This document shows, piece by piece, positions 1 to 64,000 of a stretch of DNA of 64,000 bases (positions are counted from its first letter, which is position 1; each line of letters begins with the position of its first letter). Position numbers and translations under genes: made by a program. The stretch is from Chondrosia reniformis (taxonomy: Eukaryota; Porifera; Demospongiae; Chondrillida; Chondrillidae), in the NCBI GenBank assembly GCA_947172415.1, contig OX359194.1:6045401-6109400 (forward strand). The letters run 5' to 3'. The notes below the pieces were generated by a model, which saw nothing but the letters and a program-made list of their open reading frames with translations, was not told the origin of the DNA and made no database searches.

Positions 1-1353
1 AAAATATTTTTCCTTCAAGACTAGAGCCTCAAGACAGCATGGCATGATCTTAAATATACCACAATCTCGTGTAAATGCCTCAAGATATTCTTATTTCATT
101 AATGCACCTTTCATTTGGAACAAATTATCAGCTTATATAGTCGAGGCATCATCATTGAAAATATTTAAGTCATGACTCCAAGTATCATTACTGAACTAAC
201 ATTGTTATTTAAAATACTTGTTTCATCATTTTTCAATATGACTTTTTATTATTATTTAAATATGCTTGACTCATCCTTAGATTCCTATATATATTTCTTT
301 TGAGGGGGAGCAGGTTTATAGGCATTTGCCTTTTATGTAACCCATTCCTTTTTGGGATAAAATTATTTCAATTCAATTCAATTATATAATCCACTGGATA
401 TATAATGTGAAAGATCAAAATTATGCATTATATATACGTATGTATCTAAACTATAACTTGCAAGTAATGTATGATGAGCTATAGTAATTCAATAGTAACT
501 ATAAGGGTTTGTATAAGTCTGCTAACTGAGAGGTGTGTGTGTCCTCTTTCCAATTGTATGTGTGTGTCTTCTGTCCAATTGTGTGTGTGTGTGTGTGTGT
601 GGCAATTCCAAGATCTATTGGAATTCCTGTGAAAGAGTAGGTGGTTTACTTTAACTGTTATTATACTAACAACATTTAAATACATTCATAGTTGTGTTAC
701 ATATATTATTAATATTCATACATAATATTATGTAGAAGGTAGTGCCTGCCCTTGGGAAATGTCTGTTATATTCAGTTCCCCTGAGAGTAGGGTTTGACAG
801 TGCTGCATGCTTCCGCTATATAGTTTTCTAATTGCAATAGACTTATGATATGTATGTAACCAAGGGTGTGATTTAAAGGCAAGCTGTTGAAGGAATCATA
901 CAAGTATGGCACACTTGGTAAGTAGATGTGTATATAGGGAGTGTCGAACCATAGACAACTGTTTCATCTTTATCCTGTCTCATCAGTGGCCTCTGAAATC
1001 CAGACGGTCCACTGATGAGACATCTGAGCTTAAGATCACCTTTGATCTTAAAATTCCCCTATTTTTTCATAATAGTGGTCAGCCACACTTTTGACTGTAC
1101 CCCTTATCTGCTAATAAGAAAACCATGCACAAGCTTTTTAGTTTTTGGGAGCAGACTAGCCACTCAGACTTCCATTGTATGCCATACTAAAAAGGACAAA
1201 ACAGCTGTCTCTATGACTTGAGTGTGTGTGTGTTAATTCCAAGAAGCTTTTTGCCTATACCATAGTAGTTGGTGGTTAAGTGTCTACAGTATATTTAACA
1301 GCTTTCTTAATGTAATGTTGGAATGTTATTACTAATTAGTAGTTTGGAGCTTG
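1..1353. other. Gene-free, repeat-rich flank
   Basis: No convincing gene is seen. A retroposon-like 3' end lies at about 301-386: a G-rich stretch, then a short unique piece ending in a repeated ATTCA tail, as SINE or LINE copies often do. A TG/CA microsatellite occupies about 531-601. Two short open frames at 906-1221 overlap each other, have no recognisable domain and are probably chance. Confidence 0.5.
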
Positions 1354-1360
1354 TATAAAA
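1354..1360 (+). promoter_or_regulatory. TATA box of the membrane-protein gene
   Basis: TATAAAA lies 83 bp upstream of the ATG at 1443, a sensible distance for a core promoter with a short 5' leader. No splice acceptor needs to be invoked between it and the start codon. Called from motif and spacing only. Confidence 0.5.
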
Positions 1361-1442
1361 GGGTAGCTGCTAGCGCTAGCAATAACCTCCGCTTTTAAAT
1401 CTTTAGTGGTAACGCGAAGTATTGCAGCTCAGTTTCACAAGA

Positions 1443-3080
1443 ATGACAGATTATTACCCATCCAGTCCACATATTAGAAAATCTGCTGTCAGGATTAAAC
1501 CACTTTTAGTACTAGCTCTACTGATAAATACATTTGCAACATGTGTTGGTATTGCCTTCAGAAAGGTGTCAATCAACGACAGCCTTATCATCTACTGGTT
1601 GTTCTTAGCAGTTTACTTAACTGTAGGCTTTAGTTTGATCATTGTTATGCTGTGTGTAAGTATTAAACAAAATGCCAGCTGCAGCTGCCAATGTATATCC
1701 TTCAAAATGACTTGCCATATATGGCAAGTCATTTTGAAGGATGGTTTACCTCCTTTCTTATCGTATCTTGCTGGAGCATTTTACTACAGTGCTGACAATT
1801 TTCCATTATTATTCGGAGCCAATTTTGACAATGATCCAGTTGGTGTGCTACTTGCAAATGATTTAAGAAGTCTGTTAAGTGCTGTGGCAGTTGTGTTGAG
1901 TCTTTGTGCATATCTAGTTTATTACCTGATTAATGACATCCACCATGATCATCAATCTGACAGAAGCACTGCTAGCAACAATGGTCAGGGTATACATAAT
2001 GAAGGTCAGCAGGGTATTGAAGGTCAGCATCATCAGCAGGGTGTGGAAGGTCAGCTGGGTGTGGAAGGTCAGCAGGGTGTGGAAGGTCAGCAGGGTATCG
2101 AAGGTCAGCAGGGTGTGGAAGGTCAGCAGGGTGTGGAAGGTCAGCAGGGTGTGGAAGGTCAGCAGGGTGTGGAAGATCAGCAGGGTATCGAAGGTCAGCA
2201 GGGTGTGGAAGGTCAGCAGGGTGTGGAAGGTCAGCAGGGTGTGGAAGATCAGCAGGGTGTGGAAGGTCAGCAGGGTGTGGAAGGTCAGCAGGGTATCGAA
2301 GGTCAGCAGGGTATCGAAGGTCAGCAGGGTATCGAAGGTCAGCAGGGTATCGAAGGTCAGCAGGGTATCGAAGGTCAGCAGGGTGTGGAAGGTCAGCAGG
2401 GTATCGAAGGTCAGCAGGGTATCGAAGGTCAGCAGGGTAACAACAATGGTTGCCAGGGTAACAAGGATGGTCAGAAGGATAACAATAATGACCTAGAGAT
2501 ATGTTCTTGTCCTTTACGTTTTTGTCCTTTATGTTCTTGTTGTTTATGTTCATGTAGACATGTCAGACAATTAAATCTGCCACTGCAAGGTCTATATAGC
2601 TTACTTGCTGTTATACCAGTAATAGAGTCCTTCTATAATAGTGTTATAGATGAGCTAACACACCATAACAACACACTGAAGAACCAAGAAACCAATTGTC
2701 CTGAAGCAACCAAAGTAGAAGCATACAGCATTTTTGCAATCATTGGGTATATTTGGATTATAGTAGTTGTTATAACTGCAATTTATACTGTCTATAGCAG
2801 TTATATCTCAGCAGGCAAAATTTACGGCCATACCTTATATTTTATACTATATATGTCATTGATATTTGTTTTCCCAGTTCACCTTTTTGTTAATACTGGT
2901 TGGCCATGGATATGTACAATACCCCGCAAGGACAGCATGGGTTTGTACATTGGTCGAATATGCTGCCTTACTTTTGCAATGTTCTTTTTTGGGATTATTG
3001 TATTTATCCTAATATGGAACTACTTTAAATGTATATGTATCCGGAATAGAAGACGACGCCAATACCTAAGGTTTCTATAG
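1443..3080 (+). CDS. Uncharacterised multi-pass membrane protein with VEGQQG repeats
   Basis: A single-exon frame of 545 residues; I do not recognise the family. The start is the first in-frame ATG (1443), downstream of a TATA box. The N-terminal half has about four hydrophobic segments (near residues 20-40, 50-75, 95-115 and 140-165). A hydrophilic region of about 23 copies of a V/I-E-G/D-Q-Q-G hexapeptide follows (about residues 199-335), then a Cys-rich stretch. About four more hydrophobic segments end in a basic tail containing RNRRRRQY. The repeat would sit in one long loop between two four-helix halves. The even, matched halves recall polytopic transporters or receptors, but no signature motif supports a function. 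A perfect 46-bp palindrome lies inside the coding sequence at 1697-1742. The frame is intact and the hydrophobic pattern coherent, so it is probably a real gene. Confidence 0.75.
   Translation: MTDYYPSSPHIRKSAVRIKPLLVLALLINTFATCVGIAFRKVSINDSLIIYWLFLAVYLTVGFSLIIVMLCVSIKQNASCSCQCISFKMTCHIWQVILKDGLPPFLSYLAGAFYYSADNFPLLFGANFDNDPVGVLLANDLRSLLSAVAVVLSLCAYLVYYLINDIHHDHQSDRSTASNNGQGIHNEGQQGIEGQHHQQGVEGQLGVEGQQGVEGQQGIEGQQGVEGQQGVEGQQGVEGQQGVEDQQGIEGQQGVEGQQGVEGQQGVEDQQGVEGQQGVEGQQGIEGQQGIEGQQGIEGQQGIEGQQGIEGQQGVEGQQGIEGQQGIEGQQGNNNGCQGNKDGQKDNNNDLEICSCPLRFCPLCSCCLCSCRHVRQLNLPLQGLYSLLAVIPVIESFYNSVIDELTHHNNTLKNQETNCPEATKVEAYSIFAIIGYIWIIVVVITAIYTVYSSYISAGKIYGHTLYFILYMSLIFVFPVHLFVNTGWPWICTIPRKDSMGLYIGRICCLTFAMFFFGIIVFILIWNYFKCICIRNRRRRQYLRFL
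1697..1742. repeat. Perfect 46-bp palindrome inside a coding exon
   Basis: The left half, beginning ATCCTTCAAAATGACTTGCC, is followed without spacer by its exact reverse complement, ending GGCAAGTCATTTTGAAGGAT. It is translated within the third predicted hydrophobic region of the membrane protein. An mRNA copy would form a 23-bp stem. Confidence 0.9.
2038..2437 (+). repeat. 18-bp coding minisatellite
   Basis: About 22-23 tandem copies of an 18-bp unit built on GGTCAGCAGGG followed by TGTGGAA or TATCGAA. Each encodes V/I-E-G/D-Q-Q-G. Since 18 is a multiple of 3, changes in copy number keep the frame of the host gene. The array is also stop-free in two other frames, so overlapping open frames here are artefacts of the repeat. 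Confidence 0.95.
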
Positions 3081-3529
3081 CCTAATGAAGAAGGTGTATA
3101 TATATAAAGATACTAATTTTCTTTTTGTAGCATGAGACACAGCTAAACTTTCAATTTCATTGCTAGTGTAACAGGGTTTATACACACGTGACACTTCTAA
3201 TTGCAAACACTTATATATGTAGCTATGTTTGTTTATTGTAAACATTGGGTTGTTTGTACCAATTCACACTTCATCTGCATGATTTAATCCTTCCTGTTTG
3301 CGCCGTCCTCCCCACCTTTTGTTCTTTGTTGTAGTTGTTTGTTGTAGTTTTGACCACCGAATCCCTAGCTTTATATGCTTGAGTTTTGTACTGCTAAAGG
3401 ATCTTTTTGAGTTCATCCGTGACTGTGCGAACGTCTCCCGATCTTGAGTAATCTCGACACGATTACACTAGTCTTACAACTTTTTGTGATCTTTAGTGGA
3501 CTGTAAATTATTTGTTAATATTTGCACAT

Positions 3530-3990
3530 CTAGAAAACAAGACAGTGATCATATGGTAAGACTAACCATGCAGAAATGACATACTGAAACTTAACTATAT
3601 ACGTGACTTCTATGCTTGGGTGTATGATGGATAATAGAAGTAGGGATGATGCACCCAGTGATATATCGATGTGTATAGTTAAGTTTCAGTATGCCACTTC
3701 TGCAATGTTAACCTTACCATATGTTCACTGTCTTGTTTCGTTACTTTTTCTAGATGTACCAATCACCATACTTCTAACTTCATTTTTGAATGTTTTTTTT
3801 ATTTAACTTGTATTGCCCCTTTTTTGTACTTGTTAACATTTGTTTTGAGAGTTTTCAAAAACTCGAAATAAACAGCAATTAGAAAGAGAGGAGACGATAT
3901 AATGGAGAGCTCTAAATAAAAAATGGCGTCCAAAACGGCCCCCAATTCATCACTTTTTAGTCTTAGTTCTTTAACATTCAGTTTAGGATA
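3530..3990. mobile_element. Fold-back non-autonomous element, copy A
   Basis: Long inverted arms (about 3538-3620 against 3665-3755) flank a centre containing AGTAGGGATG. The arms match the elements at 7020-7730 and 59245-60045 (shared words include ACTGAAACTTAACTATA-like and CAGTGATCATATGGTAAG). The flank 3838-3990 matches, in inverse orientation, about 59565-59650 of the longer copy (shared GAGAGCTCT and AAAAATGGCG). There is no transposase frame, so it is a MITE-like element moved in trans. Confidence 0.7.
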
Positions 3991-6900
3991 TTAAAGGGTC
4001 CATAATCAGTAAGATTACAACTGTACTATAAGGCCTACAAAGCAGCTAAGTAATTCGATCGCGGGGGGCAGTACTACCAAATTTTGGGGCGCCATAGGCA
4101 CCCTTATATTGCTTTCAAAAATGTATGGCTTCCTGTTCGTAACCTTGTACAGTACATGTCACAAGGTACATTTTTCCGAGGATATACCGCGTAGGTATTC
4201 CGCGGATTACAGTGCGGCAGAATTTGGACTTTTTTGCACTGACCGCGGAACGTTTGAAGGCTTCGTGCAGACTGCCGCGCTGGAAATCACAGACTTCATA
4301 ATACGTAAAGCTGTGGTTAACCGCAATGTTTGTTTAAACATACGTATATAAAGGCCTTGGCCTTTTATGTCCCTTGTGTACATGTTACAAAATGGTCTCT
4401 AATCCTGTTGATTATGCGAATGTATGCAACCAACCGTCGGTATTCTTAGCTCCCTCACAAGGCAAATCAAATCTGCTGTGGTTATTAGCTGAGACCCCTT
4501 TAAGATTGGAACCTTTGTTGATATATGGCATGCAGATGCATCATCTTCAGTCTATACTAAGGTGTGAAAAGGTAATTGGTAGGCCATGTGTTCTACCTTG
4601 CAATTGGATCTGTATCAACTACTACTCTATAAAAAGTATGCAGTAGTTGAGGATTTCAAAGCCTGCAACTATACTATTTAAGTTAAAATACTGATTATCC
4701 TAGAGGTCACTTAAATTTGTAACTTGTACTGTGTAGTACTTGATTGTAATTTTAATATTTTATATATTTGCCAGTAACTTGCACTGTATAATTAGCTAGC
4801 AAAGCATTTCACTATACTTATAGACATTCGCTATGAGCAATTTCGTTATGAGATTCTACTGTATGTACACATGGAAAACATACACACATGGATAAGAATA
4901 AGCTTTGTTCAACGTCAGCAATACATGAGGAATGGGAATACAAGTCAGAATAAATATGAAAATTACTAAATTCATGTTGCTGACACTCAACAAGGCTTTA
5001 TTCTCAGAATGATACACATGAATAAGTAAAAATATTAACAGATAACGTAAGAAAAGAAGACAGAGCTTAAATTACCAAAGTAATACGGTCGACCAAACGA
5101 ATTCAGTCTTTCGCATCAATATAGGAACAACTCTTCCTCAAACTTGACGGGAACGTATACAAAAACGCTTTATCTAACCTTCGCTACAACTCGCAGCGAG
5201 AAGACAGGTGGTAGTAACAATTACCATGTTTCTTCTGTACTACAGGGGAGCCAGTGGTGAAGAACTCCCTGTCTTGAGCGTGTTGTATGACCAGGTTGTA
5301 AGGTGGAATCGTCATATACGGCCATTTTATCGTTCGCGGCCGTTCGTTAACGTTTCCAAGCCTTTCTTATAGACGTTTGCTCCAAAGGACGGCTTTAAGA
5401 GGCTCCATCCATCGCTGCTCTTGCAGCGCTATTAGTTAGAAAGCTGCATGCATTTCCCCCTGCTTTGAGACAAGCCCATTTTCGGCAGTGGTCTCATTCT
5501 CCCCTTCCCGAAAATTGCTGACGTAGTTATAATAGAATTCAATAGGAACGATTGCACAATATTAGAAGCAGCGATATGACGTCATAAGGCGTAATAAAGC
5601 GTCATGATCAATGGTCAAAGATGCGTACGGAAGTAAACGGATTCATTAAACACTAAAATGGATGAGTGAACAATGTACGTAATATGTGATTGAGGGTAAA
5701 CGTTGGAGAAGATTATAGCCGAAAGCGAAGTTTAGGAGAATCGAGATTCAGGCACAGGATTTAAGGTGAGATCGTTTGTAACGTACATTAAATGTGGTGT
5801 TGAGCAGAATCCTATGTATTTTTTAAAGGATGTCGAAATGGCGGTTTGTTCTGCTGTATATTAGAGGTTGGTTGGGGGTTTAGTGCGACATGAGTTTAGC
5901 ATGCCTACAGTCTGTAGGCATGCTTACTTAGCTATTGGTCTGGTCTTACATTTATTGCCTGTTTAATGTTACTAAAGGTTATACAAAACTACGACATATG
6001 TAGACTATATTAAACTTCTAATAATAGCAATTATAATAGCAGCTGTTACAGAGAGAGTGGCACGAAAAACATGATTAAGCACGACAGTAATTGGTTGTCA
6101 GGTACAGTTAGGTTGATCTTATAGTGTCAATTGATTTTTCTAATTATCTCCTATTTCATTGTACATGCTATAGAGAGCTGCAGTAGACCTTATTTCGTTG
6201 TATAGTTTGTAAATTGTTTTTGCCTGAGTATTTAGTATATATTTCTAAGTTTCTTGTACAGGACTTCTGAGTTAATTTACTGTTTTTAAAATACCCATGC
6301 AGCCAGTAGGAGATTAAGTAAAAGTGAGGCTAAATCTTCATCCAAAGGTTTATATGTAGTCATATGCTTAAAATAGGAATTATAAATCAACCTTTGATTG
6401 GTTGAACATTATTGTCATCCCATCAGCTTTAGAAATGGGATTCAGCAGTCTTGGAATGAATGCATATCAAATTTGAATGAATTTTGTATGATAATATAGG
6501 TAATATCAAAGATTTCAATCAGTATATTCTGTTCTTCCCTTAAAAGATTAGTCAATGCCAGAGCAATGGTTGAATAGGATGTTATAGGTATACTCTTGGC
6601 TAAAAGTTGCTAAAGATCATTACCTAGGCCTACTTTTTAGCTGATCATATTTGGAGTGTCTTCTGGTATATAGTGCCTATTCTTTTTAGATGTCTACTAT
6701 AAAAATCCTTGTGGATTATACTTAGGCATCTAGAGGGAGTAGGTATATATGATTAGATAAGAAATCTTCCAAATACTTTGCCTCTTCAGTTTTATTGTAC
6801 CTATGCATGCAATAGTGAAGAAGGAAAATAATGGAGTTTGTCATAATCTTTGAAAAAGATCGTAAGACAGGTTCCAATATTTAAGCTCCAATGTATTAGC

Positions 6901-7019
6901 TAGCAACACCTCATAAATCACCAATGAAGTGATTTTCGGTTATATTTGGTTATTTGCAGCCATTAATGCATGTTTTTCTAAATGCCAAAACATGTTTCGA
7001 CACTCTATATACATGCTCT
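3991..7019. other. Gene-free stretch with small palindromes and CpG-richer islands
   Basis: No gene is recognised. 4080-4350 and about 5040-5650 are locally richer in CpG than their surroundings and could be old promoters or element remnants. Short open frames at 4109-4351 and 4374-4646 resemble nothing I know. 5476-5520 matches 14680-14723 in inverse orientation. A 27-bp hairpin (13-bp arms around AGCATGCCTACAG, one-base loop) lies at 5899-5925. Confidence 0.5.
5899..5925. repeat. Near-perfect hairpin, 13-bp arms
   Basis: AGCATGCCTACAG, one T, then the exact reverse complement. No coding context; it may be the core of a small fold-back element. Confidence 0.8.
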
Positions 7020-7730
7020 TCAGCACTCAAAAAGTGGCTAACCAGGAATAGGCCATTTCCAAAATTCATTTAATTTCTTCTTTTATTGAATAGACTAGCG
7101 CTAATATGCGAACTTATGAGGGTACATACAAGTTATAAATCGTCATAAATATGCATTTCCGAACTAGGGAATAGACGGCCCTATATAAATCTAAATGCGC
7201 TCTACAAGAAGCATGTTAAGAGATAATGGTTTTCGGCATATTTCTCTTGTCTAAAACGTTATTTCGAGATTTTCGCCAAGAAAACTTTCAAAATCAATTT
7301 AAAACAAGTAATATTAAGAAGAAAAAGTGGGAATACAAGTAAATAAAAAACATTTACAAAAATGATGTTAGAAGTAGGAATGGCAGTGTTCACTAATATA
7401 TCTGCAAAAAGTATTGAAACAAGACAGTGATTATATGATAAGGCTAATCATACAGAAGTTGCATGTATACTGAAATTTAAGTAACTTAACCATACACTTC
7501 TGTGTTTGGGCGCACCATTCCTACTTCAGGTTAGTGTGCCCAAACACAGAAGTGCATGTATATATGGTTAAGTTACTTATAAATTTCAGTATACATGCAA
7601 CTTCTGTATGATTAGCCTTATCATATAATCAGTGTCTTGTTTCAATACTTTTTGCAGATATTAGTGAACACTGCCATTCCTACTTCTAACATCATTTTTG
7701 TAAATGTTTTTAATTATTTGTCATAATAAT
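7020..7730. mobile_element. Fold-back non-autonomous element, copy B
   Basis: The clearest copy of the family. Arms at about 7420-7530 and 7540-7655 are nearly perfect inverted repeats (about 110 bp each), running through CAGTGATTATATGATAAGGC, CATACAGAAGTTGCATGTAT and GTGTTTGGGCGCACC-like blocks. The left flank 7020-7400 aligns with 59440-59770 of copy D, sharing the tract GAAAACTTTCAAAA and a following A-rich stretch. No protein is encoded. Confidence 0.75.
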
Positions 7731-7792
7731 AATTGTCAGCTTATAATTAAGTATTGGAATCTGTCATATGAAAGATTATGACAAACAAATTT

Positions 7793-7827
7793 CATTCATC
7801 TGACATTCAGTGAATGTCAGATGAATG
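7793..7827. repeat. 35-bp hairpin upstream of the PRIM1 pseudogene
   Basis: CATTCATCTGACATTCA and its reverse complement are separated by one G. It lies about 75 bp upstream of the ATG that opens the primase relic. Confidence 0.85.
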
Positions 7828-8389
7828 TAATTTGATGTGCTCCATTTGGAATGATTAGCAAATTGGAAACACAGGTAAACCATGTTGCTCTCAATGTGAT
7901 AGAATGGCAGCCTGCTTAGAAGTAGTTTTAGAATCACAAGACACGTTCAAAGAACTAATGGATTACTACAGTTGCATCTTTCCCTGGAAAGCTGTTGTTA
8001 ATTGGCTTGAGAGCCTTGCAGGTAATTTTATTGAGCCCACATATGTATGTATTCAATTACCCTACCTATAGCAACTGTGGATTTACCATAAATGCTTTGG
8101 TGTGTTGTGTCTGTAACATTATCATATTACTCAGTTACTCATTTAGATGAGAAATCTTTTAAGCATAGAGAATTTGCTTTTCAAAAGGATGATGGATCAT
8201 TTTGGAGATACCTATCTTTTGAGTCTTATGCTGATTTGAAACAAACTGTTCTTAAAGAATGTCCAAAAAGTATCAATGTGGGTTTATAGTGGATGTAGGG
8301 GTGTTCACTGCTGGGTTAGTGATGACAAAGTTATTCATGCTGATGCTGATATAAGGAAAGCTATACTTAGCTATTTGACAGTTATTAAA

Positions 8390-10419
8390 GTAAGACAGTT
8401 AATCTATATAACACATGTATATATACATGTGACTTAAGTGTTATGCACCTGCATATGTATGTTGTTTATAATTCAGGCCTATAGGTTTTATTTTAAACTT
8501 TTTTAGTCTTACTCCTAGTGCATTCCCAGGTAGTATATATATGGCCAATCAGGAAAGCAAGGGAGTGAGATTATATATATATGTTAAAGGCAACAAATGA
8601 AGCTCTGCATGTGTATGTACATATATATATGTATTTTTGATAACCTGGATATCATGTCATAATACCAAAATAATGTCATAACTGTATTCCAATGTCAGTT
8701 ATGCAATACATTTGCTGGACAACGTGATGTCATAGGCACTTGAATTTGAATTTGTGTACATCCGAGTGATTTTAGTGTAATTGCTTAGATATTGTCAGGT
8801 GATAACTACCATAGCATTACTATAGATTCCTTTGATCTACCCATGCACTGGGATGGAAAGGTATATATTCTACTATAATAATGTAATGTTATACAGTCAA
8901 ACCAAGCATGAAATGCAGTATAATTTACAGTGAACCACAGAATATAACAAACTTCAAATTGTAGAAAATTTACTTCATTAAATATGTATAACCAAGTTGT
9001 TGTATAAAAGATAAACATTTTTGCAATACATTAACCTAGTGTATCTTGTAGGGTTCTAGATTAATCCACATTAATAACTGAATTGTTAGCATATGTATAA
9101 GGATATCAACCTTTGCATTATATACCAAAACTATTGGGGGCATTCAGAGTCCTATAAGACAATCTGAAAAGGTCATTAAAGTATATAATGTGGGGGGACA
9201 AAACACAAACCTGATTTACACCTGAGTTGACTTGCAATTGGAACTAGTCAGTGTTGTCCTTAACAAGATATACTGATTATTGGGTTTGGAGTATAGGTTA
9301 CACATAATGTTTAGTGTAATATATCAATGAGCTAACAAAGAGGGGCATTATATATCTATCACATATTGTCATATTTTTGATTTAATTATATAATAAAAAA
9401 TGTGGTGTGGACAAGTTAACACAGGAAGTAAAGTTAATCTTCATTTTCTTAGTTATCAGTGATTTCTTTTACCTTAAGCAAATTTCACTCAAAATCCTTT
9501 ACCCTCTTATAGCCATTATGATCCCAGGCTGCTGGAAAGCTGTGGCAAAATCAGTTATAGCCCATTGCCTTGGACTTCTGCCTATATAAATATATATACT
9601 TGGCCTTAGCTCCACCTCAGCCTCATATTATATTTTTGCTTTATATAGTCCTTGCCTCTGGGCTATAACTATTATATATATACGTAAAAAGTATATATAC
9701 TGCATTGTATATTATATATGTATATATATATATAACTATATAGAACTCTTGCAAAGATGTACATGTGCTTGCCATAAACAATGATGGTTCTTTACACTGG
9801 GCTTTAAGGTATATACTGAATGCTGTATATTTATAAATATAAGTATATATATTGATTTAAATATAATTATATGGTGAATCATTGCACATGCATTATTTAA
9901 TGTACATGTATGGTATGCACGGAAATTATTGAAAATGAAGTACCAGTATAGCTGAAAATATGTACTGGTAGTTTTAAAAAACTACCAGTACTGCAGCTGG
10001 AGCTTGCATTGCAGCAACAATTAAGATACTATCGGGGTAAAATAGTATTATTTTTAAGGTAGAAACTGGGTAGTTTGAGACAGCCTCGGAAGGCTATTAA
10101 ATACCAATTTATTAACAGCTCGCTAAGTGTCATCAAGCCATCTAAGGCTGGTAGGAAACTAGTGAGGTAAAATTGGGTAGTATTAGGATACATTTGATCT
10201 GTAAATAAAGTGCATATGACATATACAAACTAAGTCTTATAACAATTTGTCCATTTCGTCATGAAAGGTATACACTTTTGAGGTACTTATCAGTTGAAAA
10301 GCTAGGTACTTTTATTTTATTTAGTATTAGTACTTCACAATTACCCTCGCGAAGTACCCGAGTCCTACCAGGTAGTACCTATGGTAGTACCTTGCAGAAT
10401 GTAAAGATAATTTCTATGT
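8390..10419 (+). other. Gene-free stretch inside the primase relic
   Basis: AT-rich sequence with many short TATATA tracts (9590-9860 especially). No exon with primase similarity was seen here. Short open frames at 8806-9018 (minus) and 9407-9589 show no family features. Confidence 0.4.
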
Positions 10420-10592
10420 GTATCGCATGTATACCTGGGCATTTACATTTCCATGAAATTGTAGAAAGGTACATCTGTACATGTGCACATGCAAGAATTC
10501 ATTTTCAACTGATGATAATACTAACATGTACAGATGTACCTTTCTACAGTTTTATGGAAATACAAATGCCCAGGAATACATACATGTACATT
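10420..10592. mobile_element. Fold-back element with about 51-bp arms
   Basis: The left arm (about 10430-10483) and right arm (about 10524-10580) are inverted copies with only a few mismatches, sharing GTAGAAAGGTACATCTGTAC, around a spacer of about 40 bp. The 147-codon open frame running through it is a by-product. Confidence 0.7.
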
Positions 10593-10829
10593 TATGCATA
10601 TCTGGTAGATATGCACACCCTTTTTAAACATGCTACCACCTACTTTAGAGTATTAGGATTTGTCAACTGTCTAGATCTGAGTAACTACTATAATATACTA
10701 TTTGTATATACTTATATATGACAATCATGTATATATATAGCAATGTAAGTTTGGTATTATATATATGCAAAGAATGAGAAATCATAAATCATTTAAAAAT
10801 TGATGAGCTATTATATATGGTATTGATGA

Positions 10830-11300
10830 CCCAAAAACATGGCTGCCCTATATATATCAGTACTCTCTAAGTAGGGATAGCACAAAAAATACTACTAAAT
10901 TCTATATAATTGCATTTTATCATCTTAAAATCAACAATGAATGCAGTATTACTTTTTAAGCTCCCAGAATAACTTTTTGTACACTTTTAACTAACCCACA
11001 AGTCACATTACTGCAGCAGTCACTAGTACATCTAGAAAAGAACAAACAGGAATCATCTGATATATAAGGCAACCATGCAATAAACAGCATGTTCATATTT
11101 ACATGAATTAATCATACACATCACTTCTGTGCATGTTTAGGCGCCCTGGTATTGATCCCTACTTCAACTATCATGGTATATGTACCCATATATATGCGCA
11201 AATACAGAAGTTTATAGTATATGGTTAAAAGTTACTGAAATTTCAGAATATATATGATATGAACAGCTGTTGTACAGTTAACATTCTTGATAATATATTC
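10830..11300. mobile_element. Fold-back non-autonomous element, degenerate copy C
   Basis: The start (about 10850-10990) aligns with 59250-59370 of copy D (shared GTACTCTC, AAGTAGGGAT and CTTTTTGTAC). The end (about 11100-11250) keeps the inverted arms around ATCATACACATCACTTCTGT. It is more diverged than copies B and D and sits in an intron of the primase relic. Confidence 0.6.
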
Positions 11301-12050
11301 TTCTTGTCTGATTAGTTCTTTCCAATTCTGTTTTTGCCTATATGCATAGGAAAGCAGTAGCAATTATAAAAGAACATTTTCATGAGGTGTTAAAGTATCA
11401 GGATTTACTAGGAGACAAAAAAAATTAGTACTTGATTTGTTGCCTGAGATGTTGAAAAATAAAGCAAAGGATGTTTTTCAACAGACTTTAAGTTCTAGAG
11501 AAAAATGGAAAATTCTTGCAAATTATGTAAGTGCATGTATTCTGCTGTTAGATTATTCATTTGATATATATATATATATATATATATAATTATGTATAAG
11601 ATCAGATTGCTATATATAGTATATACTTTGGTGTATATATGTGTGTTTATGTGCATGAGTTATATTAGAGAACACTGCAATCTAATTCAAGTGGGATAGC
11701 CATAAACATGGCCATGGACACCTTTTTAGGTTAACCTCTTATACATCATGCAATAGGCTATACAATGAATATGTTAATATATATAGACACATGTAATGTC
11801 CACGATGTATATATGTACAATAAATTAATATTTGTAGTTTGAAAAACCCTGTGTAAAAGCACACCATCCAGCAACAGAAGAAAAAATTCTATTAGCACTT
11901 TGCTATCCTAGGTTGGACCATAGTGTAACAGCAGATCCAAAACATCTTTTAAGACTTCCATTTTCAGCTCATCCTCTAACACTGCAATTAGCAGTTCCCA
12001 TACAAAATTTACAAATGTTTGACTACTCAAAAGTGCCAACAATTCATTGA

Positions 12051-13160
12051 GTCTATTCAGATGAAAAATTTAAAGCCCATGCAATGATGCAACCAAGTAG
12101 TTTAAGCTATAGCCCAATGGCATGAATTTTTAAACTTAAAATACTTTTTATGGTTATTTTGTTTCATTTCACTCATTCATTCTTTTATGTGTCCATGTAT
12201 GTTATAACAGTCTATATAATAGATTTTTTATGTTAACTTCATATATAGTTCAGTGTCAAAGCAGCTCCAATCGTTCACAGAAACAGAAAGTAGAGCACTT
12301 TTTATTAAAAGTATTTAAACAATGTTCATATGGTTGGAATGCGTGTATGCATACAAATATAGTATCAATGTGTTACAGATGATATCCTAAAAAGCAACCA
12401 CCAGCTATTTAAGCTATTAGAACGGCTTATTGTAGCTATTATTTTAAATTTAAAACAGTGAGTAAGGGATCCAAGTAGATAGAAATGTACAGGCTTACTT
12501 CTAGTTTTCCTCAAATACTTATGATTCTTCTCTTCTTTTTCTAGTATAATCAATAGATCTACAGATGCAAATTGTCTAAAATTGTAGTGGCTAATTAAGG
12601 AATAGAAAGCCTTAGGTTTACAATTGCTCTGCGCAAAACTTGGCATGTTTGTTCTGAATTAAGGCATACCAAAGCCTGGACCTTCTTGACCATTTCGAGT
12701 TATAAGTGGGGATGGCATTGCTACAACAGTCATTCAAATATGACTTTTGTCTCAATAATTGAAAAAAACATTTGCCAATTATATGTACACATGAATTAGA
12801 TTACCATGTTTATTATGCACATATATTTATATATGCCATGGTAACAGCTAATAGAGATATTTATATATACTGTTTAGAGAGTGGATATAAAGCTATTAAA
12901 GCTTGTAAATCTAAGCAAATCATGCACATCCAGTTTATTTGTTAATTGATAATTATCAAGCTTAAAATAGACATTATTAATCAATTATATTTATTTATAA
13001 ACATACTATAGGACTTCAACAAAACATTCTTGGGCCATATTTGAAAGAAAATGACTGCTTACTATAAACATTTATATATAGTCTACATTATGTATTTGTA
13101 GTACATCCATTTATAGTAGTATCATATAGTAATTGCCTCCTGTAATATAGTGTGGCTGCT
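12051..13160. other. Gene-free AT-rich stretch
   Basis: Nothing recognisable after the premature stop of the primase relic. The 93-codon minus frame at 12365-12646 has low-complexity content and no domain; it is probably chance. Confidence 0.4.
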
Positions 13161-13178
13161 CTTTAAGTCTCTTTTGAC

Positions 13179-14340
13179 TACAATAGTGATCTGTCAACAG
13201 TACAATTTTATTGTACATACAATAGTAGTCCATAGGGATTGCATCACAACCTGAATGTAGACATCTTTTAAATGCTGGAGTAGCCTGACCTGTCGTTCTG
13301 GCGCAGCGACAGGTAAAGAGAATATCAGATATTGCATCACAGTAGTGATCAGTCAACAGTACAATTTTATTGAACATACAATTGTAGTCCATAGAGATTG
13401 CATCACAACCTGAATGTAGACATTTTTTAAATGCTGGAGTAGCCTGACCTGTCGTTCTGGCGCAGCTAGCGACAGGTAAAGAGAATATCAGATATTGCAT
13501 CACAGTAGTGATCAGTCAACAGTACAATTTTATTGTACATACAATAGTAGTCCATAGGGATTGCATCACAACCTGAATGTAGACATTTTTTAAATGCTGG
13601 AGTAGCCTGACCTGTCGTTCTGGCGCAGCGACAGGTAAAGAGAATATCAGATATTGCATCACAGTAGTGATCAGTCAACAGTACAATTTTATTGTACATA
13701 CAATAGTAGTCCATAGGGATTGCATCACAACCTAAATGTAGACATTTTTCAAATGCTGGAGTAGCCTGACCTGTCGTTCTGGCGCAGCGACAGGTAAAGA
13801 GAATATCAGATATTGCATCACAGTAGTGATCAGTCAACAGTACAATTTTATTGTACATACAATAGTAGTCCATAGGGATTGCATCACAACCTGAATGTAG
13901 ACATTTTTTAAATGCTGGAGTAGCCTGACCTGTCGTTCTGGCGCATCGACAGGTAAAGAGAATATCAGATATTGCATCACAGTAGTGATCAGTCAACAGT
14001 ACAATTTTATTGTACATACAATAGTAGTCCATAGGGATTGCATCACAACCTGAATGTAGACATTTTTTAAATGCTGGAGTAGCCTGACCTGTCGTTCTGG
14101 CGCAGCTAGCGACAGGTAAAGAGAATATCAGATATTGCATCACAGTAGTGATCAGTCAACAGTACAATTTTATTGTACATACAATAGTAGTCCATAGGGA
14201 TTGCATCACAACCTGAATGTAGACATTTTTTAAATGCTGGAGTAGCCTGACCTGTCGTTCTGGCGCAGCGACAGGTAAAGAGAATATCAGATATTGCATC
14301 ACAGTAGTGATCAGTCAACAGTACAATTTTATTGTATAAT
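13179..14340 (-). repeat. 159-bp tandem array, seven full copies plus a partial one
   Basis: Unit starts fall at about 13179, 13338, 13501, 13660, 13819, 13978, 14141 and 14300. Spacing is 159 bp except for two units of 163 bp, where GCGCAGCGACAGG becomes GCGCAGCTAGCGACAGG. On the minus strand the unit is open and encodes a 53-residue peptide with five cysteines (including FTCRCARTTGQATP and CLHSGCDAIPMDYYC). The two 4-bp insertions break that frame, so the array is not one continuous ORF. One open frame in a 159-bp unit is not improbable by chance, so coding status is undecided. No flanking exon or signal peptide was seen. Confidence 0.9.
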
Positions 14341-15497
14341 AGTATATTTCATTATACATTCCTTGACATTTTATATAGCTAAATAGCTTACTAAAATAAG
14401 AATACCATTTCTTACTAGCAGCTTCACTAAAGTAACTTTGACTATTCTTTAATGCAATGGTATGGGGGGCTAAACCCCCCATACCCCCCATGATATATAC
14501 GGTTCATATAGTATATGTAACTTTAATTTTCCTCTATTCAGTCTGAGGGGTATACAATTAGTAAAATAGCAAAGGAAGTAATTATACAAAACCTAGGTAA
14601 ACTAAAGCTGTCATGAAGCATCATGATGATAAAGTAAAGGTTGTCATTAAGCATCATGATGACTTTTTAAGTGATTGTGCAACTGATTTTCGGGAAGGGG
14701 AGAATGAGACCACAGCCCCATTTTCGTGCTTTCCGCCGTTTCCGCCATTTCCGCCGTTTCCACTGCCCCGTTCGGTAGCTCCTTCTCATAGGAGAGCGTC
14801 GACTTGTCATAGCCGTTCACAAAAGGATGATCTTCTTTTGCAACGATGAGGTGACGTTTACGAACGTCACATATTCACAAACTGTGCCATGCGGAGCGAT
14901 ATAAGGCCGCGACATACGAGGGTGTTGGTGACGCAATACAAAAAAATCATAATACATCACTAGATTGCACAATCATAACCTTGAATTCTTCATATTATTT
15001 TAATTAAACAAAATTTTGCCAGATGTTTTGTCATGAACATGCATGTACCATTTGCCGAAATGTGAGATGAGACATTTTTAAGAATAGTATACAGAATTAC
15101 TGAGGTGTCAAATCAATGTGAGCACTACAAAGGATCGCATATGTGGGTAAAACTCACAATCTCACATACTTTAGACACACGCATTCAATTCCCAATATAC
15201 GGTAATTACTGGAAAATTGATGAAAATAAACTTCGATGTCCTTTTATTTGAATCAAGCTTTTTATACGTGTACAGTATGTGTATGTGATGGATAATGCTG
15301 GTGACTCTTAGTCTAAGAAAGTTTAAATTATTTGGAGTATATCAATGTTGTGGTCATCCTTTTTGAAGTGTATGTACGTATATATATGGACTGTGAAATA
15401 CTGTATATATACTGTTAATTGGGTAATGTACGTATATATGTACATACATTATAATATACAAAATTGAATGAATTAACTTGCACATTCTATTTTTCAG
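14341..15497. other. Gene-free stretch with a CpG-richer block
   Basis: 14680-14723 is an inverted match to 5476-5520. 14730-14880 is relatively C- and CpG-rich with repeated TTTCCGCC, which could be a promoter remnant. A short direct repeat of GTCAT(G/T)AAGCATCATGATGA lies at about 14610-14662. No gene recognised. Confidence 0.4.
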
Positions 15498-15566
15498 GTT
15501 CCGCAGTACCGTCCTAAACAAGCCTTGGCTATGTTTGAAAATTACATTAACAATAAGCCATACTAG
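15498..15566 (+). CDS. Possible terminal exon of an unidentified gene
   Basis: A good acceptor (TATTTTTCAG) at 15488-15497 is followed by 22 codons, opening VPQYRPKQALAMFENYIN, and a stop. The composition looks protein-like, but I found no upstream exon and recognise no family. This could easily be chance. Confidence 0.25.
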   Translation, partial: VPQYRPKQALAMFENYINNKPY

Positions 15567-15948
15567 TTCTCATAGCTTGGCATGCATGCACAATTTATGG
15601 TTAAATGTGCATATGTGCAGTGTGAAGATTAGCAATAGTATATGCAATGTAATTAACTTGTACTAATCTAAAAGTGATCAATTGCATGATCATGGTGTAT
15701 TATACAGTTTATATACATTACTCATATGTATCTGACTGAAGGGTCAAACCATCCAACAAGATCTAGAAGCTCAAACCAAAATATGTCTAGAAAAACATCG
15801 TATAATATCCATTATCAGCTAACATTATCCAATAGATCTGTTATACGTATCTATCTATCTACATAAATACAGTTTCATATAACACAACAATCAATAAAAA
15901 TGAATACTGCTCATTTGATCAGGGTAAAAATTAAAAGATAAACGTACG

Positions 15949-18240
15949 TTAAATGGAGAATTCTGAAGCTCCATGGATAAACTCCTGGTTAACACCTATG
16001 CTCTCCCTCAAATTAATATATGCCTGGGACCATAGCTCTGGAAGGTACAAGAGATCCCCAGCCCTCTGTACACACTCCAGAGCAGGTTCTTCATTGCCAT
16101 ACTCTCCCTTCCACCACTCCCACACTGGCATCGATGTGAAGTAGGCTCTAGGGGGTGGAAGGAGAAACCAATGTCTCCTGCCGTATACCAAAAGATCCCA
16201 AGCATTCTTTCCATACTTCATATTTGAACCGCTCAGTGTTGGGCCAAGTTCTAACATTCTCCAGCTGCCTTTGTCATTAATGTAAGTAAGTTCACTGTTC
16301 ACCACAGCAGGTCGGTGGAAGTCAGCAAACAGAGGGGACTGTAAATTCCCAGGTCCTTCTGTTTCCACCCAGTACATGGTAGTATATGATGCATCTAATA
16401 GATAATCTTGATTCGAGTCCTTTGTAAACCTTTTTGTACTCTGCAGTCTTTTCATGGCCAAGAGAAATTGCTTTACTGAGTGGTACTCTTCTTGTCTACC
16501 CCATGGCTTTGCTACAGGAATATCTGAAACTGACATTTCTAAATTCCCAAATTTGGCTTCAAATGTAGATCGTTCCAAATTAGAAAGAAAGGTATTCATA
16601 GCCGTAGTGTTCCAAGCATTTCGGATTAATACAGGCTTTTGGATGACTAGATATTCATAGAGAAACCTTTCGGCTGGGAGGTCCACTACAACATCAATAT
16701 CACAACCCTCCTTTACCAGAGTGTCTGGTAATGAAACATGACTAGAATACCAGCCACCATTACCTAATGTAATACCCTGATGGTACTGGGGTTTCTTGGG
16801 ACAATTTGGGGGTAAATCGAGGCCCACGTATTCCACTAGTGGTCTGGTACTCCACTGCCCTTGTAAACAAGCAATATCTACGGGTGTCCTATTAAAGAAG
16901 TCCCTATCATCAAAATTAATACCAGCTTCTAATAGTACTGGAATCAGATTGTAGTTACCGTTCATTGCAATTAAATGGAAAGCATTTTGTTTCAATTCTG
17001 TCTTCATAAACTGATCTGCTGTGAGCCTTAGCATTTCTTCAACCAGCCTACCACTTCCAAGTAACACAGACTGCAAGAAAGGAGTCCAACCAAATATGTT
17101 GGAAGCATAGATAAGACCATCCTTTTCCACTAACCTCTCTACCACATTATGATGGAGTGTACAGGAAGCAAACACATTTACAACATTGCGAAGGCGGAGC
17201 ACATAAAATGAATCATCAAAGAGCATACCCTCATCTTCCATTATGTTACATCTGCTCATAATCACTTGCCATACATTATGTTTATTCACAGCTAGACTTT
17301 GTGTCATAGCTATCACATGCATAGGAAAGCCGGATGCAAAGAGTCGAACAGAATTAGCTAAAACTACCTTTTCAGCCTCTACTCTATTTCCCATTCCTTC
17401 AAACACAAAGATGCTAACCATGCTTGAAAGAACCTGCTCTACAGATCTATATACCTCACCCAAACCTAAGGCAAAGTGACTGTATTTCCTCAAAATTCTA
17501 ATGTCTTCCGCTGTCCCTGTGAGTACGCCTACAGTCAATCTATACATGTGCTCTGACTTCACTATCTCTTGGTTGTCCATGTAACACTCCTGTAACGTAA
17601 GCAATATATCAGTGATGTGTACATCAACATCAGAAAGAAATTTCCACTTGTCTTGGGGACCTTCAATAATCGATTCCACTAATGCATGCCAACTATCTAG
17701 GTGTAGTTTTAATTCGAGAAAGAGTTCTAAAATAAGGATACATTCATGTGAGTTACTAGCTTCGGCCATTCTTTGTGCAAAATTAATGGCTACACCAGAA
17801 TCACGGTGCAGCTTGACAGCTGAAATCATCATGCGCGCCACCTCGCGCGTGTGGTACAGCGCCAGCGGCAGGTCCAACAACACCGTACCCGAGGAATCCC
17901 CGAGGGGGTCTTCAGCGATACATACCGCATACAATTTGCTCACTGTATCAGTGCTACTTCCAACTTCCTTTGCGATGTCTTTGAGAGCGTCACAAGAATC
18001 GCCTTCATTTTTGGAAGGTTCTGCTGTAGATGTTTCCGAGACCCGTTTTGGTTTCTTTGGACCCAGTTTGTCGTAGCTACCAGATGACGAATAGATTACG
18101 TAAAGAGACAGCACAAATATAATCAATAATAATAACAAAACGATAATGTTCGCCCGAGACGTTCCCTCTTCTTTCCTCTCGATGGCTTGCTTAGGTACCT
18201 GCGGAGATTTCCAATGCAAAGGTTGTTTTCTCTGCTTCAT
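15949..18240 (-). CDS. Membrane-anchored ankyrin/JmjC-like protein, metal ligands missing
   Basis: A one-exon gene of 763 residues. A short basic N-terminus precedes a strong hydrophobic anchor (residues 31-51), so a type II membrane protein facing the ER lumen or outside is likely. Residues 100-370 are helical and unrecognised. About 375-465 look like ankyrin repeats (GWTPFLQSVLLGSG, NAFHLIAMNGNYNLIPVLLE, RTPVDIACLQGQW). Residues 520-755 have the cupin/JmjC fold pattern of the JMJD8-like group (QKPVLIRNAW, AWDLLVYGRRHWFLLPPP, GDLLYLPELW). Active JmjC oxygenases bind iron through an HxD/E...H triad. Here the first site reads SGSNMKYGKNAWD (670-682), with no His, and the last reads WSQA (737-740), with Gln where His is expected. 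It is therefore probably a non-enzymatic scaffold. It shares a 58-bp divergent promoter with the GPX7/8-like gene. Confidence 0.85.
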   Translation of the reverse strand: MKQRKQPLHWKSPQVPKQAIERKEEGTSRANIIVLLLLLIIFVLSLYVIYSSSGSYDKLGPKKPKRVSETSTAEPSKNEGDSCDALKDIAKEVGSSTDTVSKLYAVCIAEDPLGDSSGTVLLDLPLALYHTREVARMMISAVKLHRDSGVAINFAQRMAEASNSHECILILELFLELKLHLDSWHALVESIIEGPQDKWKFLSDVDVHITDILLTLQECYMDNQEIVKSEHMYRLTVGVLTGTAEDIRILRKYSHFALGLGEVYRSVEQVLSSMVSIFVFEGMGNRVEAEKVVLANSVRLFASGFPMHVIAMTQSLAVNKHNVWQVIMSRCNIMEDEGMLFDDSFYVLRLRNVVNVFASCTLHHNVVERLVEKDGLIYASNIFGWTPFLQSVLLGSGRLVEEMLRLTADQFMKTELKQNAFHLIAMNGNYNLIPVLLEAGINFDDRDFFNRTPVDIACLQGQWSTRPLVEYVGLDLPPNCPKKPQYHQGITLGNGGWYSSHVSLPDTLVKEGCDIDVVVDLPAERFLYEYLVIQKPVLIRNAWNTTAMNTFLSNLERSTFEAKFGNLEMSVSDIPVAKPWGRQEEYHSVKQFLLAMKRLQSTKRFTKDSNQDYLLDASYTTMYWVETEGPGNLQSPLFADFHRPAVVNSELTYINDKGSWRMLELGPTLSGSNMKYGKNAWDLLVYGRRHWFLLPPPRAYFTSMPVWEWWKGEYGNEEPALECVQRAGDLLYLPELWSQAYINLRESIGVNQEFIHGASEFSI

Positions 18241-18298
18241 TTTGAGAGTGGATTATATATGCGGCCAATAAACCGTATAAATTTTGTATTGTAGAAAC
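18241..18298. promoter_or_regulatory. Compact bidirectional promoter
   Basis: Only 58 bp separate the start codons of the JmjC-like gene (minus) and the GPX7/8-like gene (plus). The interval contains GGCCAATAAA (a CCAAT box) and the AT-rich tracts TTATATAT and TATAAATTTT. Inferred from geometry and motifs. Confidence 0.6.
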
Positions 18299-19496
18299 AT
18301 GGCCGTATTCACTGGACTACTAGTCTTGACGTTGGTCATATCCGCAAGTGCTGAAGGAGCTAAGAATGTGTATTCTTTTACTGTAAAGGACATTGAAGGT
18401 AAAGATGTCAGACTGGAAGAATACAATAGTAAGGTAGGCAATTTCCCTAATTTTTCCTTTGGCTAGCTGTTCAATTCTTAATTAATGTAAAAGTTTTTAG
18501 GAATTACAGACTTTGTACCGATGGAACCTCTACAGCGAATACACGTACATCCAATACTCACTGTAATTTCAGTATTATTCTATATGCACATCTATATTGT
18601 CCAATGAATTTTCAATTTATGTTGTAACTGTAGATGTAATTCTCCCCTCACCTTTACATTATATGATAAACACTGCTTAGGTGCTTTGGTATTTCACCCT
18701 CTTACACCATTTTCTTTGCATCACCTTATATACACTACTCATGAAAATCTAATCTACCATTTTTCCTACATGTTATGCCTACTTTGTAAAAAAGCCTATT
18801 AGGGGAACCTGGAGAGCTTTGGATAAAGATATAGAAGTTTTTTCTCTCTGTCTTCCTTCTGCTCCACTGGGCCAGACAGCTGTTTCTGGGAATTCCACCC
18901 TTCATCAGTGACTCTGGGAATCTTTGAGTCTTTTTAGGAGTATGTACGTACACTGTATATATGTGTGTGTGTGTGCGTGTGCGTGTGCGTGTGCGTGTGC
19001 GTGTACTTCAGCCATTTGTTCCATTTTATTGTCCCATATAAACCACTTTATTCTGCTATATTGTCCCATCTAAACACATCTGTAGGTTCTGCTAATTGTC
19101 AATGTAGCCTGCCTCTGCGGTTACACAGACACCAACTACAGAGAACTCAAATGGCTGCAAGAACACTACGGACCAAAGGGGTTTTCAGTGCTGGCTTTTC
19201 CCTGCAACCAGTTTGGCTCTCAAGAACCTTGGCCTGAGCCCCACATCCAAGAATGGGTCAAAGAGAACTACGACATTAACTTCCCCATGTTTTCAAAAGT
19301 GACTGTGTTTGGCAATGATGCCACACCCCTCTATAGTTACCTTTCGGAAACTTTGGGGAAAGTACCCACATGGAACTTTGCCAAGTTTATCATTGACAGA
19401 AATGGGATACCTGTGAAATTTTTCTCTACCAAGTCAAAATTTGAGGATGTGAATAGCTACTTGGAAGCAATGCTTATGGAAAGAACAGAGCTGTAG
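18299..19496 (+). CDS. GPX7/8-like: Secreted/ER glutathione peroxidase, GPX7/8-like (two exons)
   Basis: Exon 1 is 18299-18433 (45 codons, donor GTAGGC). Exon 2 is 19086-19496, after acceptor TGTAG; the join is phase 0 and gives 181 residues. Residues 1-18 are a signal peptide (MAVFTGLLVLTLVISASA). The peroxidase core shows NVACLCGYT, with a TGC cysteine at the catalytic position (the second Cys of this motif) in place of selenocysteine, then FPCNQFGSQEP and the WNF motif. Length and sequence fit the monomeric GPX7/8 group, which works in the ER and feeds oxidising power to disulfide isomerases. The C-terminus RTEL resembles the KDEL-type ER-retrieval signal of GPX7. The 652-bp intron holds a dispersed repeat (18737-18935) and a TG/CG microsatellite. 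Confidence 0.92.
18737..18935 (+). mobile_element. Dispersed repeat, copy 1
   Basis: About 200 bp aligning in inverse orientation with 58190-58400. Both copies share GGGAATTCCACCCTTCATCA, CCTACATG and GGGGAAC blocks. It sits in the GPX intron here and in an Ig/FN3 intron there. No coding capacity; probably a SINE or MITE. Confidence 0.75.
18961..19003 (+). repeat. TG/CG dinucleotide microsatellite
   Basis: A run of GTGTGTGT passing into repeated GCGTGT, inside the GPX intron. Confidence 0.9.
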
Positions 19497-20250
19497 ATAC
19501 TAAGGACATATTGACTGAGATGAAATACCAAGCCTACATTCTTATCCACAGGTAGTTTGCTTTACAGTATCAGAAATATATTGCAATACAATCTATAGGT
19601 GTTTTTTTTTTCTAAATATTGTAATATTTAAAACATTCTGAGTGGTTGTGTATTATCTAAGTACAGTATGAAATGGCGGAATAAGGTGTCTATTAAAAAG
19701 AACAAAGGAGACACAATCCATCAGTTGCTGATGATGACCCTCAGGGTCGAAATGTTCGGCCAAAAGATAATACAAAAACTATGTCTTTAAATGTTCAACA
19801 AGTTGAAAGATGTTCCATTCAAAAGATAAGTAGAGTATAATTCCTTTCTTCTTTAGTTACCAAGACTTCTAAGGTATACTATACACTAATTGTCATCGAA
19901 TAACTATGTATATTAAAGGATGTTACTAATATGAATAGTAATTATAATCATTCTCAAACATCATGAAAAGGGCAGAAATACAGCAATTGCTGGAATCCAA
20001 CCAAGTATAGCTGATTATGACCACTAATGCTCTGCCACTGAGCTACTAAGCTACACAATACCAACCACAGAGTAATTAATCTTCATTCACTAAATGGTGC
20101 TTTTCATCTGTATATGAATGAGCTGATAATAAAGACCCAATTCCTCCTCATTTACCAAGTCACCAATCTGGATTGTGAGGGTGTCGTTACGAAAAGTACA
20201 TATATTAGCAATAAAAACTATTACAATCATTAAAAACAACTATATCAACC
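19497..20250. other. Intergenic stretch between GPX7/8-like and mL55
   Basis: About 19715-19810 contains a retroelement-like word (GATGACCCTCAGGGTCGAAA), with relatives at about 37400-37450 and, inverted, 23010-23035. A tRNA-derived SINE-like block follows at 19985-20050. No gene seen. Confidence 0.45.
19985..20060 (-). mobile_element. tRNA-derived SINE-like sequence
   Basis: On the minus strand TAGCTCAGTGGCAGAGCA (20028-20045) matches a pol III A box in tRNA context, and GGTTGGATTCC (19992-20002) matches a B box. Spacing is tRNA-like, but I could not fold a good anticodon stem, so a tRNA-derived SINE or decayed tRNA is more likely than a working tRNA gene. Confidence 0.5.
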
Positions 20251-21263
20251 TCATCTAATGAGTTCCTTGTATTCATCCTGGTCCCAATCATCATGGTCGG
20301 CTTCTTCGTCCTCAACAAATACAGGTGCACTCTCCATTCTCTTCTTCCTCAACTTTTCCAGTCTCTCCTCCTCAGTAAGGCTCTCCGGGTCAATGGGAAG
20401 GGTGATAATATTGTACGGATAATTAGTCCTGATGTAGTAAGAAGATCCATCTGGTTCCACCAAAAGAGTTTTGTAGACACGAGGGTACATTCTCTTAGTA
20501 TTGACTTGTGGGAGAGGTTTACCATCCGGGCCAATGCCAGTCCTGAGTGGTAGGATTAGTAGATAACAATCCATGGTTACCCTACTAAATACTAGCCACT
20601 GCATACAGTACAGTACATGTCAGAATATTGCCACATACACCAGAACTATAGTACTTTAAAGTTTACAGCTGCCATTTTGTCTATACATTATATTGTTTGG
20701 TCAAAGCTGAAAGAAACCCTGATGGGTCTCTAATAGTGTAACACTATTCATATCTGGTTACTATGGATGAATTAAAAGTTATAATTATGATGGCTTGGGT
20801 TGCATTACCAGTCATATTAGTAATGGTAAACTACGGGCTGGGAGATCCATGGCATGGTGAATTAGAGCACTTACTTTTCCATTCTCTTTATTGCTTTATT
20901 TGTGCTCTTGATGGATTTACTATTACTAGAGAACCATCGACCAAAACAAACCTTAAAAAACAGAAACAGCACAACATTGAATGGAAAGCTCAAGTGTAAG
21001 GAAAAACAAAGATGTTTTACAAACCAATGTTTAGAAGAAAACTTACATATTGCCTCCTCCAGAGGCACGAAGAAGGCGGAGGAATGTTTAGAGTAGGACA
21101 AAGCACGTTGTGCTGGGGAACATAGGCACTGGAGGAAAGTGCACACTTGACAACTGGTACTATTCCCAATACATAACGCCGTTTTCGTATTATCCTAAAT
21201 AAAAAGATCTGAATAAAGACATTCTCATGTTTTGTTAACGTATACACTCTACCTTGCCGCCAT
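20251..21263 (-). CDS. MRPL55: Mitochondrial ribosomal protein mL55 (5' exons tentative)
   Basis: The terminal exon, 20251-20542, is clear. It encodes RMYPRVYKTLLVEPDGSSYY, then PIDPESLTEEERLEKLRKKR and an acidic tail, which is the diagnostic core of large-subunit protein mL55. An acceptor (CACTCAG) precedes it on the minus strand. A possible first exon is 21253-21263: ATGGCGGCAAG with donor GTAGAG. It would join in phase to read MAARTGIGPDGKPLPQ. That leaves a very short leader for a mitochondrial import signal, so an intermediate exon may be missing. A strong GTAAGT donor on the same strand at about 21045 marks a candidate, but its phase did not fit. The gene lies head to head with cystinosin, 268 bp apart. 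Confidence 0.75.
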
Positions 21264-21531
21264 TTTTGGACGACTCAACTGCTGGGGCCGGTTAATCACA
21301 TGATGTGCATAGACCATAGGTTACGTAAGTATAGATAGTCTATGCATAGACCATGAAAATTAGTATGATAGTTTATACTACAAATCGATAGACTATTAGA
21401 ATATTGTCACGGTAGGAATATTAATCAATGTTGTCAAATATCGAACTACAAAAAAGGGTCCAGTAATTTGAATGCCTGTGTCTTCGAACCACACTCCTAT
21501 CAATGTCATGTGATCTATTCTAGTAGAAAAT

Positions 21532-24500
21532 ATGGCCGACTATCGAATTGATTTAGTAATTGCCTTTTTCCTTTTTACACTGGTCAGCATTCGAGCCGAT
21601 GGTCCTTGTAAAGAACTGTTCCCCAAAATTCTGTGTGACTACAATGTAGAACTGAATCATGACAATAGTTAGTGTAATCCGTAACTAAAATAACTGTGCT
21701 ATATCTCGCTTTACTCACGATTTAAGCACTAACTGATTGTTATTGACTCTTTTAGGCGCTCCTTTCTGTCTTTGTGCTGATACTATTGACGATGGTGTTC
21801 AACTTGGTGACACAGTTACTCTAACATTGTCCTCAACGTGAGTTTGTGACTAGTGCAAACTGTCATTGTCCTCTGTGACTAGTACTCCCTGTTGTATTTT
21901 TAAATCCTGGAGATTACTTATCAAACAAGGTTATGTAATAGGGAGGTGGTTCCATTTTGCAACAAATTGAATATACTCAATTGATGTGCCAATGTGTCTA
22001 CAATGTATTCAAGTGTATGGTATTATTTGTCCCTAGACCTCTGCTTAATGAAACTTTTGACATAAACATAACAATTTCTGAGCCATTTACTATCTCAGGA
22101 CCAAATACAGTGAGTTAACTGAGCATATGCTCTGCCTCTAAACATGTAAGCAACACTTTCGGTAGAATTGTTACAAGGAATCTTCCTAATGCTATTAATT
22201 AGGATTTGTAAATCAGGCTTGTCAACAAGGTAGTTTAGGATCCTAAGTGATGCTTTACTGCACCAATATACAGGGCCGTAGGAGCCGGTCCGGTTGCCCA
22301 GGCCGTGGCCTGACCAACATTCTTGAAGGCCAAGTCAAGGTTGCCCCAGAGTGACTGACAGCTGGGGTCAGATTAAAAGAAAAGCTTGTAATGCGCTGCC
22401 TCTTCTTCAACTCCAAGCATAAATAATTGACGAAGCGCTTCAATTCGGTAAACCTGAAGGCCACAACGAGTGGATCATCGACTCGTTGTGACCGGCATTT
22501 TTATACAATTAAAATCATGTTGTCATGTTCAAACGCTGCAAACAACGGCAATATTTGATAAGTAAATGGCCATGGCCTGACCAACTCTTAAGAGCTTCCT
22601 ACAGCCCTGATATATGTATGTCTAACACTACCTATAGTCTCAAAGTGCTTGTTTTGTGAAGAGCTGTCAGTAGGTATGTATATCGCAACCAATGTTTAGC
22701 AAAAAGTGCATGGTCTCCAAAAACTAAGTAATAAATTTTATTCCCTTGCTGTCAAAGACCTACATAACATCACTCAAGCTTTGTGTTTTCTATAGCCCAT
22801 AGACATATTATTTTATGGGAACATTTTCATTTAGAAATATGTTTTTATTTGTAATTTCAATGACTGTTGACAGTGATCACACTGTGGCTTTTTGAAAGTC
22901 CAGGAGTATTAAATTTGGAAAACGTCTATGTGGCTAGTTTCTTGCATGCTGATTCAATCAGGTAACCAGACTAGCTGAATCGAGAAACACATTTCAGATA
23001 TTTCAACCCAATCCATGACCTTCATCAATGAAGGATAGATACTTACAAAACTGACATTAAACACACACAAAAAGCAGTAAAAGAGGTGGGAATAAGTATA
23101 TTACATTTGTAGACTTATTTTATGCTCCAAAAATTACTGAATACTAATTACTAGTACAGTAGATCTCACTTTATCTGGACCCAACGGGGCTGGACTATGT
23201 CCAGATAACTGAAATAACCGGATATGTGAAGCAATAATTATTGTACTATACATACGGTACACGCCAAAAGAAACACCGCCTTGATCAAGATTTTCAAGCG
23301 AGGAACGAGTAGTATTTCGGTTGATTTTGTCGAGTGGTTAGTTCAAATAAGCTAGTTTGGTCTTTAAAGTATCACAACTACGCTTCCTTTTCAAGGAGAC
23401 ATCGCTACAGCTAGCCATTGTCGTAAACTCGTACACGCTATTAAACGATGGACATTAATTAGAAAACAGAATCGAAGGGCGGATAATCCGAGCGGCCGGA
23501 TACTTGAGGTCCGGATAAGCAAGGGTCCACTGTATGTCTTCACACCCACCTACGTAGGTATTTCTTGGTCCCTGGAAGGACTCAAATTATAGTAGACTTG
23601 AAATTAGTTTCAACACCACAACTGTTGGCAGGTCTGTTATAAGCTTTGGCTTGTCACATGGAAACGAAACAATATTCAAAAAGTGAGATTTGAAATATTT
23701 TAATCTGAATCACTGTATGATTATCATGCTCCATTTTATGTTGTTGTAATGCTTAGTCTGAATGATGTCAAAAGAGCAGCTCCAGTGGCTCATTATTATG
23801 CTCTAATTATTTTCAGTGATGTAATTGGATGGGCTTATTTCGTAGCTTGGTCAATATCATTCTACCCTCAGGTAAGGAATCACTCCCATCGGTTATCCTT
23901 CCCATTAATTGCTTTAGTGATTACTTTGCATTAATATTTGTTTTGCCAAACTTAATACAGGTATTCTTGAATTTCTATCGAAGAAGTGTTATTGGACTAA
24001 ACTTTGACTTTCTGGTCCTTAATATAACTGGATTTCTCTGCTACTCTGTGTTCAATCTTGTTCTGTACATATCTACCGTTGTGCAAGATCAATACTTTGC
24101 TCGTTTCCCTGGTGGAGTTATTCCTGTGCAGCTCAATGATCTAGTGTTTGCTCTTCATGCCCTTGCTTTGTCTTCATTTACTGGATTCCAAGCTCTCATC
24201 TTTAAGGTACACATTCAGTTTATAGCCACCGAAATATCATAACAATGCCTTAGAGAGAGATTAAACATGATCTTTAAACTGTATATCAAATTAATTATAA
24301 TATGAAGAGACTGAAGTGTGTATACAAGGGGCTTAGGGGACTGAAGTGTGTATACAAGGGGACTAGGGGACTGAAGTGTGTATACAAGGGGCCTAGGGGA
24401 CTGAAGTGTGTATACAAGGGGCCTAGGGGACTGAAGTGTGTATACAAGGGGCCTAGCTAGGGGACTGAAGTGTGTATACAAGGGGCCTAGGGGACTGAAG

Positions 24501-27500
24501 TGTGTATACAAGGGGCCTAGGGGACTGAAGTGTGTATACAAGGGGCCTAGTGGACTGAAGTGTGTATACAAGGGGCCTAGGGGACTGAAGTGTGTATACA
24601 AGGGGCTTAGGGGACTGAAGTGTGTATACAAGGGGCCTAGCTAGGGGACTGAAGTGTGTATACAAGGGGCCTAGGGGACTGAAGTGTGTATACAAGGGGC
24701 TTAGGGGACTGAAGTGTGTATACAAGGGGCTTAGGGGACTGAAGTGTGTATACAAGGGGCCTAGCTAGGGGACTGAAGTGTGTATACAAGGGGCTTAGGG
24801 GACTGAAGTGTGTATACAAAGGGCCTAGCTAGGGGACTGAAGTGTGTATACAAGGGGCTTAGGGGACTGAAGTGTGTATACAAGGGGCCTAGGGGACTGA
24901 AGTGTGTATACAAGGGGCTTAGGGGACTGAAGTGTGTATACAAGGGGCCTAGGGGACTGAAGTGTGTATACAAGGGACCTAGTGGACTGAAGTGTGTATA
25001 CAAGGGGCCTAGGGGACTGAAGTGTGTATACAAGGGGCCTAGGGGACTGAAGTGTGTATACAAGGGACCTAGGGGACTGAAGTGTGTATACAAGGGGCCT
25101 AGGGGACTGAAGTGTGTATACAAGGGACCTAGTGGACTGAAGTGTGTATACAAGGGGCCTAGGGGACTGAAGTGTGTATACAAGGGGCCTAGGGGACTGA
25201 AGTGTGTATACAAGGGGCCTAGGGGACTGAAGTGTGTATACAAGGGACCTAGTGGACTGAAGTGTGTATACAAGGGGCCTAGGGGACTGAAGTGTGTATA
25301 CAAGGGACCTAGGGGACTGAAGTGTGTATACAAGGGGCCTAGGGGACTGAAGTGTGTATACAAGGGGCTTAGGGGACTGAAGTGTGTATACAAGGGGCCT
25401 AGCTAGGGGACTGAAGTGTGTATACAAGGGGCCTAGGGGACTGAAGTGTGTATACAAGGGGCTTAGGGGACTGAAGTGTGTATACAAGGGGCTTAGGGGA
25501 CTGAAGTGTGTATACAAGGGGCCTAGGGGACTGAAGTGTGTATACAAGGGGCCTAGGGGACTGAAGTGTGTATACAAGGGACCTAGTGGACTGAAGTGTG
25601 TATACAAGGGGCCTAGGGGACTGAAGTGTGTATACAAGGGGCCTAGGGGACTGAAGTGTGTATACAAGGGACCTAGTGGACTGAAGTGTGTATACAAGGG
25701 GCCTAGGGGACTGAAGTGTGTATACAAGGGGCCTGGGGGACTGAAGTGTGTATACAAGGGGCCTAGGGGACTGAAGTGTGTATACAAGGGGCCTAGGGGA
25801 CTGAAGTGTGTATACAAGGGGCCTAGGGGACTGAAGTGTGTATACAAGGGACCTAGTGGACTGAAGTGTGTATACAAGGGACCTAGGGGACTGAAGTGTG
25901 TATACAAGGGGCCTAGGGGACTGAAGTGTGTATACAAGGGGCCTGGGGGACTGAAGTGTGTATACAAGGGGCCTAGGGGACTGAAGTGTGTATACAAGGG
26001 GCCTAGGGGACTGAAGTGTGTATACAAGGGGCCTAGGGGACTGAAGTGTGTATACAAGGGGCCTAGGGGACTGAAGTGTGTATACAAGGGGCCTAGGGGA
26101 CTGAAGTGTGTATACAAGGGGCCTAGGGGACTGAAGTGTGTATACAAGGGGCTTAGGGGACTGAAGTGTGTATACAAGGGGCCTAGCTAGGGGACTGAAG
26201 TGTGTATACAAGGGGCCTAGGGGACTGAAGTGTATATACAAGGGGCCTAGGGGACTGAAGTGTGTATACAAGGGGCCTAGGGGACTGAAGTGTGTATACA
26301 AGGGGCCTAGGGGACTGAAGTGTGTATACAAGGGGCTTAGGGGACTGAAGTGTGTATACAAGGGGCCTAGGGGACTGAAGTGTGTATACAAGGGGCCTAG
26401 GGGACTGAAGTGTGTATACAAGGGGCCTAGGGGACTGAAGTGTGTATACAAGGGGCCTAGGGGACTGAAGTGTGTATACAAGGGGCCTAGGGGACTGAAG
26501 TGTGTATACAAGGGACCTAGGGGACTGAAGTGTGTATACAAGGGGCTTAGGGGACTGAAGTGTGTATACAAGGGGCCTAAGGGACTGAAGTGTGTATACA
26601 AGGGGCCTAGGGGACTGAAGTGTGTATACAAGGGGCCTAGGGGACTGAAGTGTGTATACAAGGGGCCTAGGGGCTGAAGTGTGTATACAAGGGGCCTAGT
26701 GGACTGAAGTGTGTTTACAAGGGGCTTAGGGGACTGAAGTGTGTATACAAGGGGCCTAGGGGACTGAAGTGTGTATACAAGGGACTTAGGGGACTGAAGT
26801 GTGTATACAAGGGGCCTAGCTAGGGGACTGAAGTGTGTATACAAGGGGCCTAGTGGACTGAAGTGTGTATACAAGGGACTTAGGGGACTGAAGTGTGTAT
26901 ACAAGGGGCCTAGCTAGGGGACTGAAGTGTGTATACAAGGGGCCTAGGGGACTGAAGTGTGTATACAAGGGGCCTAGGGGACTGAAGTGTGTATACAAGG
27001 GACTTAGGGGACTGAAGTGTGTATACAAGGGACCTAGGGGACTGAAGTGTGTATACAAGGGGCCTAGGGGACTGAAGTGTGTATACAAGGGGCCTAGGGG
27101 ACTGAAGTGTGTATACAAGGGACTTAGGGGACTGAAGTGTGTATACAAGGGGCCTAGGGGACTGAAGTGTGTATACAAGGGGCCTAGGGGACTGAAGTGT
27201 GTATACAAGGGGCCTAGGGGACTGAAGTGTGTATACAAGGGGCCTAGGGGACTGAAGTGTGTATACAAGGGGCCTAGGGGACTGAAGTGTGTATACAAGG
27301 GACCTAGCTATAGGGGACTGAAGTGTGTATACAAGGGGCCTAGGGGACTGAAGTGTGTATACAAGGGGCCTAGGGGACTGAAGTGTGTATACAAGGGGCT
27401 TAGGGGACTGAAGTGTGTATACAAGGGGCCTAGGGGACTGAAGTGTGTATACAAGGGGCCTAGGGGACTGAAGTGTGTATACAAGGGACTTAGGGGACTG

Positions 27501-30500
27501 AAGTGTGTATACAAGGGGCCTAGGGGACTAAAGTGTGTATACAAGGGGCCTAGGGGACTGAAGTGTGTATACAAGGGACCTAGTGGACTGAAGTGTGTAT
27601 ACAAGGGGCCTAGGGGACTAAAGTGTGTATACAAGGGGCTTAGGGGACTGAAGTGTGTATACAAGGGGCCTAGTGGACTGAAGTGTGTATACAAGGGACC
27701 TAGGGGACTGAAGTGTGTATACAAGGGGCCTAGGGGACTGAAGTGTGTATACAAGGGGCCTAGGGGACTGAAGTGTGTATACAAGGGGCCTAGGGGACTG
27801 AAGTGTGTATACAAGGGGCCTAGGGGACTGAAGTGTGTATACAAGGGGCCTAGGGGACTGAAGTGTGTATACAAGGGGCCTAGCTAGGGGACTGAAGTGT
27901 GTATACAAGGGGCCTAGGGGACTGAAGTGTGTATACAAGGGGCCTAGGGGACTGAAGTGTGTATACAAGGGGCCTAGTGGACTGAAGTGTGTATACAAGG
28001 GGCCTAGGGGACTGAAGTGTGTATACAAGGGGCTTAGGGGACTGAAGTGTGTATACAAGGGGCCTAGCTAGGGGACTGAAGTGTGTATACAAGGGGCCTA
28101 GGGGACTGAAGTGTGTATACAAGGGGCCTAGGGGACTGAAGTGTGTATACAAGGGGCCTAAGGGACTGAAGTGTGTATACAAGGGGCCTAGGGGACTGAA
28201 GTGTGTATACAAGGGGCCTAGGGGACTGAAGTGTGTATACAAGGGACCTAGGGGACTGAAGTGTGTATACAAGGGGCCTAAGGGACTGAAGTGTGTATAC
28301 AAGGGGCCTAGGGGACTGAAGTGTGTATACAAGGGGCCTAGGGGACTGAAGTGTGTATACAAGGGGCCTAGGGGACTGAAGTGTGTATACAAGGGGCCTA
28401 GGGGACTGAAGTGTGTATACAAGGGTCCTAGGGGACTGAAGTGTGTATACAAGGGGCCTAGGGGACTGAAGTGTGTATACAAGGGACCTAGGGGACTGAA
28501 GTGTGTATACAAGGGGCCTAGCTAGGGGACTGAAGTGTGTATACAAGGGGCCTAGTGGACTGAAGTGTGTATACAAGGGACTTAGGGGACTGAAGTGTGT
28601 ATACAAGGGGCCTAGCTAGGGGACTGAAGTGTGTATACAAGGGGCCTAGGGGACTGAAGTGTGTATACAAGGGGCTTAGGGGACTGAAGTGTGTATACAA
28701 GGGGCCTAGGGGACTGAAGTGTGTATACAAGGGACTTAGGGGACTGAAGTGTGTATACAAGGGACCTAGGGGACTGAAGTGTGTATACAAGGGGCCTAGG
28801 GGACTGAAGTGTGTATACAAGGGGCCTAGGGGACTGAAGTGTGTATACAAGGGGCCTAGGGGACTGAAGTGTGTATACAAGGGACTTAGGGGACTGAAGT
28901 GTGTATACAAGGGACCTAGCTAGGGGACTGAAGTGTGTATACAAGGGGCCTAGGGGACTGAAGTGTGTATACAAGGGGCCTAGGGGACTGAAGTGTGTAT
29001 ACAAGGGGCTTAGGGGACTGAAGTGTGTATACAAGGGGCCTAGGGGACTGAAGTGTGTATACAAGGGGCCTAGGGGACTGAAGTGTGTATACAAGGGACT
29101 TAGGGGACTGAAGTGTGTATACAAGGGGCCTAGGGGACTAAAGTGTGTATACAAGGGGCCTAGGGGACTGAAGTGTGTATACAAGGGGCCTAGGGGACTA
29201 AAGTGTGTATACAAGGGGCTTAGGGGACTGAAGTGTGTATACAAGGGGCCTAGTGGACTGAAGTGTGTATACAAGGGACCTAGGGGACTGAAGTGTGTAT
29301 ACAAGGGGCCTAGGGGACTGAAGTGTGTATACAAGGGGCCTAGGGGACTAAAGTGTGTATACAAGGGGCTTAGGGGACTGAAGTGTGTATACAAGGGGCC
29401 TAGTGGACTGAAGTGTGTATACAAGGGACCTAGGGGACTGAAGTGTGTATACAAGGGGCCTAGGGGACTGAAGTGTGTATACAAGGGGCTTAGGGGACTG
29501 AAGTGTGTATACAAGGGGCCTAGGGGACTGAAGTGTGTATACAAGGGGCCTAGGGGACTGAAGTGTGTATACAAGGGACTTAGGGGACTGAAGTGTGTAT
29601 ACAAGGGGCCTAGGGGACTGAAGTGTGTATACAAGGGACCTAGTGGACTGAAGTGTGTATACAAGGGGCCTAGGGGACTAAAGTGTGTATACAAGGGGCT
29701 TAGGGGACTGAAGTGTGTATACAAGGGGCCTAGGGGACTGAAGTGTGTATACAAGGGGCCTAGTGGACTGAAGTGTGTATACAAGGGACCTAGGGGACTG
29801 AAGTGTGTATACAAGGGGCCTAGGGGACTGAAGTGTGTATACAAGGGGCCTAGGGGACTGAAGTGTGTATACAAGGGGCCTAGGGGACTGAAGTGTGTAT
29901 ACAAGGGGCCTAGGGGACTGAAGTGTGTATACAAGGGGCCTAGGGGACTGAAGTGTGTATACAAGGGGCCTAGGGGACTGAAGTGTGTATACAAGGGGCC
30001 TAGCTAGGGGACTGAAGTGTGTATACAAGGGGCCTAGGGGACTGAAGTGTGTATACAAGGGGCCTAGGGGACTGAAGTGTGTATACAAGGGGCCTAGTGG
30101 ACTGAAGTGTGTATACAAGGGGCCTAGGGGACTGAAGTGTGTATACAAGGGGCTTAGGGGACTGAAGTGTGTATACAAGGGGCCTAGCTAGGGGACTGAA
30201 GTGTGTATACAAGGGGCCTAGGGGACTGAAGTGTGTATACAAGGGGCTTAGGGGACTGAAGTGTGTATACAAGGGGCTTAGGGGACTGAAGTGTGTATAC
30301 AAGGGGCCTAGCTAGGGGACTGAAGTGTGTATACAAGGGGCTTAGGGGACTGAAGTGTGTATACAAAGGGCCTAGCTAGGGGACTGAAGTGTGTATACAA
30401 GGGGCTTAGGGGACTAAAGTGTGTATACAAGGGGCCTAGGGGACTGAAGTGTGTATACAAGGGGCTTAGGGGACTGAAGTGTGTATACAAGGGGCTTAGG

Positions 30501-33500
30501 GGACTGAAGTGTGTATACAAGGGGCTTAGGGGACTGAAGTGTGTATACAAAGGGCCTAGCTAGGGGACTGAAGTGTGTATACAAGGGACCTAGTGGACTA
30601 AAGTGTGTATACAAGGGGCCTAGGGGACTGAAGTGTGTATACAAGGGGCCTAGGGGACTGAAGTGTGTATACAAGGGACCTAGTGGACTGAAGTGTGTAT
30701 ACAAGGGACCTAGGGGACTGAAGTGTGTATACAAGGGACCTAGGGGACTGAAGTGTGTATACAAGGGACCTAGGGGACTGAAGTGTGTATACAAGGGGCC
30801 TAGGGGACTGAAGTGTGTATACAAGGGGCCTAGGGGACTGAAGTGTGTATACAAGGGACCTAGGGGACTGAAGTGTGTATACAAGGGGCCTAGGGGACTG
30901 AAGTGTGTATACAAGGGGCCTAGGGGACTGAAGTGTGTATACAAGGGGCCTAGGGGACTGAAGTGTGTATACAAGGGGCCTAGGGGACTGAAGTGTGTAT
31001 ACAAGGGACCTAGGGGACTGAAGTGTGTATACAAGGGGCCTAGGGGACTGAAGTGTGTATACAAGGGGCCTAGGGGACTGAAGTGTGTATACAAGGGGCC
31101 TAGGGGACTGAAGTGTGTATACAAGGGGCTTAGGGGACTGAAGTGTGTATACAAGGGGCCTAGCTAGGGGACTGAAGTGTGTATACAAGGGGCCTAGGGG
31201 ACTGAAGTGTATATACAAGGGGCCTAGGGGACTGAAGTGTGTATACAAGGGGCCTAGGGGACTGAAGTGTGTATACAAGGGGCCTAGGGGACTGAAGTGT
31301 GTATACAAGGGGCCTAGGGGACTGAAGTGTGTATACAAGGGGCCTAGGGGACTGAAGTGTGTATACAAGGGGCCTAGGGGACTGAAGTGTGTATACAAGG
31401 GGCCTAGGGGACTGAAGTGTGTATACAAGGGGCCTAGGGGACTGAAGTGTGTATACAAGGGACCTAGGGGACTGAAGTGTGTATACAAGGGGCCTAGGGG
31501 ACTGAAGTGTGTATACAAGGGACCTAGGGGACTGAAGTGTGTATACAAGGGGCCTAGCTAGGGGACTGAAGTGTGTATACAAGGGGCCTAGGGGACTGAA
31601 GTGTGTATACAAGGGGCCTAGGGGACTGAAGTGTGTATACAAGGGACCTAGGGGACTGAAGTGTGTATACAAGGGGCCTAGGGGACTGAAGTGTGTATAC
31701 AAGGGGCCTAGGGGACTGAAGTGTGTATACAAGGGACTTAGGGGACTGAAGTGTGTATACAAGGGACCTAGCTAGGGGACTGAAGTGTGTATACAAGGGG
31801 CCTAGGGGACTGAAGTGTGTATACAAGGGGCCTAGGGGACTGAAGTGTGTATACAAGGGGCCTAGGGGACTGAAGTGTGTATACAAGGGGCCTAGGGGAC
31901 TGAAGTGTGTATACAAGGGGCCTAGGGGACTGAAGTGTGTATACAAGGGACTTAGGGGACTGAAGTGTGTATACAAGGGGCCTAGGGGACTAAAGTGTGT
32001 ATACAAGGGGCCTAGGGGACTGAAGTGTGTATACAAGGGGCCTAGGGGACTGAAGTGTGTATACAAGGGACCTAGTGGACTGAAGTGTGTATACAAGGGG
32101 CCTAGGGGACTAAAGTGTGTATACAAGGGGCTTAGGGGACTGAAGTGTGTATACAAGGGGCTTAGGGGACTGAAGTGTGTATACAAGGGGCCTAGTGGAC
32201 TGAAGTGTGTATACAAGGGGCTTAGGGGACTGAAGTGTGTATACAAGGGGCCTAGGGGACTGAAGTGTGTATACAAGGGGCTTAGGGGACTGAAGTGTGT
32301 ATACAAGGGGCCTAGGGGACTGAAGTGTGTATACAAGGGGCCTAGGGGACTGAAGTGTGTATACAAGGGGCCTAGGGGACTGAAGTGTGTATACAAGGGG
32401 CTTAGGGGACTGAAGTGTGTATACAAGGGACCTAGGGGACTGAAGTGTGTATACAAGGGGCCTAGGGGACTGAAGTGTGTATACAAGGGACCTAGTGGAC
32501 TGAAGTGTGTATACAAGGGGCTTAGGGGACTGAAGTGTGTATACAAGGGGCCTAGGGGACTGAAGTGTGTATACAAGGGGCCTAGGGGACTGAAGTGTGT
32601 ATACAAGGGGCCTAGGGGACTGAAGTGTGTATACAAGGGGCCTAGGGGACTGAAGTGTGTATACAAGGGGCCTAGGGGACTGAAGTGTGTATACAAGGGA
32701 CTTAGGGGACTGAAGTGTGTATACAAGGGACCTAGCTAGGGGACTGAAGTGTGTATACAAGGGGCCTAGGGGACTGAAGTGTGTATACAAGGGGCCTAGG
32801 GGACTGAAGTGTGTATACAAGGGGCTTAGGGGACTGAAGTGTGTATACAAGGGGCCTAGGGGACTGAAGTGTGTATACAAGGGGCCTAGGGGACTGAAGT
32901 GTGTATACAAGGGACTTAGGGGACTGAAGTGTGTATACAAGGGGCCTAGGGGACTAAAGTGTGTATACAAGGGGCCTAGGGGACTGAAGTGTGTATACAA
33001 GGGGCCTAGGGGACTGAAGTGTGTATACAAGGGGCCTAGGGGACTGAAGTGTGTATACAAGGGACCTAGTGGACTGAAGTGTGTATACAAGGGGCCTAGG
33101 GGACTGAAGTGTGTATACAAGGGGCCTAGTGGACTGAAGTGTGTATACAAGGGGCTTAGGGGACTGAAGTGTGTATACAAGGGGCCTAGGGGACTGAAGT
33201 GTGTATACAAGGGGCTTAGGGGACTGAAGTGTGTATACAAGGGGCCTAGGGGACTGAAGTGTGTATACAAGGGGCCTAGGGGACTGAAGTGTGTATACAA
33301 GGGGCCTAGGGGACTGAAGTGTGTATACAAGGGGCTTAGGGGACTGAAGTGTGTATACAAGGGGCCTAGGGGACTGAAGTGTGTATACAAGGGGCCTAGG
33401 GGACTGAAGTGTGTATACAAGGGGCCTAGGGGACTGAAGTGTGTATACAAGGGGCCTAGGGGACTAAAGTGTGTATACAAGGGGCCTAGGGGACTGAAGT

Positions 33501-36500
33501 GTGTATACAAGGGGCCTAGGGGACTGAAGTGTGTATACAAGGGGCTTAGGGGACTGAAGTGTGTATACAAGGGGCTTAGGGGACTGAAGTGTGTATACAA
33601 GGGGCCTAGGGGACTGAAGTGTGTATACAAGGGGCCTAGGGGACTGAAGTGTGTATACAAGGGGCCTAGGGGACTGAAGTGTGTATACAAGGGGCCTAGG
33701 GGACTGAAGTGTGTATACAAGGGACCTAGGGGACTGAAGTGTGTATACAAGGGGCCTAGGGGACTGAAGTGTGTATACAAGGGACCTAGGGGACTGAAGT
33801 GTGTATACAAGGGGCCTAGGGGACTGAAGTGTGTATACAAGGGGCTTAGGGGACTGAAGTGTGTATACAAGGGACCTAGGGGACTGAAGTGTGTATACAA
33901 GGGACCTAGGGGACTGAAGTGTGTATACAAGGGACCTAGGGGACTGAAGTGTGTATACAAGGGGCTTAGGGGACTGAAGTGTGTATACAAGGGACCTAGG
34001 GGACTGAAGTGTGTATACAAGGGGCCTAGCTAGGGGACTGAAGTGTGTATACAAGGGGCCTAGGGGACTGAAGTGTGTATACAAGGGGCTTAGGGGACTG
34101 AAGTGTGTATACAAGGGACCTAGGGGACTGAAGTGTGTATACAAGGGACCTAGGGGACTGAAGTGTGTATACAAGGGGCCTAGGGGACTGAAGTGTGTTT
34201 ACAAGGGGCTTAGGGACTGAAGTGTGTATACAAGGGACCTAGGGGACTGAAGTGTGTATACAAGGGGCCTAGGGGACTGAAGTGTGTTTACAAGGGACCT
34301 AGGGGACTGAAGTGTGTTTACAAGGGACCTAGGGGACTGAAGTGTGTATACAAGGGGCCTAGGGGACTGAAGTGTGTATACAAGGGGCTTAGGGGACTGA
34401 AGTGTGTATACAAGGGACCTAGGGGACTGAAGTGTGTATACAAGGGACCTAGGGGACTGAAGTGTGTATACAAGGGACCTAGGGGACTGAAGTGTGTATA
34501 CAAGGGACCTAGGGGACTGAAGTGTGTATACAAGGGGCCTAGCTAGGGGACTGAAGTGTGTATACAAGGGGCCTAGGGGACTGAAGTGTGTATACAAGGG
34601 GCCTAGGGGACTGAAGTGTGTATACAAGGGGCTTAGGGGACTGAAGTGTGTATACAAGGGGCCTAGGGGACTGAAGTGTGTATACAAGGGTCCTAGGGGA
34701 CTGAAGTGTGTATACAAGGGTCCTAGGGGACTGAAGTGTGTATACAAGGGACCTAGGGGACTGAAGTGTGTATACAAGGGGCCTAGGGGACTGAAGTGTG
34801 TATACAAGGGACCTAGGGGACTGAAGTGTGTATACAAGGGACCTAGGGGACTGAAGTGTGTATACAAGGGGCTTAGGGGACTGAAGTGTGTATACAAGGG
34901 GCCTAGGGGACTGAAGTGTGTATACAAGGGACCTAGGGGACTGAAGTGTGTATACAAGGGACCTAGGGGACTGAAGTGTGTATACAAGGGGCTTAGGGGA
35001 CTGAAGTGTGTATACAAGGGGCCTAGCTAGGGGACTGAAGTGTGTATACAAGGGGCCTAGGGGACTGAAGTGTGTATACAAGGGGCCTAGGGGACTGAAG
35101 TGTGTATACAAGGGGCTTAGGGGACTGAAGTGTGTATACAAGGGGCCTAGGGGACTGAAGTGTGTATACAAGGGTCCTAGGGGACTGAAGTGTGTATACA
35201 AGGGGCCTGGGGGACTGAAGTGTGTATACAAGGGACCTAGGGGACTGAAGTGTGTATACAAGGGGCCTAGGGGACTGAAGTGTGTATACAAGGGGCCTAG
35301 CTAGGGGACTGAAGTGTGTATACAAGGGGCCTAGGGGACTGAAGTGTGTATACAAGGGGCTTAGGGGACTGAAGTGTGTATACAAGGGGCTTAGGGGACT
35401 GAAGTGTGTATACAAGGGGCCTAGCTAGGGGACTGAAGTGTGTATACAAGGGGCTTAGGGGACTGAAGTGTGTATACAAGGGGCCTAGGGGACTGAAGTG
35501 TGTATACAAGGGGCTTAGGGGACTGAAGTGTGTATACAAGGGGCCTAGGGGACTGAAGTGTGTATACAAGGGGCCTAGGGGACTGAAGTGTGTATACAAG
35601 GGGCCTAGGGGACTGAAGTGTGTATACAAGGGGCCTAGGGGACTGAAGTGTGTATACAAGGGGCTTAGGGGACTGAAGTGTGTATACAAGGGGCCTAGCT
35701 AGGGGACTGAAGTGTGTATACAAGGGGCCTAGGGGACTGAAGTGTGTATACAAGGGGCTTAGGGGACTGAAGTGTGTATACAAGGGGCCTAGCTAGGGGA
35801 CTGAAGTGTGTATACAAGGGGCCTAGCTAGGGGACTGAAGTGTGTATACAAGGGGCTTAGGGGACTGAAGTGTGTATACAAGGGGCTTAGGGGACTGAAG
35901 TGTGTATACAAGGGGCCTAGCTAGGGGACTGAAGTGTGTATACAAGGGGCTTAGGGGACTGAAGTGTGTATACAAGGGGCCTAGGGGACTGAAGTGTGTA
36001 TACAAGGGGCCTAGGGGACTAAACTGTGTATACAAGGGGCCTAGGGGACTGAATTGTGTATACAAGGGGCCTAGGGGACTAAACTGTGTATACAAGGGGC
36101 TTAGGGGACTGAAGTGTGTATACAAGGGACCTAGGGGACTGAAGTGTGTATACAAGGGGCCTAGGGGACTGAAGTGTGTATACAAGGGGCCTAGGGGCTG
36201 AAGTGTGTATACAAGGGGCCTAGGGGACTGAAGTGTGTATACAAGGGGCCTAGCTAGGGGACTGAAGTGTGTATACAAGGGGCCTAGGGGACTGAAGTGT
36301 GTATACAAGGGGCTTAGGGGACTGAAGTGTGTATACAAGGGGCTTAGGGGACTGAAGTGTGTATACAAGGGACCTAGCTAGGGGACTGAAGTGTGTATAC
36401 AAGGGGCCTAGCTAGGGGACTGAAGTGTGTATACAAGGGGCTTAGGGGACTGAAGTGTGTATACAAGGGGCCTAGGGGACTGAAGTGTGTATACAAGGGG

Positions 36501-38184
36501 CCTAGGGGACTAAAGTGTGTATACAAGGGGCTTAGGGGACTGAAGTGTGTATACAAGGGGCCTAGCTAGGGGACTGAAGTGTGTATACAAGGGGCCTAGG
36601 GGACTGAAGTGTGTATACAAGGGGCCTGGGGGACTGAAGTGTGTATACAAGGGGCCTAGGGGACTAAAGTGTGTATACAAGGGGCCTAGTGGACTGAAGT
36701 GTGTATACAAGGGGCCTAGTGGACTGAAGTGTGTATACAAGGGGCCTAGTGGACTGAAGTGTGTATACAAGGGGCCTAGTGGACTGAAGTGTGTATACAA
36801 GGGGCCTAGTGGACTGAAGTGTGTATACAAGGGGCCTAGGGGACTGAAGTGTGTATACAAGGGGCCTAGTGGACTGAAGTGTGTATACAAGGGGCCTAGT
36901 GGACTGAAGTGTATATACAAGGGGCCTAGGGGACTGAAGTGTGTATACAAGGGGCCTAGGGGACTGAAGTGTGTATACAAGGGGCCTAGGGGCTGAAGCT
37001 ATGAAGATATCCTCTACATTTCTTACCAGTGACCCAAATGGTAATTTCACTTATGGTCAGTAATAGCTATGACAGTCTGTTTTTTCCTGTTGTTAACCCG
37101 TTTAGAGAGGAAAGCAAAAGATATCCTGGACTGCTATTGTTATCCTGGTCATAATGTATCTTGTTATACTGGTATCTTTGATAGTGGCGGTAGCAGGTCC
37201 CAATGGCAGAGGCCCACTTCTAGTGCTTGACTTTCTATACATTCTATCCTACATCAAGCTTGCAGTTACATTAATCAAATATGTCCCCCAGGTAAGAACA
37301 TATAATAATATTAGAAATTCTTATTTTATGTGAAGAGTTTCTTCAATTAAACTGTGGTATCATCTTTTAATCTTTCAAGTGTCTAAAGACACAGCTTTCT
37401 GAAGATGACTCCGAGGGTCAAAATGTCTGGTTAAGATTAACCAAAGTAGCATCTTAGACTCTCAAAAGATCGGAGGGTGAACACCCTATCATGATATATT
37501 ACATATTTTGTTTACTAAGCTTACTGTCATACATAAGTCATCTAACACTGACCATATACTTTAAAGTTTGCATGTACTGTATATATGTATGTTGTGTGCA
37601 GGCCTGGATGAACTTTCGGAGGAAGAGTACTGATGGATGGAGCATTGGAAATGTCCTATTAGATTTCGCTGGTGGAACACTCAGTATTCTTCAAATGTTT
37701 ATCATTTCTTATAATTATAGTAGGTTTCCTGTATGTCTACTGTGTATAGTATATACATAGTTAGTCGTTAGATTTAGTCTCTTTGAAAATTTAACAATAT
37801 GTATTAAGTAATGCTTTACTTTTTAAATGACATGCGTAGATTACAGTCCCTCTTTATGAATGCCTATATGTATTCAGTTGATCTAGTTGGTTTCATATTC
37901 ATCTTATCATTTCAACTGTAGATGACTGGAAGTCTATATTTGGTGACCCTACCAAGTTTGGATTGGGTTTAATCTCCGTTCTCTTTGATCTAATTTTCAT
38001 GTTCCAACACTATGTATTATATCGTAAGCCTAGGAAGTCCAATCAGAATGGTGTGAAGCCTCAAGCTGCATCTAATGTACAATACAAGACATACTGTTGT
38101 AGAAATCTGCACACTTTATTTCCAGGGAGAAATAGTTTCTCTGAAGAGGAGAGAAAGCCTTTGATTGATCCTGAGAACAAGTAA
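21532..38184 (+). CDS. CTNS: Cystinosin, lysosomal cystine/H+ symporter (about ten exons)
   Basis: Exons with matching phases: 21532-21667 (signal peptide, start ATG), 21756-21837, 22037-22109, an uncertain exon ending at 22961, 23608-23682, 23757-23871, 23961-24206, 37106-37291, 37602-37719 and 37922-38184. The start of the fourth exon is unresolved. The N-terminal luminal domain is short and carries N-glycosylation sequons (NET, NIT). The seven-helix core includes both PQ-loop signatures, [19 protein letters not shown] and [16 protein letters not shown]. It also has FDFLVLN and NVLLDFAGG, which carry the aspartates known to be important for proton coupling. [10 protein letters not shown] precedes the last helix. 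The cytosolic tail lacks the vertebrate GYDQL ending but has EERKPLI, an acidic dileucine-type lysosomal sorting signal. The seventh intron, 12.9 kb, is almost entirely a 30-bp satellite. Confidence 0.93.
22271..22612. mobile_element. hAT-like MITE in a cystinosin intron
   Basis: Imperfect terminal inverted repeats: CAGGGCCGTAGGAGCC on the left and GAGCTTCCTACAGCCCTG on the right. There are subterminal direct repeats of GGCCTGACCAAC and an internal hairpin CACAACGAGT...ACTCGTTGTG at 22462-22490. Flanks share ATATA. The CAGGG ends suggest hAT, but the target duplication is unclear. Confidence 0.6.
23155..23534. mobile_element. Tigger/pogo-like MITE in a cystinosin intron
   Basis: The ends are TACAGTAGATCTCACTTTAT and, inverted, TACAGTGGACCCTTGCTTAT. 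Both run into a CCGGATA/TCTGGAC-type subterminal repeat, and a TA target duplication is included. Typical of mariner/pogo-derived non-autonomous elements. No transposase frame. Confidence 0.7.
24304..36995 (+). repeat. 12.7-kb array of a 30-bp satellite (about 420 copies) in a cystinosin intron
   Basis: The unit consists of ACTGAAGTGTGTATACAA plus GGGGCCTAGGGG. Variation is confined to a few positions: GGGGCC/GGGACC, CCTA/CTTA, AGGGG/AGTGG and CTGAA/CTAAA. At about 35 sites CCTAGGGG becomes CCTAGCTAGGGG, a 4-bp insertion. The unit has no stop codon in several frames on both strands. That generates long spurious open frames ([10 protein letters not shown] on plus, [10 protein letters not shown] on minus) interrupted at the CTAG sites. 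The unit contains no CpG, carries two G4 tracts on the sense strand, and contains the palindromes CCTAGG and GTATAC. It begins about 100 bp after exon 7 and ends 110 bp before exon 8, so cystinosin splicing must span it. Confidence 0.97.
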
Positions 38185-38677
38185 TTAAACATTCAAACCT
38201 GTGTCTCATAATTTTGAGTTTATATGGACAAATATGTACATTAATAATTATTATCAGAGTGCAATGGAATGATGTAACTGGTATAAAGGGTAACAGAGGA
38301 ATGTTATTATGTATGCCTGCATCAGTTTCCCAGCCACCTGGACCCAATCACCAGTGCATGGCCTGATACATGTAAAGATGTCATCATCTTTATATACTCC
38401 CCACAGGTAATTAACTGATGCTGATGCTCAATAGAACTAAAAATTCTGTTTGCTTCTAACTTTATAAGTATGTTCGTATGTATAGGATATATATACATAA
38501 CACATTGAATGGGCTGACAACATGAATTCTACCATACTATGGTAATCATGCACTGTAATTTCTATTAATTAATCAAATTTGTGTTTATGCCGATGAGGAT
38601 TATAACACTTGGTATATGTTGATAAGTTTTAGTGATCTCCTAAACTAAAATGTTAAGCTGATTGAGTGATCTTAGTT
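38185..38677. other. Cystinosin 3' flank with a tectonin fragment
   Basis: Contains the tectonin fragment at 38316-38423. 38545-38650 aligns with 42812-42930, marking the 3' flank shared by the two tectonin copies. A possible ATTAAA poly(A) signal overlaps the cystinosin stop region. Nothing else seen. Confidence 0.5.
38316..38423 (-). pseudogene. Tectonin lectin gene fragment
   Basis: About 108 bp nearly identical to 39207-39315 inside tectonin copy 1, covering the part that encodes LWGVDKDDDIFTCVRPCTGD. Only this piece is present, without start or stop: a truncated duplicate. Confidence 0.85.
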
Positions 38678-39403
38678 TTAAAATGCAAGGTTACGACGCC
38701 AAATGTCACCTTCAGAATCCACTCCAAAGAGAGCATCAACTGCAGCATCACATTGAGACAATTCACCATTTATCTTTTCCCATTCACCAGAGCAGGGCTT
38801 CTTGCAGCGCCAGATTTCCTCTGATTCACTGATACCAAAAATCTCGTCATCTCCTGAAGCAGTTATGTGTTTAAGTCTACTAGGTATTAACTGCCAGGGA
38901 TTAGAAGCATCAATATTACGACGAAAAACGTCATTGCCAGAAGTGACACCATAAATATAGGTTTCTCCCCCATCTAATTGATTTAGTAGACCATCAACCT
39001 CAATCCATGTACCATGACATGGTTTCTTACACTTGAAAACTTGATCAGTGTTAGTAACTCCCCAAATCCATCCGTTGCCTGATGCTGAAACATGTTTCAG
39101 AATTCCTGGCACACTAACCCAGTTTCCCAGCACATCATCAACATTTTTCCAGAATATATGACCACTAGCATCGACTCCCCAAACTTGAATATCATTAGCA
39201 TCAACCTGCATCAGTTTCCCAGCCACCTGGACCCAATCACCAGTGCATGGCCTGACACATGTAAAGATGTCATCATCTTTGTCTACTCCCCACAGATAAT
39301 TGATTGATGCTGTAATTTGCTTGAGATGTCCTGGAATTTTTTCCCAAATACTGTTTGCTGCAAAAGGCAATAGGAGAAAAACTACAAATACAATTACTTT
39401 CAT
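38678..39403 (-). CDS. Secreted tectonin-repeat lectin, copy 1
   Basis: A single exon of 241 residues. Residues 1-18 form a signal peptide (MKVIVFVVFLLLPFAANS). The rest is made of tectonin (TECPR) repeats, recognisable by recurring W-[VE]-x-[VI]-x-G-x-L plus a GV-[DTS]-x-x-x-x-[IV]-[FW] strand, for example LWGVDKDDDIFTCVRPC, VWGVDASGHIFWKN, IWGVTNTDQVFKCKKPC and IFGISESEEIWRCKKPC. About six repeats would make a beta-propeller. Paired cysteines (CxxPC) occur in alternate repeats. The closest known types are tachylectin-1 and fish-egg lectin, which bind bacterial sugars and LPS; ligand and immune role here are inferred. The start is the only in-frame ATG ahead of the signal peptide. Confidence 0.9.
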   Translation of the reverse strand: MKVIVFVVFLLLPFAANSIWEKIPGHLKQITASINYLWGVDKDDDIFTCVRPCTGDWVQVAGKLMQVDANDIQVWGVDASGHIFWKNVDDVLGNWVSVPGILKHVSASGNGWIWGVTNTDQVFKCKKPCHGTWIEVDGLLNQLDGGETYIYGVTSGNDVFRRNIDASNPWQLIPSRLKHITASGDDEIFGISESEEIWRCKKPCSGEWEKINGELSQCDAAVDALFGVDSEGDIWRRNLAF

Positions 39404-39796
39404 TTTGGCAACTCTGTTAAAATCTATAGAGTGAACTCCTTATCCCATTTATATACAAATTTGTTTGAGACTCTAGATCTAATATTATATACCTAAAAAT
39501 AGAATTTCCAAATTTGCAAATGTATACCAGAGACTGGTACATGAAACCATATCCTACTATGCAGTTAATTAATCAATCTAGATAAACTGAAAGATTGCAT
39601 GAATAAGAGTTGCATACACTGGGATAAGATAGTGGTTCATGTAAGTACTTAACACAAAAAGGAGTATAAAGTTAGAGATTTTGCAGAATAAAGAATATAT
39701 GAATATGGAGTCTCAAATATCTGTTCTATATACTAAGAAATGCACTAAAAAGAAATCTAACAGATATATGCACACTACCATACCTTTATCTCCCTG

Positions 39797-40258
39797 CCAG
39801 ACCTCTATATCACTGCCAGACTCCTATCTCACTAACCAGACTCCTATCTCACTAGCCAGACTCCTATCTCACTAGCCAGACTCCTATCTCACTAGCCAGA
39901 CTCCTATCTCACTAGCCAGACTCCTATCTCACTAGCCAGACTCCTATCTCACTAGCCAGACTCCTATCTCACTAGCCAGACTCCTATCTCACTAGCCAGA
40001 CTCCTATCTCACTAGCCAGACTCCTATCTCACTAGCCAGACTCCTATCTCACTAGCCAGACTCCTATCTCACTAGCCAGACTCCTATCTCACTAGCCAGA
40101 CTCCTATCTCACTGCCAGACTCCTATCTCACTGCCAGACTCCTATCCCACTAACCAGACTCCTATCTCACTAGCCAGACTCCTATCCCACTAACCGGACT
40201 CCTATCTCACTGCCAGACTCCTATATCACTGCCAGACTCCTATCTCACTAACCAGACT
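39797..40258. repeat. 20-bp minisatellite upstream of tectonin copy 1
   Basis: About 23 copies of ACTCCTATCTCACTAGCCAG, with some 19-bp variants lacking one base (CACTGCCAG). It lies about 400 bp upstream of the tectonin-1 start codon. A related array is at the same relative place upstream of copy 2. Confidence 0.95.
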
Positions 40259-42987
40259 ATGATTACTTGCAATGTATGTAAATGTATGCTAGGGCTATAT
40301 ATGTTATATACAGGCTGGACATGCATGGGTACTTTAAGAATGCCTAAGATTCAGCTACTATTATATATGTATTTTCTTGGCTGTTTAACTCAGTTAAGCT
40401 AATATAATAATTTTACTGTAAGTAATATACTTCTTAGTTGATACATACCCATTTACAACATCTATACTCTCTCAAGTAAAGTATAAAATTTTGATTTTCA
40501 AACTATCATACCTGTGTAACTGACACTTGCATGGTTTCTTTATGGCACGACACATCAAGCCTATATAATTAAGCATTCAAATATAGAAATATAAACCACA
40601 TGTCTTATATACCTCTTCATTGCAATTGTGGACATCACTATGGAAAATTTATCTGATTCACCTTGCAATTCACATATATACATATGTATTAGTGTAGGAC
40701 TTTTATATTATGTCAGGCTTAAATTATAGTCTTTTGAACTCCTCTTTAGAAAAGTTTTCAGATACTTATATACGTACCCAGCATGGTCTGCAAAATATTA
40801 CTACAACACAAACTAAGTGGTATTACTACTGTTTATTGGTGTATACGTACATACATATATACATATAAAATTAGATTTTCATTGTTTATATACGTACGTA
40901 CATACGTACATTGTGTATGGAAGAATGCTTCAGAAGTTTTATAAGATATCTAGTCATATAGGAAATCTATGAAATATGAATAAAATTAGCAGATAACGTT
41001 TATGTAGGCTACACTGGCATACCTAAAAAGAAACTGATTCGATTCCTTTAATCATTTAATTCATTTACAGTATATGGTCATACACCAATCTAAAATGTAT
41101 TTTATCTTCATTCTTCTATGTCATACTTCAAGTGCCTGGCACAGAACTATGTACCAGTCATGTAGTATATACATGCAAGAGAGATGTAGAGTTTCCAATA
41201 ACCTATATGTTTGTGGAAGGTGAAATAGGTTTTCAAATATTACTATTTTTACAATGGACTAGTAACTAATGTAGAATCTACATAAATATATACAATTTAG
41301 TAGTTTGATTTGATTGATTGATTGATTGATTTGTTTAGACTGAAACTTCACTTAGTCTAAAGACAACTTCATATTTATTCTACTAACCACCTTGGCAATT
41401 TATCATCCACCATCCACCGCCATAATTTATTGCCTAAATTGGACATCTTTGGCAAAATACCTAATAAAGTATAAATTTACTATATGCGGGTAAATGAAAG
41501 ATTTGATATGACTATACACGTATATATACTGTATATATATTCAGCCCATGGAGTGTAATATATACGTATATACGTAACTGTATTAATAAAAGATTGGCTA
41601 AGGGGAGACTCTGGTTTCTGTTGTTAATTTTAAGTGAACTTTGTTTCCACCCATTATATATAGCTCAATATGTTCCTCGTGAGACAACTATCATGCCCAT
41701 AAGAGACTATAGCTATCTACCATTGTGTTCTAGAATTATGTACATCTTTAAATTGGCACCCTATAATATAGTCCACTATACCAGTAATACATAATTTAGA
41801 AATACGTATATATAAATGGCTGCAGAGAGGAAGTATTTGGATACGGACTGGACTTTGGATGATTTTGTAACAAATTTAGAACTTCTATATTTAGCTCTCT
41901 CATATATATATACTGTCCCTTCCAAATATTTTAATATACTATTATATATATATACTAACTAGGAAGTGTCACCCTCAAGTTGAAGCCTTATACATACGTA
42001 CGTATACAGTATAATTGGCCATATGCATACCAATCATACATATAAAATTCTATTATATACAGTACATACCATAAATGAGTTCGGCACACAGCTACATACG
42101 TATATACAAGCTATATATAACTCAAAGTGCATATACATACGTACACGTATATACATATTAGTTATGGTTGGTCTACGTACTGCATGGTTGTCTCCCTCTT
42201 GTGGTTAAAGCTGGTTGCTACACCTCCCTCCCATTCTACCAGAGGACCTGCCAAGTCTGTGCTGGGGGTGAGGTGGAGGACCAGGCACACTTTTTTGTTA
42301 ATTATAAATTTCTGTAAACTTAATATTATAAGAATGGATCTTTATTGCATCCAGCTTAATCCTAATTCACATATACGTATATATGCCCCTTCCACCAAAT
42401 TACAATACGTATATATAAGCTCAGACAATATACAAATCATTAACTTTATTTATATAAAATGTATAATCTTAGACAATCCCTTTTATTCCCTCCATTATTT
42501 ATTGTACACCCCCACACCAATTTTTGTGACTAATAAGCGAACCTGGTTGGTCAGTTTGTATACTGATAGTCACTTTAATAATGATATATATAATACATAA
42601 TCTCAGAGGGATTCTCTGAAGAGTTGATCAAAACAGGTTTGAGCTAAAAGTGTTTTACATTGATATAGTCATGGCACATGCTTGAAGTAGTTAAAGCGAA
42701 AGTCACCAATTGATGGTTAACAAAATACTACCATCAACAATGTTCAGAGGCCAGATTAATATTGTTTTCAGCTTAGCAAACCTGCCAAAGCAAATTTATA
42801 TAATGATATTCATGCACTGTAATTCTATAGAGTTAATGATTTAAATTCTGCTAAATTTATTCATTGATAAACATATATGTGTTTATACTGATGAGGTTTA
42901 CAATACTTCTAAACGTATTGATAAGTTCTATATTAGTAATCGTATAGTCCCAAGCTTAAATGTAATATTGATTGAGTGATCTCGGCA
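40259..42987. other. Gene-free stretch; left copy of a 21-kb-spaced duplication
   Basis: 40430-41890 aligns in patches with 61510-62680 in direct orientation. Shared blocks include GCATGGTTTCTTTATGGCAC, GTGCCTGGCACAGAACTATG and AATGGCTGCAGAGAGGA. A GATT microsatellite is at about 41308-41330 in both copies. 41780-42200 is rich in ACGTATATA. Short frames at 41594 and 42023-42600 lack features of real proteins. Confidence 0.55.
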
Positions 42988-43719
42988 TTAAAATGCAAGA
43001 CTACGACGCCAAATTTCACCTTGAGAATTAACTCCAAAGAGAGCATCAACTGTAGCATCACATTGAGACAATTCACCATTTATCTTTTCCCATTCACCAG
43101 AGCAGGGCTTCTTGCAGCGCCAGATTTCCTCTGATTCACTGATACCAAAAATCTCGTCATCTCCTGAAGCAGTTATGTGTTTAATAAGTCTACCAGGTAT
43201 TAACTGCCAGGAATTAGAAGCATCAATATTACGACGAAAAACGTCATTGCCAGAAGTGACACCATAAATATAGGTTTCTCCCCCATCTAATTGATTTAGT
43301 AGACCATCAACCTCAATCCATGTACCATGACATGGTTTCTTACACTTGAAAACTTGATCAGTGTTAGTAACTCCCCAAATCCATCCGTTGCCTGATGCTG
43401 AAACATGTTTCAGAATTCCTGGCACACTAACCCAGTTTCCCAGCACATCATCAATATGTTTCCAGAATATATGACCACTAGCGTCGACTCCCCAAACTTG
43501 AATATCATTAGCATCAACCTGCATCAGTTTCCCAGCCACCTGGACCCAATCACCAGTGCATGGCCTGACACATGTAAAGATGTCATCATCTTTGTCTACT
43601 CCCCACAGATAATTGATTGATGCTGTAATTTGCTTGAGATTTCCTGGAATTTGTTCCCAAGTACTGTTTCCTGCGAAAGGCAATAGGAGAAGAACTATAT
43701 ACAAATAAAATTTCTTAAT
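42988..43719 (-). pseudogene. Tectonin-repeat lectin, copy 2, initiator codon lost
   Basis: A close paralogue of copy 1 with the lectin body fully open to the stop at 42988. It carries one extra residue (RLIKHITAS against RLKHITAS) and scattered substitutions. Where copy 1 has GCCAAAATGAAAG, this copy has GCCAAAATTAAGA. The ATG is replaced by ATT, one codon is added, and no in-frame ATG occurs further upstream before the shared segment ends. The first in-frame Met lies inside the first propeller blade, after the signal peptide. Either the copy is a very young pseudogene, or it starts at a near-cognate codon (a TTG lies in the signal region) or an unseen upstream exon. The body shows no stop or frameshift. 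Confidence 0.7.
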
Positions 43720-44607
43720 TTTGGCAACTCTAAAGAGTAATCTCTTTATCTCGTTTATATATATATGAATTTGCTTGAAACTCTAGATCTTTCTAAAAAT
43801 AGAAATGTATACTAGAGACTGGTACATGAAAATGTATCTATCATGGTATGGATTAGATAGCGGTTCCGGTTAGGTACGTTGCAGCATGAATATGTGAATA
43901 ACTTAAACATGTAGGAGAAATATATGCTCTCTCAATTGAAGTCATTTTTGTTCAATATCAGCAATCTTTCCAAACTAATAGACAAATATACTGAATATAC
44001 GTACATACCTATGTATTTCTGTGTTCCTATTATACGTATATATAGGGATTATATAAAACTTTCATCTGACATGTGCATGTATATAAACAATTAAGGATCA
44101 CAGCAGGACACTTTGTCTATAAGCTATAGCACCTTTATGAATAGTCAAACTGTTAATGAGTTTATAAAGTGATCCTATAGAAGGATATATATCTAATATA
44201 GTTAAGCTAGCACATGCACATGTAAAAGGATATACGTATCTACGAGACTCTTATCTTACTGCCAAGATCAATATCTTATTGCTAGATCCCTATCTTACTG
44301 CTAGATCCCTATCTTACTGCTAGATTCCTATCTTACTGCTAGATCCCTATCTTACTGCTAGATCCCTATCTTACTGACAGACCCTCAATGATTACGTACT
44401 ATAAGTGTAAGCTAGGTCTCTATTATATACAAGACATGTACAGGTGGCCGTGCATGGGTATACACATAAAACTTTGAATAATTAAATCAGTTAAGCTAGT
44501 ATAACATATACGTACATCTACTTTCTTAGCCAGCCATATTTGAACATACATACTTATAACTACATAATAATTGCTTATTATGAAGGAGAATCCTGTATTA
44601 GAAATAC
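43720..44607. other. Flank of tectonin copy 2
   Basis: The upstream region of copy 2 aligns with that of copy 1 in patches (about 44470-44520 with 40385-40440). It holds the minisatellite at 44248-44386. I looked here for a transmembrane exon to finish the Ig/FN3 gene and found none. Confidence 0.45.
44248..44386. repeat. 19-bp minisatellite upstream of tectonin copy 2
   Basis: About seven copies of ATCTTACTGCTAGATCCCT. Base by base it resembles the 20-bp array upstream of copy 1 (CTATCTCACTAGCCAG against CTATCTTACTGCTAG), so the two arrays probably share an origin that predates the tectonin duplication. Confidence 0.9.
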
Positions 44608-47600
44608 TTAATTAATAATCATATTCATGGCCTCACCAAAAAAAGGATTTTCAGGAGAGGGAGTAGGAGAGGGAGTCGGTGCTGTAAACATTAACAGAAG
44701 AAACATACTTTAGCTAAATTAGGAATCATTATAAAGAGTATTACCTGTCAGTATAATAAACTATACATATACTTGGTATAAAATACTAATAATCACTAAT
44801 CAGTTCATAACTTAAATCTAAAACAAAGCAAACATTAGCTTAAATGCCATGTCTCATACATTAATAATACACAATAAAGAAAGATAATACAAGCAAATTA
44901 AAACAAAAAACATTCACAAAAGAAACCTAATTGCTAACCAGAAATAGAGACTTCCTTTGAGTCCTTCAGTACTTCTGGTATACTATCAAGTGCAACATCT
45001 TTAGCTCCACAACCAACAACACAGGTATAGCTACCACTATCAGCAAGACTAGAACCAGGGATGGTCAACTCTGAAGACCCATCCTCATAGGATGATGTAG
45101 CACTCATTGTGTCCTCCAACACACTCTTGGAAACAAAATCTATGGCATAGACCAGACTGCCATCCTTGTACCAGCCAACATAGTAGGCTGGAGAGTCCCA
45201 TCTGCAATTCAACTTAACACCACCACTGCCTACTTTCTCCTCAACAGGATTGGCAGAAGGGGAATCAATGGACACTGTGATTGGATCTGTAGGACACCAA
45301 GTCGATCATTTACATAAACAAATTCACTAATGTAGGATCCTATGTCTTACCATTCTCAATTGTTTCAAATTCTTTTTCTACAGTCCCTCCACTTTGGAGT
45401 TTATTAAAAGCCATTACTTCTCCTGTGTATATGCTGCAAGCTACTAAATTCTCCACTGTTGCCTTGGCAGTAGAATAATTCTTTTGATGGACAACTGCTT
45501 TATCCACGTCATACACAGTCACAGCATAGGACAAAGACTCATCACATCCATCAGATATACCAGTTTGATCGCTACCAGACAGTGGATCCCAAGTCATCAC
45601 GGCTGTCACAGGCATTGGGTCATTAGAAGGAATGGAGATGTCAAGACCAGTAATGCTGGATGGAGTATCTGGGGACAGACATTTGGACAAATTTAAAAGT
45701 TTAATTACACTCTTACTCTTCTATATAATACCAATATAGTTAATTGCATTACTAGTTAAGGCTAACCATAGAAACAGACTTCCTTTGAGTCCTTCAGTGC
45801 TTCAGGTATATCATCAAGTGCTACATCTTTAGCTCCACAACCCACAACACAGGTGTAGCTACCACTATCAGCAAGACTAGAACCAGTGATGGTCAACTCT
45901 GAAGACCCATCCTCATAGGATGATGTAGCACTCATTGTGTCCTCCAACACACTCTTGGAAACAAAGTCTATGGCATAGACCAGACTGCCATCCTTGTACC
46001 AGCCAACATAGTAGGCTGGAGAGTCCCATCTGCAATTCAACTTAACACCACCACTGCCTACTTTCTCCTCAACAGGATTGGCAGAAGGGGAATCAATGGA
46101 CACTGTGATTGGATCTGTAGGACACCAAGTCGATCATTCATATAAACAAAATAACTAATCTAGAATCCTACATTCTTACCATTCTCAACTGTTTCAAATA
46201 CTCTTTCCACAGTCCCTCCACTTTGGAGTTTATTAAAAGCCATTACTTCTCCTGTGTATTTACTGCATGCTACTAAATTCTCCACTGTTGCCTTGGCAGT
46301 AGAATAATTCTTTTGATGGACAACTGCTTTATCCACGTCATACACAGTCACAGCATAGGACAAAGACTCATCACATCCATCAGATATACCAGTTTGATCG
46401 CTACCAGACAGTGGATCCCAAGTCATCACGGCTGTCAAAGGCATTGGGTCATTAGAAGGAATGGAGATGTCAAGACCAGTAATTCTGGATGGAGCATCTG
46501 GGGACAGACATTAGGACAAATTTAGAAGTTTACAATCTCACTCTTCTATGTAATACCAATATATATAGCTAAATGCATTACTAGTTAGGGCTAACCATAG
46601 AAACAGACTTCCTTTGAGTCCTTCAGTGCTTCAGGTATATCATCAAGTGCTACATCTTTAGCTCCACAACCAACAACACAGGTGTAGCTACCACTATCAG
46701 CAAGACTAGAACCAGTGATGGTCAATTCTGAAGACCCATCCTCATAGGATGATGTAGCACTCATTCTGTCCTCCAACACACTCTTGGAAACAAAGTCTAT
46801 GGCATAGACCAGACTGCCATCCTTGTACCAGCCAACATAGTAGGCTGGAGAGTCCCATCTGCAATTCAACTTAACACCACCACTGCCTACTTTCTCCTCA
46901 ACAGGATTGGCAGAAGGGGAATCAATGGACACTGTGATTGGATCTGTAGGACAGCAAGTCGATCATTCACATAAAAAAAATCACTAATGTAGGATCCTAT
47001 GTCTTACCATTCTCAACTGTTTCAAATTCTTTTTCTACAGTCCCTCCACTTTGGAGTTTATTAAAAGCCATTACTTCTCCTGTGTATATGCTGCAAGCTA
47101 CTAAATTCTCCACTGTTGCCTTGGCAGTAGAATAATTCTTTTGATGGACAACTGCTTTATCCACGTCATACACAGTCACAGCATAGGACAAAGACTCATC
47201 ACATCCATCAGATATACCAGTTTGATCGCTACCAGACAGTGGATCCCAAGTCATCACGGCTGTCACAGGCATTGGGTCATTAGAAGGAATGGAGATGTCA
47301 AGACCAGTAATGCTGGATGGAGTATCTGGGGACAGACATTTGGACAAATTTAAAAGTTTAATTACACTCTTACTCTTCTATATAATACCAATATAGTTAA
47401 TTGCATTACTAGTTAAGGCTAACCATAGAAACAGACTTCCTTTGAGTCCTTCAGTGCTTCAGGTATATCATCAAGTGCTACATCTTTAGCTCCACAACCC
47501 ACAACACAGGTGTAGCTACCACTATCAGCAAGACTAGAACCAGTGATGGTCAACTCTGAAGACCCATCCTCATAGGATGATGTAGCACTCATTGTGTCCT

Positions 47601-50600
47601 CCAACACACTCTTGGAAACAAAGTCTATGGCATAGACCAGACTGCCATCCTTGTACCAGCCAACATAGTAGGCTGGAGAGTCCCATCTGCAATTCAACTT
47701 AACACCACCACTGCCTACTTTCTCCTCAACAGGATTGGCAGAAGGGGAATCAATGGACACTGTGATTGGATCTGTAGGACACCAAGTCGATCATTCATAT
47801 AAACAAAATAACTAATCTAGAATCCTACATTCTTACCATTCTCAACTGTTTCAAATACTCTTTCCACAGTCCCTCCACTTTGGAGTTTATTAAAAGCCAT
47901 TACTTCTCCTGTGTATATGCTGCAAGCTACTAAATTCTCCACTGTTGCCTTGGCAGTAGAATAATTCTTTTGATGGACAACTGCTTTATCCACGTCATAC
48001 ACAGTCACAGCATAGGACAAAGACTCATCACATCCATCAGATATACCAGTTTGATCGCTACCAGACAGTGGATCCCAAGTCATCACGGCTGTCACAGGCA
48101 TTGGGTCATTAGAAGGAATGGAGATGTCAAGACCAGTAATGCTGGATGGAGTATCTGGGGACAGACATTTGGACAAATTTAAAAGTTTAATTACACTCTT
48201 ACTCTTCTATATAATACCAATATAGTTAATTGCATTACTAGTTAAGGCTAACCATAGAAACAGACTTCCTTTGAGTCCTTCAGTGCTTCAGGTATATCAT
48301 CAAGTGCTACATCTTTAGCTCCACAACCCACAACACAGGTGTAGCTACCACTATCAGCAAGACTAGAACCAGTGATGGTCAACTCTGAAGACCCATCCTC
48401 ATAGGATGATGTAGCACTCATTGTGTCCTCCAACACACTCTTGGAAACAAAGTCTATGGCATAGACCAGACTGCCATCCTTGTACCAGCCAACATAGTAG
48501 GCTGGAGAGTCCCATCTGCAATTCAATTTAACATTACCACTGCCTACTTTCTCCTCAACAGGATTGGCAGAAGGGGAATCAATGGACACTGTGATTGGAT
48601 CTGTAGGACACCAAGTCGATCATTCATATAAACAAAATAACTAATCTAGAATCCTACATTCTTACCATTCTCAACTGTTTCAAATACTCTTTCCACAGTC
48701 CCTCCACTTTGGAGTTTATTAAAAGCCATTACTTCTCCTGTGTATTTACTGCATGCTACTAAATTCTCCACTGTTGCCTTGGCAGTAGAATAATTCTTTT
48801 GATGGACAACTGCTTTATCCACGTCATACACAGTCACAGCATAGGACAAAGACTCATCACATCCATCAGATATACCAGTTTGATCGCTACCAGACAGTGG
48901 ATCCCAAGTCATCACGGCTGTCACAGGCATTGGGTCATTAGAAGGAATGGAGATGTCAAGACCAGTAATTCTGGATGGAGCATCTGGGGACAGACATTAG
49001 GACAAATTTAGAAGTTTACAATCTCACTCTTCTATGTAATACCAATATATATAGCTAAATGCATTACTAGTTAGGGCTAACCATAGAAACAGACTTCCTT
49101 TGAGTCCTTCAGGGCTTCAGGTATATCATCAAGTGCTACATCTTTAGCTCCACAACCCACAACACAGGTGTAGCTACCACTATCAGCAAGACTAGAACCA
49201 GTGATGGTCAACTCTGAAGACCCATCCTCATAGGATGATGTAGCACTCATTGTGTCCTCCAACACACTCTTGGAAACAAAGTCTATGGCATAGACCAGAC
49301 TGCCATCCTTATACCAGCCAACATAGTAGGCTGGAGAGTCCCATCTGCAATTCAATTTAACATTACCACTGCCTACTTTCTCCTCAACAGGATTGGCAGA
49401 AGGGGAATCAATGGACACTGTGATTGGATCTGTAGGACACCAAGTCGATCATTCATATAAACAAAATAACTAATCTAGAATCCTACATTCTTACCATTCT
49501 CAACTGTTTCAAATACTCTTTCCACAGTCCCTCCACTTTGGAGTTTATTAAAAGCCATTACTTCTCCTGTGTATTTACTGCATGCTACTAAATTCTCCAC
49601 TGTTGCCTTGGCAGTAGAATAATTCTTTTGATGGACAACTGCTTTATCCACGTCATACACAGTCACAGCATAGGACAAAGACTCATCACATCCATCAGAT
49701 ATACCAGTTTGATCGCTACCAGACAGTGGATCCCAAGTCATCACGGCTGTCACAGGCATTGGGTCATTAGAAGGAATGGAGATGTCAAGACCAGTAATTC
49801 TGGATGGAGCATCTGGGGACAGACATTAGGACAAATTTAGAAGTTTACAATCTCACTCTTCTATGTAATACCAATATATATAGCTAAATGCATTACTAGT
49901 TAGGGCTAACCATAGAAACAGACTTCCTTTGAGTCCTTCAGGGCTTCAGGTATATCATCAAGTGCTACATCTTTAGCTCCACAACCCACAACACAGGTGT
50001 AGCTACCACTATCAGCAAGACTAGAACCAGTGATGGTCAACTCTGAAGACCCATCCTCATAGGATGATGTAGCACTCATTGTGTCCTCCAACACACTCTT
50101 GGAAACAAAGTCTATGGCATAGACCAGACTGCCATCCTTGTACCAGCCAACATAGTAGGCTGGAGAGTCCCATCTGCAATTCAACTTAACACCACCACTG
50201 CCTACTTTCTCCTCAACAGGATTGGCAGAAGGGGAATCAATGGACACTGTGATTGGCTCTGTAGGACAGCAAGTTGATCATTCATATAAACAAATTCACT
50301 AATGTAGGATCCTATGTCTTACCATTCTCAACTGTTTCAAATTCTTTTTCTACAGTCCCTCCACTTTGGAGTTTATTAAAAGCCATTACTTCTCCTGTGT
50401 ATTTGCTGCAAGCTACTAAATTCTCCACTGTTGCCTTGGCGGTAGAATAATTCTTTTGATGGACAACTGCTTTATCCACGTCATACACAGTCACAGCATA
50501 GGACAAAGACTCATCACATCCATCAGATATACCAGTTTGATCGCTACCAGACAGTGGATCCCAAGTCATCACGGCTGTCACAGGCATTGGGTCATTAGAA

Positions 50601-53600
50601 GGAATGGAGATGTCAAGACCAGTAATTCTGGATGGAGCATCTGGGGACAGACATTTGGACAAATTTAGAAGTTTACAATCTCACTCTTCTGTGTAATACC
50701 AATATATATAGCTAAATGCATTACTAGTTAGGGCTAACCATAGAAACAGACTTCCTTTGAGTCCTTCAGTGCTTCAGGTATATCATCAAGTGCTACATCT
50801 TTAGCTCCACAACCCACAACACAGGTGTAGCTACCACTATCAGCAAGACTAGAACCAGTGATGGTCAACTCTGAAGACCCATCCTCATAGGATGATGTAG
50901 CACTCATTGTGTCCTCCAACACACTCTTGGAAACAAAGTCTATGGCATAGACCAGACTGCCATCCTTGTACCAGCCAACATAGTAGGCTGGAGAGTCCCA
51001 TCTGCAATTCAACTTAACACCACCACTGCCTACTTTCTCCTCAACAGGATTGGCAGAAGGGGAATCAATGGACACTGTGATTGGCTCTGTAGGACAGCAA
51101 GTTGATCATTCACATAAACAAATTCACTAATGTAGGATCCTATGTCTTACCATTCTCAACTGTTTCAAATTCTTTTTCTACAGTCCCTCCACTTTGGAGT
51201 TTATTAAAAGCCATTACTTCTCCTGTGTATTTGCTGCAAGCTACTAAATTCTCCACTGTTGCCTTGGCAGTAGAATAATTCTTTTGATGGACAACTGCTT
51301 TATCCACGTCATACACAGTCACAGCATAGGACAAAGACTCATCACATCCATCAGATATACCAGTTTGATCGCTACCAGACAGTGGATCCCAAGTCATCAC
51401 GGCTGTCACAGGCATTGGGTCATTAGAAGGAATGGAGATGTCAAGACCAGTAATTCTGGATGGAGCATCTGGGGACAGACATTTGGACAAATTTAGAAGT
51501 TTACAATCTCACTCTTCTGTGTAATACCAATATATATAGCTAAATGCATTACTAGTTAGGGCTAACCATAGAAACAGACTTCCTTTGAGTCCTTCAGTGC
51601 TTCAGGTATATCATCAAGTGCTACATCTTTAGCTCCACAACCAACAACACAGGTGTAGCTACCACTATCAGCAAGACTAGAACCAGTGATGGTCAACTCT
51701 GAAGACCCATCCTCATAGGATGATGTAGCACTCATTGTGTCCTCCAACACATTCTTGGAAACAAAGTCTATGGCATAGACCAGACTGCCATCCTTGTACC
51801 AGCCAACATAGTAGGCTGGAGAGTCCCATCTGCAATTCAACTTAACACCACCACTGCCTACTTTCTCCTCAACAGGATTGGCAGAAGGGGAGTCAATGGA
51901 CACTGTGATTGGATCTGTAGGACACCAAGTCGATCATTCATATAAACAAATTAACTAATGTAGGATCCTATGTTCTTACCATTCTCAACTGTTTCAAATT
52001 CTTTTTCTACAGTCCCTCCACTTTGGAGTTTATTAAAAGCCATTACTTCTCCTGTGTATTTACTGCATGCTACTAAATTCTCCACTGTTGCCTTGGCAGT
52101 AGAATAATTCTTTTGATGGACAACTGCTTTATCCACGTCATACACAGTCACAGCATAGGACAAAGACTCATCACATCCATCAGATATACCAGTTTGATCG
52201 CTACCAGACAGTAGATCCCAAGTCATCACGGCTGTTACAGGCATTGGGTCATTAGAAGGAATGGAGATGTCAAGACCAGTAATTCTGGATGGAGCATCTG
52301 GGGACAGACATTTGGACAAATTTAAAAGTTTAATTACAATCTCACTCTTCTGTGTAATACCAATATATATAGCTAAATGCATTACTAGTTAGGGCTAACC
52401 ATAGAAACAGACTTCCTTTGAGTCCTTCAGTGCTTCAGGTATATCATCAAGTGCTACATCTTTAGCTCCACAACCCACAACACAGGTGTAGCTACCACTA
52501 TCAGCAAGACTAGAACCAGTGATGGTCAACTCTGAAGACCCATCCTCATAGGATGATGTAGCACTCATTGTGTCCTCCAACACACTCTTGGAAACAAAGT
52601 CTATGGCATAGACCAGACTGCCATCCTTGTACCAGCCAACATAGTAGGCTGGAGAGTCCCATCTGCAATTCAACTTAACACCACCACTGCCTACTTTCTC
52701 CTCAACAGGATTGGCAGAAGGGGAATCAATGGACACTGTGATTGGATCTGTAGGACAGCAAGTCGATCATTCACATAAAAAAATTCACTAATGTAGGATC
52801 CTATGTCTTACCATTCTCAACTGTTTCAAATTCTTTTTCTACAGTCCCTCCACTTTGGAGTTTATTAAAAGCCATTACTTCTCCTGTGTATATGCTGCAA
52901 GCTACTAAATTCTCCACTGTTGCCTTGGCAGTAGAATAATTCTTTTGATGGACAACTGCTTTATCCACGTCATACACAGTCACAGCATAGGACAAAGACT
53001 CATCACATCCATCAGATATACCAGTTTGATCGCTACCAGACAGTGGATCCCAAGTCATCACGGCTGTCACAGGCATTGGGTCATTAGAAGGAATGGAGAT
53101 GTCAAGACCAGTAATTCTGGATGGAGCATCTGGGGACAGACATTAGGACAAATTTAGAAGTTTACAATCTCACTCTTCTATGTAATACCAATATATATAG
53201 CTAAATGCATTACTAGTTAGGGCTAACCATAGAAACAGACTTCCTTTGAGTCCTTCAGTGCTTCAGGCATATCATCAAGTGCTACATCTTTAGCTCCACA
53301 ACCCACAACACAGGTGTAGCTACCACTATCAGCAAGACTAGAACCAGTGATGGTCAACTCTGAAGACCCATCCTCATAGGATGATGTAGCACTCATTGTG
53401 TCCTCCAACACACTCTTGGAAACAAAGTCTATGGCATAGACCAGACTGCCATCCTTGTACCAGCCAACATAGTAGGCTGGAGAGTCCCATCTGCAATTCA
53501 ACTTAACACCACCACTGCCTACTTTCTCCTCAACAGGATTGGCAGAAGGGGAGTCAATGGACACTGTGATTGGCTCTGTAGGACAGCAAGTTGATCATTC

Positions 53601-56600
53601 ACATAAACAAATTCACTAATGTAGGATCCTATGTCTTACCATTCTCAACTGTTTCAAATTCTTTTTCTACAGTCCCTCCACTTTGGAGTTTATTAAAAGC
53701 CATTACTTCTCCTGTGTATTTGCTGCAAGCTACTAAATTCTCCACTGTTGCCTTGGCAGTAGAATAATTCTTTTGATGGACAACTGCTTTATCCACGTCA
53801 TACACAGTCACAGCATAGGACAAAGACTCATCACATCCATCAGATATACCAGTTTGATCGCTACCAGACAGTGGATCCCAAGTCATCACGGCTGTCACAG
53901 GCATTGGGTCATTAGAAGGAATGGAGATGTCAAGACCAGTAATGCTGGATGGAGCATCTGGGGACAGACATTTGGACAAATTTAGAAGTTTACAATCTCA
54001 CTCTTCTGTGTAATACCAATATATATAGCTAAATGCATTACTAGTTAGGGCTAACCATAGAAACAGACTTCCTTTGAGTCCTTCAGTGCTTCAGGTATAT
54101 CATCAATTGCTACATCTTTAGCTCCACAACCCACAACACAGGTGTAGCTACCACTATCAGCAAGACTAGAACCAGTGATGGTCAACTCTGAAGACCCATC
54201 CTCATAGGATGATGTAGCACTCATTGTGTCCTCCAACACACTCTTGGAAACAAAGTCTATGGCATAGACCAGACTGCCATCCTTGTACCAGCCAACATAG
54301 TAGGCTGGAGAGTCCCATCTGCAATTCAACTTAACACCACCACTGCCTACTTTCTCCTCAACAGGATTGGCAGAAGGGGAATCAATGGACACTGTGATTG
54401 GCTCTGTAGGACAGCAAGTTGATCATTCATATAAACAAATTCACTAATGTAGGATCCTATGTCTTACCATTCTCAACTGTTTCAAATTCTTTTTCTACAG
54501 TCCCTCCACTTTGGAGTTTATTAAAAGCCATTACTTCTCCTGTGTATTTGCTGCAAGCTACTAAATTCTCCACTGTTGCCTTGGCAGTAGAATAATTCTT
54601 TTGATGGACAACTGCTTTATCCACGTCATACACAGTCACAGCATAGGACAAAGACTCATCACATCCATCAGATATACCAGTTTGATCGCTACCAGACAGT
54701 GGATCCCAAGTCATCACGGCTGTCACAGGCATTGGGTCATTAGAAGGAATGGAGATGTCAAGACCAGTAATTCTGGATGGAGCATCTGGGGACAGACATT
54801 TGGACAAATTTAGAAGTTTACAATCTCACTCTTCTGTGTAATACCAATATATATAGCTAAATGCATTACTAGTTAGGGCTAACCATAGAAACAGACTTCC
54901 TTTGAGTCCTTCAGTGCTTCAGGTATATCATCAAGTGCTACATCTTTAGCTCCACAACCAACAACACAGGTGTAGCTACCACTATCAGCAAGACTAGAAC
55001 CAGTGATGGTCAACTCTGAAGACCCATCCTCATAGGATGATGTAGCACTCATTGTGTCCTCCAACACATTCTTGGAAACAAAGTCTATGGCATAGACCAG
55101 ACTGCCATCCTTGTACCAGCCAACATAGTAGGCTGGAGAGTCCCATCTGCAATTCAACTTAACACCACCACTGCCTACTTTCTCCTCAACAGGATTGGCA
55201 GAAGGGGAGTCAATGGACACTGTGATTGGATCTGTAGGACACCAAGTCGATCATTCATATAAACAAATTAACTAATGTAGGATCCTATGTTCTTACCATT
55301 CTCAACTGTTTCAAATTCTTTTTCTACAGTCCCTCCACTTTGGAGTTTATTAAAAGCCATTACTTCTCCTGTGTATTTACTGCATGCTACTAAATTCTCC
55401 ACTGTTGCCTTGGCAGTAGAATAATTCTTTTGATGGACAACTGCTTTATCCACGTCATACACAGTCACAGCATAGGACAAAGACTCATCACATCCATCAG
55501 ATATACCAGTTTGATCGCTACCAGACAGTAGATCCCAAGTCATCACGGCTGTTACAGGCATTGGGTCATTAGAAGGAATGGAGATGTCAAGACCAGTAAT
55601 TCTGGATGGAGCATCTGGGGACAGACATTTGGACAAATTTAAAAGTTTAATTACAATCTCACTCTTCTGTGTAATACCAATATATATAGCTAAATGCATT
55701 ACTAGTTAGGGCTAACCATAGAAACAGACTTCCTTTGAGTCCTTCAGTGCTTCAGGTATATCATCAAGTGCTACATCTTTAGCTCCACAACCCACAACAC
55801 AGGTGTAGCTACCACTATCAGCAAGACTAGAACCAGTGATGGTCAACTCTGAAGACCCATCCTCATAGGATGATGTAGCACTCATTGTGTCCTCCAACAC
55901 ACTCTTGGAAACAAAGTCTATGGCATAGACCAGACTGCCATCCTTGTACCAGCCAACATAGTAGGCTGGAGAGTCCCATCTGCAATTCAACTTAACACCA
56001 CCACTGCCTACTTTCTCCTCAACAGGATTGGCAGAAGGGGAATCAATGGACACTGTGATTGGATCTGTAGGACACCAAGTCGATCATTCATATAAACAAA
56101 TTAACTAATGTAGGATCCTATGTTCTTACCATTCTCAACTGTTTCAAATTCTTTTTCTACAGTCCCTCCACTTTGGAGTTTATTAAAAGCCATTACTTCT
56201 CCTGTGTATTTACTGCAAGCTACTAAATTCTCCACTGTTGCCTTGGCGGTAGAATAATTCTTTTGATGGACAACTGCTTTATCCATGTCATACACAGTCA
56301 CAGCATAGGACAAAGACTCATCACATCCATCAGATATACCAGTTTGATCGCTACCAGACAGTAGATCCCAAGTCATCACGGCTGTCACAGGCATTGGGTC
56401 ATTAGAAGGAATGGAGATGTCTAGACCAGTAATGCTGGATGGAGCATCTGGGGACAGACATTAGGACAAATTTAGAAGTTTACAATCTCACTCTTCTGTG
56501 TAATACCAATATATATAGCTAAATGCATTACTAGTTAGGGCTAACCATAGAAACAGACTTCCTTTGAGTCCTTCAGTGCTTCAGGTATATCATCAAGTGC

Positions 56601-59600
56601 TACATCTTTAGCTCCACAACCAACAACACAGGTGTAGCTACCACTATCAGCAAGACTAGAACCAGGGATGGTCAACTCTGAAGACCTATCCTCATAGGAT
56701 GATGTAGCACTCATTGTGTCCTCCAACACACTCTTGGAAACAAAGTCTATGGCATAGACCAGACTGCCATCCTTGTACCAGCCAACATAGTAGGCTGTAG
56801 AGTCCCATGTACAATTCAACTTAACACCATCACTGCCTACTTTCTCCTCAACAGGATTGGCAGAAGGGGAATCAATGGACACAGTGATTGGATCTGTAGG
56901 ATAACAAGACGCCTTAACTAATGGATATATAGGAGAAGCCTTATTCTTACCATTCTCAACCGTTTTAAATATTCTCCTTTTAGCCTTTCCTTTATATATT
57001 TTATTAAAAGCCACAACCTTTGCTGTGTATTGGCTGCATGCTTCTAAATTATTTACTGTTGCACTGTTAAAACTGTAAGTCTCATGATGAATAATTCCTC
57101 CCTTCATGACAGTCAAATCATAGCCTACTGTGTCATCACATCCATCTGGTATACCAGTTTGATCGCTACCAGACAGTGGATCCCAAGTCATCACGGCTGT
57201 CACAGGCATTGGGTCATTAGAAGGTATGGAGATGTCAAGACCAGTAATTTTGCTTGGTTTATCTGGAGACAGATATCAGAAGAGAAGTTTAGTATCTCAC
57301 TCTAATGCCTATATATATTAGCAGTATGGCTCACCATACAAACAAAGTTTTTTTGAGTCCTTCAGTGCTTCAGGTATATCATCAAGTGCTACATCTCTAG
57401 CTTCACAACCCACAACACAGGTGTAGTTACCACTATCAGCAAGACTAGTTCTAGGGATGGACAATAAGGAATATCTACTGCTATATGATGATACAGCACT
57501 CAATGTGTCCATTATGACTGTGTTGGAAACAAGGTCTATGGCATAAACCAGATTGTCATCCTTGTACCAACCCATATAGTAGGCCGTGGAATTCCATCTA
57601 CATCTGAAGAAGACAAAATCGCTTCCTGGAAGTCTCCATTCAACAGGATTGGTAATTGGAGTGACAATGGACACTGTGATTGGATCTGTAGGAGAAACAT
57701 ACATGATTGTACATGTATTCCTATGATTGTAAAGCATTTTCAGTCGTACATAGACTTGCATTTACCTTTCTCAACTTTTCCTAATTCTGTCATCGTAATC
57801 TTTCCTTCTTGGAGCTTATTGTATGCAAATATTTCCAGTGTGTATTTAGTGCAAACATCTAGGTTTTTCACTGTTGCCATGGTCACAGAATAATCCATTT
57901 CATGGACAACTCCTTTATATGCAATATAAATGACCAAATTGTATGCCACAGTGTCATCACATCCGTCAGATATACCAGTTTGTTCGCTACCAGACAGTGG
58001 ATCCCAAGTGATCATGGCTGTCATAGATATTTGATCATTATAAGGATAGGAAATGTCAAGACCTGTAATATTAGCTGGAACATCTATGAAAGACAAACAG
58101 TCCAAAACATAATTATTTATTAACAGTTAACTTGTCACACTACATTGCATGCATTGCATTGAAGGATTCACAGAAGATCAAGATAAAGAAAATGACAAAG
58201 ACTCCCAGGATCACTGATGAAGGGTGGAATTCCCAGAAATGGCTGTCTGAGCCAGTGGAGAAGTAGATGAAAGAAGGGAAAAGAAGGAAGAAAAGACTCC
58301 TGTATCTTCATCCAAAGCTCTCTTCAGGTTTAGTTCCCCTATAGGCTCTTTTACAGAATAGGTATAGCATGTAGGAAAATGGTATCTTAGATTTTTCATG
58401 CATGTAAATGAGTATTCAGTATGACGCCTTTGATCATTTGAAAGTTAACTAACCATAGAAACAGACTTCCTTTGAGTCCTTCAGTGCTTCAGGTATATCA
58501 TCAAGTGCTACATCTTTAGCTCCACAACCCACAACACAGGTGTAGATACCACTATCAGCGAGACTAGATCTAGGGATGGATAATGAGGAATATCTAGAAG
58601 CATAAGATGATGGAGCCCTCATTGTATTCTTCAAGACTGTGTTGGAAGCAAAGTCTTCGGCATAAACCAGATTGTCATCCTTGTACCAACCCACATAGTA
58701 GGCTGTAGAGTTCCATATACACCTGAGGTAGATATAGTTACTGTAGACAAGATTGCCATGTGGAAGTCTATTTTCAACAGGATTCTCAGTAGGCAATTCA
58801 ATGGACACTGTCATTGGATCTGTAGGAGAAACATACATGATTGTACATGTATTCCTATGATTGTAAAGCATTTTCAGTCGTACATAGACTTGCATTTACC
58901 TTTCTCAACTTTTCCCAATTCTGTCATAGTAATCTTTCCCTCTTGGAGCTTATTGTAAGCAAATATTTCCAGTGTGTATTTAGTGCAAACATCTAGGTTT
59001 TTCACTGTTGCCATGGTCACAGAATAATCCATTTTATGGACAACTCCTTTATATGCAATATAAATGATCAAATTGTATGCCACAGTGTCATCACATCCGT
59101 CAGATATACCAGTTTGTTCGCTACCAGACAGTGGATCCCAAGTGATCATGGCCGTCACAGGTATTTGATCATTATAAGGATAGGAAATGTCAAGACCTGT
59201 AATTTTAGCTGGAACATCTATGTAAGAAAAATGGTAATTATCATACCGTACTCTCCAAGTAGGGATGGCCCGAAAAAAACATGGCGGGCGTATTCAATGT
59301 ATTACGGATTAACACGATTATAAATCGGCAGTGAATGCGTCTTCAGTTCTTTTTGTACGATGTCAATTGTGGGAAAGTTGTTTTGAAGAGCGCATAAAGG
59401 CTCGAAGTTAGTAAAACAGTTGCAGGTTTACTAACGGTTTTCCTTATTCTCTTTTTCTTCTTCCTTTTATTTCACGCTAGTGCATAAACGCGCATATGGA
59501 TAACTACATCTTAGGGGCATATCGTCTAAAAATTTTAGAAACTAGGAATAGGCACGCTTCTGTTTTAAAATGATTTGAGCAGAGACGGGCACGTCAGATT

Positions 59601-61462
59601 AGAGGAGCTTTTCGTCGCCATTTTTAATTAAGAGCTCTCTTCTTTTCTCTTTGACTGCGACGTTATTTCGACTTGTCGCAAAGAAAACTTTCAAAACAAT
59701 TAATATTTACAAGAAAAAGAGGGAATACAAGATAAATAAAAATATTTAAAAAGTAGGGATGGCAGTGCTTCCAACAGTCACTAGCAAATCTGGAAAAGTA
59801 GCAAAACAAGAAAGGGATCATGTCACAAGGATAACCATACAGAAGTGGCATATATACTGAAATTTAAGTGACTTAACCATACACATCACTTTCATGTTTG
59901 GGCGCACCATCCCTACTTTGGTTATCCCAATGCGCCCAAACACAGAAGTGATGTGTATGGTTAAGTCACTTAAATTTCAGTATATATGCCACTTGTGTAT
60001 GGTTATCCCATGATCCCTTTCTTGTTTTGCTACTTTTTTATTAATAGTTAACTTGTCACACTACATTGCATGCATGTAAATGAGTATTCAGTATGACGCC
60101 TTTGATCATTTGAAAGTTAACTAACCATAGAAACAAACTTCCTTTGAGTCCTTCAGTGCTTCAGGTATATCATCAAGTGCTACATCTTTAGCTCCACAAC
60201 CCACAACACAGGTGTAGATACCACTATCAGCGAGACTAGATCTAGGGATGGATAATGAGGAATATCTAGAAGCATAAGATGATGGAGCCCTCATTGTATT
60301 CTTCAAGACTGTGTTGGAAGCAAAGTCTTCGGCATAAACCAGATTTTTATCCTTGTACCAACCCACATAGTTGGCTGTAGAGTCCCATATACACCTGAGG
60401 TAGATATAGTTACTGTAGACAAGATTGCCATGTGGAAGTCTATTATCAACAGGATTCTCAGTAGGCAATTCAATGGACACTGTCATTGGATCTGTAGGAA
60501 AAACATACATACACTGCAAAAGTATCTCCAAATACAAGTAGCATACTCAGTTTGATACTATGAGTATGCAGGAATTATACAAGTAGGATACTCAGTTGGA
60601 TACTATGAGTATGCAGGAATTATACAAGTAGGATACTCAGTTGGATACTATGAGTATGCAGAAATTATACAAGTAGGATACTCAGTTGGATACTATGAGT
60701 ATGCAGGAATTATACAAGTAGGATACTCAGTTGGATACTATGAGTATGCAGGAATTATAATTGAAAATATATGAATGTTTTAAAACCAATCTTTAAACTA
60801 ATTCATATTCTAAGAAGCTATTTCAACGAAAAACCAACAGATATTCTGGCCTGTCAGGTGAATGCAGAAAGTAACTGATATTGAAATAGGAGCAAGGGGA
60901 TTCATCAATATGCCTGGCTAACTCTACCTACAGACAACGGCCAGACGCAAAGAGAGAAAGAACTGGAAAGAAGACTGAGAATAGGAATTTACATATATAC
61001 ATAGATGAGTCGTACAAGATCTGGTGCATAGCCTTATTTATAGCTAGTTAGTACAGTAATCCACCCATTATCTGTAACGTATATTTGATTAAAGAGACTA
61101 CAAAACTGCATAATGTTTTGTATTAGCAGAGCCCAGGTCTCCCATAGCACTCATATGCCTTTCCATCCATCATCCTAAATTGTAATACATTTTCATTTTC
61201 TGTCTATATGTTAATTTTGACGACCCTCTGTACTTTCACTTCCATTCACCCTTGGATAGTGTATTTGTAATTAGTGGCCAATCTTAAAGGCATATGAACG
61301 ACAAAGAGACAGAAGAGATCAGGCTACATACGTATATACGTATGTACATAGTTTATATAGGAGCAAGATGGTATATTCATCAGAATACTCACCGCAGCTT
61401 TCAGAATTCACTCCAATGCCTATAAAAGTAAGTGTCAGAAAAGTTAAGAATTGCCAATCCAT
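44608..61462 (-). CDS. Giant Ig/FN3 tandem-domain protein (18 Ig, 17 FN3 exons)
   Basis: Transcribed right to left. Exon 1 (61393-61462) encodes a signal peptide, MDWQFLTFLTLTFIGIGVNS, and ends in phase 1 at GTGAGT. Ig and FN3 exons then alternate: Ig1 60126-60491, FN1 58900-59217, Ig2 58454-58819, FN2 57766-58083, Ig3 57335-57685, FN3 56951-57262, Ig4 56546-56893, FN4 56130-56447. Fourteen further Ig and thirteen FN3 exons follow, the last pair being FN3 45351-45668 and Ig 44939-45286. Ig exons (348-366 nt) show LNCRWDS, YYVGWYKD and DSGSYTCVVGC. FN3 exons (312-318 nt) show TAVMTWDPLSGSDQTG and the late Tyr strand. A Pro-rich exon, APTPSPTPSPENPFFG, sits at 44637-44681 and could read on to a stop at 44608. 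All placed exons are phase 1-1. No transmembrane exon was found, so the protein may be secreted, or its end may be missed. About 3,900 residues if all are joined. A role in adhesion or self-recognition is inference. Confidence 0.82.
44637..44681 (-). other. Pro-rich hinge/tail exon of the Ig/FN3 gene
   Basis: The acceptor TTTACAG is followed by 45 nt encoding APTPSPTPSPENPFFG in the phase left by the last Ig exon, then a GTGAGG donor-like sequence. If unspliced, the frame runs on for nine codons to TAA at 44608. It is either a hinge before unseen exons or the C-terminus. Confidence 0.6.
44939..56447 (-). repeat. Tandem array of fourteen about 829-bp Ig+FN3 genomic cassettes
   Basis: Ig exon ends recur at 44939, 45767, 46596, 47424, 48253, 49082, 49911, 50739, 51567, 52400, 53228, 54056, 54884 and 55717: steps of 828-829 bp, with 833 twice. 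Introns (about 64 and 98 bp) are as conserved as exons. The encoded domains differ at only a handful of positions, e.g. S/N in SKSVLEDT, GG/GN in VGSGGVK, P/L in WDPLSG. This points to very recent duplication or continuing homogenisation. Flanking cassettes to the right (56546-60491) are clearly more diverged. Confidence 0.96.
56894..56950 (-). other. 57-bp intron, in frame and stop-free
   Basis: The intron between the third FN3 and fourth Ig exon has GTAAGA and CCTACAG ends. Its length is a multiple of 3 and it has no stop, so retention would add 19 residues between the domains. The corresponding introns in the homogeneous cassettes that I checked contain an early stop. Confidence 0.7.
58160..58400 (-). 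mobile_element. Dispersed repeat, copy 2, in an Ig/FN3 intron
   Basis: Inverse match to 18737-18935. It interrupts sequence that is continuous in the sister intron (60045-60120 has the same flanks, TTGCATGCATG then TAAATGAGTATTCAG). This dates the insertion after that cassette duplicated. Confidence 0.8.
59245..60045. mobile_element. Fold-back non-autonomous element, longest copy (D)
   Basis: About 800 bp starting at GTACTCTCCAAGTAGGGATG. An AT-rich body aligns with 7020-7400 and 3838-3990. It ends in near-perfect arms (59800-59905 against 59935-60035) around the CATCCCTACTTTGG centre. It lies in the first Ig-FN3 intron; flanks match the sister intron at 58085-58450, which lacks it. No transposase. 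Confidence 0.78.
60541..60760. repeat. 45-bp tandem repeat, five copies, with hairpin
   Basis: CTCAGTT(T/G)GATACTATGAG recurs at 60546, 60591, 60636, 60681 and 60726, exactly 45 bp apart. Each unit can fold; the first has a perfect 9-bp stem GCATACTCA / TGAGTATGC. It lies in the intron between the signal-peptide exon and Ig1. Confidence 0.95.
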
Positions 61463-64000
61463 TATCTTGATATTTTGCCAGAGTATATAAAATGTAACTC
61501 AGATGCTGCTTTTTAGTTGATACATATCCTTTTTACAACATCTTACTCTCTCGATTAAAGTATAGAATTTTGATTTCCCAAACTATTATATACCTGTTTA
61601 ACTGACACTTGCATGGTTTCTTTATGGCACGACACATCAAGCCTATATAATTAAGCTATCAAGTATAGAACACTGTCTTACCTCTTCATTGTGGACATCA
61701 TTATGGCAAATTTGTCCATTCACCTCGACATATTAGCATATTACTTTTATATTACCGTGTAGCAGGAATGTTTTGCAAAGACTTTAATTTTGGGTATTCA
61801 TGTTCAAATATAATGTGTTTTAGCTAAATGTAAACTCACAAAAAATAAGATTTGAGAAAATTTCTATCCCTGAAAATATCCCGCTATACAGTATGTCAGG
61901 TTTACATTGGTCTTTTAAACTCTACTTTAGATATTACCCAGCATGGTCTGCAAAATCAAAATATTACCAAGAAACACCAACTAATTGATTACTATAAACT
62001 GTAATGAGATTTTCATTGTTTTTATAGGAACACACATACGTATGTATGAAATATGAATATACATTAGCAGGTAACTTCTATAAACATATAGACTATACTG
62101 TCATACCTAAAAACTCCCTCCTTCAATCATTTAATTAATTAATATGTTCATACACCAATCTAAAATATATTTTATCTTCATTCTTCTATGTCATACTTCA
62201 AGTGCCTGGCACAGAACTATGTACCAGTCATGCAGTATACATGCAAGAGAGATGTAGAGCTTCCAATAACCTATATGTTTGTGGAAGGTGAAATAGGTTT
62301 TCAAATATTACTATTTTTGCAATGAGCTAGTAATAACCTTTTAATAGTTTGATTTGATTGATTGATTGATTTGTTTAGACTGAAACTTCACTTAGTCTAA
62401 AGGGGTATCCAGAGTCGAATGATAATGACAATATAGCTATCTCCTACTTATAAGAGACAACACTCTTATATTATATATGTACATCTTTAAATTGGCACCC
62501 TACAATATAGTCCAGTACACTAGTACTACATTTATTGTATTTAGTTAGAAACATATAAACAAATGGCTGCAGAGAGGATGTGGCTTAATTAGGATACGGA
62601 CTGGAATTTGACCAAATGTGGAACTTCTATATTTAGCTCTTTATAAACCCATACATTTCTACTACATGTATACATATACATATTATATAAATATATATAC
62701 GTATATATATATACTGTGAACGCTTCCCAATAAATATATGGTACTATATTTAGGAAGTCGCCCTCAAGCGTAAGCCCTATACAGTATAATTGCCCAGTGT
62801 ATGCTAATTGTCATTTCACTTATTTACTTAGCCTCTGACTTGCTAAAATTATTTACATATAACAAAAGAAACTACAAAAATAAAGGTGTACAATATTAAT
62901 GCATATGAGTGAGTTAATCTTCCCATGCAGTATAGAGCACTGTAATTCTTTTATAAATAATAAAAATTATAAAGTTAGGCTTTCTAGACTTGTGACAAGA
63001 AGGTATTGTAACCTCCAAAGAAGTTTTTATTCAATTAGTGGATGCTTAGACAAAAATCCTGCCAAAACATGTTATTGCATCAACCACTGTCATGTGCTGT
63101 TACAGTGAAACAGTTGGACAGAAAAGTCTCAATAATAATTTAAATTTAAACTATCTACAAAGTAATTCTCTACATATAGCAGTCACTGGTAGTTCCTGTT
63201 AAAAGGATATGCACATGAAGTTCACACATTACATCACCTTTACGTACAACAAATTAATGTTTGTTTCTTCATCTACATCCATTAACAATGACTTTAGAAA
63301 AACTGTCTGATCTTAATCGGAGTCAGTTGAATAGGTGAAGATAGCACTTGACTTACATTTTTTCTACAAGTGAGAGCCACATGAACAATTGATTACTTTA
63401 TTTTCAATTGAATGGTTGCCAGGGAACTGCACCTGGTTGTTGTGGAAACGTTTCTATATAAAATCAATTTGGAAATAAAGGTAGGATACGTATACAGAAG
63501 TAAACAAGATGTACAATAACATTATATAAGAACATTTAGATTGTTTATTTACACCTCAAATGGGCCAGCACTGTAACCACTCCCCCAAATCAGGGTAGCC
63601 ATAGCTAATAGGAGTTGAAATGGATACTAAATAAGGTATACACGTTGGACTAACTAATTGAAGTATTCCTCTCTCTAGTTACATGGATAAACAAACAGAT
63701 TTTCTAAGTAGCTACTAATATATGAACAATCTACCTACCCACTAATGTCAAAGCCAATAAACTATAAAAATCTTGTTCAAAGGGATTGTACAGTTTCGCA
63801 GGTAAAGAGCAGGACAAACTGATCTATAGATTACAGAGAACCTGGAAACAAGTACTACACATCTCCCCCATCTGACCTACAGTAGCTAGGAGTTACTAGT
63901 TACTAGGGACTGGTAGACATGCTAAATCTGGTGGTCCCATTGCACAGATGTAGTCCATGGTCCTTTATAATTGTTATACACTGCATTGAAATTCACAACC
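61463..64000. other. 5' flank of the Ig/FN3 gene and gene-free end of window
   Basis: 61510-62680 is the right copy of the duplicated block also seen at 40430-41890; it begins just upstream of the signal-peptide exon and so includes its probable promoter. The GATT microsatellite is at about 62352-62372. From 62800 to the end I see only AT-rich sequence; the 69-codon frame at 62899-63108 is unremarkable. Confidence 0.5.

Follow-up and report, generated by a model that had tools for sequence, protein, structure and literature searches.

Arthropod Dscam, whose diversity depends on choice among divergent, mutually exclusive exons, has phase-symmetric exons for its Ig and FN3 domains. Receptor protein tyrosine phosphatases of the LAR/R2A type carry Ig domains followed by FN3 domains in their ectodomains. 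In vertebrates, the paired immune receptors KIR, LILR and SIRP combine related ectodomains with differently signalling tails, and their gene clusters are homogenised by recombination. The sponge aggregation factor contains Calx-beta and Wreath domains. Sponge cell-recognition molecules are poorly known. Phase 1-1 symmetry is general among shuffled Ig/FN3 modules, titin included, and the titin/twitchin-type chains are long series of class 1-1 Ig and FN3 repeats (PMC8001218). Adhesion GPCRs of the sponge Amphimedon have GPS, HRM and 7TM regions, and Ig, fn3, I-set and V-set domains have been reported at their N-termini (PMC4302439). Finally, in the recognition locus of Botryllus (fuhc-sec/fuhc-tm), a secreted Ig-superfamily protein, thought to be the ligand, adjoins membrane proteins (PMC12065747).

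In this work we analyzed a gene of the sponge Chondrosia reniformis (gene A) located in a DNA stretch of 64,000 nucleotides (the window), together with its relatives on chromosome 6. At least six genes there, gene A and five more (B–F), contain the same cassettes, each consisting of an Ig exon and an FN3 exon; the original prediction, made from the window, had missed these five or more additional genes with phosphatase or GPCR tails.

Gene A resembles Dscam in its phase-symmetric Ig and FN3 exons but has neither clusters of divergent, mutually exclusive exons nor a membrane span, and its Ig and FN3 domains alternate strictly. Its long class 1-1 repeats are also those of titin and twitchin; however, the latter are intracellular muscle proteins, whereas the gene A product is predicted to be secreted and has receptor paralogs. 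Like LAR/R2A phosphatases, genes B and C combine Ig and FN3 domains with a single membrane span and a PTP domain bearing the SAGVGRTG motif, and gene C has a second, degenerate PTP-like domain. In contrast to that family, Ig and FN3 alternate here as near-identical cassettes, and gene A contains neither span nor PTP. Genes D–F fit the sponge adhesion GPCR kind, although the passages of the Amphimedon description considered here mention neither an ectodomain shared with phosphatases nor cassette arrays (PMC4302439). As in Botryllus, a putatively secreted Ig-superfamily member is encoded beside membrane relatives; the fuhc system has one Ig domain plus EGF domains, no FN3 array and no PTP or GPCR tails, and its recognition role is backed by genetics (PMC12065747). 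As in KIR, LILR and SIRP, related ectodomains of the cluster sit on different tails, but here an enzyme or a 7TM receptor takes the place of the contrast between an ITIM and a charged span.

Structure of gene A

According to splice modelling and a recount, gene A occupies positions 61462–44608 on the minus strand and comprises 37 exons encoding 3,948 aa. Exon 1 (61393–61462) contains the ATG and a putative signal peptide, MDWQFLTFLTLTFIGIGVNSESC, called by eye, and ends in phase 1; no homologue of it was found elsewhere within the 264-kb region. It is followed by 35 domain exons (60491 to 44939), 18 of Ig and 17 of FN3 type, which alternate strictly, and by a tail exon. The three diverged cassettes come first: cassette 1 (Ig 60491–60126, FN3 59217–58900), cassette 2 (Ig 58819–58454, FN3 58083–57766) and cassette 3 (Ig 57685–57335, FN3 57262–56951). 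Next are cassettes 4 (Ig 56893–56546, FN3 56447–56130), 5 (Ig 56064–55717, FN3 55614–55297), 6 (Ig 55231–54884, FN3 54785–54468), 7 (Ig 54403–54056, FN3 53957–53640), 8 (Ig 53575–53228, FN3 53129–52812), 9 (Ig 52747–52400, FN3 52297–51980), 10 (Ig 51914–51567, FN3 51468–51151), 11 (Ig 51086–50739, FN3 50640–50323), 12 (Ig 50258–49911, FN3 49812–49495), 13 (Ig 49429–49082, FN3 48983–48666), 14 (Ig 48600–48253, FN3 48154–47837), 15 (Ig 47771–47424, FN3 47325–47008), 16 (Ig 46943–46596, FN3 46497–46180) and 17 (Ig 46114–45767, FN3 45668–45351). The last domain, Ig 18 (45286–44939), lacks an FN3 partner, and its final Cys is altered (KEVSIS for KEVCFY).

All 35 domain exons are of phase 1-1: each has a length divisible by three, starts in phase 1, is bounded by an AG acceptor and a GT donor, and contains no in-frame stop. 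The cassette array and its frame neutrality, as originally predicted, were thus confirmed. A purpose-written gene finder, given the ATG, recovered the first exon, the domains and the tail; it missed one 57-bp intron and hence counted 36 exons, and exons of gene A had served in part to train its coding model, so that this support is not fully independent.

The terminal exon (44608–44681) encodes APTPSPTPSPENPFFGEAMNMIIN and the stop codon. The proline-rich tail that had been predicted is present but comprises just 24 aa. Splice modelling and the gene finder gave this tail exon, and hydropathy and homology revealed no membrane span. No strongly hydrophobic window was found in gene A (best mean hydropathy 1.27, compared with 3.63 for the span of gene C), nor were GPS and 7TM regions. 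For gene A, homologues of the membrane/PTP part of gene C and of the 5' FN3 were absent from the window and the 10 kb to its left. Downstream of gene A, two unrelated tectonin genes in the same orientation follow at a distance of no more than about 6 kb.

It is improbable that gene A encodes a membrane-bound protein whose short tail is one of several 3' ends, with a non-homologous membrane exon downstream. The tiny terminal exon and the absence of AATAAA within 900 bp past the stop would fit such an arrangement, but the gene finder picked the tail exon unprompted, the homology search described above recovered no TM/PTP part, and the tectonin genes follow closely. The gene A product is best described as a predicted secreted protein, and a secreted or adhesive recognition-type molecule is the natural reading, in line with the recognition/adhesion protein proposed originally. 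With neither tail found, gene A was rejected as a receptor protein tyrosine phosphatase or an adhesion GPCR, for which B and C, and D and F, respectively, qualify.

Domains and cassettes of gene A

Five exons of gene A were scanned against Pfam, the rest being repeats of these domains. A typical Ig exon matched Ig_3 (1.9e-7), V-set (5.4e-7) and I-set (1.3e-6) and contains the invariant C, W and C, i.e., the B and F cysteines and the C tryptophan of the Ig fold. The best match of its structure model (pLDDT 74.9) was to antibody V domains. A typical FN3 exon matched fn3 at just 0.002, under the curated cut-off, its structure prediction had a pLDDT of 37.8, and the hhalign probability was only 78%. 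However, six of eight FN3 types matched fn3 at E 0.05 or better, and a profile built from these eight types (three from the window) matched titin (3.3e-16), Dscam (1.8e-9) and neogenin (7.6e-9) in the PDB; on these comparisons the FN3 identity is better supported by the profile than by single exons. A sponge aggregation factor was also considered for gene A and rejected, Calx-beta being absent among the Pfam matches of the five exons.

Cassettes 4–17 (n = 14) are 95.8–100% identical, far above chance. Their mean pairwise identity is 98.8% for Ig and 98.4% for FN3 exons, compared with 96.1% for the first and 91.1% for the second intron. Hence the predicted near-identity of fourteen cassettes holds for the exons, while the introns vary more, and cassettes 1–3 are clearly diverged (71–77% identity to cassette 10). 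Most cassettes bear distinguishing variants. Cassette 5 equals cassette 9, cassette 6 is 99.9% identical to cassette 10 and cassette 7 is 99.5% identical to cassette 11; this block duplication (5–7 versus 9–11) points to unequal crossing-over. Together with the different copy numbers in the paralogs, it makes length polymorphism of the array plausible from the sequence. Copy number was not derived from database member counts, an approach that we dropped: P0001 has 15 members versus 15 similar Igs in gene A, and P0018 has 20 versus 14 similar FN3s.

The Dscam-like layout suggested originally is not supported. A generator of diversity through alternative cassette inclusion, yielding isoforms of varied length or specificity, could make use of 35 frame-neutral domain exons in series, whose skipping would be tolerable. 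But phase 1-1 exons are usual for Ig/FN3 modules in general, and cassettes 4–17 are too alike to provide alternative specificities, so that their exchange would alter little but length; we give this explanation little credence.

A similarly small chance is assigned to an assembly artefact with a wrong array length, or to a decaying gene with pseudogene cassettes. The near-identical repeats extend over 12 kb, close to the mean length of about 12.9 kb of the HiFi reads (0.80 million, totalling 10.31 Gb). On the other hand, all domain exons are open with intact splice sites, most cassettes can be told apart, several separate genes contain them, and the replacement rate is under neutral. In gene A, 20 nonsynonymous and 14 synonymous changes were counted (ratio about 0.42, P 0.022, Ig and FN3 pooled), versus 73 and 21 in the Ig domains of the receptors (ratio 1.03, P 1). 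No group alone departed from neutrality at 0.05, and gene A did so solely with Ig and FN3 pooled; since pairs and sites are not independent owing to gene conversion, the P values are rough. With a ratio of about 1 in the receptor Ig domains, positive or diversifying selection on Ig loops was not supported.

The low replacement rate and the near-identical cassettes would also suit a titin- or matrix-like extracellular filament, selected for length and avidity, in which the likeness to receptors reflects mere ancestry and no recognition takes place. Titin is the top match of the FN3 profile, and N-glycosylation motifs are few in gene A (19 in 3,948 aa; gene C has 64 in its N-terminal 1,900 aa). 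Against this, the Ig fold is V-like and the closest relatives, located on the same chromosome, encode signalling receptors, and we regard such a filament as unlikely, though worth serious consideration.

Related receptor genes on chromosome 6

The number of Ig cassettes varies from gene to gene: 18 in A, 3 in B, 6 in C, 10 in D, and 8 each in E and F. In genes B and C the cassettes are followed by a membrane span (detected by eye in B and by hydropathy in C) and tyrosine-phosphatase domains; in D, E and F they are followed by GPS and 7TM regions, as in adhesion GPCRs. Pfam revealed Y_phosphatase in gene C (4.7e-58, hand-joined ORFs) and, directly from the locus, in gene B (5.1e-12 and 7.5e-12). 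Gene D contains 7tm_2 (7.3e-22), GPS (1.3e-11) and HRM (2.8e-4; all hand-joined); directly from the locus, gene F gave GPS (1.3e-12) and 7tm_2 (1.7e-5) and gene E gave 7tm_2 (3.5e-6), its GPS stretch being identical to that of gene D. The gene models are rough: C lacks some PTP exons, F ends before GPS and 7TM, D takes in retrotransposon pieces, and D and E include a spurious repeat exon. Gene B was read from ORFs alone, and the DNA separating the window from gene B is partly N.

Genes C and D are 92.9% identical over 4.9 kb of cassettes and introns and 87.3% over 2,351 bp of the following domains; past these shared domains no similarity was found except for one 225-bp repeat in reverse orientation. 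Cassettes of C match those of E/F at 96.0–99.5% despite unrelated tails: in each of 15 out of 15 cassette tiles of gene E, the best match was 96.0–99.5% for C and 93.0–96.0% for D. The gaps separating the shared ectodomain from the tail were searched in C, D and E for a separate start exon resembling a signal peptide and ending in a phase-1 donor; none of the three contained one, and both positive controls were recovered. In the cassette tree, grouping gene by gene was not borne out: cassettes were mostly non-monophyletic by gene, the FN3 of D being the sole exception, whereas those of C, D, E and F were jointly monophyletic and A fell apart owing to its diverged initial cassettes. The gene anatomy, the shared cassettes, the tails and the mosaic pattern among the genes are read directly from the DNA.

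Stretches longer than one read are identical between gene E and F or D, as would be produced by a graph error, which also speaks for the artefact explanation discussed above; gene E looks like a hybrid with the 5' part of F and the 3' part of D, and this hybrid is possibly an artefact of assembly.

The only spliced sequence found was P0017 (92 aa, 518-bp contig), in which Ig is joined to FN3 without an intron; it shares 91.7–95.3% identity with gene D rather than with A and, given the missing intron, is presumably a transcript. P0014, with FN3 and Ig in one ORF on four contigs, is about 48–51% identical to the Igs studied here and may come from another sponge. Divergent cassette copies on a second database contig give no more than a hint of the high polymorphism expected of an allorecognition locus.

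Possible origin and role of the cluster

The genes have the same ectodomain, different signalling tails and a clustered location, as expected of a shared-ectodomain receptor set. The explanation that we somewhat favour is a recombining receptor cluster, in which one ectodomain module is connected to phosphatase, GPCR and soluble outputs and gene A is the cassette-only, predicted secreted member. One module of Ig and FN3 repeats, encoded by phase 1-1 exon pairs, would be mounted on the receptor phosphatases B and C and the adhesion GPCRs D–F, and gene A would represent it without a membrane anchor. Unequal crossing-over and gene conversion via near-identical introns would multiply and homogenise the cassettes, and frame-neutral exons would permit this with the protein left intact. 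From this we infer, besides the secretion of the gene A product and the route of homogenisation, binding and the roles of the tails: the V-type Ig domains would probably bind one another or a common ligand on neighbouring cells or matrix, the receptors would respond to this contact by dephosphorylation or GPCR signalling, and the product of gene A would act as a soluble partner or decoy, long and multivalent. That the cluster is a self/non-self or immune complex, i.e., one recombining array wired to a phosphatase, a 7TM receptor and a soluble ligand or decoy, with alleles differing by cassette shuffling among genes, appears doubtful.

No sponge ectodomain common to phosphatase and GPCR receptors was found in the literature searched, which mostly excluded subscription journals and preprints and is thus weak evidence of novelty. 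An ectodomain array that recently moved among phosphatase, GPCR and soluble forms would reveal the logic of paired receptors at the base of the animals. The cluster is also a clear example from nature, captured at several stages, of how exon pairs are amplified and homogenised and tails exchanged, and it represents a concrete, testable candidate for a recognition locus in a sponge.

Anatomy of the cassette gene in the window

In the splice model, gene A of the window (61462-44608, minus strand) has 37 exons encoding 3,948 aa in total. Exon 1 (61462-61393, minus) supplies the ATG and a putative signal peptide; it is followed by 35 domain exons, in which 18 Ig alternate strictly with 17 FN3 (60491 to 44939, minus), and by a last exon of 74 nt ending at 44608. 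The original prediction of 35 alternating Ig-FN3 domain exons in phase 1 was confirmed by a recount, in which 35/35 had a 3n length, a phase 1 start, AG, GT and no stop. A purpose-written gene finder, the coding model of which was trained partly on gene A exons, recovered identical first and last exons and read through one 57-bp intron. This anatomy is nearly certain. The first intron contains a 45-bp tandem repeat (5.1 copies, 60532-60759), and the one separating Ig 1 from FN3 1 contains an inverted repeat (59794-60037; arms of 78 nt, 95% complementary), probably a small mobile element.

In a Pfam scan of five exons of gene A the Ig domains were clear and the FN3 domains weak. A profile from 8 FN3 types matched FN3 proteins in PDB (titin, Dscam, neogenin), and hhalign, run with clear paralog FN3s as the target, gave 78% probability; the FN3 structure prediction, with a pLDDT of 37.8, was too poor to use. 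The Ig prediction was usable (pLDDT 74.9), and its top PDB matches were nanobodies and V domains of antibodies, with TM-scores of 0.53-0.65 for the first 50 in the list.

Cassettes (one Ig and one FN3 exon) are numbered 1-17 from the 5' end. Cassettes 4-17 share 95.8-100% identity, exons and introns included, so that the predicted near-identity of 14 cassettes down to their introns holds overall; the introns are, however, less alike than the exons (mean identity 98.8% for Ig, 98.4% for FN3, 96.1% for the first and 91.1% for the second intron). The pairs 5/9, 6/10 and 7/11 are 100, 99.9 and 99.5% identical, and cassettes 5-7 and 9-11 evidently represent a block duplication of ~3.3 kb. Cassettes 1-3, with 71-77% identity to cassette 10, are older than the rest. 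The coding changes in cassettes 4-17 comprise 20 nonsynonymous and 14 synonymous ones, a ratio ~0.42 times that expected under neutrality (pooled Ig and FN3, P 0.022; 0.055 and 0.12 separately). This ratio, together with the near-identity, indicates that the copies are recent, yet that their frame, and probably also the protein sequence, is under constraint.

Neither the first exon nor the tail of gene A has a homologue across the 264-kb region. The 5' FN3 and membrane/phosphatase part of gene C and the GPCR part of gene D, two relatives described below, are absent from the window and the 10 kb to its left, except for a 38-aa repeat element. Since gene A has no counterpart of these membrane/phosphatase or GPCR parts, its product is predicted to be secreted. 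It has few N-glycosylation motifs (19 in 3,948 aa).

The next same-strand neighbours, just downstream, are two closely similar tectonin-like (beta-propeller lectin type) genes (38681-39439 and 42991-43782, minus; Tectonin 2.6e-58 and 5e-57). A minisatellite of 12.7 kb (24309-36998; 30-bp unit, 418 copies, plus strand strongly G-rich) is open in several frames, and the many ORFs there are therefore spurious. The window also contains a collagen-like ORF (1422-3077, plus; Collagen 3e-20) with an internal 18-bp repeat (2033-2438), a 763-aa ankyrin-repeat ORF (15952-18240, minus; Ank_2 1.7e-7) and a 159-bp tandem repeat (13180-14336; 7.2 copies, 96% matches).

A common cassette module with three kinds of ending

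The genome comprises 117,379,552 bases in 15 contigs, with 8,731,016 in chromosome 6 (C6) and 8,125,224 in chromosome 8 (C8), as published for odChoReni1.1, the kidney sponge assembly (117.37 Mb, 14 chromosomes and a mitochondrial contig; 8.73 and 8.13 Mb; PMC12181767). The window occupies C6:6045401-6109400. The protein database places the window-encoded proteins and the C8 relatives on contigs of 9,271,787 and 8,594,859 bases, longer than C6 and C8 and apparently from a different assembly version.

When this genome was searched with the DNA, with a single Ig and with a single FN3, the matches listed lay on C6 and, distantly for Ig, also on C8, where distant relatives with alternating Ig/FN3 exons lie at C8:6786001-6791500. 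Profile scans of C6:6035401-6299400 (partly N) located five arrays besides A: B at 6155-6161 kb (minus), and C at 6198-6204, D at 6220-6229, E at 6246-6253 and F at 6270-6277 kb (all plus). Common-type Ig cassettes number 18 in A, 3 in B, 6 in C, 10 in D, 8 in E and 8 in F.

The endings are of phosphatase type in B and C and of adhesion GPCR type in D, E and F; the gene models of C-F are rough. In gene C the cassettes are followed by more FN3 and Ig domains in the same phase, a strongly hydrophobic span and phosphatase exons. In a Pfam scan of hand-joined ORFs, the first phosphatase domain matched Y_phosphatase at 4.7e-58 and the second, with a degenerate catalytic motif, at 6.6e-6. Two exon ORFs of gene B gave Y_phosphatase 5.1e-12 and 7.5e-12. 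Gene D continues with more Ig domains, an EGF-like exon and then HRM (2.8e-4), GPS (1.3e-11) and 7tm_2 (7.3e-22; hand-joined), while GPS (1.3e-12) and 7tm_2 (1.7e-5) in gene F and 7tm_2 (3.5e-6) in gene E were found directly from the locus. In the ectodomain-tail gaps of C, D and E, the three tested, a search that recovered both control signal exons (2/2) found no start exon that both looked like a signal-peptide exon and had a phase-1 donor; thus cassettes and tail are most simply read as one gene in each. Adjoining gene F, a further phosphatase receptor gene, which bears Sushi repeats, was observed (C6:6290700-6297200; Y_phosphatase 2.8e-18, Sushi 3.6e-10).

Mosaic relationships and variation

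Genes C and D share 91.9% identity in the signal-peptide region, 80.5% in the first FN3 region, 92.9% over 4.9 kb of cassettes and introns and 87.3% over 2,351 bp of following domains, past which there is no match except a 225-bp reverse repeat. Gene E (region C6:6244200-6266600) was compared in 400-bp tiles. All 15 of its cassette tiles are closer to C (96.0-99.5%) than to D (93.0-96.0%), so that in its array this GPCR gene is nearer to a phosphatase gene than to a fellow GPCR gene. The first FN3 region of E behaves likewise (92.8-99.2% to C versus 78.6-84.8% to D). In the 3' half, by contrast, E matches D and nothing in C. Moreover, E and F agree at 100% in 39/40 tiles from 6244200 to 6260199 (~16 kb; the remaining tile 99.2%), with zero differences in the Ig and FN3 exons, as do E and D in 13/13 tiles from 6261400 onward (~5 kb). 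This pattern may be the product either of one recent unequal crossing-over between D and F or, since the identical blocks are longer than the reads (PacBio HiFi, 10.31 Gb in 0.80 million reads, ~12.9 kb each; PMC12181767), of an assembly-graph error.

In P0017, a 92-aa database protein from a 518-bp contig, an Ig end is joined directly to an FN3 start. No open frame in the region contains this join, and the parts of the protein show 95.3% and 91.7% identity to gene D cassette 1; we take P0017 to be a transcript, the sole one seen. Five further database protein clusters (P0002, P0007, P0008, P0009 and P0010) come from one contig of 3,197,828 bases bearing a second, diverged set of these Ig cassettes, with ~77-91% identity to the nearest Ig of A and C-F. 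P0002 is 94% identical to a gene B ORF; of the 10 differences, 8 fall within the Ig exon and 2 within the flanks, which are encoded by intron sequence. The contig may represent the other haplotype or another individual, and its set hints at polymorphism and mosaic cassettes. P0014 (264 aa, 4 contigs, longest 1,487,504 bases), a single ORF with FN3 and Ig of this type, has ~48-51% identity to the Igs here and is probably from another sponge.

Relation to known systems and proposed working

Phosphatases with Ig and FN3 domains form an established class in animals. Ig and FN3 modules of phase 1-1 occur generally (PMC8001218), and sponge adhesion GPCRs that carry Ig and fn3 domains have been described (PMC4302439). 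Our literature search found no account of a single cluster whose phosphatase, GPCR and soluble genes have recently exchanged one ectodomain array. As the component kinds are already known, the cluster is judged to be a variant of something known, in which the new part would be the recent sharing of one array by the three kinds of gene. An Ig protein that is secreted, as predicted for gene A, and is encoded beside membrane proteins has a counterpart in the Botryllus recognition locus (PMC12065747). By term search, the main text on the Amphimedon grafting transcriptome mentions neither immunoglobulin nor GPCR nor tyrosine phosphatase (PMC5450542).

The sequence itself shows the gene anatomy, the cassette module common to phosphatase, GPCR and cassette-only genes, the three types of tail and the mosaic pattern. 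We lean slightly towards the whole reading built on these, of which function is the weak part. In this reading, unequal crossing-over and gene conversion through the near-identical introns would spread the cassettes, and the V-like Ig domains would make the contacts. The receptors B-F would report contact through phosphatase or GPCR signalling, and the gene A product may act as a soluble multivalent partner, a decoy or a matrix chain.
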